64,000 nucleotides of DNA, taken from the NCBI GenBank assembly GCA_944324705.1, contig CALUXI010000001.1:1-64000 (forward strand), given 5' to 3'. The notes below the pieces were generated by a model. It made no database searches, had not been told where the DNA came from, and saw nothing but the letters and a program-made list of their open reading frames with translations. Source of the stretch: an uncultured Acholeplasmatales bacterium (GTDB lineage Bacteria; Bacillota_I; Bacilli_A; Acholeplasmatales; Anaeroplasmataceae). Shown piece after piece: positions 1-64,000 of the stretch (positions are counted from its first letter, which is position 1; every line of letters begins with the position of its first letter). A program made the position numbers and the translations under genes.

Positions 1-104
1 TTTTTTAAGCTTGGATAAAATGCATTTTTATATTTTTTTGAAATCAGCTTGATTTATTTATAGCTGGCTCCTTTATAAATTTTACCATAAATAAATTAAA
101 AAGC

Positions 105-1157
105 CTATGCTTTAAATGCATAAGCTAAATACATTTTTTCAATATTATTAATCTCTCTAATACTATCTTTCATTTCTGATAGTCTCTTATAACTAGAATA
201 CACCCCATTAAATCCAACTAAATAAATTTGATCAGGGCGAAGATATTGCATTAAATGAGTATTATGAGAACTAAAAATTAATTGAATATCTTTTTCTTTA
301 ATTAAAGTTAATATTTTATTCAAAACAAAAGGATGTAAATTAGAATCTAAATCATCAACAAATAATAAACTGCCTCTAGGGCTGGCTAATATAAGACTAA
401 ATAACATATTAATATTAAACAAACCTTTACTCATTTTATCTATAGTTAAATAGTTATTATTATAAATTAATTGATAATTAAAATTCTCTTTAGTAATACT
501 GAAATTATTACTACCTGGTATATCACCTAATAAATCATTAATCTCTTTTTGATATTTATAAAATAAATCATAAATATTTTTATTTTTAAGGACATTAGTT
601 TGACTACTAATTCTATCATCTAATACAACATTTATATCTTTTAAATAATCATATACTAAATTAAAATTATTTAACTCTAAAAATAATGACTTATCTTTTA
701 ATTTAGTTTCATTATAACTATTATTATATATAGATAATAAATATTTATTACCAATTCTTTCAAATAACTTAAATTCATTTTCTATCAATTCTTCTTTAGC
801 TACCTCTTTATCACAAATAACTAAATTATATAAATAAATATTATTTTCTAACTTAAACTTCAAACTAAACTTAGATAATAGATATGGCTCACTATTCTTT
901 TCCTTTAACAATTGTTGCTGTAACAAATAATTATGTTCTAATTCCATATTAGGACCTTTTTGCCAAAAAGAACTTAAAAAAGCCATAGCCTTAAATAAAC
1001 TAGATTTACCACTACCATTAAAACCATAAATAGCTAACGGATTAATAGCTAAATCATTATAAATCATATCTCTTTTATAAGTATATCTAGCTTTTACAAA
1101 ATCTAACTTAATCTTTTTAATACTAAAAACATTCTCTAATTCTAAACTCAATAACAT
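105..1157 (-). CDS. AAA-family ATPase (AAA_15/AAA_21, OLD/RloA-like)
   Basis: This is a P-loop ATPase of the SMC/OLD-like group that acts on nucleic acids or in defence modules. A Walker A motif, GFNGSGKSS, lies near residue 45, and a Walker B-type LLFVDDLDSNLHP followed by the switch-type IFSSHNTHLM lies in the C-terminal third. I start at the ATG at 1157 because GAGGTG stands about six bases upstream, and the longer reading has no good ribosome binding site. At about 350 aa it has the size of RloA/AAA15 proteins, which are often paired with a toprim-like RloB. No RloB is visible here, although the window edge is only about 100 bases downstream. Its upstream neighbour is a broken Dam methylase. 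A defence role is possible but unproven; the ATPase fold is clear. Confidence 0.75.
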   Translation of the reverse strand: MLLSLELENVFSIKKIKLDFVKARYTYKRDMIYNDLAINPLAIYGFNGSGKSSLFKAMAFLSSFWQKGPNMELEHNYLLQQQLLKEKNSEPYLLSKFSLKFKLENNIYLYNLVICDKEVAKEELIENEFKLFERIGNKYLLSIYNNSYNETKLKDKSLFLELNNFNLVYDYLKDINVVLDDRISSQTNVLKNKNIYDLFYKYQKEINDLLGDIPGSNNFSITKENFNYQLIYNNNYLTIDKMSKGLFNINMLFSLILASPRGSLLFVDDLDSNLHPFVLNKILTLIKEKDIQLIFSSHNTHLMQYLRPDQIYLVGFNGVYSSYKRLSEMKDSIREINNIEKMYLAYAFKA

Positions 1158-1236
1158 TGTAACACCTCTACAATTATTATAATACAACTGTATAAAATAT
1201 ACAATATTATTATTTTAAAATGTTATTAATAATTAG

Positions 1237-2058
1237 TTATATAACTTCTTCAACATTACCTCGACCTAAAGCGTTAGAATTAATAACTCGCTTAGCACTT
1301 ATAACTTTAATATTAAAACCTTCATATAAAGAATTAATATATTGCGTATTATGATTTGATAACATACACTTAACACCACGTTTAGTTAAATCTTTAAAAC
1401 AATCAGCTAATCTTTTTTGATCTTCTTTATTAAAATCGAATTTAGAATAAGCTGTAAATGATTCTTTATCTTCTAAAACATCATAAGGAGAATCAAAATA
1501 TACAAAATCAAATTCTTTAGCGGTTCTTGTTGCCTCGACAAAATCCCCATTTAAAATAATAATCTCATCGTTTTTTAAATAATTATGTATAGTTTCAATA
1601 TTTTCCAAATTATAAGTTTTAACCTTTTCTTTTTTAGCTGATGGCACATTGAAATAGCCTTTTGAATTAACTCTATATAAGCCATTAAAACAAGCTTTAT
1701 TTAATATATAGCTCTGGCTGCCCTCTTCCATAATGGTTCAAGCTCAAATCTAGGTGTCCTATCTAAAGCTCTCACCATATAATAATAGTCATCAGAATGA
1801 TTTTTTTCATGTTTATCTAATTCATTTAACATTAATTTATATAATTATCATCTTTTAAACAAGTATAAATTGCTAAAAGTTCATGATTTACATCATTTAT
1901 AACTGCCTTTTTAGGAGCTAAATCTAATAATAAAGCTCCACCACCTACAAATGGTTCGTAATAAGTATTAAAAAAAGAAGGCAAATTAGCTTTTAATTTA
2001 TCTAAAATTTGTCTTTTACCCCCCCCCCAGCCCACTTAACTACAGGAGTCATACCCAT
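1237..2058 (-). pseudogene. dam: DNA adenine methyltransferase (Dam/DpnM type), frameshifted
   Basis: Spliced across frames, this reads as a class D12 N6-adenine methylase: WAGGGKRQIL and YYEPFVGGGALLL (SAM-binding motif I) in 1832-2058, a middle part LNELDKHEKNHSDDYYYMVRALDR and RAARAIY in a second frame (about 1710-1845), and CFNGLYRVNSKGYFNVP, the catalytic segment DSPY and RVINSNALGRGNVEEVI in 1237-1731. Three single-base frame changes are needed: in a run of ten Gs (2019-2028), near 1842 and near 1705. With ten Gs, translation ends a few codons after the run; eight Gs would restore WAGGGKRQ. The usual catalytic DPPY is DSPY here. The start is probably the ATG at 2058 or 2052. It could be a phase-variable gene, a decaying gene, or intact with assembly indels. 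Confidence 0.8.
2019..2028. repeat. Homopolymer C10/G10 tract inside dam
   Basis: Ten consecutive C on the plus strand (G10 in the sense of the gene) fall inside the codons for the WAGG(G)KR motif of the Dam-type methylase. In this AT-rich window such a run is exceptional. Its length decides the reading frame: eight restores the methylase frame, ten does not. Confidence 0.9.
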
Positions 2059-2087
2059 TTTATCAATTCTTTCTAAATAACGTCTTT

Positions 2088-2093
2088 ATTATA
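2088..2093 (-). promoter_or_regulatory. Extended -10 promoter upstream of dam
   Basis: TATAAT preceded by TGG lies 30 bases upstream of the proposed dam start. No good -35 is present at 16-18 bases, so this would be an extended -10 promoter. Confidence 0.4.
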
Positions 2094-2115
2094 CCATATT
2101 TTAATTATATTTGAA

Positions 2116-2144
2116 CAAAAAAAGAAAAGCCAAAAAGCTTTTCT
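2116..2144 (-). terminator. Intrinsic terminator after the 74-aa membrane protein
   Basis: AGAAAAGC and GCTTTTCT form an 8-bp stem with a 6-base loop, followed on the minus strand by a T run. It ends the small gene at 2166-2390. Confidence 0.7.
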
Positions 2145-2165
2145 CTACAACTTCTAAGTATAAAA

Positions 2166-2390
2166 TTACATAAATATTAAGCGTTTAAATAATAAACACC
2201 AGAAGAAATCTACCCAACCAATGAATAGACCAAAAATAATAATACAAATTAAAATTACTAAATTAATGAGACTCATATTTCTAATTAATGATGAACCTCT
2301 AACAATAATTTCTGTAACCCAGTTAACAACTGGTATTAATAATAGCAACATTTGTACTAAACGTGGTAATTTTAAAAAAGCCTTATCCAT
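2166..2390 (-). CDS. Small two-TM membrane protein, unknown
   Basis: A 74-aa protein with two hydrophobic stretches (about residues 10-30 and 40-68) and a short cytoplasmic-type linker, RGSSLIRN. I do not recognise a family. It is supported as a real gene by a strong ribosome binding site (AAAGGAAG) eight or nine bases before the ATG and by a clean terminator just past the stop. It lies alone between the methylase remnant and another small membrane protein, so it is probably a single-gene unit. The overlapping plus-strand frame has no comparable signals and is taken as a shadow. Confidence 0.6.
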   Translation of the reverse strand: MDKAFLKLPRLVQMLLLLIPVVNWVTEIIVRGSSLIRNMSLINLVILICIIIFGLFIGWVDFFWCLLFKRLIFM

Positions 2391-2445
2391 AAAATTACTT
2401 CCTTTCTTTGTTTAATTATAACACTTGTAAATACTTGTTGCAATA

Positions 2446-2472
2446 ATAAAAAAATAGGACTAAAAGTCCTAT
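2446..2472 (-). terminator. Intrinsic terminator after the 103-aa membrane protein
   Basis: ATAGGAC and GTCCTAT form a 7-bp stem with a 5-base loop, followed on the minus strand by T7. It ends the trmD-side transcription unit. Confidence 0.75.
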
Positions 2473-2476
2473 AATT

Positions 2477-2788
2477 TTAAATAATACTAATTGCACCACA
2501 AACAACTAACACAATTGCACAAACCCAAAATAAGATTTGAATCCACATTTTCTTAGTTCTAACAAAACGCCAACCTGGAATAACTAAGGCAGCTACTAGT
2601 AATACTGTAGCAATTGTACTTAAAATACCAGGATTGATACTTGCTTCTACTAATTTTAAAATAGCATTAATAATAAATATTACCCCAGCAATAACGATAG
2701 CGCAAAATGCACAGATACCTGTAATTTTATTCCAATTTATTGAGCTTGATGAGCTTGATTTTTTTGTTGTTGTACTTTTTGTAGCCAT
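2477..2788 (-). CDS. Small three-TM membrane protein with Ser/Thr/Lys-rich N-terminus, unknown
   Basis: A 103-aa protein. The first 20 residues are MATKSTTTKKSSSSSS, a low-complexity hydrophilic head, followed by three predicted membrane helices (about residues 20-43, 50-70 and 82-102). I start at the ATG at 2788 because AGAGAGGTT stands before it; the nine-codon longer version lacks a good site. It follows trmD by 40 bases on the same strand and ends at a terminator, so it probably closes the addB-addA-rimM-trmD unit, in the place where rplS often lies in other Bacillota. Function unknown. Confidence 0.6.
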   Translation of the reverse strand: MATKSTTTKKSSSSSSINWNKITGICAFCAIVIAGVIFIINAILKLVEASINPGILSTIATVLLVAALVIPGWRFVRTKKMWIQILFWVCAIVLVVCGAISII

Positions 2789-2827
2789 ATATATAACCTC
2801 TCTTCTCTTATACAAGTATAGCCAAAT

Positions 2828-3559
2828 TTATTTATTTTGTAAAGCCTCTTTTTTAATTTTTTCTAGCATTTCTTTTTCTTCTTTTGTCAAATTATAATTT
2901 TCAAGTAAATCAGGACGCCTTAAATATGTTAATTTTAATGATTCATATAACCTGTATTTTCTAATTTCAGAATGATTACCATTTTGTAAAACTTTAGGTA
3001 CTTCTACACCATCAAATACTTGTGGTCTTGTATATTGCGGGTATTCAAGAAGGCCTGTTTGAAAACTATCATCTTCATAAGAACCTTCGGCTAAAACACC
3101 TTTTTGTAATCTAATAATACTATCAGATATTACCATAGCGGCTAATTCACCACCTGTTAAAACATAATCACCAATACTAATTTCCTCATCGACGTAATTT
3201 AAAACTCTTTCATCAAAACCTTCATAATGTCCACAAATAATTAATATTTCTTCTTCCTTAGCTAAAGCCATAGCTTTTTGTTGATTATATTTATAGCCTC
3301 TTGGACTAGTTAATAGTATTTTAGTATTTTTACTCTTATTAGCATCTATAGCCTCTTTAACTATATCTACTTTAATAACCATTCCTTTACCTCCACCATA
3401 TGGGGTATCATCAACATGATGGTGTTTATCATGGCTATATTGTCTTAAATCAATTACCTCAACTTTAAATAAATCTTTATCTAAGGCTCTCTTTATAATT
3501 GAAGTATTAAAGAAATTAGTAAACATTTCTGGAAATAAAGTTAATATCTTTAATGTCAT
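2828..3559 (-). CDS. trmD: tRNA (guanine-37-N1)-methyltransferase TrmD
   Basis: TrmD transfers a methyl group from SAM to N1 of G37 in tRNAs that read CNN codons and so prevents +1 frameshifting. The 243-aa product has the family hallmarks: LKILTLFPEMF at the N-terminus, DDTPYGGGKGMV near residue 50, and the trefoil-knot SAM site ICGHYEGFDERV ... EEISIGDYVLTGGELAAM around residues 108-145. Length is normal. It overlaps the end of rimM by four bases (ATGA), which implies translational coupling. A GAAGG site stands before the ATG. Confidence 0.97.
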   Translation of the reverse strand: MTLKILTLFPEMFTNFFNTSIIKRALDKDLFKVEVIDLRQYSHDKHHHVDDTPYGGGKGMVIKVDIVKEAIDANKSKNTKILLTSPRGYKYNQQKAMALAKEEEILIICGHYEGFDERVLNYVDEEISIGDYVLTGGELAAMVISDSIIRLQKGVLAEGSYEDDSFQTGLLEYPQYTRPQVFDGVEVPKVLQNGNHSEIRKYRLYESLKLTYLRRPDLLENYNLTKEEKEMLEKIKKEALQNK

Positions 3560-4041
3560 AACAAGCCTTCTATTTCTTTAATAATAATTCTATCATCTAA
3601 TACTTCTTTAATAAAATGTTCATTAAAAGGAATTAATTTACGTTTATCCTCTATATAACAAACTAAATATTCACCTTGAGGTAAATGTATTACATCTTTT
3701 ACCGTAGTTCTTTTTATATTATCTTCATTATAGATATCTTTACCGATTAAATCACTATAATAATATTCATTTTCCTTTAAATCATCTTTATTCTTTAAAG
3801 CATATAAATCCTTACCAACTAATGGAATAATTTGATTAATATCATCATAATCATAAAAAGAAACAATTAAAGGATTTGCCTCTTTAACATTTCTAATCTT
3901 TAAAGGAAGATATTCATTATTATCTAAATAATAAACTGTTTTATTCTTCATAAATCTTGGAAAATCACTACTATTTAATACTTTAACTTCACCTTTAAGT
4001 CCATGGGTTTTTAAAATTTTACCACATACATTATAATTCAT
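3556..4041 (-). CDS. rimM: Ribosome maturation factor RimM
   Basis: RimM binds S19 and helps assemble the head of the 30S subunit. The 161-aa protein starts NYNVCGKILKTHGLKGEVKVLNSSDFPRF, the typical N-terminal beta-barrel, and has the PRC-barrel half with YYSDLIGKDIY and HLPQGEYLVCY. AAAGGAGAT stands before the ATG. It overlaps addA by 11 bases upstream and trmD by 4 bases downstream. The stop is TGA, one of the places that shows TGA is a stop codon here. Pairing with trmD is the standard bacterial arrangement; the preceding addBA is not. Confidence 0.95.
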   Translation of the reverse strand: MNYNVCGKILKTHGLKGEVKVLNSSDFPRFMKNKTVYYLDNNEYLPLKIRNVKEANPLIVSFYDYDDINQIIPLVGKDLYALKNKDDLKENEYYYSDLIGKDIYNEDNIKRTTVKDVIHLPQGEYLVCYIEDKRKLIPFNEHFIKEVLDDRIIIKEIEGLL

Positions 4042-7000
4042 TAGTAATCTCCTTTACTTCTTGTTTTAAAATACTAAGTAAATATACTTTAACTTCTTTA
4101 TCACTTATTGATTTAATATAATCACGATATACTTTAAGTTGCCTTAAATACTCTTCTTTGTCTAAATTACTTAATTTATAATCTATTAAATCAAAATGAT
4201 CATCATATTCTAATAATAAGTCCATAATGCCACTATATGATGTATTATGTATTTCATAATAAAATTCTTGTTCCTGATATATTTTAGCTTTATTAATATC
4301 TTTAAATAATGGCATATTTAAAATGTTTTTAATATATTTTTGATGTTCTAATTTAACATTTTTATAATTTGGATTTTTTAAATCGATGCTAGCTAAAGAT
4401 TCATGAATACTAGTACCCAAATCAAGTAAATATCTTGTTTCCTTATTAATTAAATTACTTGTTTCTTTAGAAATTTGTCCTTTATTTAATAAATTAGAAT
4501 GATGATTAGAAATAGAATAATTTAAAATTATACCTTTTTTATTTATTAAATCATTAACTTTATAAACATTATAATCACTAGTTAAATTTAAATCATCTAA
4601 ATTAACATTAATTCTATATTTATTTAAAACATTACTATAATCTAACATTTTTTTAAAAGTAGTTAAATTATTAACTCGTAAATTCTTTTCTTCTTCTTTA
4701 TTTAAAACTAATATCATCTTTTCTCTAGCCCTTGTTAAAGCTACATATAATAATCTAACTCTTTCTGAAATAGCCTTTTGTTTTTCTAATTCATTATCTA
4801 AAATACTTATAGCCGAATTATCATTATTGCTGACACTTTTCTTAATATAAAAACCATAATCATTACTAATATTAAATTTCTTCTTATTATCATCTAAATT
4901 CATTTTAGTATCTAATAAAGGGAAAATACAGTAAGGATATTCTAAACCTTTAGAATGATGAATTGTCATAATTTTAACTTCATTAGAACCATTATTTGCA
5001 GATTTATAAGTTAAATTTTCATCACTTAAAATAATATCATTTAAAAAAGTTACACTAGCTATAAAATCATAACCAAGTTTATTATAATTTATTAACATAT
5101 TAGCTATATAATCTATTATTACTAAAGAACTATTTAAATTAGCTATATATGGTAGTTTATTATAAATATCTAATTTAGCTAAAGCTTCATAATAAATATT
5201 AAAACTATCTAAACTTAAATCTATTTCTTTTAATTTATTAATAAGAGGAATGTCAAAATCATTATTAGTAATAATATTATAAATCTTCTCATCACTATAA
5301 GAATAAATAAAACTTCTTAATACACTTACTAAAGATCTTTTAAATTCATTATCATATTGTCTTAAATAAATACCTTTAATTACACCTAATAAAGCTATTA
5401 AAGTTTTAGTTAAAGTATTATCTTTAATATCTAAATCTTTTTCAATTGTTAAAGGAATACCTTCATATTCAAAGATTTTCTTAAAAAGAGAAAAATTAGT
5501 AGATTTATCAATTATAATAGCAATATCACTATACTTAGTTACTTCTAACTTATCGCCTTTAAAGACTTTAGTTTTACCTACTAATTCTTTAACCTTATTA
5601 GCACAAATAAAGGCTTCAACTTCAGCTTTTTTAAATTCAAAATTCTTAGGATACTCATAACTTAATACTTCTGTATCATACTTACCTTCAAAATATGTAT
5701 CATAAGCAGTTAAACCAAAATTCATTTGTCCATCTTTTTGATAATTAGAATCCCCAAGTTCATTAGTCATCAAATTATTAAAGATTAAATTAATGCCTGT
5801 TAAAACTTCTTTTCTTGATCTAAAATTTTTTAATAAATCAATCTTAATGCCACCATTATTATGACTAAATCTTTCATATTTGTTTTTAAAAATATAAGGA
5901 TTAGCATTCCTAAATCTATAAATTGATTGTTTAATATCACCAACCATATATAAATTATCTTTAACAATATAACTTAAAAAAGTTTCTTGTAAATCAGAAG
6001 TATCTTGATATTCGTCAACTAATATTTCTTTTAGATGATTTAAATCATTTCTTACTTCCTCATATTCTTTAACTAATTTAATAGCCATTTTAGCTATATC
6101 ACTATAAGTAAAGTATAAATATTTACGTTTATATTCATTAATTTTATAAATAATTTCTTTATTTAAATTAACTAAAAATAATATATCTTCTCTTTGTTTA
6201 ATTATATCTTCTTTAATATCTTCTTCATTATTATATAAAGCAAAATACTTATCTTTAAAATCTTTTACTACTTTAGATATTTTAGTTTTCTTTTCACTAA
6301 TTATTTTATCTGTTCCTTTTTTAAGAGCTGGCATTTTAAAATTATTAACACTATTATTTATATCACTATAACTTTTAATATGACTAGCTTCACTTAAATA
6401 TGATTCTAAATAATTAATAATTTTAATATTATCCTCATCTAATTCATCTTTAAAATAACTTAAATCATTTAAAATTGATTCATATTCTTTTTTTACTAAA
6501 TTAGTATAATCATTAACTACTTTATTAACAAAATCAGATTTAAAATATTTACTTTCATATTCATTTAAATAACTAATTGGATCAACTAATAAATCAAGTC
6601 TTAAATTTAAATCTAAACAAGCTTTAATAATACCTTTATCATCTTTTACATTTTGATGAATTAAAAAATTTAAAAAATCTTCTTTATTTATTTCATAATA
6701 TGAATCAAATAATTCCGTTATTATTTTTTCAATTTCTTTATTAATAACATTTTGATCAGCTATACCAATATTACTATCTAAGCCTAATAAATAGGCATAT
6801 TTTTTTACAATATTTAAAGAATAAGCATCAAAAGTAGTTATATCACTACTTAAAGTTAAGTTTGCTTCTAAATCATAATTATTACTTTTTAATTTCTTAT
6901 AGATTCTTTCTTTCATTTCTAAGGCAGCAGCTTTAGTAAAAGTTAAAACTAATAAATCTGCAACACTGCCACCAGCTTTAACAAACTCTAATACTCGTTC

Positions 7001-7099
7001 AGACAAAACAGCCGTTTTACCAGAACCAGCTCCAGCTGAAACTAAGATGTTTGTCCCTCTTTTATAAATGGCTTCTTCTTGTTCTTTAGTCCACGGCAT
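4031..7099 (-). CDS. addA: ATP-dependent helicase/nuclease subunit A (AddA)
   Basis: AddA is the UvrD-like motor and nuclease subunit of the AddAB double-strand-break resection complex. Seen in sequence: PWTKEQEEAIYKRGTN, Walker A SAGAGSGKTAVL near residue 17-28, VDEYQDTSDLQ (Walker B), GDIKQSIYRFRNA, the late helicase motif RVRLLYVALTRAREKM, and a C-terminal RecB-type nuclease with GIMDLLLEYDDHFDLIDYKLS. At 1022 aa it is shorter than the roughly 1200 aa usual in Bacillus. The start is set by AGGAGGGG upstream. It overlaps addB by 14 bases and rimM by 11 bases, so all four genes are likely co-translated. Confidence 0.95.
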   Translation of the reverse strand: MPWTKEQEEAIYKRGTNILVSAGAGSGKTAVLSERVLEFVKAGGSVADLLVLTFTKAAALEMKERIYKKLKSNNYDLEANLTLSSDITTFDAYSLNIVKKYAYLLGLDSNIGIADQNVINKEIEKIITELFDSYYEINKEDFLNFLIHQNVKDDKGIIKACLDLNLRLDLLVDPISYLNEYESKYFKSDFVNKVVNDYTNLVKKEYESILNDLSYFKDELDEDNIKIINYLESYLSEASHIKSYSDINNSVNNFKMPALKKGTDKIISEKKTKISKVVKDFKDKYFALYNNEEDIKEDIIKQREDILFLVNLNKEIIYKINEYKRKYLYFTYSDIAKMAIKLVKEYEEVRNDLNHLKEILVDEYQDTSDLQETFLSYIVKDNLYMVGDIKQSIYRFRNANPYIFKNKYERFSHNNGGIKIDLLKNFRSRKEVLTGINLIFNNLMTNELGDSNYQKDGQMNFGLTAYDTYFEGKYDTEVLSYEYPKNFEFKKAEVEAFICANKVKELVGKTKVFKGDKLEVTKYSDIAIIIDKSTNFSLFKKIFEYEGIPLTIEKDLDIKDNTLTKTLIALLGVIKGIYLRQYDNEFKRSLVSVLRSFIYSYSDEKIYNIITNNDFDIPLINKLKEIDLSLDSFNIYYEALAKLDIYNKLPYIANLNSSLVIIDYIANMLINYNKLGYDFIASVTFLNDIILSDENLTYKSANNGSNEVKIMTIHHSKGLEYPYCIFPLLDTKMNLDDNKKKFNISNDYGFYIKKSVSNNDNSAISILDNELEKQKAISERVRLLYVALTRAREKMILVLNKEEEKNLRVNNLTTFKKMLDYSNVLNKYRINVNLDDLNLTSDYNVYKVNDLINKKGIILNYSISNHHSNLLNKGQISKETSNLINKETRYLLDLGTSIHESLASIDLKNPNYKNVKLEHQKYIKNILNMPLFKDINKAKIYQEQEFYYEIHNTSYSGIMDLLLEYDDHFDLIDYKLSNLDKEEYLRQLKVYRDYIKSISDKEVKVYLLSILKQEVKEITNEL

Positions 7100-9380
7100 C
7101 TTCTGTCCCCTCCTTTTTAAATGGAATCTTAATTAGATATTTTAAATCATTAAAAGTTTTATAACATATATTGCTATACGGGCAATACTGACAAGAACTA
7201 TTAACATTATCTATTACTTTAGGGTTAATCGCAAAATCACAATTTAAATAACTATTTTCAATTGTCTTTAAATTATTTTCAACAACCTCAATAATATGTT
7301 TAACATCATCTAAATTAAAAATTTTAGAAGATTTACTAAAATTACCATCTTTAGTAACTTTTAACCCACTAATATAGGTGCTATTAGTATAATTTTTATC
7401 AATTAATTCCATAATCTTTCTATCACTATTAGTAAAGCCTTGTAATTTAAATGGTTTATCTATATTATCTTGTAAATCTAAACTTTCTAATGTTACTTTT
7501 TGTAAATATAACCCTACAAAATTAATGATGTAATTACTTAATTTAGGACTATTATTAAGTAAATATAAATAAGTTGGTAACTGCATATTATAACCATATT
7601 CAATATTATCTAAACTTACTACATCACTACCAGTTTTATAATCATAAATAGCTAAATAAATGTTATTATCAATTACTTTAAATCTAATTTTATCAATAAA
7701 ACCTTTTAAATTTAAAAAATTATGTTTTACTTCAATCTTTTCTTCTCTTTTAACTTTATTAAGTTCCATACTTGTTTCATAACTATTATTAAATTCTAAA
7801 ATCCTTTTAATAATCAAATCAAAACGACTAGCATAAAACTTAGTCTTAGCACTGAAACCTTCTTTATTTTTTATTAATTCTTCTTCTAAATTAAAATTAG
7901 GATCATAACTATCTTGTAAGATTTTATGACAATGTTGTCCTAATTCTGTGCTTATTGTATCTTCATTAATACTTAATTTTAAAACATAATCTAAATAATA
8001 ATGAAATGCACAACTAAAATATACTTTCATACTAGAATAAGACAAATTAATATTATCTGGAATATTTAATTTAAATGGCTTAAATTTATTATCATAACTT
8101 AAATATTTTAAATGCTCTATATCAAAACGTTCTAGCTCATCAGTCTTAATATTATAATTACTATAATCATCTAACATCATTCCTAGTTTTAAATTATCAA
8201 TAATAGGATTAGCCCCAAATTCATATTCTTTATTTAAAACTTCCATTTTTAATTTTTCAACTAATATACTATCAAAATTAGCTTCATTATTTAAAATTAA
8301 AGGTTTAGTAATAATTAAGTTATCTACATTATTTAATTCATTAATTGTTTCATTAATAATAAATTCATTTTCTTCTAATTTATTAATAAATCCTAATTCT
8401 TTTAGTTCATCTTCATTTAAATAATCTAAATTATTTTTTAAATTAGGATAATCTAAATTAAAATTAAGGATAAACAAATAATCCTTTTCATTAAGATTAT
8501 TTATATTATTTATTATTTTAATACTATTTTCATACTTATTAGTTTTATAATTTACATTTCTAATACTATATAAATAAATATCTTTAATAAAATTTATATT
8601 TTCATTATCTTTTAATAAATAGGTGTTCGCGATAGTAATTAATTCTTTTTTTAAGTATTGATCATTTATATTATTAATATTATCTTCTAAAGATAATTTA
8701 TCTAAATTATCATAAAATAATTTAAATTCTTCTTTATCAACTAAACTAGCTAGAGAATCTAATTCAATATCTACTTGATATAAATAACTCATTTTTTTCA
8801 AAATCGGATAATAGTTATCATTAACATTATTTAAATATATATTATTAGGGTTTACACCCTTGTTTAATAAATTATTTATTTCTTTAAAAATATAATATAT
8901 TTCTTCTTCAGCATCATTAAAATTTAATACTTTAAATTTTTTATTTATATTATCTTTTTTATTTATTTGATAATTGACATTGTTTTCTTTTAAATAATTA
9001 ATCAAATAAACAAATTCTCTTGTTTTTAAAATGTCTATAAATATTAAATTATAATTAGCTAAATTATTAATAAACAAATTATCTCTTTCATATAAATTTT
9101 CTTTTAATAAAGCCTTTTTTATTTCTTTTAGTTCTTCTAATTTAGTACTTTTATAATTTTTATTAATATCGATATATGGTAAATATTTTTTTATTTTATT
9201 TATAAAAGGTAAACTATAATTATAATTATTATATAAATAATAAATAGCTTCATTATTCAATTTGCCAAGCAATTTATTTTTTAATTCATTTAATGATAAA
9301 AATCTAAAATCATGTAAACCCTGATTTTCTAATAATATTTTAGTTTTACTTTTAGTATTAGCAATATAAAAAGTTTGCAT
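7086..9380 (-). CDS. addB: AddB-like nuclease subunit (PD-(D/E)XK, Fe-S), short form
   Basis: This is the partner of AddA in break repair. The C-terminal nuclease is clear: SCAFHYYLDYVLKL, GFIDKIRFKV and LAIYDYKTGS (PD-(D/E)XK core), then SCQYCPYSNIC, whose cysteine spacing (2 and 5 residues), together with the earlier Cys in SCAFHYY, matches the AddB iron-sulfur staple. The protein is only 764 aa against about 1150 in Bacillus. Its N-terminus, MQTFYIANTKSKTKILLE, replaces the Walker A loop expected there (GRSGSGKT type), so it probably does not bind ATP. GGTGGTG stands before the ATG. It has its own promoter, which overlaps the khpA terminator. Confidence 0.85.
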   Translation of the reverse strand: MQTFYIANTKSKTKILLENQGLHDFRFLSLNELKNKLLGKLNNEAIYYLYNNYNYSLPFINKIKKYLPYIDINKNYKSTKLEELKEIKKALLKENLYERDNLFINNLANYNLIFIDILKTREFVYLINYLKENNVNYQINKKDNINKKFKVLNFNDAEEEIYYIFKEINNLLNKGVNPNNIYLNNVNDNYYPILKKMSYLYQVDIELDSLASLVDKEEFKLFYDNLDKLSLEDNINNINDQYLKKELITIANTYLLKDNENINFIKDIYLYSIRNVNYKTNKYENSIKIINNINNLNEKDYLFILNFNLDYPNLKNNLDYLNEDELKELGFINKLEENEFIINETINELNNVDNLIITKPLILNNEANFDSILVEKLKMEVLNKEYEFGANPIIDNLKLGMMLDDYSNYNIKTDELERFDIEHLKYLSYDNKFKPFKLNIPDNINLSYSSMKVYFSCAFHYYLDYVLKLSINEDTISTELGQHCHKILQDSYDPNFNLEEELIKNKEGFSAKTKFYASRFDLIIKRILEFNNSYETSMELNKVKREEKIEVKHNFLNLKGFIDKIRFKVIDNNIYLAIYDYKTGSDVVSLDNIEYGYNMQLPTYLYLLNNSPKLSNYIINFVGLYLQKVTLESLDLQDNIDKPFKLQGFTNSDRKIMELIDKNYTNSTYISGLKVTKDGNFSKSSKIFNLDDVKHIIEVVENNLKTIENSYLNCDFAINPKVIDNVNSSCQYCPYSNICYKTFNDLKYLIKIPFKKEGTEDAVD

Positions 9381-9398
9381 AAAAACACCACCAACTCC

Positions 9399-9427
9399 AT
9401 TATACCAAAATAAAAGCCTCTAGACAA
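9399..9427 (-). promoter_or_regulatory. Promoter of addB-addA-rimM-trmD
   Basis: TTGTCT, a 17-base spacer and TATAAT preceded by TGG lie just upstream of addB on the minus strand. The spacer and -35 overlap the terminator hairpin that follows khpA, so read-through from rpsP-khpA and fresh initiation compete at one spot. Confidence 0.6.
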
Positions 9428-9438
9428 AGCTAAAGGCT
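9408..9438 (-). terminator. Intrinsic terminator after khpA
   Basis: AGCCTCTAG and CTAAAGGCT form a 9-bp stem with one mismatch, followed on the minus strand by a T-rich run. It separates rpsP-khpA from addBA. Confidence 0.65.
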
Positions 9439-9443
9439 AAATA

Positions 9444-9686
9444 TTATTTACTTTCTATTTCCAAATGGATTTTCTTTCCTTCTTTAGAAGCACCTGCAAA
9501 TAAGATGGTACGAATAGCTTGGGCAATATGACCACCCTTACCAATTACTCTACCAAAATCTTTAGAATTAACTTTAACTTTATATTCCAAAGTTGGTTCT
9601 AGAGAAATAGCTTCTATTTCAACATCTTCTGGGTAAGTAACTAAAGGAAGAATTAAACTCTTAATTAACTCTTCAAAATTAATCAT
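9444..9686 (-). CDS. khpA: KH-domain RNA-binding protein KhpA (YlqC)
   Basis: An 80-aa single KH domain. KhpA, with KhpB/EloR, binds many RNAs and affects cell division and elongation in Bacillota. The GXXG loop is VIGKGGHIAQAIRTIL around residues 47-62, and the whole length fits the family. It follows rpsP by 10 bases, the conserved order in this phylum, and is closed by its own terminator. Confidence 0.93.
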   Translation of the reverse strand: MINFEELIKSLILPLVTYPEDVEIEAISLEPTLEYKVKVNSKDFGRVIGKGGHIAQAIRTILFAGASKEGKKIHLEIESK

Positions 9687-9696
9687 CTTACACCTC

Positions 9697-9948
9697 TTAC
9701 TTTGCGTTCTTTACAATGCCTTCTGCTTTAAGTAAATTTTTAACAGTAATAGTTGGTTGAGCACCTTGATTTAACCATTTTTCAGCTAATTCTTTATTAA
9801 TTGTAACTGTAGCTGGGTTTGTTTTTGGGTTATAAGTACCAACGATTTCAATAAATTTACCATCTCTAGGACTATGAGAGTCAGCAGCAACAATACGATA
9901 TTTAGGATCTTTATGAGAACCAAATCTTTGTAGTCTTAATTTAACCAT
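9697..9948 (-). CDS. rpsP: 30S ribosomal protein S16 (bS16)
   Basis: [41 protein letters not shown] is the diagnostic N-terminal half of S16; 83 aa is the normal size. I start at the ATG at 9948: AAGGAG stands the right distance upstream, whereas the GTG three codons earlier touches the Shine-Dalgarno sequence. It is the first gene of the unit and has a near-consensus promoter about 30 bases upstream. Confidence 0.97.
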
Positions 9949-9978
9949 TATTTTCACTCCTTTTTACGAATTCAGCTT

Positions 9979-10006
9979 ATTATACCATATAAAATATAAG
10001 TGTCAA
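9979..10006 (-). promoter_or_regulatory. Strong promoter of rpsP-khpA
   Basis: TTGACA (10001-10006), a 16-base spacer and TATAAT (9979-9984) with an upstream TGG give a near-perfect housekeeping promoter on the minus strand. The -35 lies inside an inverted repeat, AAGTGTCAAG / CTTGACACTT (9998-10025). Confidence 0.8.
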
Positions 10007-10025
10007 GTATTTTTTCTTGACACTT
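9998..10025. repeat. Inverted repeat over the rpsP -35 region
   Basis: AAGTGTCAAG and CTTGACACTT are perfect 10-bp arms separated by 8 bases. The arms create two TTGACA copies facing in opposite directions. It could be an operator or a terminator for read-through from 10161; I cannot decide. Confidence 0.6.
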
Positions 10026-10160
10026 AATAAATATGGTTTCCAATATGAATTTGACCCTGTTATTATATTATTGTTTTTAAACAAATAAAACAAGAAAATT
10101 AATTATTAATACTACTTTATGCAATCAAAAAGTTTTAATAGTAGAATAAATTTCATATAA

Positions 10161-13100
10161 CTAATAATTGAGTTTAGCTTCATAATAGATGTTAGCCGCA
10201 CTTACCCATGGCGCATAAGATGTAATCTTCATAAATTGTTCTTCGGTACCTTCATAATAAATATTTATTAAACCAGTACGAGTATTGAATGCATTTATAG
10301 ATATTTTTTCTACTGTTAAAGGAATTTCAATCGTTATAACTATATTGTAAGTCGTATAAAATGCATAGTCATTTATATTTCGTACAGTTCTTGGAATTTT
10401 CACAGTGTCTGAATATAGTTCATAATATTCGCCTTCATCATTTTTTAAATGTAAAACATAAGTATCAACCTCATCAGAAAAACTTAATTTTAAATAATCT
10501 TCTATTGTTCCATCATAGTAGGTAAGTTTACCAAAGGTGTTATTGCCAAACGAAATTAATGTTTTAGGAATTGTAATAGATTCAAAATTAAAGTAAGTTA
10601 AAACATAGTCTTGTAATCTGACTATATTAGGAGAAATAACTAAATCTTTAACAAGTTCATATTCACCATCAGAATTTTTAAAATAAACATTTTGAGTGTC
10701 TATTGAATAGTATTGACTTTCTAATACTAGTTGATTAAATTCTTCAAAAGTACCATCAAAATACATGTTATTAATTGTTGGATAATTGGTAAAAATGTCT
10801 TGAGAAAAACCCAATAATGATTTGTTCGATGGAATAGTTAAGCTATTTAAATACTCAGTAGTAAAGGCGTAAGTATTTATTTTATATAAAACCTTCATTT
10901 TTGGTAACACAACATCTAAAGAATCTCCAATATATTTCACTAAACTTAAACCAGCTGTTGAGTTGTAAAATATAAAATCATCAATCAACTCAAACTCACC
11001 ATCTTCTTCTATATATGCAGGATGATTATTAGTATTTATGCTAGTAGCATTATTATATATATGAACTAAACTTCTAGCATCAGAAAACGAAATACTCAAA
11101 TGAGAATCTTCTGGTAAATAAACCACCATTAATAAAGGCAAATAAGTATAAAAACTATAATAACTATTTCCGCCCTCCATATTGCTGAAGTCCAACATAT
11201 ATAAATTAGGTAGGTTTTCAATACCAATGTCCTTAATATCTTTATTAAATGTGATTGAAGTAATATTTCTAGCCCCACTAATTAACTCACCATTTAAATT
11301 AATAATTCCCTCAGGAATAACAATATCATGAATTAATTCATCATTTATGATTAATTCATAATTTGTAGAAAAGCCATCAAAGGTTGAGAAGGAAATATTT
11401 AAATATTCATCAATTGTACCTGCAAAATATAATTTTTCAATATTATAAAATGGTTTATAACCCACATAATTAATTGACGCTGGTAAATATACAACTTTTA
11501 GATTAATGAAATCATAATATTTACTAGATACAGATTCAACTCCATTTAAAATTACTAATTCTTCATATGATTTAACATTAATATTATCAACGTAAAACTC
11601 ACATTGATTTTCAAAAGATAAAGACGAATCCAAAAATTGATATTCTTCTAATGTGCCTAAATAATAAACCTCTTTTAAATCTGGTAAATCAGCAATTGCC
11701 TCTGAAGCAATATATTTTACAGTGTTAGGAATATTGATTCTTTCAATATTTTTTATTTTATATAGAGAGCGAGTTTCTAAGACTTCAACATTTTCAGGAA
11801 TACTTATTTCGCCACTCAACAACACATCATTAACATATATATCAATATAATTATTAATTTGTGGTAGGACATTTAATGTGATTAATTGATACAATGATGT
11901 TACATTAATTGCCTTTAATAAATCATTACTGCCAATCGCCAAATAAGGACATTCTACTAAACTTGAAGGGAATTTAATACTTTCAATATCTAAATCGTAT
12001 AAAATATAGCTCTCTAGTTTAGTAACACCCTCTGGAATTTCTACATCTACTAACTTTTCACCATTTACATAAACATAATTAACATTACCATAGTGCATTA
12101 AATAACCAAGCTGTTCATGTTTAAAATAATTTTCTGTTGTACCTAAATAATAAATAGTGTTAAAGCTATCATAATAATTACCAAATGCTTCCATAAAACC
12201 ATAACAAATTGCCGGAACTGTCATCGTAGCTAAATCTTTATAACTATAAAATAAATTTTTACGTAAATAATATTCATTTTTTAAATTTGGCAATTCAACA
12301 TTAATATCATCACCTAAATAACCGATTAATGTTTTCTTATCATTATAATCATAGAAAATATAATCCCCATCATAAATAATTTTAGAATCTTTAGGTTTTT
12401 TATAATTATAAACATTTGTTGTTAAATCATATTGTGTAAGATTACATATTTCATATGCATTTTGTGGGTCAAAATTAGTTACTATATTTTCAGTTAAATC
12501 AGGCAATAAATAATACAAAATAATACCAGTTACAAGACTTAAATCATTAGAAATTTCTGTAACGTTAGGACCCACTTTTAAAACTAACAAATTATGAGCG
12601 TTCATAAAAGAGAAACTATTAATTTTACCACCTAAAACTGTTATATCTGTTAATTTTCTTGGTAAATAAACTTCATTGAAATTGCCATCATAAACTTTAT
12701 AATATGTGTCGTTTTTACTAAATATTATTGAAAAATGCTTATTTATATCATTTAAATTATTGCCAACATATGGTAATGTAATTTGTTTGATGTTTGGAGT
12801 AGAAAAAGCACCATCATTTATTTCATTAACTTTTGCTGGTAAAATAATTTCCTCAATACTATCACCAACAATGGCCAATTCATTAATGATATTTACTTCA
12901 TTAGCTATTTCAACAGAAATTAATTTTGCATTATCACATATAGCATAACCATTTAATTGATTAATTTTTTTAATTGTTATTTTTTCCAAATTAGGATTAT
13001 TACAAATCGCATAATTTTTTATTGTATCTACAGAATCTATTATAATTTGCTTTAAATTAGGTAAATTACTAATACCATAATACTCAATAATCTCTAAATT

Positions 13101-14900
13101 TCCAGTTATTATTATACTTTCAAAAGGTGCATTATTTAATGTATTATATCTTATTGTTTTTACATTACTAGGAATTACAAGTTCCTTAATCAATTGATTA
13201 TTTAGATAGAATTGTGAATTACCATTAAACAAACTTCCATATTTATCGTTTATTTTAATATTTAACAAACTATTAATACTATTATAATAAAGCAAATTAG
13301 ATATTTCAGTATTATAAAAAGCATAACTGCCTATTTCAACTAATGTAGAATAAATATATAAATAATTAATTTTAGACCCAGAAAAGGCATAATCACCTAC
13401 TTTTTCTAAATTAGGATTAAACACGACTTCAATTATACCTATATTCTCAAAGGCATTATTTGCAATTTCTCTAACTGGTAAACCATTATGATATGAGGGA
13501 ATATTAATTTTATTAACATCCATGATCACATCCAAATTTATCCCTTTTACAATGTAGTAAGTCCCATCTTCACTTAATTCATAATTTAAACACTCATCAT
13601 TTTCCATACTTATATCACAACGATCACAAGTTAAACCATCCATAGAAATATGTCCTAAAGCTGGTATAATTTCAATCACTTTTTTATCACATAATTCACA
13701 TACTGACACTTTTTCTCCAACTTCTATACAACTTGGCTCAGATAAAATGCTATATGTAGAAAATTTATGTTCACTAACTAATTTTATATTGTCAATATAC
13801 CAATCTTGACAACGTGAACAAGTATTTAATGTATATCCTTTATTGCTACACGTTGGTTCTATAATTTTAGATTGATAATTATGACCAAGTGAATCAATCA
13901 TCTCTATATATTCATATTTTTGTTCACCAACTTCTAAAGTGTATGAAGCTAAACCACCCTTTGTACAAGTTGGCGCATCAATTATATTATATTCATAATT
14001 TTCTTTATTTATAATTGGTAATACATACTCATCTATGTGTGATGCATCCCTTTTGCAGATTCTCCTCATTAATCCTTCTTTTTTAAATGTAGGGTTTTCA
14101 ACAACTTCATATTCACCATAATCATGTTCTAACTTTGGAATAATTTTTTCTTCAGCCGTTAAGTTTAAATCATAACTACCTCCTATCTGAACATAATGTT
14201 GTCTATATGTTTTACCATCCTCAGTACAAGTTGGCTCAATTGTATATAGACCCCAATTTTCTATTGCTGGTATAGTTGTAGAAGCTCCATATGAACAATG
14301 TGTACAATACACAGAAACTATACCTGGCGTTGTCAAAGTTGGTCCTACTTCAAATTTATGATAAAAATCATGTTTTTGATATTCTGGTTTCACGTTAATA
14401 GATTTAGCATAACCACAATCACTACATGTATAGTATACATTTACACTATCTATACCGCATTGTATATCATTATTATCTAAAACAAACTTATGTTTTTCTT
14501 TTTCTAATATTTGACCACAATTTAAACAAGTTTTTACATGACTTTCATCATCATAAGACATAAAATAATCAAGTGGTACATGTTTTTCATAATCAAGTTC
14601 TTTTGCTTCTTCATAACCACAAACCTGACATCTATTAACAACAATTGTCTTATTCATACAGTCCCCTTTAATTTCTATTGTTTCCATAATATGAGGACTT
14701 TTATTAAATAATTGATCACAGCAAGTGGCAATTTGCCAATGATTTTTTTCATCAAATTGCCAACTTTCCAATACATTATGTATATGATTATTGTTTGTTT
14801 GCTCATCTTTTTCTATTTGAGATTGACTAGAACAAGAATTTAAAAACAAAAAAGAAATTAAAGACAATACTCCAATTAATATCAATTTTAGTTTACTCAT
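10161..14900 (-). CDS. Giant cysteine-rich / leucine-rich-repeat (BspA-type) surface lipoprotein
   Basis: A 1579-aa exported lipoprotein. The signal peptide MSKLKLILIGVLSLISFLF ends in the lipobox LNSC (Cys23). Residues about 30-430 hold serial CxxC modules (CQVCGY, CLNCG, CSDCGY, CTHC, CSRCQ, CELCD, CDRCD) of a zinc-ribbon-like kind common in gut surface proteins. From about residue 440 to the end there are LRR_5 (TpLRR/BspA) repeats with phrases such as VREIANNAFEN and VGDYAFSGSK, interleaved with recurring YYEGTEEQFMKI-like strand units. Such proteins act in adhesion or ligand display. No sortase motif is present. It stands alone; AGGAG precedes the ATG. It differs from the heme-locus LRR protein, which lacks the long CxxC array. 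Confidence 0.85.
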   Translation of the reverse strand: MSKLKLILIGVLSLISFLFLNSCSSQSQIEKDEQTNNNHIHNVLESWQFDEKNHWQIATCCDQLFNKSPHIMETIEIKGDCMNKTIVVNRCQVCGYEEAKELDYEKHVPLDYFMSYDDESHVKTCLNCGQILEKEKHKFVLDNNDIQCGIDSVNVYYTCSDCGYAKSINVKPEYQKHDFYHKFEVGPTLTTPGIVSVYCTHCSYGASTTIPAIENWGLYTIEPTCTEDGKTYRQHYVQIGGSYDLNLTAEEKIIPKLEHDYGEYEVVENPTFKKEGLMRRICKRDASHIDEYVLPIINKENYEYNIIDAPTCTKGGLASYTLEVGEQKYEYIEMIDSLGHNYQSKIIEPTCSNKGYTLNTCSRCQDWYIDNIKLVSEHKFSTYSILSEPSCIEVGEKVSVCELCDKKVIEIIPALGHISMDGLTCDRCDISMENDECLNYELSEDGTYYIVKGINLDVIMDVNKINIPSYHNGLPVREIANNAFENIGIIEVVFNPNLEKVGDYAFSGSKINYLYIYSTLVEIGSYAFYNTEISNLLYYNSINSLLNIKINDKYGSLFNGNSQFYLNNQLIKELVIPSNVKTIRYNTLNNAPFESIIITGNLEIIEYYGISNLPNLKQIIIDSVDTIKNYAICNNPNLEKITIKKINQLNGYAICDNAKLISVEIANEVNIINELAIVGDSIEEIILPAKVNEINDGAFSTPNIKQITLPYVGNNLNDINKHFSIIFSKNDTYYKVYDGNFNEVYLPRKLTDITVLGGKINSFSFMNAHNLLVLKVGPNVTEISNDLSLVTGIILYYLLPDLTENIVTNFDPQNAYEICNLTQYDLTTNVYNYKKPKDSKIIYDGDYIFYDYNDKKTLIGYLGDDINVELPNLKNEYYLRKNLFYSYKDLATMTVPAICYGFMEAFGNYYDSFNTIYYLGTTENYFKHEQLGYLMHYGNVNYVYVNGEKLVDVEIPEGVTKLESYILYDLDIESIKFPSSLVECPYLAIGSNDLLKAINVTSLYQLITLNVLPQINNYIDIYVNDVLLSGEISIPENVEVLETRSLYKIKNIERINIPNTVKYIASEAIADLPDLKEVYYLGTLEEYQFLDSSLSFENQCEFYVDNINVKSYEELVILNGVESVSSKYYDFINLKVVYLPASINYVGYKPFYNIEKLYFAGTIDEYLNISFSTFDGFSTNYELIINDELIHDIVIPEGIINLNGELISGARNITSITFNKDIKDIGIENLPNLYMLDFSNMEGGNSYYSFYTYLPLLMVVYLPEDSHLSISFSDARSLVHIYNNATSINTNNHPAYIEEDGEFELIDDFIFYNSTAGLSLVKYIGDSLDVVLPKMKVLYKINTYAFTTEYLNSLTIPSNKSLLGFSQDIFTNYPTINNMYFDGTFEEFNQLVLESQYYSIDTQNVYFKNSDGEYELVKDLVISPNIVRLQDYVLTYFNFESITIPKTLISFGNNTFGKLTYYDGTIEDYLKLSFSDEVDTYVLHLKNDEGEYYELYSDTVKIPRTVRNINDYAFYTTYNIVITIEIPLTVEKISINAFNTRTGLINIYYEGTEEQFMKITSYAPWVSAANIYYEAKLNY

Positions 14901-15237
14901 AATTTATCTCCTATATATTTTTATTTTAATTCATTAATTAGATTCATAATTAAATATTTTATTCAAGATAAATTAAATTTTGTCATTTCTATTGTAAGCA
15001 TCTAAAATGCTTATGTACAATAAAAATCCGTCTGTTTCTGATGAGTTTTTTATCTACTTTTGACATATAATCTAATCAAAGCATACCGGTAATATGTCAA
15101 GATAGAAAATTTAATAAAAATATGAAAAATCGATAATATTAAGGCAATGCAAAAAGACCTATAAAAATAGGCTAAAAAAATGAAGGCAGGTGTATTTATC
15201 AAAGAGGATTAGCATTCTTTATACAATTGATTTTTAC
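14901..15237. other. Noncoding gap upstream of the giant lipoprotein
   Basis: 337 bases with no supported gene. It should hold the promoter of the lipoprotein gene (a weak TTGAAT / TCTAAT pair on the minus strand is the best I see) and contains the inverted repeat at 15060-15100. Nothing else is recognised. Confidence 0.5.
15060..15100. repeat. Inverted repeat TTGACATAT / ATATGTCAA
   Basis: Perfect 9-bp arms separated by 23 bases, flanked by further partial symmetry (TATCT ... AGATA). It lies between the lipoprotein gene and the IS110-type remnant and may be a scar or operator of the lost element. Confidence 0.45.
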
Positions 15238-15435
15238 TCAATAATCCATATGAAAATGGTATCTTAAAAGTGTAGGATGAGAGTGAAGACGTTTTTTTAG
15301 ACTTTTTATAGTATATATCAAACGTATAAATTTTCTAGCAGTTAAAACAATGGCGCGAGTATGTTGATGTGTTTTAACTTCAGCATATTTCTTTTGATAA
15401 TATTTTAAATAAGTTTCGTTGTGCAATATAGCCAT
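15238..15435 (-). pseudogene. IS110-family transposase C-terminal remnant
   Basis: The 65 aa read THQHTRAIVLTARKFIRLIYTIK, which is the end of the Transposase_20 (IS116/IS110/IS902) domain, where RAxxxTARKxxRxxY is typical. The RuvC-like DEDD half is absent and a stop codon lies just before the ATG, so this is a fragment of an element about 1.2 kb long when complete. It marks an old insertion in the accessory region between the surface lipoprotein and the helicase. Confidence 0.65.
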
Positions 15436-15637
15436 ATTGGTTTAGACAAGAAATATATACTTTTATAGGAATTGTTACATTGATACTAAACAATAATAGT
15501 CAATTTAACATCTACTTAATTGATCAAATTAAAAATTTATGTCTTAAATAGAAATATAAATTTATTTAACTCAAACATTAAAATAAATATCATTAAATAA
15601 TTTGTTAAAACTACTCATCACTAATTACTTTATAGTT

Positions 15638-18034
15638 TTATTTTAACCATTTAAATCGCTTAATTTTATTTAATATTTTAACACCATTTTCACTTCTAGT
15701 ATAAACAAGCTTATAGGATCCAAATCTTTTTAAGTTATCAGCAAATATTTGAGCTACTTGTCTATTTTTACTAATAATAGAAGGACAACTTATACTATTT
15801 GCGTATATTGGTATAAAAATAAAATAATATATTAATACATATCTTGGATTATTTACTTCAAGCAAAATTTCTTTAATAGCATTATAGAAAATCATTTTAT
15901 CTCTAACATATTTAGAATTGATTTTTATTTCATAATAAGTTTCTTGTTTATTTATATTTTTATTAAGAATAAAATTAACTTCTTTAATTATATTTGTTTC
16001 TAATAGTGTTTCTTTTAAACTATTCATTATTTTGTTTAAATAATTTAATGGATTAGCAATATATAAATAAGACCGTATTAAAAAATATAATAAAATGAAT
16101 AATATGATAATAACTAAACTATAGGTAGCATCTAATAGACCATTATTGCCGGTATTATTGTTAATAAATATAAAAACAAAAAACATTATTACTGAAAATA
16201 TCATCAAAATTATGCTTGTTGCTTGTTTAATTCTTATTTTTGATTTAAATATCCTCTCTTTTGGGATGCTTAAATCTTTAGTTATCACACAATTATTATC
16301 TGAAATATTTTGCCAAGCGTTTTTAATTTCATCCAATTTTTTAGCATAATCAATAGTTTTTTTATTAATTTTTTCCGTATTACTTGCTTCTATAATTTTT
16401 GGAAAATAATTGTATCTATAAATATTATTCATTAATATATTTCTTTTATCACTTAACCCATAAAAACTAGTAAATCTTCTTTTAAGTTCAAAGTCATCAT
16501 TATTAATATCTATGTTAAAAGGAACACTTAATAAGTGCCATATATGTGAAATTTTATTATCTAAAAATCTTAAAGCTCTTCCTCTTATTTGATTTGAGGA
16601 AATGAAACTTTCAACAAAACTCGCAATTATAAGAGTATTTGTTATTTTAGAATCCCAGCCTTCACCTAATAGCGAACGTGTACCAATTAATATTTTAATT
16701 TTGCCACTATTATAAAGTTCTGATACAAGGCTAATTGCAGCACCATTTATATTTTCAAATATTACATATTTATCAAATGATTTATATTTTAAATCTTTAA
16801 AAAGATATAAAAATTTAGCTTCTACTATTACTAAACTTCCACTTAAAACAGCAACGCTATTATATTTAGAATATAGCTTTTGAAAAATAGAAATAACACT
16901 TAGCTCTCTTATAATTTTGTGATTTATTAGTTTTATTAAATCAACATTTCTAATATAATCAGTAAGAATTAATATTGCTGCTGAATCATGTCTTAAATTA
17001 TATTCAAAATCTACTATATCATTAATTGATTTTAATTTATTAATTGAGTTATTAATTTTTTTACTAATTTTTTCACTCAAAACTAAATTAACTTTATTTT
17101 TTTCAATTAAATCATATTTCAAGAATACATTTTTAATTTTTTCTATCTTTAAATTAAACACAATATAATTATATATTTCTTCGATATCTTTCCATAATAT
17201 TTTTTGAGGTTTAAAATTCTTAAGCCATTTATTTAATAATTTTTTGTCAAATTTATAATTACATAATATTAAATAATTAACTAGCAAATAATAGACTGAA
17301 ACATCTTCATATATCTCTTCTTTATTATTTAAAATATTATTTCTAATAATATCATATACATCATTTAATAAATTATCGTTAATAATTTCTGTTAAAGCTA
17401 AATTAACATCATATCTGTAATCATTAACTTCTTTTTCTTCATAATTCAATAAATTGTTTAAATATATATAATCTTGATGGGGACAAACTGCTTTTGCTTT
17501 AATTAACGATGTTATTTCTACTTCAGTATCTATTTCACCACATAAATTAAGATATTTATTATAATCAGTTAAATTTAAATCATATGGCGGAGTAGCCGTA
17601 AATGATAATGTAAATATTACATTAATTTGATCTTTAAATTGATTTATTTGTTTTAACCACTTATTATGTAAGTGATGTGCTTCATCAAAGCATAATACAA
17701 CTTCTTGATTCTTAAATCTATTAACTAATAATACATTTATTCCTTCATTTAATGATTGGTATGTCAATATATAAATATCATCATCTATTTTTAAATCAGA
17801 AATAAAATTAGTTTTAAAATTCTTAACCCATTGTTCTTTTATTGCTAATGTCGGCACAAAGATTACAGTTTTTTTATTTAAGCGACAAATAATCTCTAAT
17901 CCTAAAACTGTTTTACCACTACCTGGTGGAGCTACCACATTTAATTTACGATCTTCTAAATATACATTTAATTCATTTATTATATCTGCTTGATAATCTC
18001 TTAATTCATATTTAAAAAATTTGTCATTAACCAT
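15638..18034 (-). CDS. SF2 DEAD/DEAH helicase with two C-terminal membrane helices
   Basis: A 798-aa superfamily 2 helicase. Motif I is APPGSGKT (residues 35-42), motif II CFDEAHHLH, motif III SFTATPP, motif V GTRSLLGEGWDSK and motif VI NQIRGRALRF. After the helicase core, two strongly hydrophobic segments (about residues 605-627 and 636-657) are followed by a roughly 140-residue tail with SISCPSIISKNRQVAQIFADNLKR and LVYTRSENGVKIL. A helicase tethered to the membrane is unusual. From memory, uncharacterised gut Bacillota and Bacteroidota proteins share the NQMRGRAIR-type motif VI and this tail, so it is probably a known-but-unstudied family. It stands alone next to mobile-element debris. A defence role is only a guess. 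Confidence 0.75.
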   Translation of the reverse strand: MVNDKFFKYELRDYQADIINELNVYLEDRKLNVVAPPGSGKTVLGLEIICRLNKKTVIFVPTLAIKEQWVKNFKTNFISDLKIDDDIYILTYQSLNEGINVLLVNRFKNQEVVLCFDEAHHLHNKWLKQINQFKDQINVIFTLSFTATPPYDLNLTDYNKYLNLCGEIDTEVEITSLIKAKAVCPHQDYIYLNNLLNYEEKEVNDYRYDVNLALTEIINDNLLNDVYDIIRNNILNNKEEIYEDVSVYYLLVNYLILCNYKFDKKLLNKWLKNFKPQKILWKDIEEIYNYIVFNLKIEKIKNVFLKYDLIEKNKVNLVLSEKISKKINNSINKLKSINDIVDFEYNLRHDSAAILILTDYIRNVDLIKLINHKIIRELSVISIFQKLYSKYNSVAVLSGSLVIVEAKFLYLFKDLKYKSFDKYVIFENINGAAISLVSELYNSGKIKILIGTRSLLGEGWDSKITNTLIIASFVESFISSNQIRGRALRFLDNKISHIWHLLSVPFNIDINNDDFELKRRFTSFYGLSDKRNILMNNIYRYNYFPKIIEASNTEKINKKTIDYAKKLDEIKNAWQNISDNNCVITKDLSIPKERIFKSKIRIKQATSIILMIFSVIMFFVFIFINNNTGNNGLLDATYSLVIIILFILLYFLIRSYLYIANPLNYLNKIMNSLKETLLETNIIKEVNFILNKNINKQETYYEIKINSKYVRDKMIFYNAIKEILLEVNNPRYVLIYYFIFIPIYANSISCPSIISKNRQVAQIFADNLKRFGSYKLVYTRSENGVKILNKIKRFKWLK

Positions 18035-18135
18035 TTAAATCACCACTTTTAAGCAAAATTATACTTTTTATTATAATAGGAAAAACCATAACATATACAA
18101 TTTTTTCTATTTTTATATCTATTAACATGAATTAA

Positions 18136-18990
18136 TTAAGATAACAGTAATAAGGATTCAAAAATAGTTCCAGCCATTGAATCATATAAAGAACTCACAA
18201 ATATTTTATAATCTGTCTTAACACTAAATCTACTTATTACACTTGAATTTAATTTAGAGATTATTGACTCGGAAATTTGTTGATAACTTCCTCTACATGC
18301 ATTTATTCCTCTAAGCTTTACTTTATTCATTATTTTCCTAGATATAGTTCCAACCACAGCTGCCCAATATAAGTTTGCCATAAAGAAAATTAAAATTCAT
18401 CGTCATCATCCGCTAAATTTGTCATAACATCTGATGCTAATTTACTTACTACATTTACTGCTGCTTCAATAACAGAACCAATTAATAATCCTATAAACAA
18501 GCCAAATTTACCATTTGAATCAATATTAGCTATTGGATTATTTGAGCAATATGTGAATAAGTTCATTTGATTTGGAATTGTTGGTTCTAAAAATGAAGGA
18601 CTAGCAGCATTAACCATCTACACCATTCAGACACATAATATCTAGATTTATAGTAATATCCTTTATATCTAAATGGATTATATTTACCAATTGTGCTTGC
18701 TTTAGAACCTATATTTTCCAAACGCATCGCAGTCATATTTTACCACAGCATTACCATTAATATCAATGATACCTAAAATGTTTTGTAAGACATCTCCAAT
18801 GTATAAACATTTATCATTGTTATGAGTAAACCCTATCAATTGGTCATTTTCATCATATATAAAGTCAGTCTATAACTATTATTTATTTCAGTTATTAGTC
18901 TATCGTCGCTATAGTAATAATTAGTAATATTGCCATTACTATCATATTGATATGTATGACTACCAAAATAAGCCACTTTTTCTATATTTA
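18136..18990 (-). pseudogene. RHS-repeat protein, C-terminal part, decayed
   Basis: Read across frames from 18990 downward, the sequence shows RHS strands (HTYQYDSNGNITNYYYSDDRL; FIYDENDQLIGFTHNNDKCLYIGDVLQNILGIIDINGNAVVKYDCDAFGKY), a core end (GKYNPFRYKGYYY ... RYYVSEWCRW) and NLFTYCSNNPIANIDSNGKFG (18390-18617). The 81 aa at 18136-18381 (LRGINACRGSYQQISESI and following) look like the variable C-terminal region of such proteins. At least three frame breaks occur, and the N-terminal thousands of residues, including the signal peptide, are missing. It is the tail of an RHS/polymorphic-toxin gene left in an accessory region. Confidence 0.75.
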
Positions 18991-19089
18991 AAAAAAATTT
19001 TGCGAAAACTGCTATTAATACTTAACCATTCATTAATATTATGTTAGGTTAAATAAAGTATCTTTTAAAATACAATAATATTTATAAAA

Positions 19090-19113
19090 AAGACAAGCTC
19101 TTAAGCTCGCCTC
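19090..19113 (-). terminator. Intrinsic terminator after ylbF-like gene
   Basis: On the minus strand GCGAGCT TAAG AGCTTGT pairs with two wobbles and is followed by a T6 run. Confidence 0.55.
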
Positions 19114-19448
19114 TAATCTATTTTAATAACTACCTCTTCATAAACTGACTTTAAATCATTATTTATTAAGTCTTCTAATTCATTTCTAATTTTAAAATAT
19201 TCTTTTACTTCTTCTTTACTAAATAAATTAGTTTTAGCTTTTTGATATTTGTTTTTTAAATCATTATAATTAGAATAATATTTATTAGCTTTTTCCAAAT
19301 TACTTTTAGATAATTCATATTCACTTAATAAATAAAAATATTTTTCTTTAATTAATTTATTTAATTCTATTACTTTTTTAAATAATAAATTATTATCTAA
19401 ATCATTTAAATACTTATTTATTATTTCTTCTCTCTTTAAGGCATCCAT
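19113..19448 (-). CDS. YlbF/YmcA-family-like helical protein
   Basis: A 111-aa all-helical protein (KREEIINKYLNDLDNNLLFKKVIELNKLIKE ... KEYFKIRNELEDLINNDLKSVYEEVV). Length, helical pattern and the final NDLKxVYEEV segment resemble YlbF/YmcA, which with YaaT form the RNase Y-specificity complex. The match is by pattern only. I start at 19448 because GAGG lies eight bases before that ATG; it overlaps the upstream kinase-like gene, which implies coupling. Confidence 0.5.
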   Translation of the reverse strand: MDALKREEIINKYLNDLDNNLLFKKVIELNKLIKEKYFYLLSEYELSKSNLEKANKYYSNYNDLKNKYQKAKTNLFSKEEVKEYFKIRNELEDLINNDLKSVYEEVVIKID

Positions 19449-19962
19449 AATATTTATCCTCAATTTCTTTAATTATTAAATCTATATCTTTAGTCCCATC
19501 TATTACATAATTAACTGTTTTTTTAATCTCTTCATTAAAAATAAAAACATCATTAGTTATTCTTTTTTTAATATCTTCCGGTTTATCTCCCCTATTTACC
19601 ATTCTTTCAATTAATGTATCATCATCACATTCAATATAAAAAGAAACCACATCTGCTAAATCTTTATATTTATAAAAACCATTAGGTTCTAAAATTAAAT
19701 AACTATTTTCTTTTTTTAAAGATTTAAGACTAGTGCCATAATAGTTATTATTATATAAGACATATTCATAAAAAAAGTTTTGTTTAATTTTATTTAAAAA
19801 TTCATCCTTAGTTAAGAAATAATAGTCCTTACCATCTATTTCTTTATTTCTTTTATCTCTTGATGTATAAGTTACTATTTTTTCATAACCTCTTTTTTCT
19901 AAACATTTACCAATATAAGTTTTACCACTTGCTGATTTACCTATTAATATAATCATAATCAA
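19414..19962 (-). CDS. Guanylate kinase-like P-loop protein
   Basis: A 182-aa protein of the guanylate kinase fold. Walker A is IGKSASGKTYIG (residues 7-18). TYTSRDKRNKEIDGKDYYFLTKDEF matches the GMP-binding TSRxxRxxExDGxDYxFxT segment, and RMVNRGDKPEDIKKRI matches the lid region. It is shorter and more divergent than Gmk, so it may be a second, specialised copy rather than the essential GMP kinase. It is translationally coupled to the YlbF-like gene downstream. Confidence 0.7.
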   Translation of the reverse strand: MIMIILIGKSASGKTYIGKCLEKRGYEKIVTYTSRDKRNKEIDGKDYYFLTKDEFLNKIKQNFFYEYVLYNNNYYGTSLKSLKKENSYLILEPNGFYKYKDLADVVSFYIECDDDTLIERMVNRGDKPEDIKKRITNDVFIFNEEIKKTVNYVIDGTKDIDLIIKEIEDKYYGCLKERRNNK

Positions 19963-20010
19963 TTACACCTCAATTTACAAATAATAATATCATATTTTAG
20001 ACAAATATGG

Positions 20011-20016
20011 TATAAT
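20011..20016 (+). promoter_or_regulatory. Extended -10 promoter of def
   Basis: TGG followed by TATAAT stands 19 bases before the def start; the -35 is poor. AGGTGATT is the ribosome binding site. Confidence 0.5.
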
Positions 20017-20034
20017 TTTTGCAGGTGATTATAA

Positions 20035-20628
20035 ATGTATTTAGATAAAGATATTTGTAAAGAAGGTAATCCGATTTTAAAAATGAAATGTCAGGAAGTT
20101 AAATTACCTTTAAAAGATGAAGATGTTAAATGTTTAGAACAATTATATGAATATTTAATTATTTCCGAAAATGAAGAAATGACTAAACGTTATAACATAA
20201 GACCAGGTGTCGGGATTGCGGCTCCACAAGTTGGGGTTGCTAAACGAATGTTTGCAATGAATTGTACTGATTTTTTAGATGAAAAACAAACTAAATATAG
20301 TTATGCTTTAATTAACCCACAAATTGTAGGTTATAGTGAACAAATGACTTATTTACCGGATGGAGAAGGTTGTCTAAGTGTTACAAGAACAACTGAAGGT
20401 TATGTTGTTCCCCGTCACTATGTCATAAAATTTAAAGCTTTAGCTTATGATTTTATAACCAAGAAAGCTAAATATATTACTAAGATTTTAGAAGGCTATC
20501 CGGCTATTGTTTTTCAACATGAATATGACCATTTAGATGGCATCTTATTTGTTGATAAAATGGTACATAAAGATGAAACAAAAGCTATACCTTTATATAC
20601 AGTTGAAAAGGAAGATGAAGAAAAATGA
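20035..20628 (+). CDS. def: Peptide deformylase
   Basis: Removes the formyl group from nascent N-formylmethionine peptides. All three metal-site motifs are present: GVGIAAPQVG (motif 1), DGEGCLSV (motif 2, Cys ligand) and QHEYDHLDGILF (motif 3, two His ligands and catalytic Glu). The 197-aa length and the insertion between motifs 1 and 2 fit type 2 deformylases of Gram-positive bacteria. Its stop overlaps the start of the amidohydrolase gene (ATGA). Confidence 0.95.
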   Translation: MYLDKDICKEGNPILKMKCQEVKLPLKDEDVKCLEQLYEYLIISENEEMTKRYNIRPGVGIAAPQVGVAKRMFAMNCTDFLDEKQTKYSYALINPQIVGYSEQMTYLPDGEGCLSVTRTTEGYVVPRHYVIKFKALAYDFITKKAKYITKILEGYPAIVFQHEYDHLDGILFVDKMVHKDETKAIPLYTVEKEDEEK

Positions 20629-21785
20629 TTATAATTAAAAATGCCAATTTATGGACTATGGCCAACTTAAATAATGTTAATGGAAGTATCGCTGTTGAAG
20701 GTAAGAAAATAGTTGAAGTTTCTTCTAGTGATTTAACTAAAAAATACCCTAATGCCAGGATAATTGATGCCAAAGGCTTATTTACAATGCCAGGGATTGT
20801 TGACCCACACTGCCATATTGGGATGATGGAACAAACCTATGGTTGGGCCGGTAATGACACCAATGAAATAACTAACCCAATAACTCCCGAACTTAAGGGA
20901 ATTGAAGGAATTAAACCCCATGATGAAAGTTTTAAGGAAGCCTTAGAAAATGGGGTTACTACTGTTTGTACAGGACCTGGTAGTGCTAATATTATTGGTG
21001 GTACTTTTTGTGCTTTAAAAACTAAAGGTAAAACTATTTTTGATATGGTTTTAAAAGAGGAATTAGCAATGAAAATGGCGTTAGGGGAAAATCCTAAAAG
21101 GTGTTATAAAGATAAAGGTCCCCAAACAAGAATGGCTAATGCGGCTATGTTAAGGGGAGCTTTAACGGAGGCTAAATTATATAAAGAATCTTGGGATAAA
21201 TATAATAATGGTAAAGATACAAATAAGCCAGCCTATAATCAAAAATGGGAAAGCTTAAAAAGAGTCTTTGAAGGCTTACCAGTTAAGATTCATGCCCATC
21301 AAGCTGATGATATTGTTACTGCTGTTAAAATAAGTGAAGAGTTTAATTTAAACTACACAATTGAACATTGTACAGAAGGTTATTTAATCCCAGAATTCTT
21401 AAAAGAACACAAAGTAAAATGCATCTTAGGACCTACTTTAGGGGATAGATCAAAATATGAACTTAAAGCTAAATCATTTAAATCAGCTAAAGTTTTATAT
21501 GATAATAAGATTGAATTTGCTATTATGACGGATCATCCTGTTATAACTCTTGATACTACTTTAGCTCAAACTGGTTTATTTGTAAAATCAGGCCTTCCTT
21601 ATCTTGAAGCCTTAAAAGCCAATACCATTTATGCAGCAAAAATTACTGGTATAGATAAATTTGTAGGTAGTTTAGAAGCTAATAAAGATGCTGATATTGT
21701 AATTTATGATAAAGATCCACTAAGCTATGATGCACATGTTGTTTTTGTAATGTTAAATGGAAATATTGAAATAAATAAAATTTAA
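20625..21785 (+). CDS. Amidohydrolase family protein (imidazolonepropionase-like)
   Basis: A 386-aa metal-dependent hydrolase. MPGIVDPHCHIG carries the first metal-binding HxH, VKIHAHQADD and YTIEHCTEGY supply the next histidines, and IMTDHPV gives the catalytic Asp. The N-terminal strands and the C-terminal GSLEANKDADIVIYD form the composite beta-sandwich typical of the family. It resembles the imidazolonepropionase-like group found in many gut bacteria, whose substrate is unknown. Coupled to def by a 4-base overlap and closed by a terminator. Confidence 0.8.
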   Translation: MIIIKNANLWTMANLNNVNGSIAVEGKKIVEVSSSDLTKKYPNARIIDAKGLFTMPGIVDPHCHIGMMEQTYGWAGNDTNEITNPITPELKGIEGIKPHDESFKEALENGVTTVCTGPGSANIIGGTFCALKTKGKTIFDMVLKEELAMKMALGENPKRCYKDKGPQTRMANAAMLRGALTEAKLYKESWDKYNNGKDTNKPAYNQKWESLKRVFEGLPVKIHAHQADDIVTAVKISEEFNLNYTIEHCTEGYLIPEFLKEHKVKCILGPTLGDRSKYELKAKSFKSAKVLYDNKIEFAIMTDHPVITLDTTLAQTGLFVKSGLPYLEALKANTIYAAKITGIDKFVGSLEANKDADIVIYDKDPLSYDAHVVFVMLNGNIEINKI

Positions 21786-21810
21786 AAAACCGCTTAATAG
21801 CGGCTTTTTT
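21784..21810. terminator. Bidirectional terminator between the amidohydrolase and ecfA
   Basis: CCGCT TAAT AGCGG hairpin flanked by A6 and T6 runs, placed between two convergent genes. Confidence 0.85.
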
Positions 21811-21815
21811 ATTTA

Positions 21816-23228
21816 TTAATTCTTAAAGTAACTTTTAACTAATTCCTTACCCCCTTTTTCTAATACTACCCCATTACCAATTAAAAAGGCGTTATCACAT
21901 AAAGCTTCGGCACATCTAATGTCATGGGTAATAGTTATGATGGTATTATTAGTTTCATTGTGGATTGTATTAATAATATTAGTTAAGGTGCATAACCCAT
22001 CATAGTCTTGACCTGCTGTAGGTTCATCTAATAATAAGACTTCCGGTTTAGCAGCTAAGACACAGGCTAAGGTTAATTTTCTTTTTTGACCTTCAGATAA
22101 AGATTGAGGGTGTCTATTTAAAAGATTAGTTAAGCCAAATAAATCAACTAATTTATGAGCATATTCTTCATTAATCGCCCCAAACTTAATTTCTTCCCAC
22201 ACACTAGGCATAAAGAGTTGATAATCAGGATTTTGATAAACTACTCCTACTTTTTTATACCATGCTTTACTTGGTTTATTATTCTTAAATTTAGGGTTAA
22301 GAGTTTGGGTAATTTTTCCACTTGTTGGTTTATAGAGTCTAGCAATTAATCTTAAAAGTGTCGTCTTCCCACAACCATTTTCCCCGAGGATGATATTCCT
22401 TGAACCTTTTAAGATATCTAAATTAATATCTTTTAAGATTTCTTTTTCACCTTCAACATTAAAACTAATATTAGTAAGATTAAAAAGAGGTTCATTAGAT
22501 TGGTGATTAGGACAAATATCAGCTATTTTAATACTTTCTTTTAAAAGATAATTATCTTTATCAGTTACTAAACTTAACTTTTTATTTTCCATATGATAAA
22601 CAATATCAACAAAAGGTAAAACCATATCTAGTCTATGTTCAATAACTACTACAGCATAACCGACTTTAGCGAGTTCCTTTAAGGTTAGCATTAAACTATT
22701 GGCTCCTTCTTTATCGAGATTAGCTAAAGGTTCATCTAAAATAATTATTTTTTGCCCCATTGCTAAAGTACTTGCGGTTATTAATCTTTGTTTTTGCCCA
22801 CCTGATAAGGTTCTACATTTGGCTTTCGGGTCTAATTTTAAAAGTTTAGTTACTACTTCAATTTGTTTTGTGATTTTACTAGGACTAAAGGCTAGGTTTT
22901 CACAACCAAAGGCAATTTCATCTTCTACAATATTTTGAATGATTTGCTCATCAGCATTTTGTAAGACTACTCCTACTTTACGACAAATATAAGACATTGT
23001 TTTACCAACAATACTTGTCCCGTCAACTAGAACATCACCAGTTAACCTACCATAATTAACATTAGGAATAATTCCACTAATGATATACATTAAAGTACTT
23101 TTACCCGATCCTGAATGGCCAGATAATAAAGTGACTTTGCCATATTCGGCTTTAAAATTAATATCTTCCAAAATATTTTCTTTTTCATCATAGGAAAAAT
23201 TAACTTTATTTAATTCAATTGCCATCAT
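21816..23228 (-). CDS. ECF transporter double ATPase (EcfA1A2 fusion)
   Basis: A 470-aa protein with two ABC ATPase domains in one chain. The first (residues 1-235) has Walker A LSGHSGSGKST, signature LSGGQKQRL and Walker B IILDEPLANLD; the second has LGENGCGKTT, LSEGQKRKL and VLLLDEPTAGQD. This is the form used in group I ECF transporters with a dedicated S component. It powers the EcfT/S pair encoded just upstream, overlapping ecfT by four bases. In the layout it is the counterpart of one of the SiaFGH proteins of Streptococcus pyogenes. Confidence 0.9.
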   Translation of the reverse strand: MMAIELNKVNFSYDEKENILEDINFKAEYGKVTLLSGHSGSGKSTLMYIISGIIPNVNYGRLTGDVLVDGTSIVGKTMSYICRKVGVVLQNADEQIIQNIVEDEIAFGCENLAFSPSKITKQIEVVTKLLKLDPKAKCRTLSGGQKQRLITASTLAMGQKIIILDEPLANLDKEGANSLMLTLKELAKVGYAVVVIEHRLDMVLPFVDIVYHMENKKLSLVTDKDNYLLKESIKIADICPNHQSNEPLFNLTNISFNVEGEKEILKDINLDILKGSRNIILGENGCGKTTLLRLIARLYKPTSGKITQTLNPKFKNNKPSKAWYKKVGVVYQNPDYQLFMPSVWEEIKFGAINEEYAHKLVDLFGLTNLLNRHPQSLSEGQKRKLTLACVLAAKPEVLLLDEPTAGQDYDGLCTLTNIINTIHNETNNTIITITHDIRCAEALCDNAFLIGNGVVLEKGGKELVKSYFKN

Positions 23229-23896
23229 ATAAATAACACTCCTACAGCAAGCCCTAATAAACCAAGAATAAATATTAAATCAGATACAGCTAAATTTTCT
23301 TTTTTATAAATAGTATAAGGTGCTTTACTTAAAGTAAAACCTCTTGTTTCTACTGATAAAGCTAGTGTATCTGAAATATTAACAAGTCGCATTACAAGAG
23401 GTATTAAAAAAGCGCGATATAAGATTTTAGGATTTAAGATATTACCAGCACCTCTTGTTTTCATCGCTTCTTTTACTCTTTTTATTTCACTACTTAAAAG
23501 AGGAATAAAAGACATCGCAATTAACATTCCTAAGGTTATACATCTTGGGGTTTTAACAGTTGATAGAGCTCTTGTCATTCTAACAGGACTTGTCGCCATC
23601 CCAGGAATTACAGCAATAAAAACAGCTCCTAGACGATTAGCCATAGCCCAACCACTATCTAATGTGTTTGTAGCTAGGTAAAAGATACCAAAGAAAATAC
23701 CACTCACAATAATAAATAAAGGTAAAACTTTAAGACATTCTTTAAAACAACCAAATAGCATTAAATAAATGTAAATAGCCCCTAAAAAGATTGAACAAGC
23801 TAACATTCTTTTAGCTATAACTAACCCAAAAACAACAATAAATAAACCAGAAATTATGGCTACTAAAGGATATAATTTATTCTTCCAAATAACCAT
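23225..23896 (-). CDS. ECF transporter T component (EcfT/CbiQ family)
   Basis: A 223-aa integral membrane coupling protein with about five helices. The two Ala-Arg-Gly-type coupling motifs are visible as RVKEAMKTRGAG (about residue 140) and ALSVETRGF (about residue 180); they transmit ATPase movement to the S component. It abuts the S gene (1-base overlap) and overlaps the ATPase gene, so the three form an S-T-A cassette. The stop codon is TGA. Confidence 0.9.
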   Translation of the reverse strand: MVIWKNKLYPLVAIISGLFIVVFGLVIAKRMLACSIFLGAIYIYLMLFGCFKECLKVLPLFIIVSGIFFGIFYLATNTLDSGWAMANRLGAVFIAVIPGMATSPVRMTRALSTVKTPRCITLGMLIAMSFIPLLSSEIKRVKEAMKTRGAGNILNPKILYRAFLIPLVMRLVNISDTLALSVETRGFTLSKAPYTIYKKENLAVSDLIFILGLLGLAVGVLFI

Positions 23897-24558
23897 TATC
23901 TTTTCATTACTCCCGATTTTTTAAGTTCTCTAGCAATTAAAACCCCGATAACAGAACCAAGAGTACAAACAGCTAAAACAGCTACACTCATACCTACAGC
24001 TACCCCGGCACTTGAACCAATAAAGGCATTTACAGCTTCTCCTTCTTCACCACTCCAAGAATATAAGAAATTATAATAAACATAAAGAAAAGGTAGCGTT
24101 AAAGGGAAATAGAAAATACCAGAAAATAAACTAGCTCGATCTTTGTTGTAACCTCTAAAAATTAAAATTACTAGAAGTTCGACTATGAAAGCACAAAGTA
24201 AGATACAGAAAAACATAATAGAATTCATAAAGACAAGTACTATCCCGCAACATAAAGACATGAATAGTAGAGCCCCAGGTTTTCTTACCTTCATTAAACC
24301 AATAACAGGGAAGATAGAAAACTGTAAACCTAGACAAACTTGAACAATGCCAAAAACCGGGATTTGCCCAACAAGTGGCATAATAGCCCCTGTTACTAAC
24401 ATACAAGCTGCCATAATGGCTAAAAAGACAATATCTTTTATTTTATATTTTTTAAAAATTTTATTTGTATCATCTCTTACTTTTTCTTTAATTTCTATAT
24501 TTTCATTACTATTTTCAACTATTTCTTCAGTTAAACTTTTAATATCGTCATTTGCCAT
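23896..24558 (-). CDS. ECF transporter S component (MptD / Trep_Strep family)
   Basis: A 220-aa membrane protein with about six helices after a charged head (MANDDIKSLTEEIVENSNENIEIKEK). KDIVFLAIMAACMLVTGAIMP and GIFYFPLTLPFLYVYYNFLY match the MptD/Trep_Strep S-component family as I remember it. Substrate is not fixed by sequence, but its place between two ABC ATPase-permeases and EcfT-EcfA, beside a heme-binding lipoprotein, fits the heme-linked ECF systems (SiaFGH, LhaSTA). It begins two bases past the preceding ABC gene. Confidence 0.8.
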   Translation of the reverse strand: MANDDIKSLTEEIVENSNENIEIKEKVRDDTNKIFKKYKIKDIVFLAIMAACMLVTGAIMPLVGQIPVFGIVQVCLGLQFSIFPVIGLMKVRKPGALLFMSLCCGIVLVFMNSIMFFCILLCAFIVELLVILIFRGYNKDRASLFSGIFYFPLTLPFLYVYYNFLYSWSGEEGEAVNAFIGSSAGVAVGMSVAVLAVCTLGSVIGVLIARELKKSGVMKR

Positions 24559-24559
24559 T

Positions 24560-26251
24560 TTATGCTTCCTCCATTACGCCATCTTTAACTTTATATAACC
24601 TATCACAAATTGCCATTGTTGATTCTCGATGAGATACTAAAATAATACTTTTCTTAGCTTTTTGTCGCGCTAAAGATTCTAAAATAATACCTTCATTAAT
24701 ACTATCAACATTACTTGTTGGTTCATCTAATAAGATTAATTCACTACCTTTTAAGAAGGCTCTAGCTAAACCTATTCTTTGTTTTTCTCCAGCTGATAAA
24801 TTATCGCCAAGAGATGTAACTTCTGTATTATAACCTTCTGGTAAACTCATTATAAAATCATGAATTGAGGCCATTTTACAAGCTTCTTCAATTTCTTGCA
24901 TAGTCGCATTAGGTTTAGCAATCTTTAAGTTTTCTAAGATTGTTTCATTAAATAAATAAGTTGTTTGACTAACTAAAGTTACATTATCAAGTAAATTAGC
25001 AGAATCAATATTATCAATATCAATATCATTATAATTAATATAACCTTTTTCTTTTTCCCAGAATCTTAATAATAACTTTAAGAAGGTTGATTTACCACAA
25101 CCAGAACGTCCTACAATCCCAATAACTTCACCTTTTTTCGCATGGAAACAAATATCTTTTAAAACTGGTAAATTAGCTTCATAACTAAATGATAAATCTT
25201 TAACATCTAAATTATCGTAGGTAAAGGTTTTACCATTTACTATTGGTTTAACGACTGGTTTTTCTTCAAGTAGATTTAAGACTCTATCCCCACTAGCAAA
25301 GGTTTGAGTTAAATTACCTGGTAAGGCTGATATGGCAATAACCGGACCAAAACTACCAAAGATAGTCACAATGCCAATTAACATTTTACCTAAATCTAAA
25401 TTATTATAATTATAAAGTAAGATTCCACTAACTAAAGCTATAACTATAAAGATAGTGACAAATAATTCAGTTATAGAAGCGGCTAGTGTAGTCGCATTTT
25501 TCATCTTTTTGGTTTCTTTAAGTAAAATATCTGACCTTTTATTTACTTCCTCTTCTCTTTCTTTTTCGGCATTATTTAAGACTATATCTTTAATACCTTT
25601 AATACTATCTAAAAAGTAAGCATTAAAAGAAGCAAATTCTTTTCTATAATTAACACCTGAAGCTTTAAGTTTACTTGAATTAATTAATGGTAAAATAATA
25701 CCAATAACAATAAAACCAAATAAGGCAATTAAGGCCAAATACCAACTAGATACAAAGCCAACAAACAAAATGACTATTAAAGAAACTAAAGTTGCGATAC
25801 AAATAGGTGAAATTGTATGAGCATAGAAAACTTCAAGAGTTTCAATATCCGATGTCAACATAGCAATAATATTACCTTTTTGTTTAGTTTCTAATTTAGC
25901 TGGGCATAATATTCTTAAAGCCCCAAAGATCTTATCTCTTAAAACAGCAAGTAACTTAAAGGCAATATAATGATTGCTGTATTGTTCTAGATATCTAAGA
26001 CCACCTCTTACAATCCCAAAACCTACAGCTAAGCCAATGATCAAACCCCAAGACATATTAATTGGGGCACAAAGCCCTAAAACTCCTAAAGCTTTAGCCA
26101 CGGCAGTAGCTCCTGAAATGGTAACCCCCATCGCTGCAATAAAGCCTACTGTCCCATTAATAACCGCAAGAATCATTATATATGATAAACTTCCTAAAAG
26201 TACGATTAAGGAAGCCATAATTTTCGCACCACTACGTCTTATTTTTTTCAT
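24560..26251 (-). CDS. ABC transporter ATP-binding/permease protein (CydC/SiaE-like half)
   Basis: A 563-aa fused membrane and ATPase subunit. Six helices occupy residues 10-300; the nucleotide-binding domain shows GRSGCGKST, signature LSAGEKQRIGLARAFL and ILLDEPTSNVD. The partner is the gene immediately upstream, which overlaps it by four bases; such pairs form heterodimers like CydDC, IrtAB or the SiaDE proteins of the streptococcal heme operon. The substrate is not shown by sequence; iron chelate, heme or thiol are all plausible. Confidence 0.88.
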   Translation of the reverse strand: MKKIRRSGAKIMASLIVLLGSLSYIMILAVINGTVGFIAAMGVTISGATAVAKALGVLGLCAPINMSWGLIIGLAVGFGIVRGGLRYLEQYSNHYIAFKLLAVLRDKIFGALRILCPAKLETKQKGNIIAMLTSDIETLEVFYAHTISPICIATLVSLIVILFVGFVSSWYLALIALFGFIVIGIILPLINSSKLKASGVNYRKEFASFNAYFLDSIKGIKDIVLNNAEKEREEEVNKRSDILLKETKKMKNATTLAASITELFVTIFIVIALVSGILLYNYNNLDLGKMLIGIVTIFGSFGPVIAISALPGNLTQTFASGDRVLNLLEEKPVVKPIVNGKTFTYDNLDVKDLSFSYEANLPVLKDICFHAKKGEVIGIVGRSGCGKSTFLKLLLRFWEKEKGYINYNDIDIDNIDSANLLDNVTLVSQTTYLFNETILENLKIAKPNATMQEIEEACKMASIHDFIMSLPEGYNTEVTSLGDNLSAGEKQRIGLARAFLKGSELILLDEPTSNVDSINEGIILESLARQKAKKSIILVSHRESTMAICDRLYKVKDGVMEEA

Positions 26252-27980
26252 GCTAAAGCCTCCTTTAATACTGTTTTATAACCTTCTTCTAGGCCTTTTT
26301 GAGTTAAATATAATTTAGCATAACTACCATTTTTAGCCATTAATTCATTATGACTACCTGATTCTACTAAATTACCTTCATCTAAGAAATAAATATTATC
26401 GGCATTAACTACATTAGCAAGTCTATGAGATATTAAAATAATGGTTTTATCTTTAGACATAGCTTTAACATTTTGCATAATAATACTTTCACTTTCAATA
26501 TCAATATTAGATGTAGCTTCATCAAAGATATAAATATCTTTATTAGCTACTAAATTAACTGCTAAAGCTAGTCTTTGTTTTTGCCCACCAGATATATTAT
26601 TAGCATCTTCGGTAATTACTTTATCTAAACCACCAAATTCTTTAATAAAGTTAGCTAAATTAACTTTTTCTAAAGCTTCATAAATTTCATCTTCTGATAC
26701 ATCTTCTTTAGCTAATTTAAAATTAGCTCTTACACTTTCGTTAAATATATAAGTATTATAAGAAACAACAGCTATTTTGCTGTAATAAGATTCTCTTTTA
26801 AACATTTCAATATTTTTATTTCCAACCAAAACTAAACCTGTTTGTGGGTGGTATGATCCAATTAGAAGACTGACAATGGTACTTTTACCACTACCACTTT
26901 TACCAACTATAGCTGTAACACCTTTAGGGAATGTCATATTAATATTATTTAAAACTTTTCTTTTACCATCATAACTAAAGGTAACATTTTCTAATGCTAA
27001 ATTAGTAGAAGTTACTTCTTCACTTCCCCAAATCGGATCTGGACTATTTAATAAACTAATTATCTTTTTACCAGCACTAGCCCCGTTCATTGCCACATGG
27101 AAAGCACTACCTAAACTTCTTAAAGGCAAGAAAAATTCAACGGCTACTAAGACTATAACCCTATTATAGGAGCTAAATACCCAGCCTTTAAACCTAATAC
27201 TACCATCATTATACCTAGTCCTGCTCCTCCATAAGCCACTAAATCCATAATCGTCGTACTAGCTAATTGCATAACCAAAACTTTCATCGTGATCTTTCTA
27301 AATTCTTCTGCACTTTCATTCATTTTAATATGACGTGCCCCATCAGCTTTAAAGATTTTTAATTCTTTTAAACCCTGAACACTATCTAAAAAGGCATCAC
27401 CCATTGAAGTATATTTACCCCAATATTTAGCAAAGATCTTTTTTGCATATTTACTAACAGCAATAATAGAAACCGGAATTAAAGGAACACAACAAAGTAA
27501 AACTAAGGATGTCCGCCAATCAAGACCTACACAAATGAAAAATAAGATAAAAGGAGCTAACATCGCGTAGAAAAATTGAGGTAAATAAGTTGAATAGTAA
27601 AGGTCTAATTGTTCAATACCTTCTAAAGATACTTGAGTTAAACCCGCCATACTCATATCTTCTGTACTTCTGACACCTAAAGTTAAAATTTTAGCATAAG
27701 TCTTTTCTCTTAAATCCTTTTTAACTTTTCTTCCTAACATATCTTTTAGCTTACCAGTAAAGTAACTTGCTATAAATCTAACAATAATACCACCAATTAG
27801 AGTAATACTAGGATATAAATAAGTAATAACTTCACTTCTATTAATAAGTAAATAAACAATCCAACAAATACTAGCAGTAATACTAATATTGGCTAACATT
27901 CCTAAAACCATTAATAAGATTGTATAAAAAACATATTTTTTATTACTACCTATTAACTTTAACAACTCTTTATCAAGCAT
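26248..27980 (-). pseudogene. ABC transporter ATP-binding/permease protein (CydD/SiaD-like half), frameshifted
   Basis: Two reading frames join into one about 577-aa ABC half-transporter. The permease part (27153-27980) ends APIIG and the ATPase part resumes with IVLVAVEFFLPLRSLGSAFHVAMNG after one missing base near 27158 (GGGTTATA where GGGTTTATA would keep frame). The ATPase domain has GKSGSGKSTIVSLL, ISGGQKQRLALAVNL and IYIFDEATSNID. No other damage is seen, so either the copy broke recently or a base was missed in a T run. It overlaps the YgbA-like gene upstream by 8 bases and its partner by 4. Confidence 0.82.
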
Positions 27981-28320
27981 GTTTTTTTCCTTCTTTCTTT
28001 AACTTTCTTTTATAACTTAACATTTGGCCTACATGTTTTATAGCAAATACCGGATGACTAAATAACATTCTTGGGCCTGCATATTTCATAACTTCTTTAA
28101 TCTTTACTTGCATATCCGGTTTATAACAATGAATTTTACAAAATGAACAAAACTTTTTATCTACTTTAAAAGGACATTTTTCTAATCTAAATAAAGCATA
28201 ATCAAGTAGTTCTTGACATTCCGGACATAAGTCTTTTTGTCGATGTTTACCTTGACAATATTTTTTAATCATCACGGGGATTAATTTCTTTTCTTGTTCC
28301 CAAGCTTTATATTCTTTCAT
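27973..28320 (-). CDS. Nitrous oxide-stimulated promoter family protein (YgbA_NO)
   Basis: A 115-aa cysteine-rich protein. The cluster CPECQELLDYALFRLEKCPF and CSFCKIHCYKPDM followed by KEVMKYAGPRMLF is the hallmark of YgbA (PF11756), an NO-induced protein needed for recovery from nitrosative stress in enterobacteria. It is the first gene of the ABC-ECF operon, overlaps the next gene by 8 bases, and lies directly behind three putative DtxR-type boxes. The linkage suggests a role tied to iron or heme under NO stress. Confidence 0.85.
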   Translation of the reverse strand: MKEYKAWEQEKKLIPVMIKKYCQGKHRQKDLCPECQELLDYALFRLEKCPFKVDKKFCSFCKIHCYKPDMQVKIKEVMKYAGPRMLFSHPVFAIKHVGQMLSYKRKLKKEGKKHA

Positions 28321-28336
28321 ATAGACCTCTTCTCTA

Positions 28337-28352
28337 GTTTGCCATAGCTAAC
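28337..28352. promoter_or_regulatory. Putative DtxR-type operator, box 1 of the YgbA-ABC-ECF operon
   Basis: GTTTGC CATA GCTAAC, an imperfect 16-bp palindrome in the leader of the operon. Its centre is 34 bases from that of the next box. Confidence 0.5.
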
Positions 28353-28370
28353 TGATATTTCAAAAAAATA

Positions 28371-28386
28371 GTACGGTATAACGAAC
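28371..28386. promoter_or_regulatory. Putative DtxR-type operator, box 2 of the YgbA-ABC-ECF operon
   Basis: GTACGGTATAACGAAC, palindromic at all but two position pairs. It is centred 34 bases from box 1 and 34 bases from box 3. Confidence 0.55.
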
Positions 28387-28403
28387 CTAACTACTTGAAA
28401 ATA

Positions 28404-28421
28404 GGTTCCCTACCGCGAACC
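28404..28421. promoter_or_regulatory. Putative DtxR-type operator, box 3 of the YgbA-ABC-ECF operon
   Basis: GGTTCCCTACCGCGAACC, an 18-bp imperfect palindrome placed just downstream of a TATACT -10 on the minus strand, where a bound repressor would block initiation. Confidence 0.55.
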
Positions 28422-28427
28422 ATATAA

Positions 28428-28458
28428 AGTATATAATTTTTTTAAGAAAAATACAAGT
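28428..28458 (-). promoter_or_regulatory. Promoter of the YgbA-ABC-ECF operon
   Basis: On the minus strand TTGTAT, 17 bases and TATACT lie immediately before box 3. The -35 is weak and the -10 good; the position relative to the palindromes supports it. Confidence 0.45.
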
Positions 28459-28469
28459 AAAAAATCATT

Positions 28470-28503
28470 AAAAAGAGGTTAAAAGCTTAAACTTCTAACC
28501 TCT
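28470..28503 (-). terminator. Terminator after the LRR lipoprotein of the heme operon
   Basis: AGAGGTTA and TAACCTCT form an 8-bp stem, followed on the minus strand by T5. It divides the island into two transcription units. Confidence 0.75.
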
Positions 28504-28509
28504 AAATTA

Positions 28510-31500
28510 TTAAACAACCATTGGCCAAACAACTAAATCTTTGCCTTCATAATGCCAATAATTACCATCATTAATTGGGTCTTCTTCAGAATAATAGTAA
28601 GCCTTATTTTTAATACTTGTTGGTAGACTTACTTCGGCAAAATCTTCTTCGGTACCATTTAAGTAATATTTTTCAATACTTGAATTACCCATCGCACTAC
28701 TATTAACATTTGTAAGGCTTGAAGGTAATATTAATTCAATTAGACTTGTGCAATCTCTAAATACATAACGATTAATAGTTGTTAAAGTATTAGGTAAAGT
28801 AACACTTGTTAATTTAGAACACCCTTGAAATATTCTTTCTGGTAATTCTTGAATATAACTTGGTAAAGTGATATCTGTAAGAGAAGTCATATAAGCAAAG
28901 GCATAACTAGCTAAGGTTATACTTTCTTCTCTAGATTCTACAAAGTTAATCTTATCAATAGCAGAATACGCAAAAGCCCGAGTGCCAATATTTGTTAAAG
29001 TTGTGCCAAATTCTAAAGTTTTAAGTCTAGTTGTATAAGCAAAGGCATATTCCCCAATTGAAGTTAAACCTTCTAAATTAAGAATATAAGATTCCGTCAT
29101 CGGAGCATTAAACATCATAACATTTGAATAAGCAAAAGCATATTCACCAATACTTAAACAAGTTGAAGGGTCATTAAAGACAATTCTTAAAACATCAACA
29201 TTGTAGAAAGCATAAGCCCCAATTCCTGTAACACTAGCTGGGATGGTTATAGAGGTAAAACTCTTGCCAGCAAAGGCACCAGGATAAATTTCATAATTAG
29301 AAATTGTTTTATCCCCTACCGCAAATGAATCTGGTAAAGTAATCATACCACCATCTTTATTATAAGAAACTAAATAAGCTTTTTCAGTTTCCAAAAGATA
29401 TAAGAAAGTATAACCATCAGAAGTTGTTATAAGTTTTGAGTTACCTTCCGCATTATAAATATTAGAAGCTTCAGGTAATGTTTCAAGACTTGTAAGGTTA
29501 TAAACTTCTGCTAAACTAGCACCACTAAAAGCATCACTAGCTAGACTTGTTAAAGTACTTGGTAAAGTTACAACTTTAAGAGCATAACAATTACTAAACA
29601 CACCTGCTTCAATAGTTTCTACACTGCCTAAATTTATATTATTTAAACTTTCACAATTACTAAATGCATCTTCTTTAATAGTTTTAACACTACTAGGTAA
29701 ATTAATACTACTTAAGACTTCACATCCACTGAAAGCTCCATTACCAATTGTAGTTAAACTACTATTTTCAGCAAATGTTACACTTTCTAGATTTGTGCAA
29801 TCACTGAAGGCTCTAGCCCCAATTGAAGTAACACTTGCAGGAATTACTAAACTTGTAATATTTAGATTACCATTAAATACATTACCAGCAATACTATAAC
29901 TTGAAATAGTTGTCTCATTTACTACAAAATTTGCCGGTAATTCCAATTTTCCTTCTATTTCGCCATTATAAGCTGTAACTACCCAAACATTTTCACCATT
30001 ATTATATAGTGTATAATTATCAACTGTTACATAAGAACTGTCTGGTTTAGTATTTCTTACTACTTCAGCATATAAAGCAATACTACCATTATCAGTGTTA
30101 CCAGCTGTAATAGTTAAATTACTTAAATTAATAATTTCAATTAAACTAGTATTACCAGAACAAGAACTGATTGATGTAACACCTTGAGGAATAGTTAGAC
30201 TTCTAAGACTTGTACAACCACTAATACCTCTTAAAGTTGTTAAATCACTATCTTCGGCAAAATTAACACTTGTAAGACTCGTACATCCATTTAAGGCATT
30301 ACTTGCCAATTCGGTAACACTGCTAGGTATTGTTATACTTGTTAAAGATACACAATCTTCTAAAAAGTTACTAGGAATAACTGTAATTCCTTCAGGTAAA
30401 ACAATGCTTTCTAAATTAGAACAGCCACTAAACATTGTAGATGCTAATTTAGTAACATTTGTAGGAAGGGTGATATTTGTTAAACTTGTACAATTTTGGA
30501 AAGTTTGATTACCAAAAGAAACGTCTTGAAGATTATTATTAAAATCAATTTCTACTAAACTATCATTATTACTAAAAGCACTAGAACCAATACTTGTAAG
30601 ATTATTAGATAAGATGATTTTTGTAAATTCACTATCTAAGAAGGCAGAATTAGGAATTGAAATATAAACACTTAAATCACAAACTCCTTCTTCACTAGAA
30701 TTAAAAGTCTTTAAAGATGAACAACGAATAAATAAAGAATTAGGAAGCGTAATAGAAGTAGGAACACTTGCACTAACTAAGTTTATACAATCACTAAAGG
30801 CAGAGGTTCCTAAAGAAGTTACAGAGTCGGGAACTATGATGCTTGTTAAACCAGCATTCATAAAACAACTACTACCAATACTTTCTACACTACTTGGAAT
30901 ATTTATATTTTTTAGACTTTGACAATTATAAAATGCACTATTACCGATGCTTGTAATCTTATTTCCTAAGGTAATACTTTCTAAATTAGTATTACCATAA
31001 AAGGCATTATTAGGAATAGCTGTTAAATCAGCACTTAAAACAACTTCTTTTAAACCAGCATTTTGGAAAGCCATAGTCCCAATTGTTGTTACATTATTTA
31101 AATTAATAGAACTTAAATTAGAACATCCATAGAAAGCTCCAATCCCAACTGATACTAAATTAGCTCCTAATGTAACACTTTCAATTTCGATGTGATTCAT
31201 AAAGACACTAGATTGTAAGGATACACCTAATAAAGTTTCACCATCGGCAATCCCAACAACAGGTAAATCACTATAAGTATCAGGAATAACAATTGTGTCC
31301 CAAGCATGGGAATTATAAGAACTTAAGATATAACCTGTTCCTTCTTCATTTAAGGTAAATGTCATATCATCAATTTGTTCAGCACCGCAGACAGAACATT
31401 TCCCATTTTCATAAGTATGACCAGTTGCTTTTTCAATTGTTCTAACACCTAAAACTTCACTGTGACTAGCATCTGTATAGGTTGTTCTTACACCATCTTC

Positions 31501-32739
31501 AATACAAGTAGCTTTAGTTTCACTTACATTAGCAGGTAAAGAACTACCTCCTTCAATACCTAAATCAAATTCATAAACAGTCCCATCTGTCATATAAATA
31601 TATAAAATTGAATCAGCTAAATGAATATTAGAAATACCAACTCCATCATTCCCATCTTCTCCTTTAACAAGACCGGCATCAAGAGTTGAACCATCAGATA
31701 AAGTTAAGATTAAATGACCATTTTCATCAATTACAGCACTTTTAATTCCACTAACTGGAGTTTCTTCCGGTTGTTCAATTTCTGTCATACCTTTAATTTC
31801 TAAGGTAGCAGCTTCCATTGAAGCAGAAGGGCCATCATTAACAAATTGACCACCCATAACTTGGGAATTAATATAGAAAGTAACATTTAATGAACTTAAG
31901 TCAGCAAGGCTTCCTACATTTTCTAAAACCATATTAATCTCTGTTACATAACGAACAGGAGTATAATTAGTCCCACCTTCAGGATCTGGGGCACTACAAG
32001 TATCATCTTCTGCACTTAAAGTATAAGTTACCCCATCAGTAACAATATTACCATTAGCATCATAGTAACCAATTGAACCAAGTGGAACTGGTGATAGACT
32101 AGAGTCTGCCGTAGTGCTAGTCGCAGCCGGGTCAATAAAGGTATCACAAGTAATACCATATATTGTGACACTACTTTTACCTACTTCTAAGCTTAATAAA
32201 TAACGATTTTCACTTTCAGATAAAACAGTTAAAGTAGCGCTCTTTAATAGACCATTACCAAATTCCACACCACCCATCGCATTAATATAGGCATTAAGGG
32301 ATGCATCTAGTTCGTAGACTGGACCACTCACTTCAGTTTCAGAGTTTTCTACAGCATAAAGCGTCATATCTTCAGTTACAACATAACCCGCAAAACTCCA
32401 AATTTCGGTTACTCCACTTTCATATTCATAATACCATTTAGTTATGGCATTACCATTACTATCAACATAAGTTGGCAAGGTTGCCTTAGTACCTTCTTTA
32501 ACTTCCTGGGTTCCATAAATAGTCCCATCCTCACTGGCAAAAGTAATGGTATAAGTTTCCGGTTCCGGAATAACCGGAGTTTCATCTTCACCATCATCAG
32601 GATCTACAACAGGTGGAATATTATCATCTTTTTTAGTATCATCATTACAAGCAGCTAAAGTAGCTACACTACTGACAGCTAAAAAAGCCCCTAAAATCCT
32701 TGTCAATATAATTCTTGTTTTTCCTTTTTTGTTTTTCAT
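28510..32739 (-). CDS. LRR surface lipoprotein with Shp/NEAT-like domain (Shr analogue, heme locus)
   Basis: A 1409-aa lipoprotein (lipobox LAAC, Cys31). After a Pro/Asp linker comes an InlB-type B repeat (YTITFASEDGTIYGTQEVKEG, about 63-130). Residues about 141-318 repeat the domain of the small lipoprotein at the head of the operon: DASL, AMGG.EFG (Met155), SVTIY.ITC.TFIDP (Cys198), IGYYDA.GN and INS.VMG.QF (Met295). Next are a GEDGNDGVGI segment and one CSVCG module, then many LRR_5 repeats (IGNSAFYNCQSLKNI type) to the end. Streptococcal Shr, the heme receptor, also joins NEAT domains to LRRs. It follows the heme ATPase by 12 bases, with GGAG before the ATG. Heme capture is inference. Confidence 0.8.
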   Translation of the reverse strand: MKNKKGKTRIILTRILGAFLAVSSVATLAACNDDTKKDDNIPPVVDPDDGEDETPVIPEPETYTITFASEDGTIYGTQEVKEGTKATLPTYVDSNGNAITKWYYEYESGVTEIWSFAGYVVTEDMTLYAVENSETEVSGPVYELDASLNAYINAMGGVEFGNGLLKSATLTVLSESENRYLLSLEVGKSSVTIYGITCDTFIDPAATSTTADSSLSPVPLGSIGYYDANGNIVTDGVTYTLSAEDDTCSAPDPEGGTNYTPVRYVTEINMVLENVGSLADLSSLNVTFYINSQVMGGQFVNDGPSASMEAATLEIKGMTEIEQPEETPVSGIKSAVIDENGHLILTLSDGSTLDAGLVKGEDGNDGVGISNIHLADSILYIYMTDGTVYEFDLGIEGGSSLPANVSETKATCIEDGVRTTYTDASHSEVLGVRTIEKATGHTYENGKCSVCGAEQIDDMTFTLNEEGTGYILSSYNSHAWDTIVIPDTYSDLPVVGIADGETLLGVSLQSSVFMNHIEIESVTLGANLVSVGIGAFYGCSNLSSINLNNVTTIGTMAFQNAGLKEVVLSADLTAIPNNAFYGNTNLESITLGNKITSIGNSAFYNCQSLKNINIPSSVESIGSSCFMNAGLTSIIVPDSVTSLGTSAFSDCINLVSASVPTSITLPNSLFIRCSSLKTFNSSEEGVCDLSVYISIPNSAFLDSEFTKIILSNNLTSIGSSAFSNNDSLVEIDFNNNLQDVSFGNQTFQNCTSLTNITLPTNVTKLASTMFSGCSNLESIVLPEGITVIPSNFLEDCVSLTSITIPSSVTELASNALNGCTSLTSVNFAEDSDLTTLRGISGCTSLRSLTIPQGVTSISSCSGNTSLIEIINLSNLTITAGNTDNGSIALYAEVVRNTKPDSSYVTVDNYTLYNNGENVWVVTAYNGEIEGKLELPANFVVNETTISSYSIAGNVFNGNLNITSLVIPASVTSIGARAFSDCTNLESVTFAENSSLTTIGNGAFSGCEVLSSINLPSSVKTIKEDAFSNCESLNNINLGSVETIEAGVFSNCYALKVVTLPSTLTSLASDAFSGASLAEVYNLTSLETLPEASNIYNAEGNSKLITTSDGYTFLYLLETEKAYLVSYNKDGGMITLPDSFAVGDKTISNYEIYPGAFAGKSFTSITIPASVTGIGAYAFYNVDVLRIVFNDPSTCLSIGEYAFAYSNVMMFNAPMTESYILNLEGLTSIGEYAFAYTTRLKTLEFGTTLTNIGTRAFAYSAIDKINFVESREESITLASYAFAYMTSLTDITLPSYIQELPERIFQGCSKLTSVTLPNTLTTINRYVFRDCTSLIELILPSSLTNVNSSAMGNSSIEKYYLNGTEEDFAEVSLPTSIKNKAYYYSEEDPINDGNYWHYEGKDLVVWPMVV

Positions 32740-32751
32740 AAATACTCCTTC

Positions 32752-33531
32752 TTATGCAAATACACAAAATTTTTTACCATCAATATAAGCAATTCTTGCT
32801 TTAACATCATAAGCTTTTTCTAATAAATCTTCCGTAATCACTTCATCAGCGGTACCTGTAGCTAAAATATTACCATCTTTCATCATTACAATATTATCAG
32901 CATAACGAATTGTTTGATTGATGTCATGTAAAACCATTAAAACAGTAGTTTGGTATTCTTTATTTAATTTATTTATTAAATTTAAGATTTCATATTGATA
33001 ATGAACATCTAAATAAGTAGTAATTTCATCTAATAATAATGTTTCATGGGTTTGAGCTAAAGCTAGAGCTAACCAGACTCTTTGCATTTGGCCACCCGAT
33101 AATTCTTTAACTTGCCTATCAGCAAACTCCAATGTATCCGTTTCTATCAAGGCTCTTTCAACAGCTTTGTAGTCCTCTTCATTAGACCGGGAAAACATTT
33201 GATTATGATAACTAGTACGCCCCATATGAACTAGTTGTCTAACTGTCATATCATTAGGTACAGTATTATATTGATGAACAGCTGCCACTTTTTTAGCATA
33301 ATCTTTTCTTGGAATATTAGTTATTTCTTCTCCTCCAAAATAAATGGCTCCACTACGCGGTTTATAAATCTTAGTTAGTAAGGCAAATGTTGTTGTTTTC
33401 CCACAACCATTAGGACCAATTAAAGCTGTAATTTTACCTTTTGGAATTTCTAAACTAATATTATTTAAAACTTGAGTTGTTTTAGCATAACCAAAACTAA
33501 TATTTTCTAATTTAAATATGGTATTAGGCAT
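32752..33531 (-). CDS. Heme/iron ABC transporter ATPase (FecE/HtsC-like)
   Basis: A 259-aa ATPase of the iron-chelate/heme/B12 importer class. Walker A is IGPNGCGKTT (about residues 36-45), signature ELSGGQMQRVWLALALA, Walker B LLLDEITTYLDVHYQ and switch VLHDINQTIRYAD. It overlaps the FecCD permease by eight bases and is followed at once by the LRR lipoprotein. It energises import of the ligand delivered by the IsdE/HtsA-like binding protein two genes upstream. Confidence 0.9.
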   Translation of the reverse strand: MPNTIFKLENISFGYAKTTQVLNNISLEIPKGKITALIGPNGCGKTTTFALLTKIYKPRSGAIYFGGEEITNIPRKDYAKKVAAVHQYNTVPNDMTVRQLVHMGRTSYHNQMFSRSNEEDYKAVERALIETDTLEFADRQVKELSGGQMQRVWLALALAQTHETLLLDEITTYLDVHYQYEILNLINKLNKEYQTTVLMVLHDINQTIRYADNIVMMKDGNILATGTADEVITEDLLEKAYDVKARIAYIDGKKFCVFA

Positions 33532-34532
33532 GTTTTCTACTCCTTAAAAGTAACACAATAAATAACGGACCACCAACAATAGACATTATAATATTTACAC
33601 CTATTTCATAAGGGTAAGCTATCCAGCGTCCTACCGTATCAGCTACTAAGAAAAATAGGGCTCCTAATATAGCACTATAAGGAATTAGTTTCTTATGATC
33701 ATTTCCTACTAATAGACGGGCAATATGCGGGGACGATCAAACCTAAAAAACTAATACTACCAACTACGGCGGTCGCGGCTGAAGCTAAAAATACAGCCAC
33801 AATTGAAACTTCAAGTCTAGTTCTTGCTACATTAACCCCAATACTACTTGCTAGTCTATCTGATAATCCTAAAAGATTACATTTCTTACAGCAAAAGATA
33901 CTAGCTGCAATACCTATTAAAACATAAATTAGTAGAGTTAAAACATCATTCCAATTCTTTAAGGAAATATTAGATTCCACAATACTTGCTGCCCCGGAAT
34001 AATTGCCTCCTGTCATTTGATTAAAGGCTTCTGATAAACCAGTAAATAAAGCATCTACCGCAATCCCAATTAAGATAAGTCTTACCGGACTTAATCCACC
34101 TTTCCAAGCTAAAATGTAGACAATCCCAAAAGCTAGTATACCCCCGGCAAAAGAAAATAAAGGAGAAAATGAGCCAAGTGCCGGAGCAAAGGCAGTCACT
34201 AAGACAGCCACAAAACTAGAACCGGCACTAATACCAATTATACCGGGATCTGCTAAAGGACTCTTCATAACAGCTTGAGTAATTACCCCTGAAACCGCCA
34301 TCGCCATCCCACCTAAGATGGCTACAAAAATTCTTGGGAAACGTAATTGAACAATGATTGCGACGTTTTCATTATATTCTAAAAAAATACCTTTAAATAA
34401 ATCTGTAAATGAAACCTGAATACCACCAATATTAGCAGCTAAAATCATAAAGACAACTAATAAGATGATCGTTATCGTAAAAACAAGAACAGTTTTTAAA
34501 GCTCCCGTTTTTTTCTTAATAGTTTCAGCCAT
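33524..34532 (-). pseudogene. Heme/iron ABC permease (FecCD family), frameshifted near the 3' end
   Basis: The frame from 34532 reads a FecCD permease (FPRIFVAILGGMAMAVSGVITQAVMKSPLADPGIIGISAGSSF ... VVGSISFLGLIVP) and then breaks near 33732. One extra G in a G4 run (plus strand) turns the expected PHIARLLVGNDHKKLIPYSAILGALFF into an early stop. The second frame continues intact through DTVGRWIAYPYEIGVNIIMSIVGGPLF and RSRKHA to 33524, giving a normal length of about 335 aa. With nothing else damaged, an assembly indel is as likely as mutation. It starts two bases after the binding-protein gene. Confidence 0.85.
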
Positions 34533-34534
34533 TT

Positions 34535-35421
34535 TTAACTTTCCTCAGCAAAAACAACATCTGTTAAATAATCAAAAGAATCATACCATTCTAAATTAGC
34601 ACTCATCCCAAAACCATAATCTGAAGATAAATAATATACTTCACCCTCTTGAACAGCTCTAAAACTTTGCCAAATCTCACCAGTAGCTATTTCTTCTTTC
34701 ATATAATTAAAAGCATTTTCTTCATCATAATGGGCAAAGACAACTATTTTATCAGGATCAGTTTGGACCATATGTTCAGGATTAACAGCCGCTACACCGG
34801 AACCATCAGAAACATAATTTTTGTCATAAACACACTTGCCACCTGCTAATTCAATTAAATTACCTACATAAGAATCAGCTGTAACAATGAGATAAAAACG
34901 TCCTGGATAAGCCATTAATATTAATACACTATCTGGATCTTCTGACTTAATTTGGTTATCAGCAACATAACTTTCATATTCTTGTCTTAAGGCTAAAGCT
35001 TCCTCTTCTTTACCATATTTTTCCCCTAAGGCATCAATGTCTTGATACATTCCTTCAACACTTGATAAATCAAAATACATAGCCTCAATCCCAGAACTTT
35101 CAAATTGGGCAGAAAGACCGGCCTCTAATGTTTTTGGAACGATTACAATCTCCGGGTTTACTTGGCTTAATATTTCCATATCTGGAGTCATCGCATTCCC
35201 AATTTTAGTCGCATCTTTATAGCGTTCTGGCAGTGGAATATCTTCAGCTGCATCAGTACTCCTACTACTTCATCAATACCTAAACGGTCTAAGATTTCGC
35301 AGATTGCTAGAGAAGTCGTAGCTATGCCATGAGGTTCGTCCCTAGTACCAGTTAAGCCACAACCACTTAAAAGAAGGACCCCAAGCATTCCCCCAAATAA
35401 AGTAACTTTAAGTTTACTCAT
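34535..35421 (-). pseudogene. Heme-binding lipoprotein of an ABC importer (IsdE/HtsA-like), frameshifted
   Basis: A lipoprotein (LLLSGC, Cys21) of the class III substrate-binding fold. Joined across one missing C near 35256 it reads EVVGV-PDAAEDIPLPERYKDATKIGNAMTPDMEIL. Met78 in IGNAMTPD and His231 in VVFAHYDEENAF sit where IsdE and HtsA place their axial heme ligands (Met78/79 and His229), and the tail IWQSFRAVQEGEVYYLSSD...FGMSANLEWYDSF also matches that family as I recall it. Heme rather than siderophore is therefore the best substrate call. I start at 35421: GGAGG precedes it and it overlaps the upstream stop (TAATG). Only one frame change is seen. Confidence 0.85.
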
Positions 35422-35999
35422 TAAACGGCCTCCATAGTATTCCAATCTACCGTTAAAGTGGCCTTATAACCATCAATAGTAAATTGCATTCCCATAACAT
35501 TGGAGTTAATAAAGAAAGATAAATTATATTCTTCGACCTTTTCCGTAATTGGGAAAGTGATTGAATCAACATAATTAATATTTTCCCCGGCCGGATTTAA
35601 AGCTGTATCATCACTTAAGGTGTGACTAACACCTTCTGTAATTAAATTGCCTTCCGCATCATAATACCCAATAGTACCATTAGCTGGTGCGCCTTCTTCT
35701 GGTTCTTCTCCTGAACTAGGAATAGGATCAATAAAGGTATAACAAGTAATTGAATAAATTGTGACACTGTTTTTCGTTAAAGAAAGTGTAAGTTCTTTTG
35801 TACCATCTTCATTAACTATGTAAGTTACACCTTCAAGTAGTGGTTCTCCAAACTCAATTCCACCCATAGCTGGTACATAACAACTTAGACTAGCATCAAC
35901 ACTATAGGAGCCTGGTTCTTCCGTACCTTCTTCCCCTCCAGCACAACTTGCTAAAACTAGAGCTAATACTCCTAAAAGAGAAAATAATATTTTTTTCAT
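35421..35999 (-). CDS. Small surface lipoprotein with Shp/NEAT-like putative heme-binding domain
   Basis: A 192-aa lipoprotein (MKKILFSLLGVLALVLASC, Cys19). The mature part is one beta-rich domain: YSVDASLSCYVPAMGGIEFG (Met45), SVTIYSITCYTFIDP (Cys86), IGYYDAEGN, DSITFPI and FFINSNVMGMQF (Met169). The same domain is found once in the LRR lipoprotein downstream. Two invariant methionines recall Shp of S. pyogenes, which holds heme between two Met side chains, and the gene occupies the Shp position, just before the HtsA-like gene. The heme role is inference. I start at 35999 because GGAGG stands seven bases upstream. Confidence 0.75.
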   Translation of the reverse strand: MKKILFSLLGVLALVLASCAGGEEGTEEPGSYSVDASLSCYVPAMGGIEFGEPLLEGVTYIVNEDGTKELTLSLTKNSVTIYSITCYTFIDPIPSSGEEPEEGAPANGTIGYYDAEGNLITEGVSHTLSDDTALNPAGENINYVDSITFPITEKVEEYNLSFFINSNVMGMQFTIDGYKATLTVDWNTMEAV

Positions 36000-36039
36000 G
36001 ACATTCCTCCACACAAATTCTTTATTTACTTTTAATCTC

Positions 36040-36055
36040 GTTCGCTATAGCGAAC
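36040..36055. promoter_or_regulatory. Putative DtxR-type operator, leader of the heme operon
   Basis: GTTCGCTATAGCGAAC, a perfect 16-bp palindrome 41 bases before the small lipoprotein start. Confidence 0.65.
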
Positions 36056-36110
36056 ATATATCTTTAAAAGAAATACACTTTAAAGTGCATAAATAAAGAA
36101 AAATCTTTTA

Positions 36111-36126
36111 GTTCGCCTATTCGAAC
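36111..36126. promoter_or_regulatory. Putative DtxR-type operator at the heme operon start site
   Basis: GTTCGCCTATTCGAAC, 5-bp perfect arms around a 6-base centre, at the predicted transcription start. Confidence 0.65.
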
Positions 36127-36132
36127 ACTAAT

Positions 36133-36161
36133 ATGTTAGCACCGGCTAACTACTTTGTCAA
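36133..36161 (-). promoter_or_regulatory. Promoter of the heme operon with operator in the core
   Basis: On the minus strand TTGACA (36156-36161), 17 bases and TAACAT (36133-36138). The palindrome GTTAGCACCGGCTAAC (36135-36150) fills the spacer and overlaps the -10, the classical position for a DtxR-family repressor. Confidence 0.7.
36135..36150. promoter_or_regulatory. Putative DtxR-type operator in the heme promoter core
   Basis: GTTAGC ACCG GCTAAC, 6-bp perfect arms, lying between -35 and -10. It is close to the TTAGGnnnnnnCCTAA class bound by iron-type DtxR regulators. Confidence 0.7.
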
Positions 36162-36171
36162 TAATAAAATC

Positions 36172-36206
36172 AAGAAAAAAACTCTAAGTTTTTTAAGACT
36201 TAGAGT
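36172..36206 (-). terminator. Terminator after the first DtxR-type gene
   Basis: ACTCTAAGT and ACTTAGAGT form a 9-bp stem, followed on the minus strand by a T7 run, so the heme operon needs its own promoter. Confidence 0.8.
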
Positions 36207-36211
36207 GTGTA

Positions 36212-36580
36212 TTATTCTTTAATAAATTCTCTAAAGACCTTCATTAAATCTTCAGAGACAACGTGTTCAATTCGGCATGCATTCTCTTCAGCAAGTTCTG
36301 GATTAGCCCCTAACTTAATTAAAGTTTTCGTTAGAGTTTGATGTCTTTCGTAAACATTTTCAGCTTTTTCTTTCCCGGCTTTTGTAAATACTAAATTACC
36401 AGTCTCTCTATCAATTTTAATATAACCTTTTTGTTCAAGTAAATTAACTCCTCTTGATACACTAGACTTAACATACCCTAAAGCTTCACAAACATCAACT
36501 GAACGCACTATAGATTTTGTATTATGTAATAACAAAATTGTTTCTAAATACATTTCTTCTGATTCTCTGTTTTTAATCAT
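36212..36580 (-). CDS. DtxR/MntR-family metal-dependent repressor (copy 1)
   Basis: A 122-aa regulator. Residues 5-65 are the winged helix (ESEEMYLETILLL ... VCEALGYVKSSVSRGVNLLEQKGYI). The dimerisation and metal part ends LAEENACRIEHVVSEDLMKVF, where CRIEH keeps the Cys/Glu/His ligands of the DtxR/MntR site. It lacks the SH3-like C-terminal domain, as in short MntR-type proteins. It sits directly upstream of the heme operon; in S. pyogenes the DtxR-family MtsR represses the sia heme operon. It is the best candidate to bind the nearby palindromes. Confidence 0.9.
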   Translation of the reverse strand: MIKNRESEEMYLETILLLHNTKSIVRSVDVCEALGYVKSSVSRGVNLLEQKGYIKIDRETGNLVFTKAGKEKAENVYERHQTLTKTLIKLGANPELAEENACRIEHVVSEDLMKVFREFIKE

Positions 36581-36628
36581 CTTTTAACCTCCAGCAAAAA
36601 ACGGCTTCATAACAACATTTTTATTTTA

Positions 36629-37342
36629 TTAATCATTCATTACATACATTAAGATAGCGCCAGCTATACTAACATTCAATGATTCTGTATCATTAATAGG
36701 AATATAAATATTTTTAGTTGTTTTAAGTAAAATATCTTTATTAACCCCATTACCTTCATTACCTAAAATTAAGGCTAGAGGTTCTTTAAAAGTTAATTCT
36801 TTTGGTGTTATACCATTTAATAAAGAAGTCCCATAATAAGTATAATCAGGATTATTATTCATAAATTCTAATATATTAGCTCTAATAAAATTTAATTTAA
36901 AGATAGCTCCTTGACTCGCTCTAATAACCTTGTCATTATAAATATCAACTGTACCTTCACCTAAAATAATAGTATTAAAATTAAAGGCTTTAGCAGTTCT
37001 TAAAAGGGTTCCTAAGTTACCTGGATCTTGAATAGCATCAAGTATTAATAGCTTATTACTTAAATTAGTTTCTTCTTTTATTTGACAGATACTTAAAGTA
37101 AGACTTGGGGTATCGGTCTTACTAATTTTTTTCATATCTTCTACACTTATCAAAGTTCCTTCATAATTAGAATCAATAGTATAAGTTTTAAGTAAAACTT
37201 GAGCCTTTTTAGCTTCTTCAGTTAGATGAGGTCCTAAAGCAATAAATTTACCTGTAAGTTTCCGGTACTTAGCTAAATATAATTTATTAATTTCTGTTAT
37301 TTCGTTTTTACTTAGTTTTGTTATATTCGGCAAGGGCTTCAC
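36629..37342 (-). CDS. TrmH/SpoU-family RNA 2'-O-methyltransferase
   Basis: A 237-aa SPOUT methylase acting on rRNA or tRNA ribose. The three SpoU motifs are present: ILDAIQDPGNLGTLLRTAKAF, LALILGNEGNGV and NVSIAGAILMY. An N-terminal substrate-binding part (NITKLSKNEITEINKLYLAKYRKLTGKF) is as in RlmB/YsgA-like proteins. The start is uncertain: GTG at 37342 or TTG at 37333, which has AGGTGA upstream. It overlaps the end of thiI by about 30 bases, so the two are coupled. Exact target unknown. Confidence 0.88.
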   Translation of the reverse strand: MKPLPNITKLSKNEITEINKLYLAKYRKLTGKFIALGPHLTEEAKKAQVLLKTYTIDSNYEGTLISVEDMKKISKTDTPSLTLSICQIKEETNLSNKLLILDAIQDPGNLGTLLRTAKAFNFNTIILGEGTVDIYNDKVIRASQGAIFKLNFIRANILEFMNNNPDYTYYGTSLLNGITPKELTFKEPLALILGNEGNGVNKDILLKTTKNIYIPINDTESLNVSIAGAILMYVMND

Positions 37343-38549
37343 CTACTTCAAGACCGTACATAGAAAGGTCTAAATCTAACTCTTTACTAATCCAAATTGA
37401 TTTAGTGTTTTCAACAGCTTCATTAACTAAATCAACATAAGGAATAGCTTCTTCAAAATGTCTAGCTTTATAAGCTCTTGGGGCCGTTGCTGGAGCCTTT
37501 GGTACATAGACTGTACAACAATCTTCAAAAGGTTTAATTGAAATATCAAAGGCTTTAATCTTTCTTGATAAAGCTATAATATCAACTTTATCATAAGTCG
37601 CAAGTGGTCTAATAACAGGCATATTAGTAACTTCATTAATAGTAGCCATACTTTGTAAGGTTTGACTAGCTACTTGACCTACTGATTCACCATTAATTAA
37701 TACTAAATCCTTATGTTTTTGAGCTACTAGGGTTGCGATTCTATACATCATTCTGCGCATAACTGTTATATTATAAGACTCTGGTATTTTATCAAGTAAA
37801 GCCATATGAAGGTCCTTAAAAGGCACCATATGTAATAATATCTTATTATTAGGAGCATATTTAGCCATAACCTTAACTAAATCAATAACCTTTTGTGCAG
37901 ATTCTATACTAGTTAATGGAGTTGATTCAAAATGGATACATTCAATTTTAATTCCTTGTTTCATTGCTAAAAATCCGGCAACTGGTGAATCAATACCCCC
38001 ACTTAACATCAATAAACCTTTTCCAGCTATACCTGTAGGGTAACCACCCAAGCCTCTAATCTGACCATTAAATAAATATATACCATCACTTCTTACTTCA
38101 ATTTTTAATTCTAATTTAGGGTGATGTACATCTACTTTTAAATTTTGATTATTTTTTAACAAATGTGCTGATACTAGTTTAGATACTTCCATACTTGTCA
38201 AAGGGAAAGTTTTATCAGCACGTTTTGTTTCAACTTTAAATGTAGTCGGTTCTTTTATTAATTCGTTTATATAATTTAAAGCTTCTATTTTAAGTATATC
38301 TAAATCTCTAGCTATTTTTTTAACTAAACTGTAAGAATAAATGCCGGCTACTAAATCAAGACGTTCAATAACTTTATTATAATCATAACCATTTAGTATT
38401 ACATAGGCATGGTCATGTTTTTTTTCTAATTCAACAGGTAAGCCACTTAATTTTTCTTCTAACATTTTATATAAAAGTTTGATGAAATCACTTTGATTTT
38501 TACCTTTTAAAGTTAAATCACCAAAACGGATTAATATTCTATCATACAT
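37308..38549 (-). CDS. thiI: tRNA 4-thiouridine synthetase ThiI
   Basis: ThiI adenylates U8 of tRNA for sulfur transfer and can also feed thiamine thiazole synthesis. The 413-aa protein has the N-terminal ferredoxin-like and THUMP domains (YDRILIRFGDLTLKGKNQSDF; VHHPKLELKIEVRSDGIYLF), the PP-loop LLMLSGGIDSPVAGFLAMKQG and the later INGESVGQVASQTLQSM and FEDCCTVYVPKAP. There is no C-terminal rhodanese domain, as usual in Bacillota, so an external sulfurtransferase is needed. I start at 38549 because GGAGG precedes that ATG. Confidence 0.95.
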   Translation of the reverse strand: MYDRILIRFGDLTLKGKNQSDFIKLLYKMLEEKLSGLPVELEKKHDHAYVILNGYDYNKVIERLDLVAGIYSYSLVKKIARDLDILKIEALNYINELIKEPTTFKVETKRADKTFPLTSMEVSKLVSAHLLKNNQNLKVDVHHPKLELKIEVRSDGIYLFNGQIRGLGGYPTGIAGKGLLMLSGGIDSPVAGFLAMKQGIKIECIHFESTPLTSIESAQKVIDLVKVMAKYAPNNKILLHMVPFKDLHMALLDKIPESYNITVMRRMMYRIATLVAQKHKDLVLINGESVGQVASQTLQSMATINEVTNMPVIRPLATYDKVDIIALSRKIKAFDISIKPFEDCCTVYVPKAPATAPRAYKARHFEEAIPYVDLVNEAVENTKSIWISKELDLDLSMYGLEVGEALAEYNKTK

Positions 38550-38605
38550 AATTTTCCCTCCATCAAGGTATTTTATCATAATATTTAAGATTAGTAAATT
38601 TTTTC

Positions 38606-38634
38606 TTGCAATATATTTTAATTTGTGGTATTAT
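38606..38634 (+). promoter_or_regulatory. Promoter of rpsD
   Basis: TTGCAA, 17 bases and TATTAT preceded by TGG, 168 bases before the rpsD start. Confidence 0.65.
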
Positions 38635-38639
38635 AGCAA

Positions 38640-38802
38640 AGCATGGTAAAAGCAGCAAACCTAGTTAAATTTAATAAGAATTATCTTAACCTTGCGAGGA
38701 TATTAGTAATCTTAGCTGCTTATGGTGAAAATATATTTGATAGATAACTTATTAAATACTGGGGCCTTTCTTTTACCAAATATTAGAAAGGAGAAAAATA
38801 AA
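38640..38802 (+). ncRNA. Structured rpsD leader (probable Bacillota S4 autoregulatory leader)
   Basis: A leader of about 160 bases without a supported gene. AAGCAGC (38650-38656) pairs with GCTGCTT (38715-38721), enclosing GTTAA/TTAAC and CCT/AGG helices. Bacillota rpsD genes are commonly preceded by an RNA that S4 binds to repress its own synthesis; position and size fit. A covariance search was not possible here. Confidence 0.5.
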
Positions 38803-39402
38803 ATGTCAAGATATACAGGACCTTCTTGGAAAGTTAGCCGTCGTTTAGGTTACTCAATCAGTGAAACAGGTAAAGAATTAGTAAAAAGAAAATATGCACC
38901 TGGTCAACATGGTCAAAAAAGAGTTAAATTAAGCGAATATGGTATTCAACAACAAGAAAAACAAAGAGTAAGATTCACTTATGGTTTATCTGAAAAACAA
39001 TTCCGTAAAGTATTTGCTACTGCAAGTAATATGTCAGGGAATACAGGTGTTAACTTCTTACAATTATTAGAAGTACGTTTAGATAACCTAGTTTATCGTT
39101 TAGGTTTTGCTTCTACTAGAGCTCAAGCTAGACAATTAGTAAATCATGGTCATTTCTTAGTAAATGGTAAAAAGGTTGATATTCCTTCTTACAGAGTTTC
39201 AGTTGGTGATCAAATTTCATTAAAAGAAACTTCAAAAGATTTAGTAGTAGTTAAAGCTGCTTTAGAAGCTAAAGCTGTTAGACCAGAATACTTATCATTT
39301 GATGCTGACAAAAATGTTGGTACACTTGTTCGTATGCCTGAACGTGATGAATTCTTACCAGAAATTCAAGAACAATTAATTGTCGAATTCTATAATAGAT
39401 AA
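38803..39402 (+). CDS. rpsD: 30S ribosomal protein S4 (uS4)
   Basis: [26 protein letters not shown]...[10 protein letters not shown] is the standard S4 N-terminus; [40 protein letters not shown] is the S4 RNA-binding domain. Length is 199 aa. I start at 38803, where AAAGGAG stands before the ATG; an in-frame ATG 27 codons earlier would place the leader inside the coding region and is rejected. It stands alone, transcribed against its neighbours, and is followed by a good terminator. Confidence 0.97.
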
Positions 39403-39410
39403 GATTAAAG

Positions 39411-39441
39411 GAGATTACTTAAATGTAATCTTCTTTTTTTA
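39411..39441 (+). terminator. Terminator of rpsD
   Basis: AGATTAC TTAAAT GTAATCT hairpin followed by a T7 run. Confidence 0.8.
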
Positions 39442-39453
39442 TCCTAATATACT

Positions 39454-39481
39454 AAAAACCCATAAGTCGTCGACCTATGGG
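39454..39481 (-). terminator. Terminator of typA
   Basis: CCCATAAGTCG and CGACCTATGGG make a nearly perfect stem, followed on the minus strand by T5. It can also serve as back-up for rpsD. Confidence 0.75.
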
Positions 39482-39488
39482 CTATTTT

Positions 39489-41312
39489 TTATTGTTCTTG
39501 ACGCATTTTTGAATCATACTTTTTGCGTTCAACTGTATCTAAAATCTTTTTTCTTAATCTTACATGACGTGGAGTAATTTCAACAAGCTCATCTTCATTT
39601 ATAAATTCTAAACAAGCTTCTAAAGACATAATTCTTGGTTTCTTTAAAACAACTGTTTGATCTTTAGTAGCAGAACGAGTGTTAGTTTGTTGTTTTGCTC
39701 TTACAACATTAACTGCTAAATCTAAATCTTTATTAGCTGCCCCAACAATCATACCTTCATAAATATCTTCACCCGGGAAAATAAACATAGTTCCTCTATC
39801 TTCTAATTGCCCAATTGAATAAGCTGTTGATTGACCTTCTGCCATTGAAACCAAAACACCATTAATTCTCTTACCAACACTGACTTGTTCTTGCGGACGA
39901 TATTCTAAGAAACTATGGTTAATAATGCCATAACCTTTAGTAACTGTCATAAAATCTGTATTAAAACCTATCAAACCACGGCTAGGAATGTGATATATTA
40001 CTCTAGCTTGAGTTTCAGTATTTGTCATATGAATTAAGCTACCATGACGATTACCTAAAAGTTCAATAACTGAGCCAATTGAATCACTAGGAGCGTCAAT
40101 AATACATTCTTCATAAGGCTCGCAAATAACTCCATCAATTTCTTTTAAAATTACTCGCGGTCTTGAAACTTGTAATTCAAAGCCTTCACGGCGCATTGTT
40201 TCAATTAAGATACCTAAATGAAGCTCACCACGACCAGAAACAATCCACTCTTCATTTTTAGCTACTCTTTCTACTTTTAAAGAAACATCTTTTTCTACTT
40301 CTTTAAATAATCTTTCTTCAATTTTTGAAGCTGTAACTAATTTACCATCTCTACCACAAAATGGTGATGTATTAGTTCCAAAAGTCATTTGAACAGTTGG
40401 CTCACTAATATGTAATTTTTCAAGTGGCATTTCAGAACCTGGATTACATAAAGTTTCACCTACTGATATATCATTAATACCGCATACACAAGCCATATCT
40501 CCGGCTAAAACTTCTGGAACTTCTATTTTATTAAGACCTAGGAAAGTATATAGTTTTTGAATCCTAAATTGTTTAACACTACCATCTAATCTACAACAGC
40601 TAACCATACTACCACTTTTTAAAGTTCCTTGTTTAACTCTGCCAATCCCCATTCTTCCTACGAAATCATTATAATCAAGTAAACATGGTTGGAATTGTAA
40701 TGGCAAGGTACTATCTTGACTAGGGGCAGGAATATTATTAATAATCAAATCAAATAATGGGTCCATACCTGGTTTTTGACTAGCTGGATTTGGATCTAAT
40801 GAAGATGTACCATTAACCGCTGATGTATAGCAAACCGGAAATTCAAGTTCATTTTCATCACAACCTAAATCAATGAACAATTCTAAAACTTCATCTAAAA
40901 CTTCTTCTGGTCTAGCACTAGGTTTATCAATCTTATTAATAACAACAATTGGCTTTAAATGAGCTTCAAAGGCTTTCTTTAAAACAAATCTAGTTTGGGG
41001 CATAGTACCTTCATAAGCGTCTACTACTAATACTACTCCATCAACCATTTTCATAATTCTTTCAACTTCACCTGAAAAATCAGCATGTCCTGGAGTATCT
41101 AAGATATTTATTTTTGTATTATTATATTTAATAGCTGTATTTTTAGCTAAAATTGTAATTCCTCTTTCTCTTTCTAAGTCATTAGAATCCATTACTCTTT
41201 CAGCTACTTGTTCATTTTCTCTAAATGTATGAGAACAACGTAATAATTGATCAACTAAAGTCGTTTTACCATGATCAACGTGAGCTATAATTGCTATATT
41301 TCTAATATCCAT
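39489..41312 (-). CDS. typA: Translational GTPase TypA/BipA
   Basis: BipA is an EF-G-like GTPase that aids ribosome assembly and stress growth. The 607-aa product has G1 AHVDHGKTTLVDQLL, G2 ERERGITI, G3 DTPGHADF, G4 VINKIDKP and the BipA-specific C-terminal domain (SRGLIGFNTDFMTVTKGYGIINHSF ... GEDIYEGMIVG ... ITPRHVRLRKKIL). Length is typical. A TTGAAA-17-GATAAT promoter lies upstream. Confidence 0.97.
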   Translation of the reverse strand: MDIRNIAIIAHVDHGKTTLVDQLLRCSHTFRENEQVAERVMDSNDLERERGITILAKNTAIKYNNTKINILDTPGHADFSGEVERIMKMVDGVVLVVDAYEGTMPQTRFVLKKAFEAHLKPIVVINKIDKPSARPEEVLDEVLELFIDLGCDENELEFPVCYTSAVNGTSSLDPNPASQKPGMDPLFDLIINNIPAPSQDSTLPLQFQPCLLDYNDFVGRMGIGRVKQGTLKSGSMVSCCRLDGSVKQFRIQKLYTFLGLNKIEVPEVLAGDMACVCGINDISVGETLCNPGSEMPLEKLHISEPTVQMTFGTNTSPFCGRDGKLVTASKIEERLFKEVEKDVSLKVERVAKNEEWIVSGRGELHLGILIETMRREGFELQVSRPRVILKEIDGVICEPYEECIIDAPSDSIGSVIELLGNRHGSLIHMTNTETQARVIYHIPSRGLIGFNTDFMTVTKGYGIINHSFLEYRPQEQVSVGKRINGVLVSMAEGQSTAYSIGQLEDRGTMFIFPGEDIYEGMIVGAANKDLDLAVNVVRAKQQTNTRSATKDQTVVLKKPRIMSLEACLEFINEDELVEITPRHVRLRKKILDTVERKKYDSKMRQEQ

Positions 41313-41344
41313 TATTTCACCTTTTCTTTAAAATAATCTTTACT

Positions 41345-41373
41345 ATTATCTAGCTTTTCCTAAAATTTTTCAA
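41345..41373 (-). promoter_or_regulatory. Promoter of typA
   Basis: On the minus strand TTGAAA, a 17-base spacer and GATAAT, 33 bases before the typA start. Confidence 0.6.
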
Positions 41374-41418
41374 TATTTTTTTTAAAAAACTTATTTTTTT
41401 TAAGATTTTTTAGCTCTA

Positions 41419-41781
41419 TTAACCTAATACTTTATTCTTAATAATTAAAAATAATTCTTCACTAATAATATGCTCAATTCTACATGCATTGTCTTCAGCT
41501 AATTCTTGACTTGCTCCTAAACTAGCAAAAAACTTAGTTAAAATTGTGTGTTTTTCATATACTTGACTAGCTTTAGCATAACCACTTTCCGTCAATTCTA
41601 ATTGCCCATCTTGATGAAAAATAATATAATTATCTTTTTCTAAAAGTCGCATAGCTCTTGAAATACTAGGTTTAGAATAACCCATAGCATTAGCCACATC
41701 AATTGAATGAACTTTTTTACCACTTTTTACTAAAAGATAAATTGTTTCTAAATACATTTCCATTGATTCATTATTCTTCAT
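41419..41781 (-). CDS. DtxR/MntR-family metal-dependent repressor (copy 2)
   Basis: A 120-aa paralogue of the regulator at 36212: winged helix ESMEMYLETIYLL ... VANAMGYSKPSISRAMRLLEKDNYI and the same metal-site end LAEDNACRIEHIISEEL. It overlaps the YoaK-like gene by 11 bases and lies about 3 kb from feoAB. One copy may sense iron and the other manganese, or they may share operators; sequence does not say which. Confidence 0.9.
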   Translation of the reverse strand: MKNNESMEMYLETIYLLVKSGKKVHSIDVANAMGYSKPSISRAMRLLEKDNYIIFHQDGQLELTESGYAKASQVYEKHTILTKFFASLGASQELAEDNACRIEHIISEELFLIIKNKVLG

Positions 41782-42460
41782 TAGGATTACCTACTTTCTT
41801 TATTTTTATTACTTCTAACACTATTAATACAAGTATTAATATTTGAGGAATAAATATAATTTGTTGAGTAATTATATCATATTTATAAAACAAGGTATAT
41901 AATAATACACCACAAATAAATGATACGATAATTAATAAATATATATAGCTTTTATGCCTTTCTTTCTTATCTTTTAATAAAATACCATTTATTAAAGCAT
42001 GCATAAATAATTTGTAATTGTTAGTCATCATGGTCGCTGTATAAGCTAAATACGAAAATCTAAAGCTCTCAAGTAATATACCACCTATTAAACCTAGCAT
42101 AAATACTGCTAAATATGATAAATCAAATTTAATAGTCTTACTAAAAAAATAGTTAGGAATTAAAAAGATAAATATTAGACTTAAAAGGATTATGTGTAAT
42201 AAATATTCTTTTTCTTTCTTCTTTAATATATGACTAATAATATTAGCTATAACTAAACCTATTGTAAAAGCAAGAAAAATAAATAAACAAATTAGTACCT
42301 CGTTATAACTTCCATTTATTAAATCTCTGCCAATATAAATAATATTACCTGTTTGTAATAAAGTAAACTTACCACCACGATACATTAAAGAATAAATATC
42401 TAAAAAACCACCTATAAATGCTAAAATTAAAGGTGTAATTACAGCTATTACTTTTTGCAT
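41771..42460 (-). CDS. YoaK/DUF1275-family membrane protein
   Basis: A 229-aa protein with about six helices. FIGGFLDIYSLMYRGGKFTLLQTGNIIYIG near the N-terminus and AYTATMMTNNYK in the C-terminal half are the two repeated signatures of DUF1275 (YoaK). Function is unknown in the family. Coupling to a DtxR-type regulator suggests metal-linked expression of the regulator or protein, but no operator-like palindrome is seen before it. Confidence 0.8.
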   Translation of the reverse strand: MQKVIAVITPLILAFIGGFLDIYSLMYRGGKFTLLQTGNIIYIGRDLINGSYNEVLICLFIFLAFTIGLVIANIISHILKKKEKEYLLHIILLSLIFIFLIPNYFFSKTIKFDLSYLAVFMLGLIGGILLESFRFSYLAYTATMMTNNYKLFMHALINGILLKDKKERHKSYIYLLIIVSFICGVLLYTLFYKYDIITQQIIFIPQILILVLIVLEVIKIKKVGNPNEE

Positions 42461-42499
42461 ATCTAATCACCACTGTTATATTATAATAAATTTATCCCT

Positions 42500-42536
42500 A
42501 TAATAAAAGAAAATGAGGAGATTTAATTCCTCATTT
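42500..42536 (-). terminator. Terminator of the feo operon
   Basis: AAATGAGGA and TCCTCATTT form a 9-bp stem that overlaps the stop of the last small gene, with a T-rich tail on the minus strand. Confidence 0.7.
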
Positions 42537-42735
42537 CTAACTTATTTTCCTTCTTACAAGCTTTTTTATATGCTTTTAATAGTTTATTTTTACTAAAAGC
42601 TTGACATTCTTTAGCACTAGCACAATCCCCACAAGGACTTTTACGATAAACTCTGATTAAATGAATTATAGCAAGTAAACCTAAAATTAAAACTATAAAA
42701 ACTACAATTAAATTAGTCCAGTTTATGCTTAACAT
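42523..42735 (-). CDS. FeoB-associated Cys-rich membrane protein
   Basis: A 70-aa protein: one N-terminal helix (LIVVFIVLILGLLAIIHLIRVYRK), then CGDCASAKEC and further Lys-rich residues with one more Cys. This fits the FeoB-associated Cys-rich family (PF12669), which may play the FeoC-like accessory part in ferrous iron uptake in Gram-positive bacteria. AGAAGG precedes the ATG, which lies inside the preceding small gene; last gene of the feo unit. Confidence 0.8.
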   Translation of the reverse strand: MLSINWTNLIVVFIVLILGLLAIIHLIRVYRKSPCGDCASAKECQAFSKNKLLKAYKKACKKENKLEMRN

Positions 42736-42850
42736 TCTTTACCTTCTTTGCTTTTATTTTTGGTAGAATAAATCTTAAAAATATAACCAAAACTACAAAA
42801 ACTATAACACAAATAACTACACTTAAATCTACACCATTAATTAAAAACAT
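42713..42850 (-). CDS. Small single-TM protein in the feo operon, unknown
   Basis: A 45-aa protein: MFLINGVDLSVVICVIVFVVLVIFLRFILPKIKAKK ..., one helix followed by a basic tail. I start at 42850 because TAGGAGGATTT stands directly before that ATG; the longer frame would run into feoB. It overlaps the FeoB-associated Cys-rich gene and lies nine bases after feoB, so it is probably a second accessory peptide of the ferrous iron transporter. Confidence 0.6.
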   Translation of the reverse strand: MFLINGVDLSVVICVIVFVVLVIFLRFILPKIKAKKVKNVKHKLD

Positions 42851-42858
42851 AAATCCTC

Positions 42859-44907
42859 CTACAATAAGGCTCCCCAAATTCCAACTAGGGATGCTAAAAG
42901 CCATGCTAAACCTGTTTGGAATAATATTGCTCGCCAGAAATCATGCCCATTATTTAATTCTCGTTTCATTGCCCCAATAGCACCAAAACATGGAGCACTA
43001 AATAATGTAAAAATCATATAACCCATAGCACTAAAACCATTAAAGAAACTGAACATACCATTACCACCAAAGACATTACCACCTTCACCTACTGCTGTAA
43101 TAATTTCCATAGATGATACAACTTGTTCTTTAGCTACTAAACCTTGAATAGCCGAAACTGAAGCACCCCAAGAGAAATTCATACCTAACATAGGGGCAAA
43201 TATCCAAGAAATTGATCTACCTATATCAGCTAATAAACTTTCATCTACATTTTCAACATATTGGAATTGATAATTAACATTTAATAAAACCCAAACTACT
43301 ATTGAACATAGAAAAATGATTGTACCTGCTCTTTTAATAAATGCCCAAGTTTTAGATCCTACATCTTGTAAAACATAGCTGGCGCTAGGAATATGATAAT
43401 TTGGAAGTTCTTGAATATAACTTGTTGATTTATTTTTAACAAAAAACTTATTCAAAATAAAACCAGATAAAACAATTACTACTATTGCTAAAATATACAT
43501 ACCAGCTGTAACTAACCAATTAGCCCCAAATATTCCTCCAACAAAACAAGAAATAATTGGCAACTTAGCTGAACAAGGCATAAAAGGTGTTAAAGTTACA
43601 GTCATTTGATGTTCATTTTTATTTTCAATAGTTCTTGAACCCATAATTGCTGGTACAGAACAACCAGTACCAACAATAAACGGAATCAAACTCTGGCCTG
43701 ACATACCAAGTTTTTTAAATAATCTATCAAATAAAAAAGTTACTCTACCCATATAACCTGATGTTTCAAGCAAACTCAATAAAAGGAACAAAATCATAAT
43801 TTGAGGTACGAAATTAAGTACTGCCCCAACCCCGGCAACTACCCCATCAGCCACCAGACTAGCGGCCCAAGCTGAGCCACCCGCATTAGTAATACTATCA
43901 GCAAGTAGCGGTCCTAGGCCTGTAATTCCATCTCCTAAAGAAACTTCATAAGCTGCCCAAGGCAATGGAAATTCTATTGTATCTCCACCATTAAATAAAA
44001 TATCGACAATATTTACTGTTGCCCCACCAACTAAACCAACACTAAGTAAATATATTAAAACCATAATGATTAAAAAAATGGGGATAGCAAACCATTTATT
44101 TAATAAAATCTTATCTGCTTTAGCTGTTAAATTAACATTATTTTTCTTTGTTTTAGTTACAACTACATCTCTAATTTTTTCAATGTAATCATAACGAGCT
44201 CCCGCTATAATTTCTTCACTATCTAACTTTTCTTCTCTTTCAATTAATTCTATCTTTTCATTAAATTTCTCAGCATAATATTTATTATAATATCTCTTAT
44301 CTCTTTCAAATATTTTTATAGCTGCAAATCTTTTTTCAAAGATATCATTATCTATTTCCTTTTCTATTTCACTTACTAAACTTTCTATTTCTTTATTAAA
44401 TATTTTATTTTCCCTAACCCTAGTATTATTAAAATTCTTAATTGTATTAATTAATTCTTTAATTCCTGTCTTTTTTAAAGCACTAATTGATACACACTTA
44501 ATACCTAAAATGCTTTCTAATTTTTTTACATCTATAGCTAAGCCTTTCTTACTTAAGATATCTTGCATATTTAAAACAGCTATAACTGGAATTCCTAATT
44601 CAATTAATTGAGTTGTTAAATAAAGTGCTCTTTCAATTGAAGTTGAATCAATTATATTAATAATTAAATCAGGTTTATCATTAACTATAAATTGTCTTGA
44701 TATTTCTTCCTCACTAGTATAGGGAGACAAACTATAAATCCCTGGCAAATCCGTTATAGATATATCAGTACCTCTAATAACTCCATCTTTTCTATCAACC
44801 GTTACACCTGGCCAGTTCCCTACTTTTTGATTTAACCCCGTTAAATGATTAAATAATAAAGTTTTACCACTATTTTGATTTCCTACTAAAGCGCATGTCT
44901 TAATCAT
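42859..44907 (-). CDS. feoB: Ferrous iron transporter FeoB
   Basis: A 682-aa Fe(II) permease. The cytoplasmic G domain has GNQNSGKTLLFNHLTG (G1), NWPGVTVDRKDG (G2), DLPGIYSLS (G3), NMQD (G4) and ISALK (G5). The membrane part carries Gate motifs FIVGTGCSVPAIMGSRTIENKNEHQMTVTLTPFMPCSAKLP and the second Gate around WGASVSAIQGLVAKEQVVSS. It overlaps feoA by eight bases. Two putative DtxR-type boxes flank the operon promoter. Confidence 0.96.
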   Translation of the reverse strand: MIKTCALVGNQNSGKTLLFNHLTGLNQKVGNWPGVTVDRKDGVIRGTDISITDLPGIYSLSPYTSEEEISRQFIVNDKPDLIINIIDSTSIERALYLTTQLIELGIPVIAVLNMQDILSKKGLAIDVKKLESILGIKCVSISALKKTGIKELINTIKNFNNTRVRENKIFNKEIESLVSEIEKEIDNDIFEKRFAAIKIFERDKRYYNKYYAEKFNEKIELIEREEKLDSEEIIAGARYDYIEKIRDVVVTKTKKNNVNLTAKADKILLNKWFAIPIFLIIMVLIYLLSVGLVGGATVNIVDILFNGGDTIEFPLPWAAYEVSLGDGITGLGPLLADSITNAGGSAWAASLVADGVVAGVGAVLNFVPQIMILFLLLSLLETSGYMGRVTFLFDRLFKKLGMSGQSLIPFIVGTGCSVPAIMGSRTIENKNEHQMTVTLTPFMPCSAKLPIISCFVGGIFGANWLVTAGMYILAIVVIVLSGFILNKFFVKNKSTSYIQELPNYHIPSASYVLQDVGSKTWAFIKRAGTIIFLCSIVVWVLLNVNYQFQYVENVDESLLADIGRSISWIFAPMLGMNFSWGASVSAIQGLVAKEQVVSSMEIITAVGEGGNVFGGNGMFSFFNGFSAMGYMIFTLFSAPCFGAIGAMKRELNNGHDFWRAILFQTGLAWLLASLVGIWGALL

Positions 44908-45160
44908 TTATCTCACCTACTTTTTCCACCAATATATTATTCAAATCTTCTTTTCTTAAACATAATTCATAACCCCGTAATGAGATACTAACCGGGTCTC
45001 CTAAAGGACTGATTTGTTTAATTCTAATGATTACATTTTTAGTTAGTCCCATATCTAAGAGCCGACGTTTAAAAGCCTTGTTTTCTTCCTTAAATTTAAC
45101 TAATTTCCCAACCTCGTTTACTTTTAGTTTACTAAGTTCAACTATTTCTTTATCTTCCAT
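44900..45160 (-). CDS. feoA: Ferrous iron transport protein FeoA
   Basis: An 86-aa SH3-like partner of FeoB: LSKLKVNEVGKLVKF ... KRRLLDMGLTKNVIIRIKQISPLGDPVSISLRGYELCLRKEDLNNILV matches FeoA throughout. AGGAGG precedes the ATG. First gene of the feo operon. Confidence 0.95.
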   Translation of the reverse strand: MEDKEIVELSKLKVNEVGKLVKFKEENKAFKRRLLDMGLTKNVIIRIKQISPLGDPVSISLRGYELCLRKEDLNNILVEKVGEIND

Positions 45161-45178
45161 TATTTCTAATACCTCCTG

Positions 45179-45194
45179 GTTAGTTGTCGCTAAC
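45179..45194. promoter_or_regulatory. Putative DtxR-type operator at the feo start site
   Basis: GTTAGT TGTC GCTAAC, part of a longer 20-bp palindrome (45179-45198), immediately downstream of the feo -10. Confidence 0.7.
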
Positions 45195-45201
45195 TAACTA
45201 A

Positions 45202-45229
45202 ATTATAAAACTATTTTCCCTAATGTCAA
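45202..45229 (-). promoter_or_regulatory. Promoter of feoAB
   Basis: On the minus strand TTGACA (45224-45229), a 16-base spacer and TATAAT (45202-45207), flanked on both sides by the putative DtxR boxes. Confidence 0.8.
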
Positions 45230-45236
45230 GATAAAA

Positions 45237-45252
45237 GTTAGGTAATGCTAAC
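45237..45252. promoter_or_regulatory. Putative DtxR-type operator upstream of the feo -35
   Basis: GTTAGGTAATGCTAAC, 5-bp perfect arms GTTAG/CTAAC, just upstream of the -35. Confidence 0.65.
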
Positions 45253-45258
45253 TAAAAT

Positions 45259-45284
45259 TAAAAAAATAAAGGCCGAAGCCTTTA
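45259..45284 (-). terminator. Terminator of the Ig-like lipoprotein
   Basis: TAAAGGC CGAA GCCTTTA tetraloop hairpin, followed on the minus strand by a T-rich run. Confidence 0.75.
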
Positions 45285-46565
45285 TGCAAATATAGAATCT
45301 GAACTATTACCATTTAAATAAATATAATCAAAACTAGCATAATGATCACTAGTATAATAAACACTTAAAGTATCTAATGAATAAACTAGCCTTAAAGCAT
45401 TTCTACTACCACCAGCATATAATATATCACATTCATAATAGCTATCATCCTTTGGTAATAACCCCTCCCTATTTTGGAAGACATCACCACCAACACTTAA
45501 CTTATTTTCAGTAGTATAATCGCTTTTATCAAATTCACTTTTAGTTACATAATTACTAGGCAAATCTTTGAAAGCTACTAAATACAAAGCTACCTCTAAA
45601 TTAGTATTATAAATCTCATCATAATCAACTGTTACATTTAAATAAGGATCATATGCTATATCATCATCCAAATAAAAACTATATGTACTTCCTACAACAA
45701 TACATTTAAAATCATAATTAGCTTTATTACCAAGATATGTAATTTCAGCCTCAATCACAACCTCACTAGAATAAAGATTAGGGCTTACTAAAGCCATATT
45801 CCCATCTATTTTGACTATACTTTCATCATTAGAATACCAATTAATTAAAACTTTATTACCTAGATATTCAAATTCCTTTATTAAATTAAAATCATTTTCT
45901 ATATAAGTATTAAAATTAAGGGCAGCAACAATTCCTTCTATATCTACAATATCATAACTACTACTTGGAATATTTATTGTAAACTGTTTTTTATAGGTGT
46001 TCCCTAGATAAATAAAACTACAAGTTAAAATAACACTTTCGTCAATATTACCACGTTTAATTATTGCAGTATCATCTTCAATTTGACACACATCAGGTTT
46101 GCTACTTTGCCAACTCAATTTAACAGTTTCGTTATCAATATTTACCTCAGTTTGTAAATTAAAATCAAAATAATATGTATCCTGACTTAACTCAATTAAA
46201 TCTAAAATATCATTTGCATCTATTATTTTAGGTGTAACAAGAACTTCAAATTCTTTTTCCCTTTTTTCACCCTCATAATTTAGATAAGTAACTAATTTAA
46301 CTTTTGTATTGACTTCAGGATTAATAACTTCTACCTCATAATCATTAATTTTTAAAATACTTTCATTTTTACTTATCCAAGTTAAAGGTGTTTCATAATC
46401 ATTATAACTTACTTTATCAGGTAAAACAAAATCATCACTTACTTCTAAAGGAATACTAACTTCTTTTATTAAAAGACTAGCTATTTCATCATAATTTACT
46501 TTTTCTTTGCAACCTACAACAATCATACCTAACATAATTAATATTAAAGATATTGTTTTTTTCAT
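45282..46565 (-). CDS. Lipoprotein with three bacterial Ig-like (aBig-type) domains
   Basis: A 427-aa exported protein: signal MKKTISLILIMLGMIVVGC (Cys19 lipobox). Three beta-sandwich repeats follow, each with a TWxSKN/SWQSSKP/NWYSNDE-type strand and a closing LVTYLNYEG / CSFIYLGNTYKK / EITYLGNKANY strand, as in atrophied bacterial Ig domains. The C-terminal 110 residues (YSFYLDDDIAYDPYLNVTVDYDEIYNTN ... ASFDYIYLNGN) are not recognised. AGGTGATT precedes the start. It is probably a surface-displayed scaffold or adhesin. Confidence 0.65.
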   Translation of the reverse strand: MKKTISLILIMLGMIVVGCKEKVNYDEIASLLIKEVSIPLEVSDDFVLPDKVSYNDYETPLTWISKNESILKINDYEVEVINPEVNTKVKLVTYLNYEGEKREKEFEVLVTPKIIDANDILDLIELSQDTYYFDFNLQTEVNIDNETVKLSWQSSKPDVCQIEDDTAIIKRGNIDESVILTCSFIYLGNTYKKQFTINIPSSSYDIVDIEGIVAALNFNTYIENDFNLIKEFEYLGNKVLINWYSNDESIVKIDGNMALVSPNLYSSEVVIEAEITYLGNKANYDFKCIVVGSTYSFYLDDDIAYDPYLNVTVDYDEIYNTNLEVALYLVAFKDLPSNYVTKSEFDKSDYTTENKLSVGGDVFQNREGLLPKDDSYYECDILYAGGSRNALRLVYSLDTLSVYYTSDHYASFDYIYLNGNSSDSIFA

Positions 46566-46606
46566 TCTATTTAATCACCTGATTAATTATATATGATTAA
46601 AAAGTT

Positions 46607-47719
46607 TTATTCTAGAGAAAAATATTTTTTTATAAAAACTTCTTTATCTTTAGTATAACAAAACTTAATTACTGCATTTAATTCTTTAATCTTTTCTTTT
46701 TGTTCACTTGAGTTATAAATAAAACTTAATGAAGTTTCAATACTACTTTTTTGTATAAAAATATAACATGTACTAGCTAAACCATCTCGACCAGCCCTAC
46801 CTGCTTGTTGAATTAAATCCGACATATTAATAGGTAAATCATATAAAACTATATTCCTAATATTTGTTATGTCTATTCCCATCCCAAAACTGTTAGTCGC
46901 AAATATTACTCCCTTATCACTATTTTTAAAGCCTAAATAATTCTTCTTTTTAATTTCACTAGATAATGCTCCATGATAATAATAACAATCATAATACTTT
47001 TTATAAATATTATATAATTCAAAAGCTTTTTTTCTAGTTAAAGTATAAACTATTGTTTTTTTCTTTTGTTTTAAAATTAAATCAAGAGTATGTTTTTTAT
47101 ATCTTTTATATACCTTAAAACTTAAATTATTCTTAATTGGTAAATAGCTTGTAATAAAAGGATTATTTAGTCCTGCTTTATTAACTATTAACTTCACTTC
47201 TTGTTTATTTAAAGTTGCTGTAAAACAAGCTATAATTGGTCTTTTAATAAGCTTATTTACAAAATTAGTTATATGATATAAACTTTTTCTAAAATCAGCT
47301 CCCCACTTAATCGTATGAGCTTCATCAACGACTAATAAACTAACTTCTTTTACATATCTTAAAAATTCTTCATTTTCTAATCTTTCAGCTGAAACATAAA
47401 CAAATTTATATTTACTTAAATTATTTAAAATATATCTTCTTTCATAAACATCTTGTTCACTATTAATAAAACAAGCCTTAATTTTATTTTTCTTCAAATT
47501 TTCTACCTGATCCCGCATTAAAGAAACAAGTGGTGAAACAACCAAAACTAAACCCTCTAAAATTAGACCCGGAACTTGATAAATTATTGATTTTCCACCT
47601 CCAGTTGGCAAAATAGTTAATGTATCTCTGCCTTTTAATATTTCTTCAATAATCTTTTTCTGTGGTTCTCTAAAACTAGAGTAACCAAAATACTTTTCTA
47701 ATACTACTTCTAATTCCAT
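46607..47719 (-). CDS. RecQ-family ATP-dependent DNA helicase, short form
   Basis: A 370-aa 3'-5' DNA helicase. Motif 0 is YFGYSSFREPQKKIIEEIL, motif I LPTGGGKSIIYQVPG, motif II VVDEAHTIKWGADFRKSLYHI, motif III CFTATLN and motif VI QQAGRAGRDGL. It ends just after the helicase lobes: only YTKDKEVFIKKYFSLE remains of the zinc-binding region, without its cysteine set, and the winged-helix and HRDC domains are missing. It therefore resembles truncated RecQ paralogues rather than full RecQ. It stands divergently from the U32 gene. Confidence 0.85.
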   Translation of the reverse strand: MELEVVLEKYFGYSSFREPQKKIIEEILKGRDTLTILPTGGGKSIIYQVPGLILEGLVLVVSPLVSLMRDQVENLKKNKIKACFINSEQDVYERRYILNNLSKYKFVYVSAERLENEEFLRYVKEVSLLVVDEAHTIKWGADFRKSLYHITNFVNKLIKRPIIACFTATLNKQEVKLIVNKAGLNNPFITSYLPIKNNLSFKVYKRYKKHTLDLILKQKKKTIVYTLTRKKAFELYNIYKKYYDCYYYHGALSSEIKKKNYLGFKNSDKGVIFATNSFGMGIDITNIRNIVLYDLPINMSDLIQQAGRAGRDGLASTCYIFIQKSSIETSLSFIYNSSEQKEKIKELNAVIKFCYTKDKEVFIKKYFSLE

Positions 47720-47794
47720 TTTAATACCTCATTTATTAATACCTTTTTAATGGTATTTTTTTTAAATTTATGATAAAATTCTCGCGGTGATAAA

Positions 47795-49996
47795 ATGAAA
47801 TGTGAATTACTAGCTCCAGCCGGAAGCTATGATATAGCGGTTGCGGCCCTAAATAGTGGTGCTGATGCTGTTTATTTAGCTACTGAACAATTTGGAGCCC
47901 GAGCCTATGCTAAAAATTTAACTTTAGATGAACTTGAAAAAATAGTCAATTATGCTAATGTTTTAAATAAAAAAATCTATGTAACATGTAATATTTTAAT
48001 TAAAGATGATGAACTAGATGCAGTTTTTAAATACTTAAATAAAATATATGAATTAGGTGTTCATGGTGTTATTACAACTGATTTTGCGGTTATAAACTAT
48101 GTCATAAATAACTTAGAAGATATGGAATGTCACATCTCTACCCAAGTTGGAGTTAAAGATTTAACAGATATTAGATTTTTTGAAGAATTAGGAGCTAAAC
48201 GAACTGTTTTAGCTAGAGAAACCAATCTACAAGAAATTAAAAACATTAAAGAAAATTCAAAAATGCCAATTGAAGTTTTTATTCATGGAGCATTATGTGT
48301 CTCATATTCTGGCAACTGTTTCTTCTCTTCCCTATTAACTTTACGAAGTGGTAATCGTGGTCGTTGTGCCCAAAATTGTAGACGAGAATATACTATTTTA
48401 AAAGATAATATAACTTGTGCGCCTAAAGGTTATTATTTATCTATGAAAGATCTTAATTCTTTTAAAAACATTAATGAACTTGTTAATCTAAAAGTTGATT
48501 CTTTTAAGATTGAAGGTAGGATGAAAGATATAGATTATGTTAAAACCCTAGTCCATACCTATCGTGAAAAAATAGATAATCCTAATTACGAAACTGATGT
48601 TTTAAATAAAATTTTCCATCGTAATTATACCCCTGGTTTTTTAATGAATGAAGATAATGGCAAAATAGTAAGTTCTCTAAGAGCTGGTAATGTTGGAGAA
48701 TATATCGGTGAAATTACTTATTTTAAACCTAATTTATATAAATTAAAGTTAAAAAACAAACTAGAGGTCAATAATCGAATTAGAATCATAGCTGATAAAG
48801 ATTATTACTTTGATGTTACTGAACTATTCAATTTAAATAATAAAAAAGTTAATTCATTAGAAAAAGAAGGTTATTTAAAATTAGATTTAAATTTAAAACA
48901 AACATATCCTTTATATATAATTAAAAATAGGAATATTACTTATAAAGATACTTCTAAAATACCTTTAATTATTTACTTTAACACTGATAAAAATGATATC
49001 TTAATAACTATTAACTATTTAGACAAATATTATAATTTAACCTTCAATAACTACTTAGAAATGGCTAAAACCTTAGGACTTAACAAACAAGATTTATTTA
49101 AACAACTTTCTAAATTAAATGAAACTCCTTTTTATTTAAGTGATTTAATAGTTGATGATAATATAATTAACTACTTCTTACCTATAAGCAAAATAAATGA
49201 ACTTAGAAGAAATATTATCAACTATATTTATAATACTTATAAAACAAATAGAACTATTAAAAATACTAAATTAGAATTAAAAGAAACTCCTAACAATAAA
49301 GAATTAATAGCCTATTGTCATACTAAAGAACAATATGAGGCTTGTCTTGAAGTAAATATTAAAGCTTATTACAAAGATAATTATTTATCTTATAATGAAA
49401 CTAAAGTATTGAATGATAATGATATTTTAATTTCTAATTATGGTAGTATTTATTTAAATAAAGGTAAAGACTTAACTTTAAACAAAGAATTTAATGTCTT
49501 AAACCATATTTCTTTAGCCTATTTCTTAAAATATGCTAAAAATGTTACCTTAAGTCAAGAATTAAGTTTTAATGAAATTAAAAATTTAATAACTAATTTT
49601 AAAAATAAATATAATTTCTATCCTAATGTTGATTTAATCATTTATGGACATATGACCCTAATGACAACAAAATATTGTCCTATAAAACATATAGGTAAAT
49701 GTCCTGAATGTAAAACTCATCAATTTAGCTTGAAAGATGACACTTCTACTTTCCCTTTAATTCATAATAATTGCATTACTTCTATCTTAAATGGTAAAAG
49801 TCTTAATTTAATAGATGAAATTGATAAATTATATCCTTATATTAATCGCTTTAGATTAGATTTTACTATTGAAAATAAGGAAGAAACTAAAATCATTTTA
49901 AATAAAGCTATTAAAAAATTTAATAATTTTAATACTCCTAATTGTTTTAACCCTAATACAGATACTAGAGGTTATTATAAAAGAGAAATAATATAA
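47795..49996 (+). CDS. U32 family peptidase (RlhA/TrhP-like)
   Basis: A 733-aa protein. CELLAPAGSYDIAVAALNSGADAVYLA starts the U32 barrel, and VFIHGALCVSYSGNCFFSSLLTLRSGNRGRCAQNCRREY is the U32 signature with the cysteines that hold an iron-sulfur cluster. Family members RlhA and TrhP hydroxylate 23S rRNA C2501 and tRNA U34 using prephenate. The long C-terminal half (with CPIKHIGKCPECK, about residue 625) resembles RlhA-type proteins with the extra DUF3656-like part, so RNA hydroxylation is the best guess. Confidence 0.8.
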   Translation: MKCELLAPAGSYDIAVAALNSGADAVYLATEQFGARAYAKNLTLDELEKIVNYANVLNKKIYVTCNILIKDDELDAVFKYLNKIYELGVHGVITTDFAVINYVINNLEDMECHISTQVGVKDLTDIRFFEELGAKRTVLARETNLQEIKNIKENSKMPIEVFIHGALCVSYSGNCFFSSLLTLRSGNRGRCAQNCRREYTILKDNITCAPKGYYLSMKDLNSFKNINELVNLKVDSFKIEGRMKDIDYVKTLVHTYREKIDNPNYETDVLNKIFHRNYTPGFLMNEDNGKIVSSLRAGNVGEYIGEITYFKPNLYKLKLKNKLEVNNRIRIIADKDYYFDVTELFNLNNKKVNSLEKEGYLKLDLNLKQTYPLYIIKNRNITYKDTSKIPLIIYFNTDKNDILITINYLDKYYNLTFNNYLEMAKTLGLNKQDLFKQLSKLNETPFYLSDLIVDDNIINYFLPISKINELRRNIINYIYNTYKTNRTIKNTKLELKETPNNKELIAYCHTKEQYEACLEVNIKAYYKDNYLSYNETKVLNDNDILISNYGSIYLNKGKDLTLNKEFNVLNHISLAYFLKYAKNVTLSQELSFNEIKNLITNFKNKYNFYPNVDLIIYGHMTLMTTKYCPIKHIGKCPECKTHQFSLKDDTSTFPLIHNNCITSILNGKSLNLIDEIDKLYPYINRFRLDFTIENKEETKIILNKAIKKFNNFNTPNCFNPNTDTRGYYKREII

Positions 49997-50017
49997 AAAA
50001 GCCCGGAGGCTTTTTTT
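49995..50017. terminator. Bidirectional terminator after the U32 gene
   Basis: AAAAAGCC CGGA GGCTTTTT hairpin with A and T runs on the two sides. Confidence 0.75.
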
Positions 50018-50018
50018 A

Positions 50019-50510
50019 TTATATATATAAAGATGCAAATTCTAATACTTTTTTACCAGTTTGTTTAATAATATATTTATTATCATTAATAATTGTAATT
50101 TTATATTTTAAACATAAATTTCTAACTACTTTATTAATTAAAGAAACACCTTTACTATCTTCTGGTAATAATTCGACAAAAGTATTAATTTTGTTATTTT
50201 TTAAATAAACAAATAAATCATTTAACATATCCTTAATATTTTTAATAAATAACAATAAATTACTAGGTTCTATTTGACTTTCATATTCACCTAAAGATAA
50301 ATATATTTCATTATAATTGTTAACTTTAGTCATGTTTTTAATTAAATTAATTTGTTTATCTAAACTATAATTTAATTTAGCATAATTAGTAACTTCATTA
50401 TTAAGTTTTAATTTATTAAGAACATAATTATAAGTGTTAACAAATTTACCATCATTAAACATTAAATCCATAAATCTATAACCACCAAATAAAGCTATAC
50501 TTTTTTTCAT
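50019..50510 (-). CDS. SGNH-hydrolase-like protein lacking clear catalytic residues
   Basis: A 163-aa soluble protein. SIALFGGYRFMDLMF at the N-terminus takes the place of the SGNH block I (FGDS type), and VTNYAKLNYSLDKQINLI ... YNEIYLSLGEYES resembles blocks II-III (LGxNE type), but the catalytic Ser and Asn are not evident. I start at 50510, where GGAGG lies upstream. It is probably a degenerate family member; low certainty. Confidence 0.4.
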   Translation of the reverse strand: MKKSIALFGGYRFMDLMFNDGKFVNTYNYVLNKLKLNNEVTNYAKLNYSLDKQINLIKNMTKVNNYNEIYLSLGEYESQIEPSNLLLFIKNIKDMLNDLFVYLKNNKINTFVELLPEDSKGVSLINKVVRNLCLKYKITIINDNKYIIKQTGKKVLEFASLYI

Positions 50511-50605
50511 TTCTAAAGCCTCCATTATTCAATAATATTTTATCTAGTTTTCAATACTAGTTTATATCAAGTTATTATAATTGTCAATAGTTTTATTAAA
50601 TAAAT

Positions 50606-50634
50606 TTGTGTTTTTGATTATTTAATGTTATAAT
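50606..50634 (+). promoter_or_regulatory. Promoter of the DUF1836 gene
   Basis: TTGTGT, a 17-base spacer and TATAAT, 27 bases before the start. Confidence 0.55.
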
Positions 50635-50660
50635 ATAAAAAAATAAAGGAGCTTGTTAAG

Positions 50661-51296
50661 ATGTTTGATGTAAATGAAAGTTTAAAAAATTGGTTACATA
50701 AATTAGATAATTTTAAATTAATTGAGTATTCTAAATTACCTGATATTGAATTATATATGGATCAAATCATAACTATAATTGATCGTCAATTATCTTTATT
50801 TTCTTATTCATCTTTAGACAAGATGATTACCTCATCTATGGTTAATAACTATGTTAAAGGTAATGTTATTCCTTCTCCTTTAGCTAAAAAATATAATCGT
50901 GAACATTTAGCTTTACTTGAAGAAGTTATAACTTTAAAACAAGTATTAAGTATAGCTGAAATTAAACAAATCATTGATACTAATTATAAAGATAGTAATA
51001 AATCTGATGTTTTTGATGAATTTGTTGTTAAATATAAGGAAGCTAATCAAAAAGCTTCAAATGTTTGTAAGGATAAATTAGCTAGTATTTCTAACAATGA
51101 TGTTAAAGGACTAAATCATTTAGCTTTAGAATTAAGTTTAATTTCTAATGCCTATATAACGATTGCTAAAAGAATTTTATATTATACTAATCATTATGAA
51201 GCTATGTTAGAACAAGAACAAGAGGAAAAAGAAAAAAAGAATAAAATCCATAAGAAAAAAGATATTGATTCTAATTATAATGAGGCTGATGAATAA
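50661..51296 (+). CDS. DUF1836 domain-containing protein
   Basis: A 211-aa protein. SKLPDIELYMDQIITIIDRQL, then ITSSMVNNYVKGNVIPSPLAKKYNREHLALL, is the DUF1836 pattern, which looks like a MerR-type helix-turn-helix for DNA binding. The C-terminal part is helical and ends in a Glu/Lys-rich tail. Common in Bacillota; probably a transcription regulator. AAAGGAG precedes the ATG, and a terminator follows. Confidence 0.75.
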   Translation: MFDVNESLKNWLHKLDNFKLIEYSKLPDIELYMDQIITIIDRQLSLFSYSSLDKMITSSMVNNYVKGNVIPSPLAKKYNREHLALLEEVITLKQVLSIAEIKQIIDTNYKDSNKSDVFDEFVVKYKEANQKASNVCKDKLASISNNDVKGLNHLALELSLISNAYITIAKRILYYTNHYEAMLEQEQEEKEKKNKIHKKKDIDSNYNEADE

Positions 51297-51317
51297 GGGA
51301 TTATTCCCTTTTTTTGT
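51296..51317 (+). terminator. Terminator of the DUF1836 gene
   Basis: AAGGGA TTAT TCCCTT hairpin followed by a T run; it overlaps the stop codon. Confidence 0.8.
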
Positions 51318-51370
51318 TGTAGAAAGTAATTTAACACCCATCAAGTTATTTCTTTTTAAGTCCGTAAATT

Positions 51371-51397
51371 AAAAAAACATGTTAAGTAACACGTTTT
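51371..51397 (-). terminator. Terminator of the GGDEF/EAL-like gene
   Basis: ACATGTTA and TAACACGT form a stem with one wobble, followed on the minus strand by a T7 run. Confidence 0.7.
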
Positions 51398-51417
51398 TTC
51401 TAGTATTTTTAAATAGC

Positions 51418-54400
51418 TTAATCTTCTTTTAATTCTTCTACTAATTCATTAATATTAAAAGCTTTAGAATAAACCTTACCATAAATATAAGAAATATTAG
51501 CTTCTTTTATATCAATCAATTCATTTTTATTATCAACATTACCTAAATATATATTAGCATTTAAACTATTAATTACTTCATTTATTTCTTTTAAATAATT
51601 AATATTTAATTTATTTAAATCTAAATAAATATTATTAAGTTTATGATTTAATATATCAAATAAATCTCTAGTTATAATCTTTATATTATTTTTAATTAAT
51701 AAATCTAAATTAGGACTATAACTAGGAACAATTAAAGTCAAAACATTTGCTGGTAGTTTAAAAAAGTTTAATTGAGTTAAAACAAAATCACTAAAGTTTT
51801 CATCAATAGCCCGCGAGTCAAATTCAACAAAAACTTCAATATAGGCTCCTACCTCATCATATAATCTTTTTAAATCTTGACATAAAGCTCTTAACTTATA
51901 TTTTTGGTATAAATTAAGTTTATTATGTTTATATAATAATTCTAATATTTCATCTTCATAAATATTTAAATTAGGTAATGTTAGTTTTATAACATAACCA
52001 AAGATACAACTATTTAAAATATCAATTAATTCAACATAAGCTATTTTTATTTGATTATTTAAGATTTGTTCTTGCAGTAACATTAATTTTTCTTTTTCTT
52101 TAAATCTATTTTTATAATTCTTATAAGAATAATAACAAATTTGATTACTATCAAGGCTATCTAAATAAGCATTATAAGCAAAATTAATCATTTCCATATT
52201 ATCTTTATTATCCTCTTTAATATGATTATAAATACCTACCGAAAAAAGAGGATGAACACTATATTTTAAATCAATAAATGCTCCATTTAAATATTTAACA
52301 AATTTATTTAAAAGAGTCTCTATTTTTCTTTTATCTTTAATATCAAAAATCATAAGGACAAAATATTCATCATGAATTTGATAATAATTTACATTGTAAT
52401 AATCTTTAAAAAATATTTTTGTATTATTATATAAACTTTTAATAAAAGAATTATAAAATAACATGCCATACAAATCTAAATATTTATTTAAATCATTAGT
52501 TCCAAAAACAGCTAAACTATAACGTTTTTCTTTATTATGATTCATATCATAAATGAGTTTATTTAAATTATTAAAGCCACTAGTTTCATTAATAAAACTT
52601 TTATTAGTTATTTCTTCTTTTTCTTTAATGAAATTAGTATCATCACTTATAATACTAAAAACAATAATATCTTCATCTATTTTATAAATATAAAAGATTT
52701 CTGTTAAATATTTTTTTATATTATCTTTATTATAATAATAACTGATTTTTATATTATTCTTAAAACTACTTTTAACTTCATTTAATATTTCTTTATAACT
52801 ATTAAAGTAATTAGAATCAATATAACTCATAAAAGTAGTAAGAGAAACTTCTGAATCTAAATTAAGTAATCTAGTAGCATTACCATCTAAATAGACTAAA
52901 TCATTAATTATTTTTTTCGTACTAAAATAAAAATTTTGCCACACATAATGTTCTAAAGCTAATTCTTCTTTTTTATTTTTATAATCAATTTCTAAACTTA
53001 TTCTTAAACTTATTAATTTAACAATATTTAATAATAATTCATAATTATTATCAATAGCTAAAAAATCACTATCAGCTATAAATTCAATACTACCAAATTT
53101 AGTTAAATTATTTTCTAAAGGAAAGCTGGCAACAAATTTGTTATTATATAAATCATTAGTAAAAATATCTCTTTCATTTTTCAATAATTCTTCATCTAAA
53201 AATAAACTTTCACCTTTTAAATAAGCATATTTAATAAATGATTCTGGTAATTCTAAATATGTTCTATCATATAATTTTTGATTTTTATAAGTATGTAAGA
53301 AATAACTACTATTAACCTTATAAACTAGATTAAATTTAATAATATTAAATCTATCTAAAACAATCCCTATTTCTCTTAACACATCTCTTAATCTTTGATT
53401 TTTAGAAATAATATTAATTAAATTATTTATGATTGTATTATTTTCACTTATTAAATATTCTTTAACTATTTCTTTCTTTTCTTTTGGTTTAATAGCTACT
53501 ATAGTAGGTCTATCATCTTCTTTTTCTTCTATTACTTCTGGAATAATATAAATTTCTTTTTTCTTTTTTCTTTCTTTATTTAAATATTCATTTATTTCTT
53601 TTATTTTATCTTCATAATAAGTTATACTTATTTTATGATTAGTACTTTGATATAATTTTAATGCTGTTTTAGCATAATCTAGGGCTGCATTTTCATTTTC
53701 TTTAATACACAAATTAGTATAATCAGCTTCAAAAATGGCAGCTTGCCGATATTCTTTTTTTATTATTAAAATATTTAAAATTATAGTACTAACTTTTAAT
53801 TTATAGATATCATCTATATTTTTATTTGCTAAATATTTTTTACCAAGTTCATAGGCTAAGTCATAATTATTTAAATAATTATTAATTTCTATAACAAAAT
53901 AATTAATAGCTTGTTCATTATAGTCATCATAACTATTTAATAAACTTATTTCATCATAAGTTTCAAAAAATAAATCTGTGTTTTTTAAATTAAAACTTAA
54001 TTCTAATAATTCAAATAAAGCGTTGTATCTTTTTTCAGTATTTAAATCATTAGCTAAATAATTTTTGATTTGGATGATTGCTTCACTATAATTTTTTAAA
54101 GCCAAATAATATTTATATTTATCATAATAAATGGAGTAATTGTCCCTAATTTTTATTCTATCAGCTTTAATTAGCATATATTTTTCATATTCATCTAGCC
54201 TATTAGCTTTAAGGGTTAAATACATTATTGTGTCGCAAATTAAAACTACTTCTTCATCTGTCATCGTATTAAAGTTAGAAACATATTGATAGATTTCTCT
54301 TAAGGAATTATTTAATTTAATTTCAGATAATAATTTGTATTTATGACAAATGGCTTCTAGATATGTAAAAGTTAATTTATCCGTATGATTTAAAAATTTA

Positions 54401-54459
54401 TCTATTTGCTTAATATTTTCTTTACTATAATCTAATTTTAAAATATCATTGATTGTCAT
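51418..54459 (-). CDS. TPR-GAF protein with degenerate GGDEF and EAL domains
   Basis: A 1013-aa soluble multidomain protein. Residues 1-290 are helical TPR-like repeats, 290-330 a charged linker (KERKKKKEIYIIPEV), 340-490 a GAF-like domain and 495-615 PAS-like. At 620-770 there is a GGDEF fold in which the active site reads QIHDEYFVLMI (about residue 695) instead of GGDEF. From 785 to the end is an EAL-like barrel: AYVELIDILN at the EAL position, FVEFDSRAID, and YIYGKVYSKAFNINELV at the QGYxFSKP position. The metal and general-base residues are missing, so it should neither make nor cut c-di-GMP; it may bind a nucleotide or act as a scaffold. It overlaps the ITPase gene by 14 bases. Confidence 0.7.
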   Translation of the reverse strand: MTINDILKLDYSKENIKQIDKFLNHTDKLTFTYLEAICHKYKLLSEIKLNNSLREIYQYVSNFNTMTDEEVVLICDTIMYLTLKANRLDEYEKYMLIKADRIKIRDNYSIYYDKYKYYLALKNYSEAIIQIKNYLANDLNTEKRYNALFELLELSFNLKNTDLFFETYDEISLLNSYDDYNEQAINYFVIEINNYLNNYDLAYELGKKYLANKNIDDIYKLKVSTIILNILIIKKEYRQAAIFEADYTNLCIKENENAALDYAKTALKLYQSTNHKISITYYEDKIKEINEYLNKERKKKKEIYIIPEVIEEKEDDRPTIVAIKPKEKKEIVKEYLISENNTIINNLINIISKNQRLRDVLREIGIVLDRFNIIKFNLVYKVNSSYFLHTYKNQKLYDRTYLELPESFIKYAYLKGESLFLDEELLKNERDIFTNDLYNNKFVASFPLENNLTKFGSIEFIADSDFLAIDNNYELLLNIVKLISLRISLEIDYKNKKEELALEHYVWQNFYFSTKKIINDLVYLDGNATRLLNLDSEVSLTTFMSYIDSNYFNSYKEILNEVKSSFKNNIKISYYYNKDNIKKYLTEIFYIYKIDEDIIVFSIISDDTNFIKEKEEITNKSFINETSGFNNLNKLIYDMNHNKEKRYSLAVFGTNDLNKYLDLYGMLFYNSFIKSLYNNTKIFFKDYYNVNYYQIHDEYFVLMIFDIKDKRKIETLLNKFVKYLNGAFIDLKYSVHPLFSVGIYNHIKEDNKDNMEMINFAYNAYLDSLDSNQICYYSYKNYKNRFKEKEKLMLLQEQILNNQIKIAYVELIDILNSCIFGYVIKLTLPNLNIYEDEILELLYKHNKLNLYQKYKLRALCQDLKRLYDEVGAYIEVFVEFDSRAIDENFSDFVLTQLNFFKLPANVLTLIVPSYSPNLDLLIKNNIKIITRDLFDILNHKLNNIYLDLNKLNINYLKEINEVINSLNANIYLGNVDNKNELIDIKEANISYIYGKVYSKAFNINELVEELKED

Positions 54460-55042
54460 ATTTTTTATTCAACTTTCTAAATATTCTTCTTAAACCTCTT
54501 AAAGCTTTAGCACGATGAGATATTTTATTTTTTTCTACTAAAGTAATTTCTGCCATCGTACGCTTATATTTTTTTAAATAAAAATACGGATCATAACCAA
54601 AACCATTACTTCCTTTAGGTTCTAAAACTATTTTACCATAACATCTTTTCTCTTTATAATAAGCTACGCCATTTGGTAGACATATACATATAGCACAAGC
54701 ATAGTAAGCTTTCTTATTTTTAATATTTTTTATCTTTTCTACTAGTTTTAAATTATTAGCATTATCATCATGATTTTTAGCATAACGTGCACTATGGACA
54801 CCTGGTTCTAAGTTAAGGCCAAGACAACATAAACCCGAATCATCAGCTAAAGCAATTACATTATATTTACTAGCAATATAATAAGCTTTTTTGTAGGCAT
54901 TTTCTTTAAACGTAGTACCATCTTCAATTGCTTCATCATAAATATTTAAATCGGCTAAAGACTTAAAATTAATAGTCGGGTAAATCTCTTTAATTTCTTT
55001 AACTTTATTTGGATTATGACTAGCTATTACTATTTCTAACAT
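54446..55042 (-). CDS. rdgB: Non-canonical purine NTP pyrophosphatase (RdgB/HAM1)
   Basis: Hydrolyses dITP/ITP and XTP to keep them out of nucleic acids. The 198-aa protein has EIVIASHNPNKVKEI (substrate-binding SHNxxK), ALADDSGLCCLGLNLEPGVHSARYA (catalytic Asp) and GSNGFGYDPYF ... MAEITLVEKNKISHRAKAL. I start at 55042 with GGTGAT upstream. It is coupled to the large GGDEF/EAL-like gene. Confidence 0.95.
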   Translation of the reverse strand: MLEIVIASHNPNKVKEIKEIYPTINFKSLADLNIYDEAIEDGTTFKENAYKKAYYIASKYNVIALADDSGLCCLGLNLEPGVHSARYAKNHDDNANNLKLVEKIKNIKNKKAYYACAICICLPNGVAYYKEKRCYGKIVLEPKGSNGFGYDPYFYLKKYKRTMAEITLVEKNKISHRAKALRGLRRIFRKLNKKYDNQ

Positions 55043-55154
55043 TCTATCACCACTTTTATAATATTCTATCATATTTTTTAAATATATGTTATAATAAAAA
55101 AAGTTTATTCAAGAAGATGTAATTCTTACATTTCTATTGACGAGGAGTACAGTT

Positions 55155-55925
55155 ATGAAGTATTTACATAATAAATATGTCTTAGCTTTGTTAGCTTTAA
55201 TATTTTACATAATTTGGATGTTTATTTTGCCTGATTACCTGGCTAAAATTACAACTTCATTAATGCATTATGACTTTTATGTTACTATGTTAAATTTAAG
55301 TAATATTTCTTCATTTTTTGCTACAAATAGTCAAAATTATGTTAATCAACTAAATACTTGTCATGAAATTATAATTTATACTCTTTGTTTTTTAATACTA
55401 TTATTAATATTAAGTAGATTGATTAAAGATGATTTTATAAAACTAAAAAATAATATTAATAACTATTTGCAGACGATACTAATTAGTTTTGCTATCTATT
55501 ATGGTATTAATATAATTGTTAATGCCATAACCTTATTAATGCAACAAATGTTAGGTAGTAGTTTAGAAAGTCAAAATCAAGCTAATATTGAATCTTTAAT
55601 TAATTTTAGTTTTTATGGTTTATCTATGTTTATCCCGATTTGCCTAATTGGCCCTTTAGTTGAAGAATTAATTTTTAGAAAATGTTTTTTCACCTTAATT
55701 CCTAATAAAATTCTTGCCTTAGTTTTAAGTTGTTTATGTTTTGGTTTACTTCATACTATTAGTTATGATTATAGTTTTATAGAACTTATCATAATTACGC
55801 TCCCTTATTTTACAGCTGGGATTGCTTTTGGCTATTGTTATATAAAAACTAACAATATTTTCGCGAGTTATTTATTACACGCAGGTCTTAATTTTATTTC
55901 ATTTTGTTTAATATTATTAATGTAG
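55155..55925 (+). CDS. CPBP family intramembrane metalloprotease
   Basis: A 256-aa membrane protein with about seven helices. The CPBP/Abi motifs are present: GPLVEELIFRKCFF (EExxxR), FGLLHTI (FxxxH) and NNIFASYLLHAGLNF (HxxxN). Such proteases process CAAX-like tails or act in bacteriocin immunity. I start at 55155 because GAGGAG precedes that ATG. It is followed 10 bases later by coaD. Confidence 0.88.
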   Translation: MKYLHNKYVLALLALIFYIIWMFILPDYLAKITTSLMHYDFYVTMLNLSNISSFFATNSQNYVNQLNTCHEIIIYTLCFLILLLILSRLIKDDFIKLKNNINNYLQTILISFAIYYGINIIVNAITLLMQQMLGSSLESQNQANIESLINFSFYGLSMFIPICLIGPLVEELIFRKCFFTLIPNKILALVLSCLCFGLLHTISYDYSFIELIIITLPYFTAGIAFGYCYIKTNNIFASYLLHAGLNFISFCLILLM

Positions 55926-55935
55926 GAGGTTATTT

Positions 55936-56433
55936 ATGCGTATTTGTTATCCTGGTTCTTTTGATCCATTAAGTAATGGTCATTTAGACATAATTAAAAG
56001 ATTAAGTAAAAACTTTAGTGAGGTAGTTATTTTAATATCTAACAATATTAACAAACACTACACTTTTACTGTAAATGAAAGAAAGGAAATGATTGAACTT
56101 GCTACTAAAGATTTAAAAAATGTTAAAATTGATATTTATAATGGTTTAGTAGTTAATTATTGTGCAGAAAATAATATTAAATTATTAGCAAGAGGTCTTA
56201 GAAATATTTCTGATTATGAAGCTGAATTTAATTTATTTCAATTTAATAGAGATTTAAATCCTAATATTGAAACTATCTTATTATATCCTTCAAGTAAAAA
56301 CCAATTCATTTCTAGTTCAGCTGTTAAAGAATTAGTTACATTTAATGCTGATATTTCTAAATATGTTCCTAAAGAATTAATTCAGATTATAAAAGACAAA
56401 TTTAAAGAAAATATAAAAGTCAAAAAACTATAA
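55936..56433 (+). CDS. coaD: Phosphopantetheine adenylyltransferase
   Basis: Catalyses the fourth step of coenzyme A synthesis. The 165-aa product has RICYPGSFDPLSNGHLDIIKR (nucleotidyltransferase HxGH site, here SNGH), LARGLRNISDYEAEFNLFQFNRDL, and SSKNQFISSSAVKEL (the ISSS nucleotide motif). TAGGAGG precedes the start. Full length. Confidence 0.96.
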   Translation: MRICYPGSFDPLSNGHLDIIKRLSKNFSEVVILISNNINKHYTFTVNERKEMIELATKDLKNVKIDIYNGLVVNYCAENNIKLLARGLRNISDYEAEFNLFQFNRDLNPNIETILLYPSSKNQFISSSAVKELVTFNADISKYVPKELIQIIKDKFKENIKVKKL

Positions 56434-56434
56434 A

Positions 56435-56458
56435 AAAAGGCGCTATTACGCGTCTTTT
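56435..56458. terminator. Terminator between convergent coaD and rpe
   Basis: AAAAGGCGC and GCGTCTTTT form a 9-bp stem with one wobble, flanked by A and T runs. It overlaps the end of rpe. Confidence 0.7.
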
Positions 56459-57078
56459 AGTTTTTTTATAGTCATAATTTTGTCATCAGCTTTAGCAACT
56501 TGACTACCAACAACAAAAATATCAGTCTTATCTTTTATTAATTTAATTGTTTCTAAATTAATACCACCATCAATAGATATTTTAAAATTATATTTTAATT
56601 GCAATTCTCGCAAAGCTTCTAGTTTTTTAATACTATTTTCCATAAACTTTTGACCACCAAAGCCAGGTTCAACACTCATAACTAATACTAAATCCACTAA
56701 ATCTAAATAAGGTAATATTTCATCGACATTAGTATTTGGTTTAATACTTATTCCAGCTAAAATATTATGTGATTTAATTAATTCAAGTGTTTTTCTTATT
56801 TCTTTAGTAGCTTCGAGATGGATAGTTATTATGTCAGAACCGGCACTTACAAACTTTTCAATATATCTAATTGGCTCGGTTATCATTAAATGTGTATCAA
56901 ATACTACTTTTGTTTTATTTCTTAAAGATTTTATTAATGCTGGACCAAAAGAAATATTAGGAACAAACACACCATCCATTACATCTAAATGAATATAATC
57001 AATACTATCATATAATGGTTCTAACTCATTATTTAAATTACTTAAATCAAAATCTAAAATTGATAAACTTAATTTCAT
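56446..57078 (-). CDS. rpe: Ribulose-phosphate 3-epimerase
   Basis: Interconverts ribulose-5-P and xylulose-5-P in the pentose phosphate pathway. The 210-aa TIM barrel shows SILDFDLSNLNNEL, DYIHLDVMDGVFVPNISFGP (metal His/Asp), DTHLMITEP, LVMSVEPGFGGQKFM and ISIDGGINLETI. It lies four bases after rsgA. Confidence 0.96.
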   Translation of the reverse strand: MKLSLSILDFDLSNLNNELEPLYDSIDYIHLDVMDGVFVPNISFGPALIKSLRNKTKVVFDTHLMITEPIRYIEKFVSAGSDIITIHLEATKEIRKTLELIKSHNILAGISIKPNTNVDEILPYLDLVDLVLVMSVEPGFGGQKFMENSIKKLEALRELQLKYNFKISIDGGINLETIKLIKDKTDIFVVGSQVAKADDKIMTIKKLKDA

Positions 57079-57082
57079 TTTT

Positions 57083-57997
57083 TTAACCTATTTCTTTTAA
57101 CATTTTTAAATAATTAATATATCTAGATTCTAAAATATCTTTGCCTACTTCATTTACCACTTCACAGCCTAAAGTGTTTTCTAGATGTAAACAATTCCTA
57201 AACTTACAATGATATTTTTTAAATTCAACAAAATAATCTTTAAGATTATCTTTAGTAATTCCATGTAAATCAAGTTTAGAAAAACCAGGTGTATCACCTA
57301 AATAACCATCTTTAAAATGATATAAACTAGTAATACGTGTCGTATGTTTACCGCGTCCTAAAGCTTTAGATATTTCATCAGTTTTTAATTTAAAACCAGG
57401 AATTAAGGCATTAATTAAGGTTGATTTTCCTGCCCCAGTTTGACCAGCTACAATGGTTGTTTTAATGCTTAATAGTTCAACTATTTGTGTCGGATAATCT
57501 TTTTTACTATTAACGAAAAATACTTTATAACCTATTTTTTCATAATAAGACATTTTAGATTTTAAATCAAACAATTCTTCTTCCGTTAATTTATCTATTT
57601 TGCTAATAACTATCACTGGTTCAATATTTTGTTTTAAAATATTAACTAAAAATAAATCTAGTAAATAAAAATTAAAGGTTGGTTCTTTAGCTGCAAAAAC
57701 TAGTAAAACCTGGTCAATATTAGCAACATCCGGTCTTATAAGGCTATTGAAACGGGGTTCAATTTCAACAATTATATCATCTTCAATTAAAACATAGTCT
57801 CCAACTTTAGGACTCAATTTAACATTAGTTGTATCAACTTTTTGACCTAACTGTTTTGTTTTAATTTGAAAAGTAGCTTGTTTATCAACCCTATAATTTC
57901 TTAACCTGCCCCCACATCTTACAATTTTTTTAGTGTTATCTTCTAAGACTACTTCATATGCCCCACTATTATGGGTTATAACTCTACCTTTTATCAT
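57083..57997 (-). CDS. rsgA: Ribosome small subunit-dependent GTPase RsgA
   Basis: A late 30S maturation factor. The 304-aa product has an N-terminal OB fold, the circularly permuted GTPase order NxxD-first (VISKIDK, then AGQTGAGKSTLINALIP, then GDTPGFS), and a C-terminal zinc knuckle CKFRNCLHLENTLGCEV. It overlaps rlmN by 14 bases; the rsgA-rpe order is conserved in Bacillota. Confidence 0.96.
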   Translation of the reverse strand: MIKGRVITHNSGAYEVVLEDNTKKIVRCGGRLRNYRVDKQATFQIKTKQLGQKVDTTNVKLSPKVGDYVLIEDDIIVEIEPRFNSLIRPDVANIDQVLLVFAAKEPTFNFYLLDLFLVNILKQNIEPVIVISKIDKLTEEELFDLKSKMSYYEKIGYKVFFVNSKKDYPTQIVELLSIKTTIVAGQTGAGKSTLINALIPGFKLKTDEISKALGRGKHTTRITSLYHFKDGYLGDTPGFSKLDLHGITKDNLKDYFVEFKKYHCKFRNCLHLENTLGCEVVNEVGKDILESRYINYLKMLKEIG

Positions 57998-59015
57998 CTA
58001 AATATTTACTCCTAAGTTGCCCACAAGCTGCCGCAATGTCACTACCTTGTTCTTTTCTTAAAGTTACATCTATACCTTGTTTTTTCAAAATATCATAAAA
58101 TTTTCTTTGTCTTTCTTTTGTAGAACGTCTAAATGGATTTTCTAGAACCTCATTGTAAGGTATTAAATTGACATAAACATTCATACCTCTAAGTAAATTA
58201 GCTAATTCATAAGCTTCTTTTTCTGAATCATTTACTTCTTTAATTAAAATATATTCTATCGTAATTCGCCGATTTGTTTTTTCATAATAATAATTTAGGG
58301 CAGCAAATAATTCTTCTATAGGATAAGCTTTATTAATAGGCATTAAAGAATCTCTTAATTTATTATTAGGAGCATGTAAACTAATAGCTAAATTGATTTG
58401 TAAAGGGAAGTCAGCAAATTCTTTGATTTTAGGGACTAACCCACAAGTTGACACTGTTAAATGTCTTTGTCCGATAGCTAAGCCTAAAGGATGATTTAAA
58501 ATTGTCAAAAAATCTAATACATTATCATAGTTATCAAAAGGTTCCCCAATTCCCATGACTACGACATGACTAATTTTAACATTATATAATTTTTCAACTG
58601 TTAAAACTTGTAAAACCATTTCATATGTTTCTAAATTTCTAACTTTTTTCTTTAAACCTGATGCACAAAAAGCACAAGCCATATTGCAGCCAACTTCACT
58701 TGTCACGCATAAAGAATTACCATAATCTTGGGTCATTAAAACAGATTCAATTAAATTGCCATCATTTAATTTAAATAAGAATTTAACTGTTCCATCACTA
58801 GAGACATTTTTAGTAATGCATTCTAATTCATCAAATTTAAAATCTTTTTCTAAAACAGGCCACAATGTTTTCTTGATATCCGTCATTTCATTAAAAGATG
58901 TAACTTTTTGTCTATATAACCACGGAATTATTTGTTTAGCTCTAAAAGGTTTTTCACCAATTTTTGTAAAATATTCTTTAAACTTTTCTTCTGTAAAATT
59001 ATAAATATGTTCCAT
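57984..59015 (-). CDS. rlmN: Dual-specificity 23S rRNA/tRNA adenine C2-methyltransferase RlmN
   Basis: A radical SAM enzyme that methylates A2503 of 23S rRNA and A37 of some tRNAs. The 343-aa protein carries CNMACAFCASG (CxxxCxxC iron-sulfur motif), the N-terminal FRAKQIIPWLYRQKV domain, MGIGEPFDNYDNV and the C-terminal catalytic cysteine in EQGSDIAAACGQL. AGGAGG precedes the ATG. Full length. Confidence 0.96.
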   Translation of the reverse strand: MEHIYNFTEEKFKEYFTKIGEKPFRAKQIIPWLYRQKVTSFNEMTDIKKTLWPVLEKDFKFDELECITKNVSSDGTVKFLFKLNDGNLIESVLMTQDYGNSLCVTSEVGCNMACAFCASGLKKKVRNLETYEMVLQVLTVEKLYNVKISHVVVMGIGEPFDNYDNVLDFLTILNHPLGLAIGQRHLTVSTCGLVPKIKEFADFPLQINLAISLHAPNNKLRDSLMPINKAYPIEELFAALNYYYEKTNRRITIEYILIKEVNDSEKEAYELANLLRGMNVYVNLIPYNEVLENPFRRSTKERQRKFYDILKKQGIDVTLRKEQGSDIAAACGQLRSKYLDDKR

Positions 59016-59023
59016 TAGTCCTC

Positions 59024-61336
59024 CTAATCAACTGCCTTTAAAGATTCAACCATTTTAACTTTTCTTGTAAAAGTTGACATAATTAAATTAATTATTATAC
59101 TAAATCCAGCTGTAATTAACAAAGTTATTAAATAAGAACTCACATCAATATGATATAAATATGATAATAATGGATTCTCATTAATTGCTAAAACACCATA
59201 CATTAACGGATAACCTAAAGCTAAACCAATAGCCGAACCGACCAAAGTTAAAAGTAAAACTTCAATTAAAAAGGAACTAGCTATTTCTTTAGTAGTAAAA
59301 CCTAAAACTTTTAAAGTGGCAATATCTTTCATTCTCTCTTTAAAATTCAATAAAGCCAAATTATATAAAACAACAATTGCTAATAATATTGCAAATACTT
59401 TAATAGTATTAGTCATAATTCTAACCGCAGCTAACTTATCTTCAGCTTGTAATCTTAAATTAGCTAAAGTAATACCATCATAAATACCATCAATTTCTAA
59501 TAATTCTTCTAAAATAGAATCAGCCTTACTGATATCTTTTATTTTTAACCAACAATTTGTTGGTGAAGCATTTAAAATATCGCTAGCACTAGATATATAA
59601 ATACCTTGAGAAAAACTAATATCAATTATATTCGTAATCTTAGTTTTATAACTATTATTTCCATAAATAAAACTAATTTCATCACCAATATTAGCCCCTA
59701 TTTCATCAGCTACTTTTGATGTAATTAAACAACTATTTTCATCATATTCAGGAACAAAAATATGGCTTTCTTCAGGTAAAATATATACATATGAATCAAT
59801 TGTATTTTTGGCTGAAATTGAAACATCTAATTTAGCATATTCATCAATATATAACAATTCATCATTTTTACTTAATTCATCTAAATGACTACTATTATCC
59901 TCATAATATAAATGAATGTCAAAAGGAATTAAACTTACCTCTTTATTAATACTATTATCTAAAGTATCTTCAATGCCAAAACCACAAAGTAAGAGGGCAC
60001 TACAACCCATTACCCCAAACAAAACCATAAAAGTTCGACTTACTTTTCTTTTCATATTTCTAAATGCCATTCTTAAAGATAAAAAATTATCCTTTTTAGG
60101 CATTAATTTATCAAAAATAGTTGCCTTCATTTGATAACTATTATCTCCCCTAATACTTGAAGCCGGAACTTTTCTTAAAATACTAGCTAAACTGAAAATA
60201 GCTACTAAATACACAATAACAATAAGTAATAAGACACTAACTAAATAAAACGGATGGAAAAAACTAGTTTTAATATTTGGTAATTGATATAAAATATTAT
60301 ATTTTTGATTCATTACATTAGGAATAATTAAAGGGCCAATTATAATACCACAAATACCACCTATTAAACACAATATAATAAAAATATTAGTATAGTGTAA
60401 TAATATTTCTAAATTAGAATACCCTAAAGCTTTTAATAACCCAATATTCTTTTGTTCTTTATCAATCAACTCAGAAATAGAAGTCAAAATAATTAATAAA
60501 GCTACCAAATAAAATATTATAGGGAAAATATATAGTAATTGTTTAGCTTGAATAACATCAGCCTCTATCGTAACATTAGTTGGTAAATCTTCTCGCATTA
60601 AAGAAAATAAAACATCTTCTTTATTCTTGAATAGATTGATTACGCTGCTTGTATTATCCCCTTTTAAGAGATATTCATTATACATTTGTGGTAAATAGCT
60701 ATCTATTAAATCAGCTGTTATAAATAAATCTAAATTATTATCTTTAGCATAATTTAAAATACTTGTTTTTAATGCTTCTTCCCCTAAATAAATTAAACTA
60801 GGAGAATATTCACTATTTTCTAAAGCTTCTGGGTGAGTTAGAGTTCCATCTATTTTAAATTCTAAACTTATATCTAAAGGCAAGCCAAGATTAGGTAATT
60901 TTAATATAAATGTATCACCTATCTCTAATTCTAAATTTTTTAAAAAGCCTTCATCAACTAACACTAAACTAGCATCTAATTTATCTACACTCATATAAGC
61001 AGGTTTATTTAAAGAACTATTATCATTAAAAGTTATTACATTGACATTAGTTGAATTAACATCCGCTGTTAAATATATTCTTTCTTCATAATAGATATTA
61101 GCATTATCTAATTCATCTTTAAAAGAATCATTATTTCCTTTAGTTAAAATAATTCCATCACACATATTACTTTTAGTATAAATATCGGTTAATTTATTAG
61201 AAAAACCTTTATAGTTAGCATAAATACCTGTAAATAAGGAAACAGCTAATATAGCTATAATAATGACTGTAATATATTGTTTCAAATTTTCTTTTATTTC
61301 TCTTAAATCTTTTTTAAATAAAATATTTTCTACCAT
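59024..61336 (-). CDS. FtsX-like ABC transporter permease
   Basis: A 770-aa permease of the MacB/FtsX superfamily. One N-terminal helix and a large extracytoplasmic domain (about 45-260) are followed by an FtsX unit (260-385), a second anchor and extracytoplasmic domain (430-645) and a second FtsX unit (655-760, KERMKDIATLKVLGFTTKEIASSF). Such ten-helix permeases export lipids or peptides or act as mechanotransmitters. The gene overlaps the ATPase gene upstream by seven bases, so the pair works together. Confidence 0.88.
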   Translation of the reverse strand: MVENILFKKDLREIKENLKQYITVIIIAILAVSLFTGIYANYKGFSNKLTDIYTKSNMCDGIILTKGNNDSFKDELDNANIYYEERIYLTADVNSTNVNVITFNDNSSLNKPAYMSVDKLDASLVLVDEGFLKNLELEIGDTFILKLPNLGLPLDISLEFKIDGTLTHPEALENSEYSPSLIYLGEEALKTSILNYAKDNNLDLFITADLIDSYLPQMYNEYLLKGDNTSSVINLFKNKEDVLFSLMREDLPTNVTIEADVIQAKQLLYIFPIIFYLVALLIILTSISELIDKEQKNIGLLKALGYSNLEILLHYTNIFIILCLIGGICGIIIGPLIIPNVMNQKYNILYQLPNIKTSFFHPFYLVSVLLLIVIVYLVAIFSLASILRKVPASSIRGDNSYQMKATIFDKLMPKKDNFLSLRMAFRNMKRKVSRTFMVLFGVMGCSALLLCGFGIEDTLDNSINKEVSLIPFDIHLYYEDNSSHLDELSKNDELLYIDEYAKLDVSISAKNTIDSYVYILPEESHIFVPEYDENSCLITSKVADEIGANIGDEISFIYGNNSYKTKITNIIDISFSQGIYISSASDILNASPTNCWLKIKDISKADSILEELLEIDGIYDGITLANLRLQAEDKLAAVRIMTNTIKVFAILLAIVVLYNLALLNFKERMKDIATLKVLGFTTKEIASSFLIEVLLLTLVGSAIGLALGYPLMYGVLAINENPLLSYLYHIDVSSYLITLLITAGFSIIINLIMSTFTRKVKMVESLKAVD

Positions 61337-62031
61337 ACGATATCTTTAACGTCCTTAGGAGATTCATTATATTCATCTGAAACAATTTTACCATCACTTA
61401 ATTTAATTACCCGGTCAGCCACTAAGGCAATATTAGCATTATGGGTAACTACTACAACCGCACTATCTTCTGTCTTACTTAAATCTTTAAGTAAGGCAAT
61501 AATATTTTGACCAGTCTTGCTATCTAAGGCCCCTGTTGGTTCATCACAAAGTAAGATTTGAGGTTTCTTAACTAAGGCGCGCGCGATACTGACTCTTTGT
61601 TGTTCCCCACCTGATAAATTAGAAGGAAAGTTGTTTAGTCTCTTTCCTAACCCAACTTTTTCAAGTATTTCTCTTGGGTCTAAATGGTCCTTTATTTTTT
61701 TAGTAGCTAAACTAACATTTTCGTAGGCAGTTAAGTTATTCATCAAATTATAAAATTGGAAAACAAACCCAATCTTTTCTCTTCTAAATTTAGTTAACTC
61801 GTGATTATTTAATTTCGTAATATCTGTGTCTTCTACTAAATAGGTACCAGAGGTAGCGGTATCCATCCCACCTAAAATGTTTAAGATAGTTGATTTGCCC
61901 GCCCCACTAGGTCCTAATATTACTACAAATTCTTTTTTATTTAATTTAAAATTAATATCATCTAAAGCTTTAACTAAGGTTTCATTCTCTCCGTAATACT
62001 TTTTAATATGATTTAATTCAATATAAGACAT
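61330..62031 (-). CDS. ABC transporter ATPase (LolD/MacB type)
   Basis: A 233-aa ATPase: GPSGAGKSTILNILGG (Walker A), LSGGEQQRVSIARALVKKP (signature) and ILLCDEPTGALDSKTG (Walker B), all of the LolD/MacB class. It lies one base after pheT and overlaps its permease gene, so it is embedded in a housekeeping operon (pheT-ABC-permease-rlmN-rsgA-rpe). Confidence 0.93.
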   Translation of the reverse strand: MSYIELNHIKKYYGENETLVKALDDINFKLNKKEFVVILGPSGAGKSTILNILGGMDTATSGTYLVEDTDITKLNNHELTKFRREKIGFVFQFYNLMNNLTAYENVSLATKKIKDHLDPREILEKVGLGKRLNNFPSNLSGGEQQRVSIARALVKKPQILLCDEPTGALDSKTGQNIIALLKDLSKTEDSAVVVVTHNANIALVADRVIKLSDGKIVSDEYNESPKDVKDIVW

Positions 62032-62032
62032 C

Positions 62033-64000
62033 TTATCTCAGCTCAGCTTTAAAATAATAATCTAATCTATTTAAGATAGAATTAATAACTTTATCAACAT
62101 CTTTACTATCAAGAGTTTTATCTTTATCAATAAATACCATCTTAAACGCTAATGACTTCTTATTTTCCCCTAAAGATTTATCTTTATATAAATCAAAGAC
62201 ATTGACAGATACTAAATATTTCTTAGCTACCATTTTAACTACTTTTAATACTTCATCAGCGCTTACTTTTTCATCGATAACAATAGCTAAATCCCGCTCA
62301 ATAGAAGGATATTTTGAAATAGTTTCATATTTGATATTTGAAATATGTTTATATAATTTATCTAAATTAATTTCAAAAACATAAGTATCTTTTAAATCAT
62401 TTTTTAATCTAAATTCTGGGTGTAAGCCAGCAATGAAACCTACTTCTTCATTATCAACTAAAATCTTAGCTTGACGACCCGGGTGATAAGTTTCTTTAAT
62501 ATTTTCATAAGGTAAATAACTAAATTCTAAATTTAACTTACTAGCTAAATTATCTAGGATACCTTTAACTAAATAGAAATCAACCTTAATATTTTGACCT
62601 TGCCATAAATTATTACTGAAGTTACCAGTTAAACCACCAGCTAACATTAATTCTTCTTTTTGCATACTATATCGTTTACCAATTTCAAAGATACTTATAT
62701 CTGTCATTTGTCTAGCCATATTATATTTAATGACATCCATAATACCATTTAATAAACTTAAACGCATATAAGCTCTATCACTAGTTAGAGGCATTAAAAG
62801 TTTAATAGGTTCAGCTTCTTCTAAGTTATATAAATGTAAGGTTTCTTCACTAACTAAACTATAAGTTACTGTTTCATTTAAACCACTTAAAGCTAAAACT
62901 TCTCTAATATTACGAGTTAATTCTTGAGCTTTAGTTAAGTGACCTAAAGAATTAATTAAAGCGGTTGTCGTAGGAATCTTATCATAACCAACCATTCTAG
63001 CTACATCTTCACAAATATCAGCATAGAAGTTTTCTAAATCCATTCTTCGACTTGGAATTTCAATATGATAAGTATCACCTTTAATTTCATAACTATAAAG
63101 TAAGTTAGTAAATATTTTTTCAAGTTCAATATTAGTTAAACTAGTACCTAATAAATTATTAACTTTAGCTAAAGTTACATCAACATATTTCTTTTCATAT
63201 GGTATTCTTACTACATCAACCATATTACCAACAACAACCCCACCAGCTAGTTCACAAATTAAGTGACTTGCCATATCTAAGGCTTTCTTAATTCTTTCTT
63301 GACAAGCTATTCTTTCAAAACGAGTTGAAGCTTCACTCTTTAGACCTAAACGACTTGATGTTCTTCTAATGGCCATTGGGTCAAACATTGCAGCTTCTAA
63401 AACTATTTCACTTGTAGTTGGTAAAACTTCAGAGTTTAAGCCACCCATAATACCACCTAAACCAATTGGCTTTGTCCCATCGGTGATTAATATATCATTA
63501 GGTTCAAGTTTTCTATTTATATCATCAAGAGTTACAAATTCTTTAATATCACCAGCTTCTTTAACAACAATATGATCCCCAACAAAATTATGATCATAGG
63601 CATGCATCGGCTCACCTAAAGCTAACATTACATAGTTAGTAATATCAACAACATTGTTAATTGGTCTAACCCCAGAAGCAATTAAACGCATTTTAAGCCA
63701 CATTGGTGATTCTTTAATTGTTATATTTTTAATATAACGAGCCCCATATTCATAACATAAATCACTTTCAATTTCAACTTTTAAAGGATTTAACATTCTT
63801 GTTTCTTTAACGATATATTGAGGAATCTTTATATCACTACCTAATGCAGCGGCTATATCATAAGCTACACCTTCAATGCTTAATAAATCTGATCTATTAC
63901 TTGTTAATTCTAAATCAATAACTACGTCATCTAAGCCTAAATATTTAATGACATCAGACCCAACTTTTGCGTCTTCTGGTAAAACATAAATACCAGCTTT
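62033..64000 (-). CDS. pheT: Phenylalanyl-tRNA synthetase beta subunit, 5' end outside window
   Basis: The frame is open to the window edge, giving about 655 of the usual 800 residues; the visible part begins KAGIYVLPEDAKVGSD and LELTSNRSDLLSIEGVAYDIA, i.e. inside the tRNA-binding/B1 region. ASGVRPINNVVDITNYVMLALGEPMHAYD is the B3/B4 editing region, VLEAAMFDPMAIRRTSSRLGLKSEASTRFERI follows, and the C-terminal anticodon-binding domain ends ISKYPSIERDLAIVID...VINSILNRLDYYFKAELR. PheS is expected just upstream, beyond the window. Confidence 0.96.
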   Translation of the reverse strand, partial: KAGIYVLPEDAKVGSDVIKYLGLDDVVIDLELTSNRSDLLSIEGVAYDIAAALGSDIKIPQYIVKETRMLNPLKVEIESDLCYEYGARYIKNITIKESPMWLKMRLIASGVRPINNVVDITNYVMLALGEPMHAYDHNFVGDHIVVKEAGDIKEFVTLDDINRKLEPNDILITDGTKPIGLGGIMGGLNSEVLPTTSEIVLEAAMFDPMAIRRTSSRLGLKSEASTRFERIACQERIKKALDMASHLICELAGGVVVGNMVDVVRIPYEKKYVDVTLAKVNNLLGTSLTNIELEKIFTNLLYSYEIKGDTYHIEIPSRRMDLENFYADICEDVARMVGYDKIPTTTALINSLGHLTKAQELTRNIREVLALSGLNETVTYSLVSEETLHLYNLEEAEPIKLLMPLTSDRAYMRLSLLNGIMDVIKYNMARQMTDISIFEIGKRYSMQKEELMLAGGLTGNFSNNLWQGQNIKVDFYLVKGILDNLASKLNLEFSYLPYENIKETYHPGRQAKILVDNEEVGFIAGLHPEFRLKNDLKDTYVFEINLDKLYKHISNIKYETISKYPSIERDLAIVIDEKVSADEVLKVVKMVAKKYLVSVNVFDLYKDKSLGENKKSLAFKMVFIDKDKTLDSKDVDKVINSILNRLDYYFKAELR

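Follow-up and report, generated by a model that had tools for sequence, protein, structure and literature searches.

Gene content of the island

The window, which is the whole 64,000-nucleotide stretch of DNA that was analysed from an uncultured Acholeplasmatales bacterium, carries a horizontally acquired island at 21786..36628, with bounds that are set by the empty site in congeners. The island features two operons on the minus strand. In order of transcription, the first genes encode a DtxR-family metal-dependent repressor (36212..36580), a NEAT-like surface lipoprotein with an LASC lipobox for which the heme relay role of Shp is proposed (35421..35999; AlphaFold2, Foldseek and hhalign), an IsdE/HtsA-type heme-binding lipoprotein (34535..35421, frame broken near 35250; TIGR03659 and the PDB entries of IsdE and Lmo2184), a FecCD-type permease (33525..34532, frame broken near 33730), a FecE-type ATPase (32752..33531), and a BspA-type LRR lipoprotein (28510..32739; LRR_5, 489 bits). 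The LRR lipoprotein contains a Flg_new repeat and a second NEAT-like domain (31786..32385), which is 48% identical to the domain of the small lipoprotein. The second operon encodes a YgbA_NO family protein (27973..28320; PF11756, 135 bits), a CydD-like ABC ATPase-permease in the putative role of SiaD/E (26248..27980, frame broken near 27150), a CydC-like ABC ATPase-permease (24560..26251; TIGR02868, 301.7 bits, which does not reach the cut-off of 329), an ECF S component of the Trep_Strep/MptD family (23896..24558; PF09605 and TIGR02185), an ECF T component (23225..23896; PF02361, CbiQ), and an ECF A component with two ATPase domains in one chain (21816..23228; PF00005 twice and the ECF_ATPase models).

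An earlier note on this DNA, made from the letters alone, had named these gene classes and compared them with the shr-shp-siaA-H operon of Streptococcus pyogenes. Pfam and NCBIfam searches recovered every class in its place on the minus strand, including both domains of the DtxR-type regulator (PF01325 and PF02742), and the class-by-class match holds against the published composition of the sia operon (shr, shp, siaABC/htsABC, siaDE and siaFGH under MtsR; PMC6593403). The receptor, the IsdE-type ABC importer, the ABC pair, the ECF S-T-A importer and the DtxR-family regulator are all present together, and the two systems share a NEAT-fold relay by class composition. The island differs from the sia operon in that its receptors are lipoproteins that Pfam does not detect as Shp or NEAT, in the presence of ygbA, and in its division into two operons, each preceded by operator-like repeats. 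We recognised in it no Shr-like protein of full length that has hemoglobin-interacting domains. By description, the LRR lipoprotein resembles HupY/LrrG of S. pyogenes, an LRR surface protein linked with heme use and iron repression (PMC6593403); however, HupY/LrrG is an LPXTG protein, whereas the island protein is a lipoprotein that combines BspA-type LRR_5 repeats with a NEAT-like domain. A 1579-aa predicted lipoprotein is also encoded in the window, outside the island, at 10161-14900.

The receptor domain

One and the same domain (E 2e-30) occurs in the small lipoprotein and in the LRR protein, where it spans residues ~119-318, and a whole-genome search with the lipoprotein domain found a single further copy, the one inside the LRR lipoprotein. 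Family searches with 41 copies of this domain gave no Pfam match to NEAT (PF05031, 0/41 at E<=1) or Shp (PF11545) and nothing of note in NCBIfam, and a sequence search of the PDB with the domain gave no notable match; PF05031 and PF11545 matches are also absent from the whole genome. The structure of the lipoprotein domain was modelled with AlphaFold2 from the 41 aligned copies (pLDDT 92.4, pTM 0.85). The first seven Foldseek matches to this model in the PDB come from NEAT domains of S. aureus and from Shp of S. pyogenes, with probabilities of 0.97-1.00 and E-values of 0.007-0.04; IsdA ranks first (probability 1.00), Shp ranks fifth (0.98), and IsdH is among the top matches. Across the list, NEAT chains reach probabilities of 0.8-1.0 and every non-NEAT match stays at or below 0.30, with E-values for the NEAT matches no better than 0.007-0.05 and TM-scores of about 0.4-0.54.

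Profile comparison with hhalign used a NEAT profile of five Pfam-confirmed NEAT domains and a Shp profile of six Shp domains. The receptor domain scored 29.7 against NEAT, where the maximum in 200 column shuffles was 18.1, and the link stays when the LRR-type copies are excluded (27.9, 0/100 shuffles as good). The LRR-type copies alone give a borderline link to NEAT (2/100 shuffles as good). Against Shp the score was 15.2, and 36/200 shuffles were as good; the Shp and NEAT alignments, despite their common fold, also missed each other in profile comparison. For the domain of the LRR protein (pLDDT 87), Foldseek gave no convincing NEAT match, the best being IsdH with a probability of 0.57.

An unrelated beta-sandwich, with a likeness to the streptococcal operon that arose by convergence, would fit the lack of NEAT or Shp matches in Pfam and of notable NCBIfam matches in the 41 members, the lack of notable PDB sequence matches, and the missing profile link to Shp. 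This is very unlikely, given that the NEAT score exceeds all 200 shuffles, that NEAT chains separate from all others in the structural search, and that the receptor gene lies in an IsdE context in 19 of 21 loci. On the Foldseek and hhalign results, we call the lipoprotein domain a remote NEAT-like domain, with a NEAT-like fold by prediction. The domain of the LRR protein is probably NEAT-like as well, through its homology to the lipoprotein domain. The fold comparison that the earlier note had proposed came out NEAT-like for the lipoprotein; for the LRR protein, whose domain is clearly homologous to that of the lipoprotein, it gave weak matches. The note was right that the receptors are not close to Shr or Shp. 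Its suggestion of an independent version is rejected, since the importer is homologous to IsdE/HtsABC, the receptor domain has remote homology to NEAT, and the island was acquired horizontally.

The domain shares with PF05031 and PF11545 a predicted beta-sandwich, with best PDB matches to both and profile similarity to NEAT, but differs in its core, which measures 150-180 aa and contains a long inserted loop. The YXXXY heme motif of NEAT strand 8 is absent and N.VMG.QF is found instead in 40/41 copies, which together with AMGG.EF forms a pair of near-invariant motifs. A 2014 survey of NEAT domains reported outliers of 159 aa from Clostridium methylpentosum and Eggerthella that lack the usual motifs (PMC4143258), which may be earlier sightings of this receptor family.

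Candidate heme ligands

Met36 in the AMGG.EF motif and Met160 in the N.VMG.QF motif are each conserved in 40 of the 41 receptor copies. The lone exception (L023, 4637-5188) is missing both methionines together, and this copy offers a natural test of the Met ligand hypothesis. The heme ligands of Shp are Met66 and Met153 (PMC2266757), which are found in the Shp sequence of 2Q7A within GQGMVEG and VEPMGRE at a constant offset of 28; VEPMGRE resembles the VMG.QF of the receptor domain. The solved NEAT domains of S. pyogenes all use Met pairs, and other NEATs use Tyr (PMC12796733). The Met pair of the receptor domain resembles those in Shp and in NEAT1 and NEAT2 of Shr (PMC2266757, PMC12796733). 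Based on the conservation of the two methionines in nearly every copy, we predict that the receptor domains bind heme via bis-Met ligation, as Shp and Shr do.

Transport components

The 218-aa fragment of the IsdE-type protein scores 181.9 bits with the IsdE model TIGR03659, and the next models reach at most 42 bits. The curated cut-off of 298.65 is missed by this fragment because the N-terminal part lies in another frame. PDB matches of the protein are Lmo2184 (7e-31) and S. aureus IsdE (3e-22). The positions that align with Met78 and His229 of IsdE, its axial heme ligands (the residue numbers fit a constant offset of 29), are conserved here and in 25/25 sequences. The earlier expectation that the binding protein groups with IsdE/HtsA, and not with siderophore or B12 proteins, is borne out, as TIGR03659 is the best model by far.

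In the second operon, the scores of the ABC pair with the CydC and CydD models are under the curated cut-offs. The genome, which is 97% complete, has no PF01654 match for cytochrome bd subunit I, so the CydDC-like pair serves no cytochrome bd. CydDC of E. coli is a transporter that takes heme across the membrane, and that of enterococci has been tied to heme uptake (PMC11282960). The ECF S component matches the Trep_Strep/MptD family alone in both Pfam and NCBIfam. LhaSTA of Staphylococcus lugdunensis, an ECF transporter within an isd-type heme locus, imports heme (PMC7299338), and an ECF heme importer has also been reported from S. pyogenes (Chatterjee 2020, as cited). Gene context suggests a role in heme transport for the ECF importer and the ABC pair of the island. 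YgbA proteins belong to nitrosative-stress regulons of enterobacteria, and gene context would link the protein to heme in the island. A search for HutW, which is involved in anaerobic heme degradation, gave at best 137 bits, where the cut-off is 400; this match was set aside because the family model matches all 14 control genomes. Elsewhere in the same genome (L081, 10827-13575), a sulfite/nitrite reductase-like gene has beside it another FecCD-type importer, which comes with a binding protein of its own.

These parts could import another tetrapyrrole or iron chelate in place of heme, such as breakdown products of plant chlorophyll, cobalamin or a siderophore. Chlorophyll derivatives are present in the gut lumen, FecCD and FecE of the island score to siderophore models, and the ECF S component belongs to a family that has no known substrate here. 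A substrate other than heme is nevertheless unlikely in view of the NEAT-like fold of the receptor, the full conservation of the Met and His ligands of the binding protein, and the siderophore and BtuF model scores of 23 and 19 bits against 181.9 for IsdE.

Operator-like repeats and regulation

Upstream of the receptor operon are three operator-like inverted repeats. The first, GTTAGC-N4-GCTAAC, is located between TTGACA and TAACAT at 36135..36150, the second has one mismatch (36111..36126), and the third is GTTCGC-N4-GCGAAC (36040..36055). Two further copies are found upstream of the ygbA operon, one with one mismatch at 28405..28420 and one at 28337..28352. The 16-bp repeat GTTMGC-N4-GCKAAC has eight sites with at most one mismatch in the 1.64 Mb genome: the receptor operon is preceded by three, ygbA and feoA by two each, and a ZIP-type transporter by one. 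When the pattern is loosened slightly, the window contains seven matches, where 0.4 are expected. The GTTCGC-N4-GCGAAC repeat is also present upstream of the receptor gene in five relatives, and the same or a sister repeat in most relatives. The two copies in the feoAB promoter region lie within window positions 45179-45252 and 44900-45160, and the site of the ZIP-family metal transporter gene is 15 bp before that gene (G000:C2:62939-62954, which is L081 4940-4955). Since the feoAB promoter has the same operator-like repeat, the island is probably wired into the iron regulon of the host. Candidates for binding the repeat are the DtxR-type proteins encoded at 36212-36580 and 41419-41781; a homologue of the former with 58% identity is encoded upstream of the receptor gene in L022. 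The putative operators would thus place the island under iron control.

Relatives and horizontal transfer

A scan of 84,980 species genomes found 21 loci with the receptor domain, nearly all in uncultured gut Clostridia (Borkfalkia, Scatosoma, Oscillospiraceae, Eubacterium and others), the non-Clostridia loci being one from Treponema and one from an Erysipelotrichaceae MAG. The order receptor, IsdE, FecCD, FecE is repeated among the relatives, and this recurrence of the module with the same gene order takes the island beyond chance. In the closest clade (L017-L022, and L016, which is cut by the contig end) an LRR protein follows FecE; other loci have one or more extra copies of the receptor domain after FecE. 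The CydDC-like pair is nearby in L018, L024, L025, L027, L029 and L031, YgbA in L024, L027 and L031, and ECF genes in L018, L020 and L027. The receptor of L033 (10823-12694) features two tandem NEAT-like domains on an SLH (S-layer-homology) protein, and the receptor of L031 has an apparent C-terminal sorting signal, as read from its sequence.

The full receptor domain was found in no other of the 160 same-order genomes searched, where two sub-domain matches were seen (E 2e-4 and 5e-4), and the best IsdE matches within the genus are far weaker. In the congeners L068, L071 and L072, the flanking amidohydrolase and TrmH-like genes are about 40 bp apart, which reveals an empty site. The IsdE of the window is nested in a nine-row Clostridia (Borkfalkia) clade with a support of 100/100. 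We conclude that the island was transferred from distantly related gut Clostridia, most likely of the Borkfalkia/Scatosoma type. The synteny in relatives for which the earlier note had proposed a survey is found in Clostridia and not in the other same-order genomes searched, and the idea of the island as a product of its own gut lineage does not hold.

The loci of the IsdE clade have a GC content of 54-64% and the island has 32%, with a third-position GC near that of host genes. The DNA is about 66% identical to that of relatives and the IsdE protein 78-86%. These contrasts point to an old transfer followed by selection, or to an unsampled low-GC relative as the direct donor. Searches of plasmid and viral collections gave no match.

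Frame breaks

In the earlier note the genes for IsdE, FecCD and the first of the ABC proteins were read as unbroken; each is in fact split by a frame break, which gives three breaks in 14.8 kb. The relatives are intact across the breaks; the CydD-like protein is one ORF of 582 aa in L018, and the break near 33730 is the same single-frame disruption against five relatives. On inspection the flanking genes look unbroken, apart from a short RecQ-like ORF (window 46607-47719) of 370 aa, which is short for its family and possibly truncated. The sequence past each break stays open, which indicates that the breaks are recent or are assembly errors. Because IsdE, the permease and CydD are frame-broken here and not in relatives, this copy of the island may be recently inactivated, non-functional, misassembled or mis-sequenced.

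The cluster of breaks next to unbroken flanks could mean that the island in this genome is a decaying remnant without a present function. Such decay deserves weight but is the less probable reading, as the higher identity of the IsdE protein than of the DNA and the host-like third-position GC speak for long purifying selection, and open reading past the breaks speaks for recent events or assembly errors.

Proposed mechanism and significance

The whole of the evidence is best explained by a metal-repressed heme-acquisition island that was taken over from gut Clostridia, to which we assign a probability of roughly 0.78. In this model, surface lipoproteins with remote NEAT-like domains, one of them fused to a BspA-type LRR receptor, would bind heme, which is most likely held between two conserved methionines. 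The NEAT-like lipoproteins would hand heme to the IsdE-type lipoprotein, which would supply the FecCD/FecE ABC importer. The second operon, with the same operator, would add an ECF importer, probably for heme, and the CydDC-like ABC pair may be a membrane transporter of heme or thiols. The gene content, the homologies, the NEAT-like fold of the lipoprotein, the conserved Met pair and IsdE ligands, the repeats, the insertion site and the frame breaks come from computation, and on top of them we infer heme binding, bis-Met ligation, the heme relay, the ECF substrate, iron control and the repeat-binding regulator.

The wider finding is a NEAT-like family that is absent from family libraries and spread over gut Clostridia. 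On balance, we favour the view that these bis-methionine NEAT-like heme receptors form a family that had gone unrecognised, occurs as lipoproteins, LRR fusions, SLH proteins and possibly cell-wall proteins, and helps many uncultured gut Clostridia to acquire iron. Horizontal transfer of a complete sia-type island would have carried it from one bacterial class to another. The Isd and Shr-Shp strategies of capturing heme at the surface have been studied mainly in pathogens. If the domains bind heme, the same strategy would be widespread among gut commensals, where the family models now in use miss it. The Met-ligated NEATs, for which S. pyogenes is the source reported so far (PMC12796733), would then extend to gut anaerobes, and it would become possible to test directly whether heme from the diet or the host is connected with gut Clostridia.
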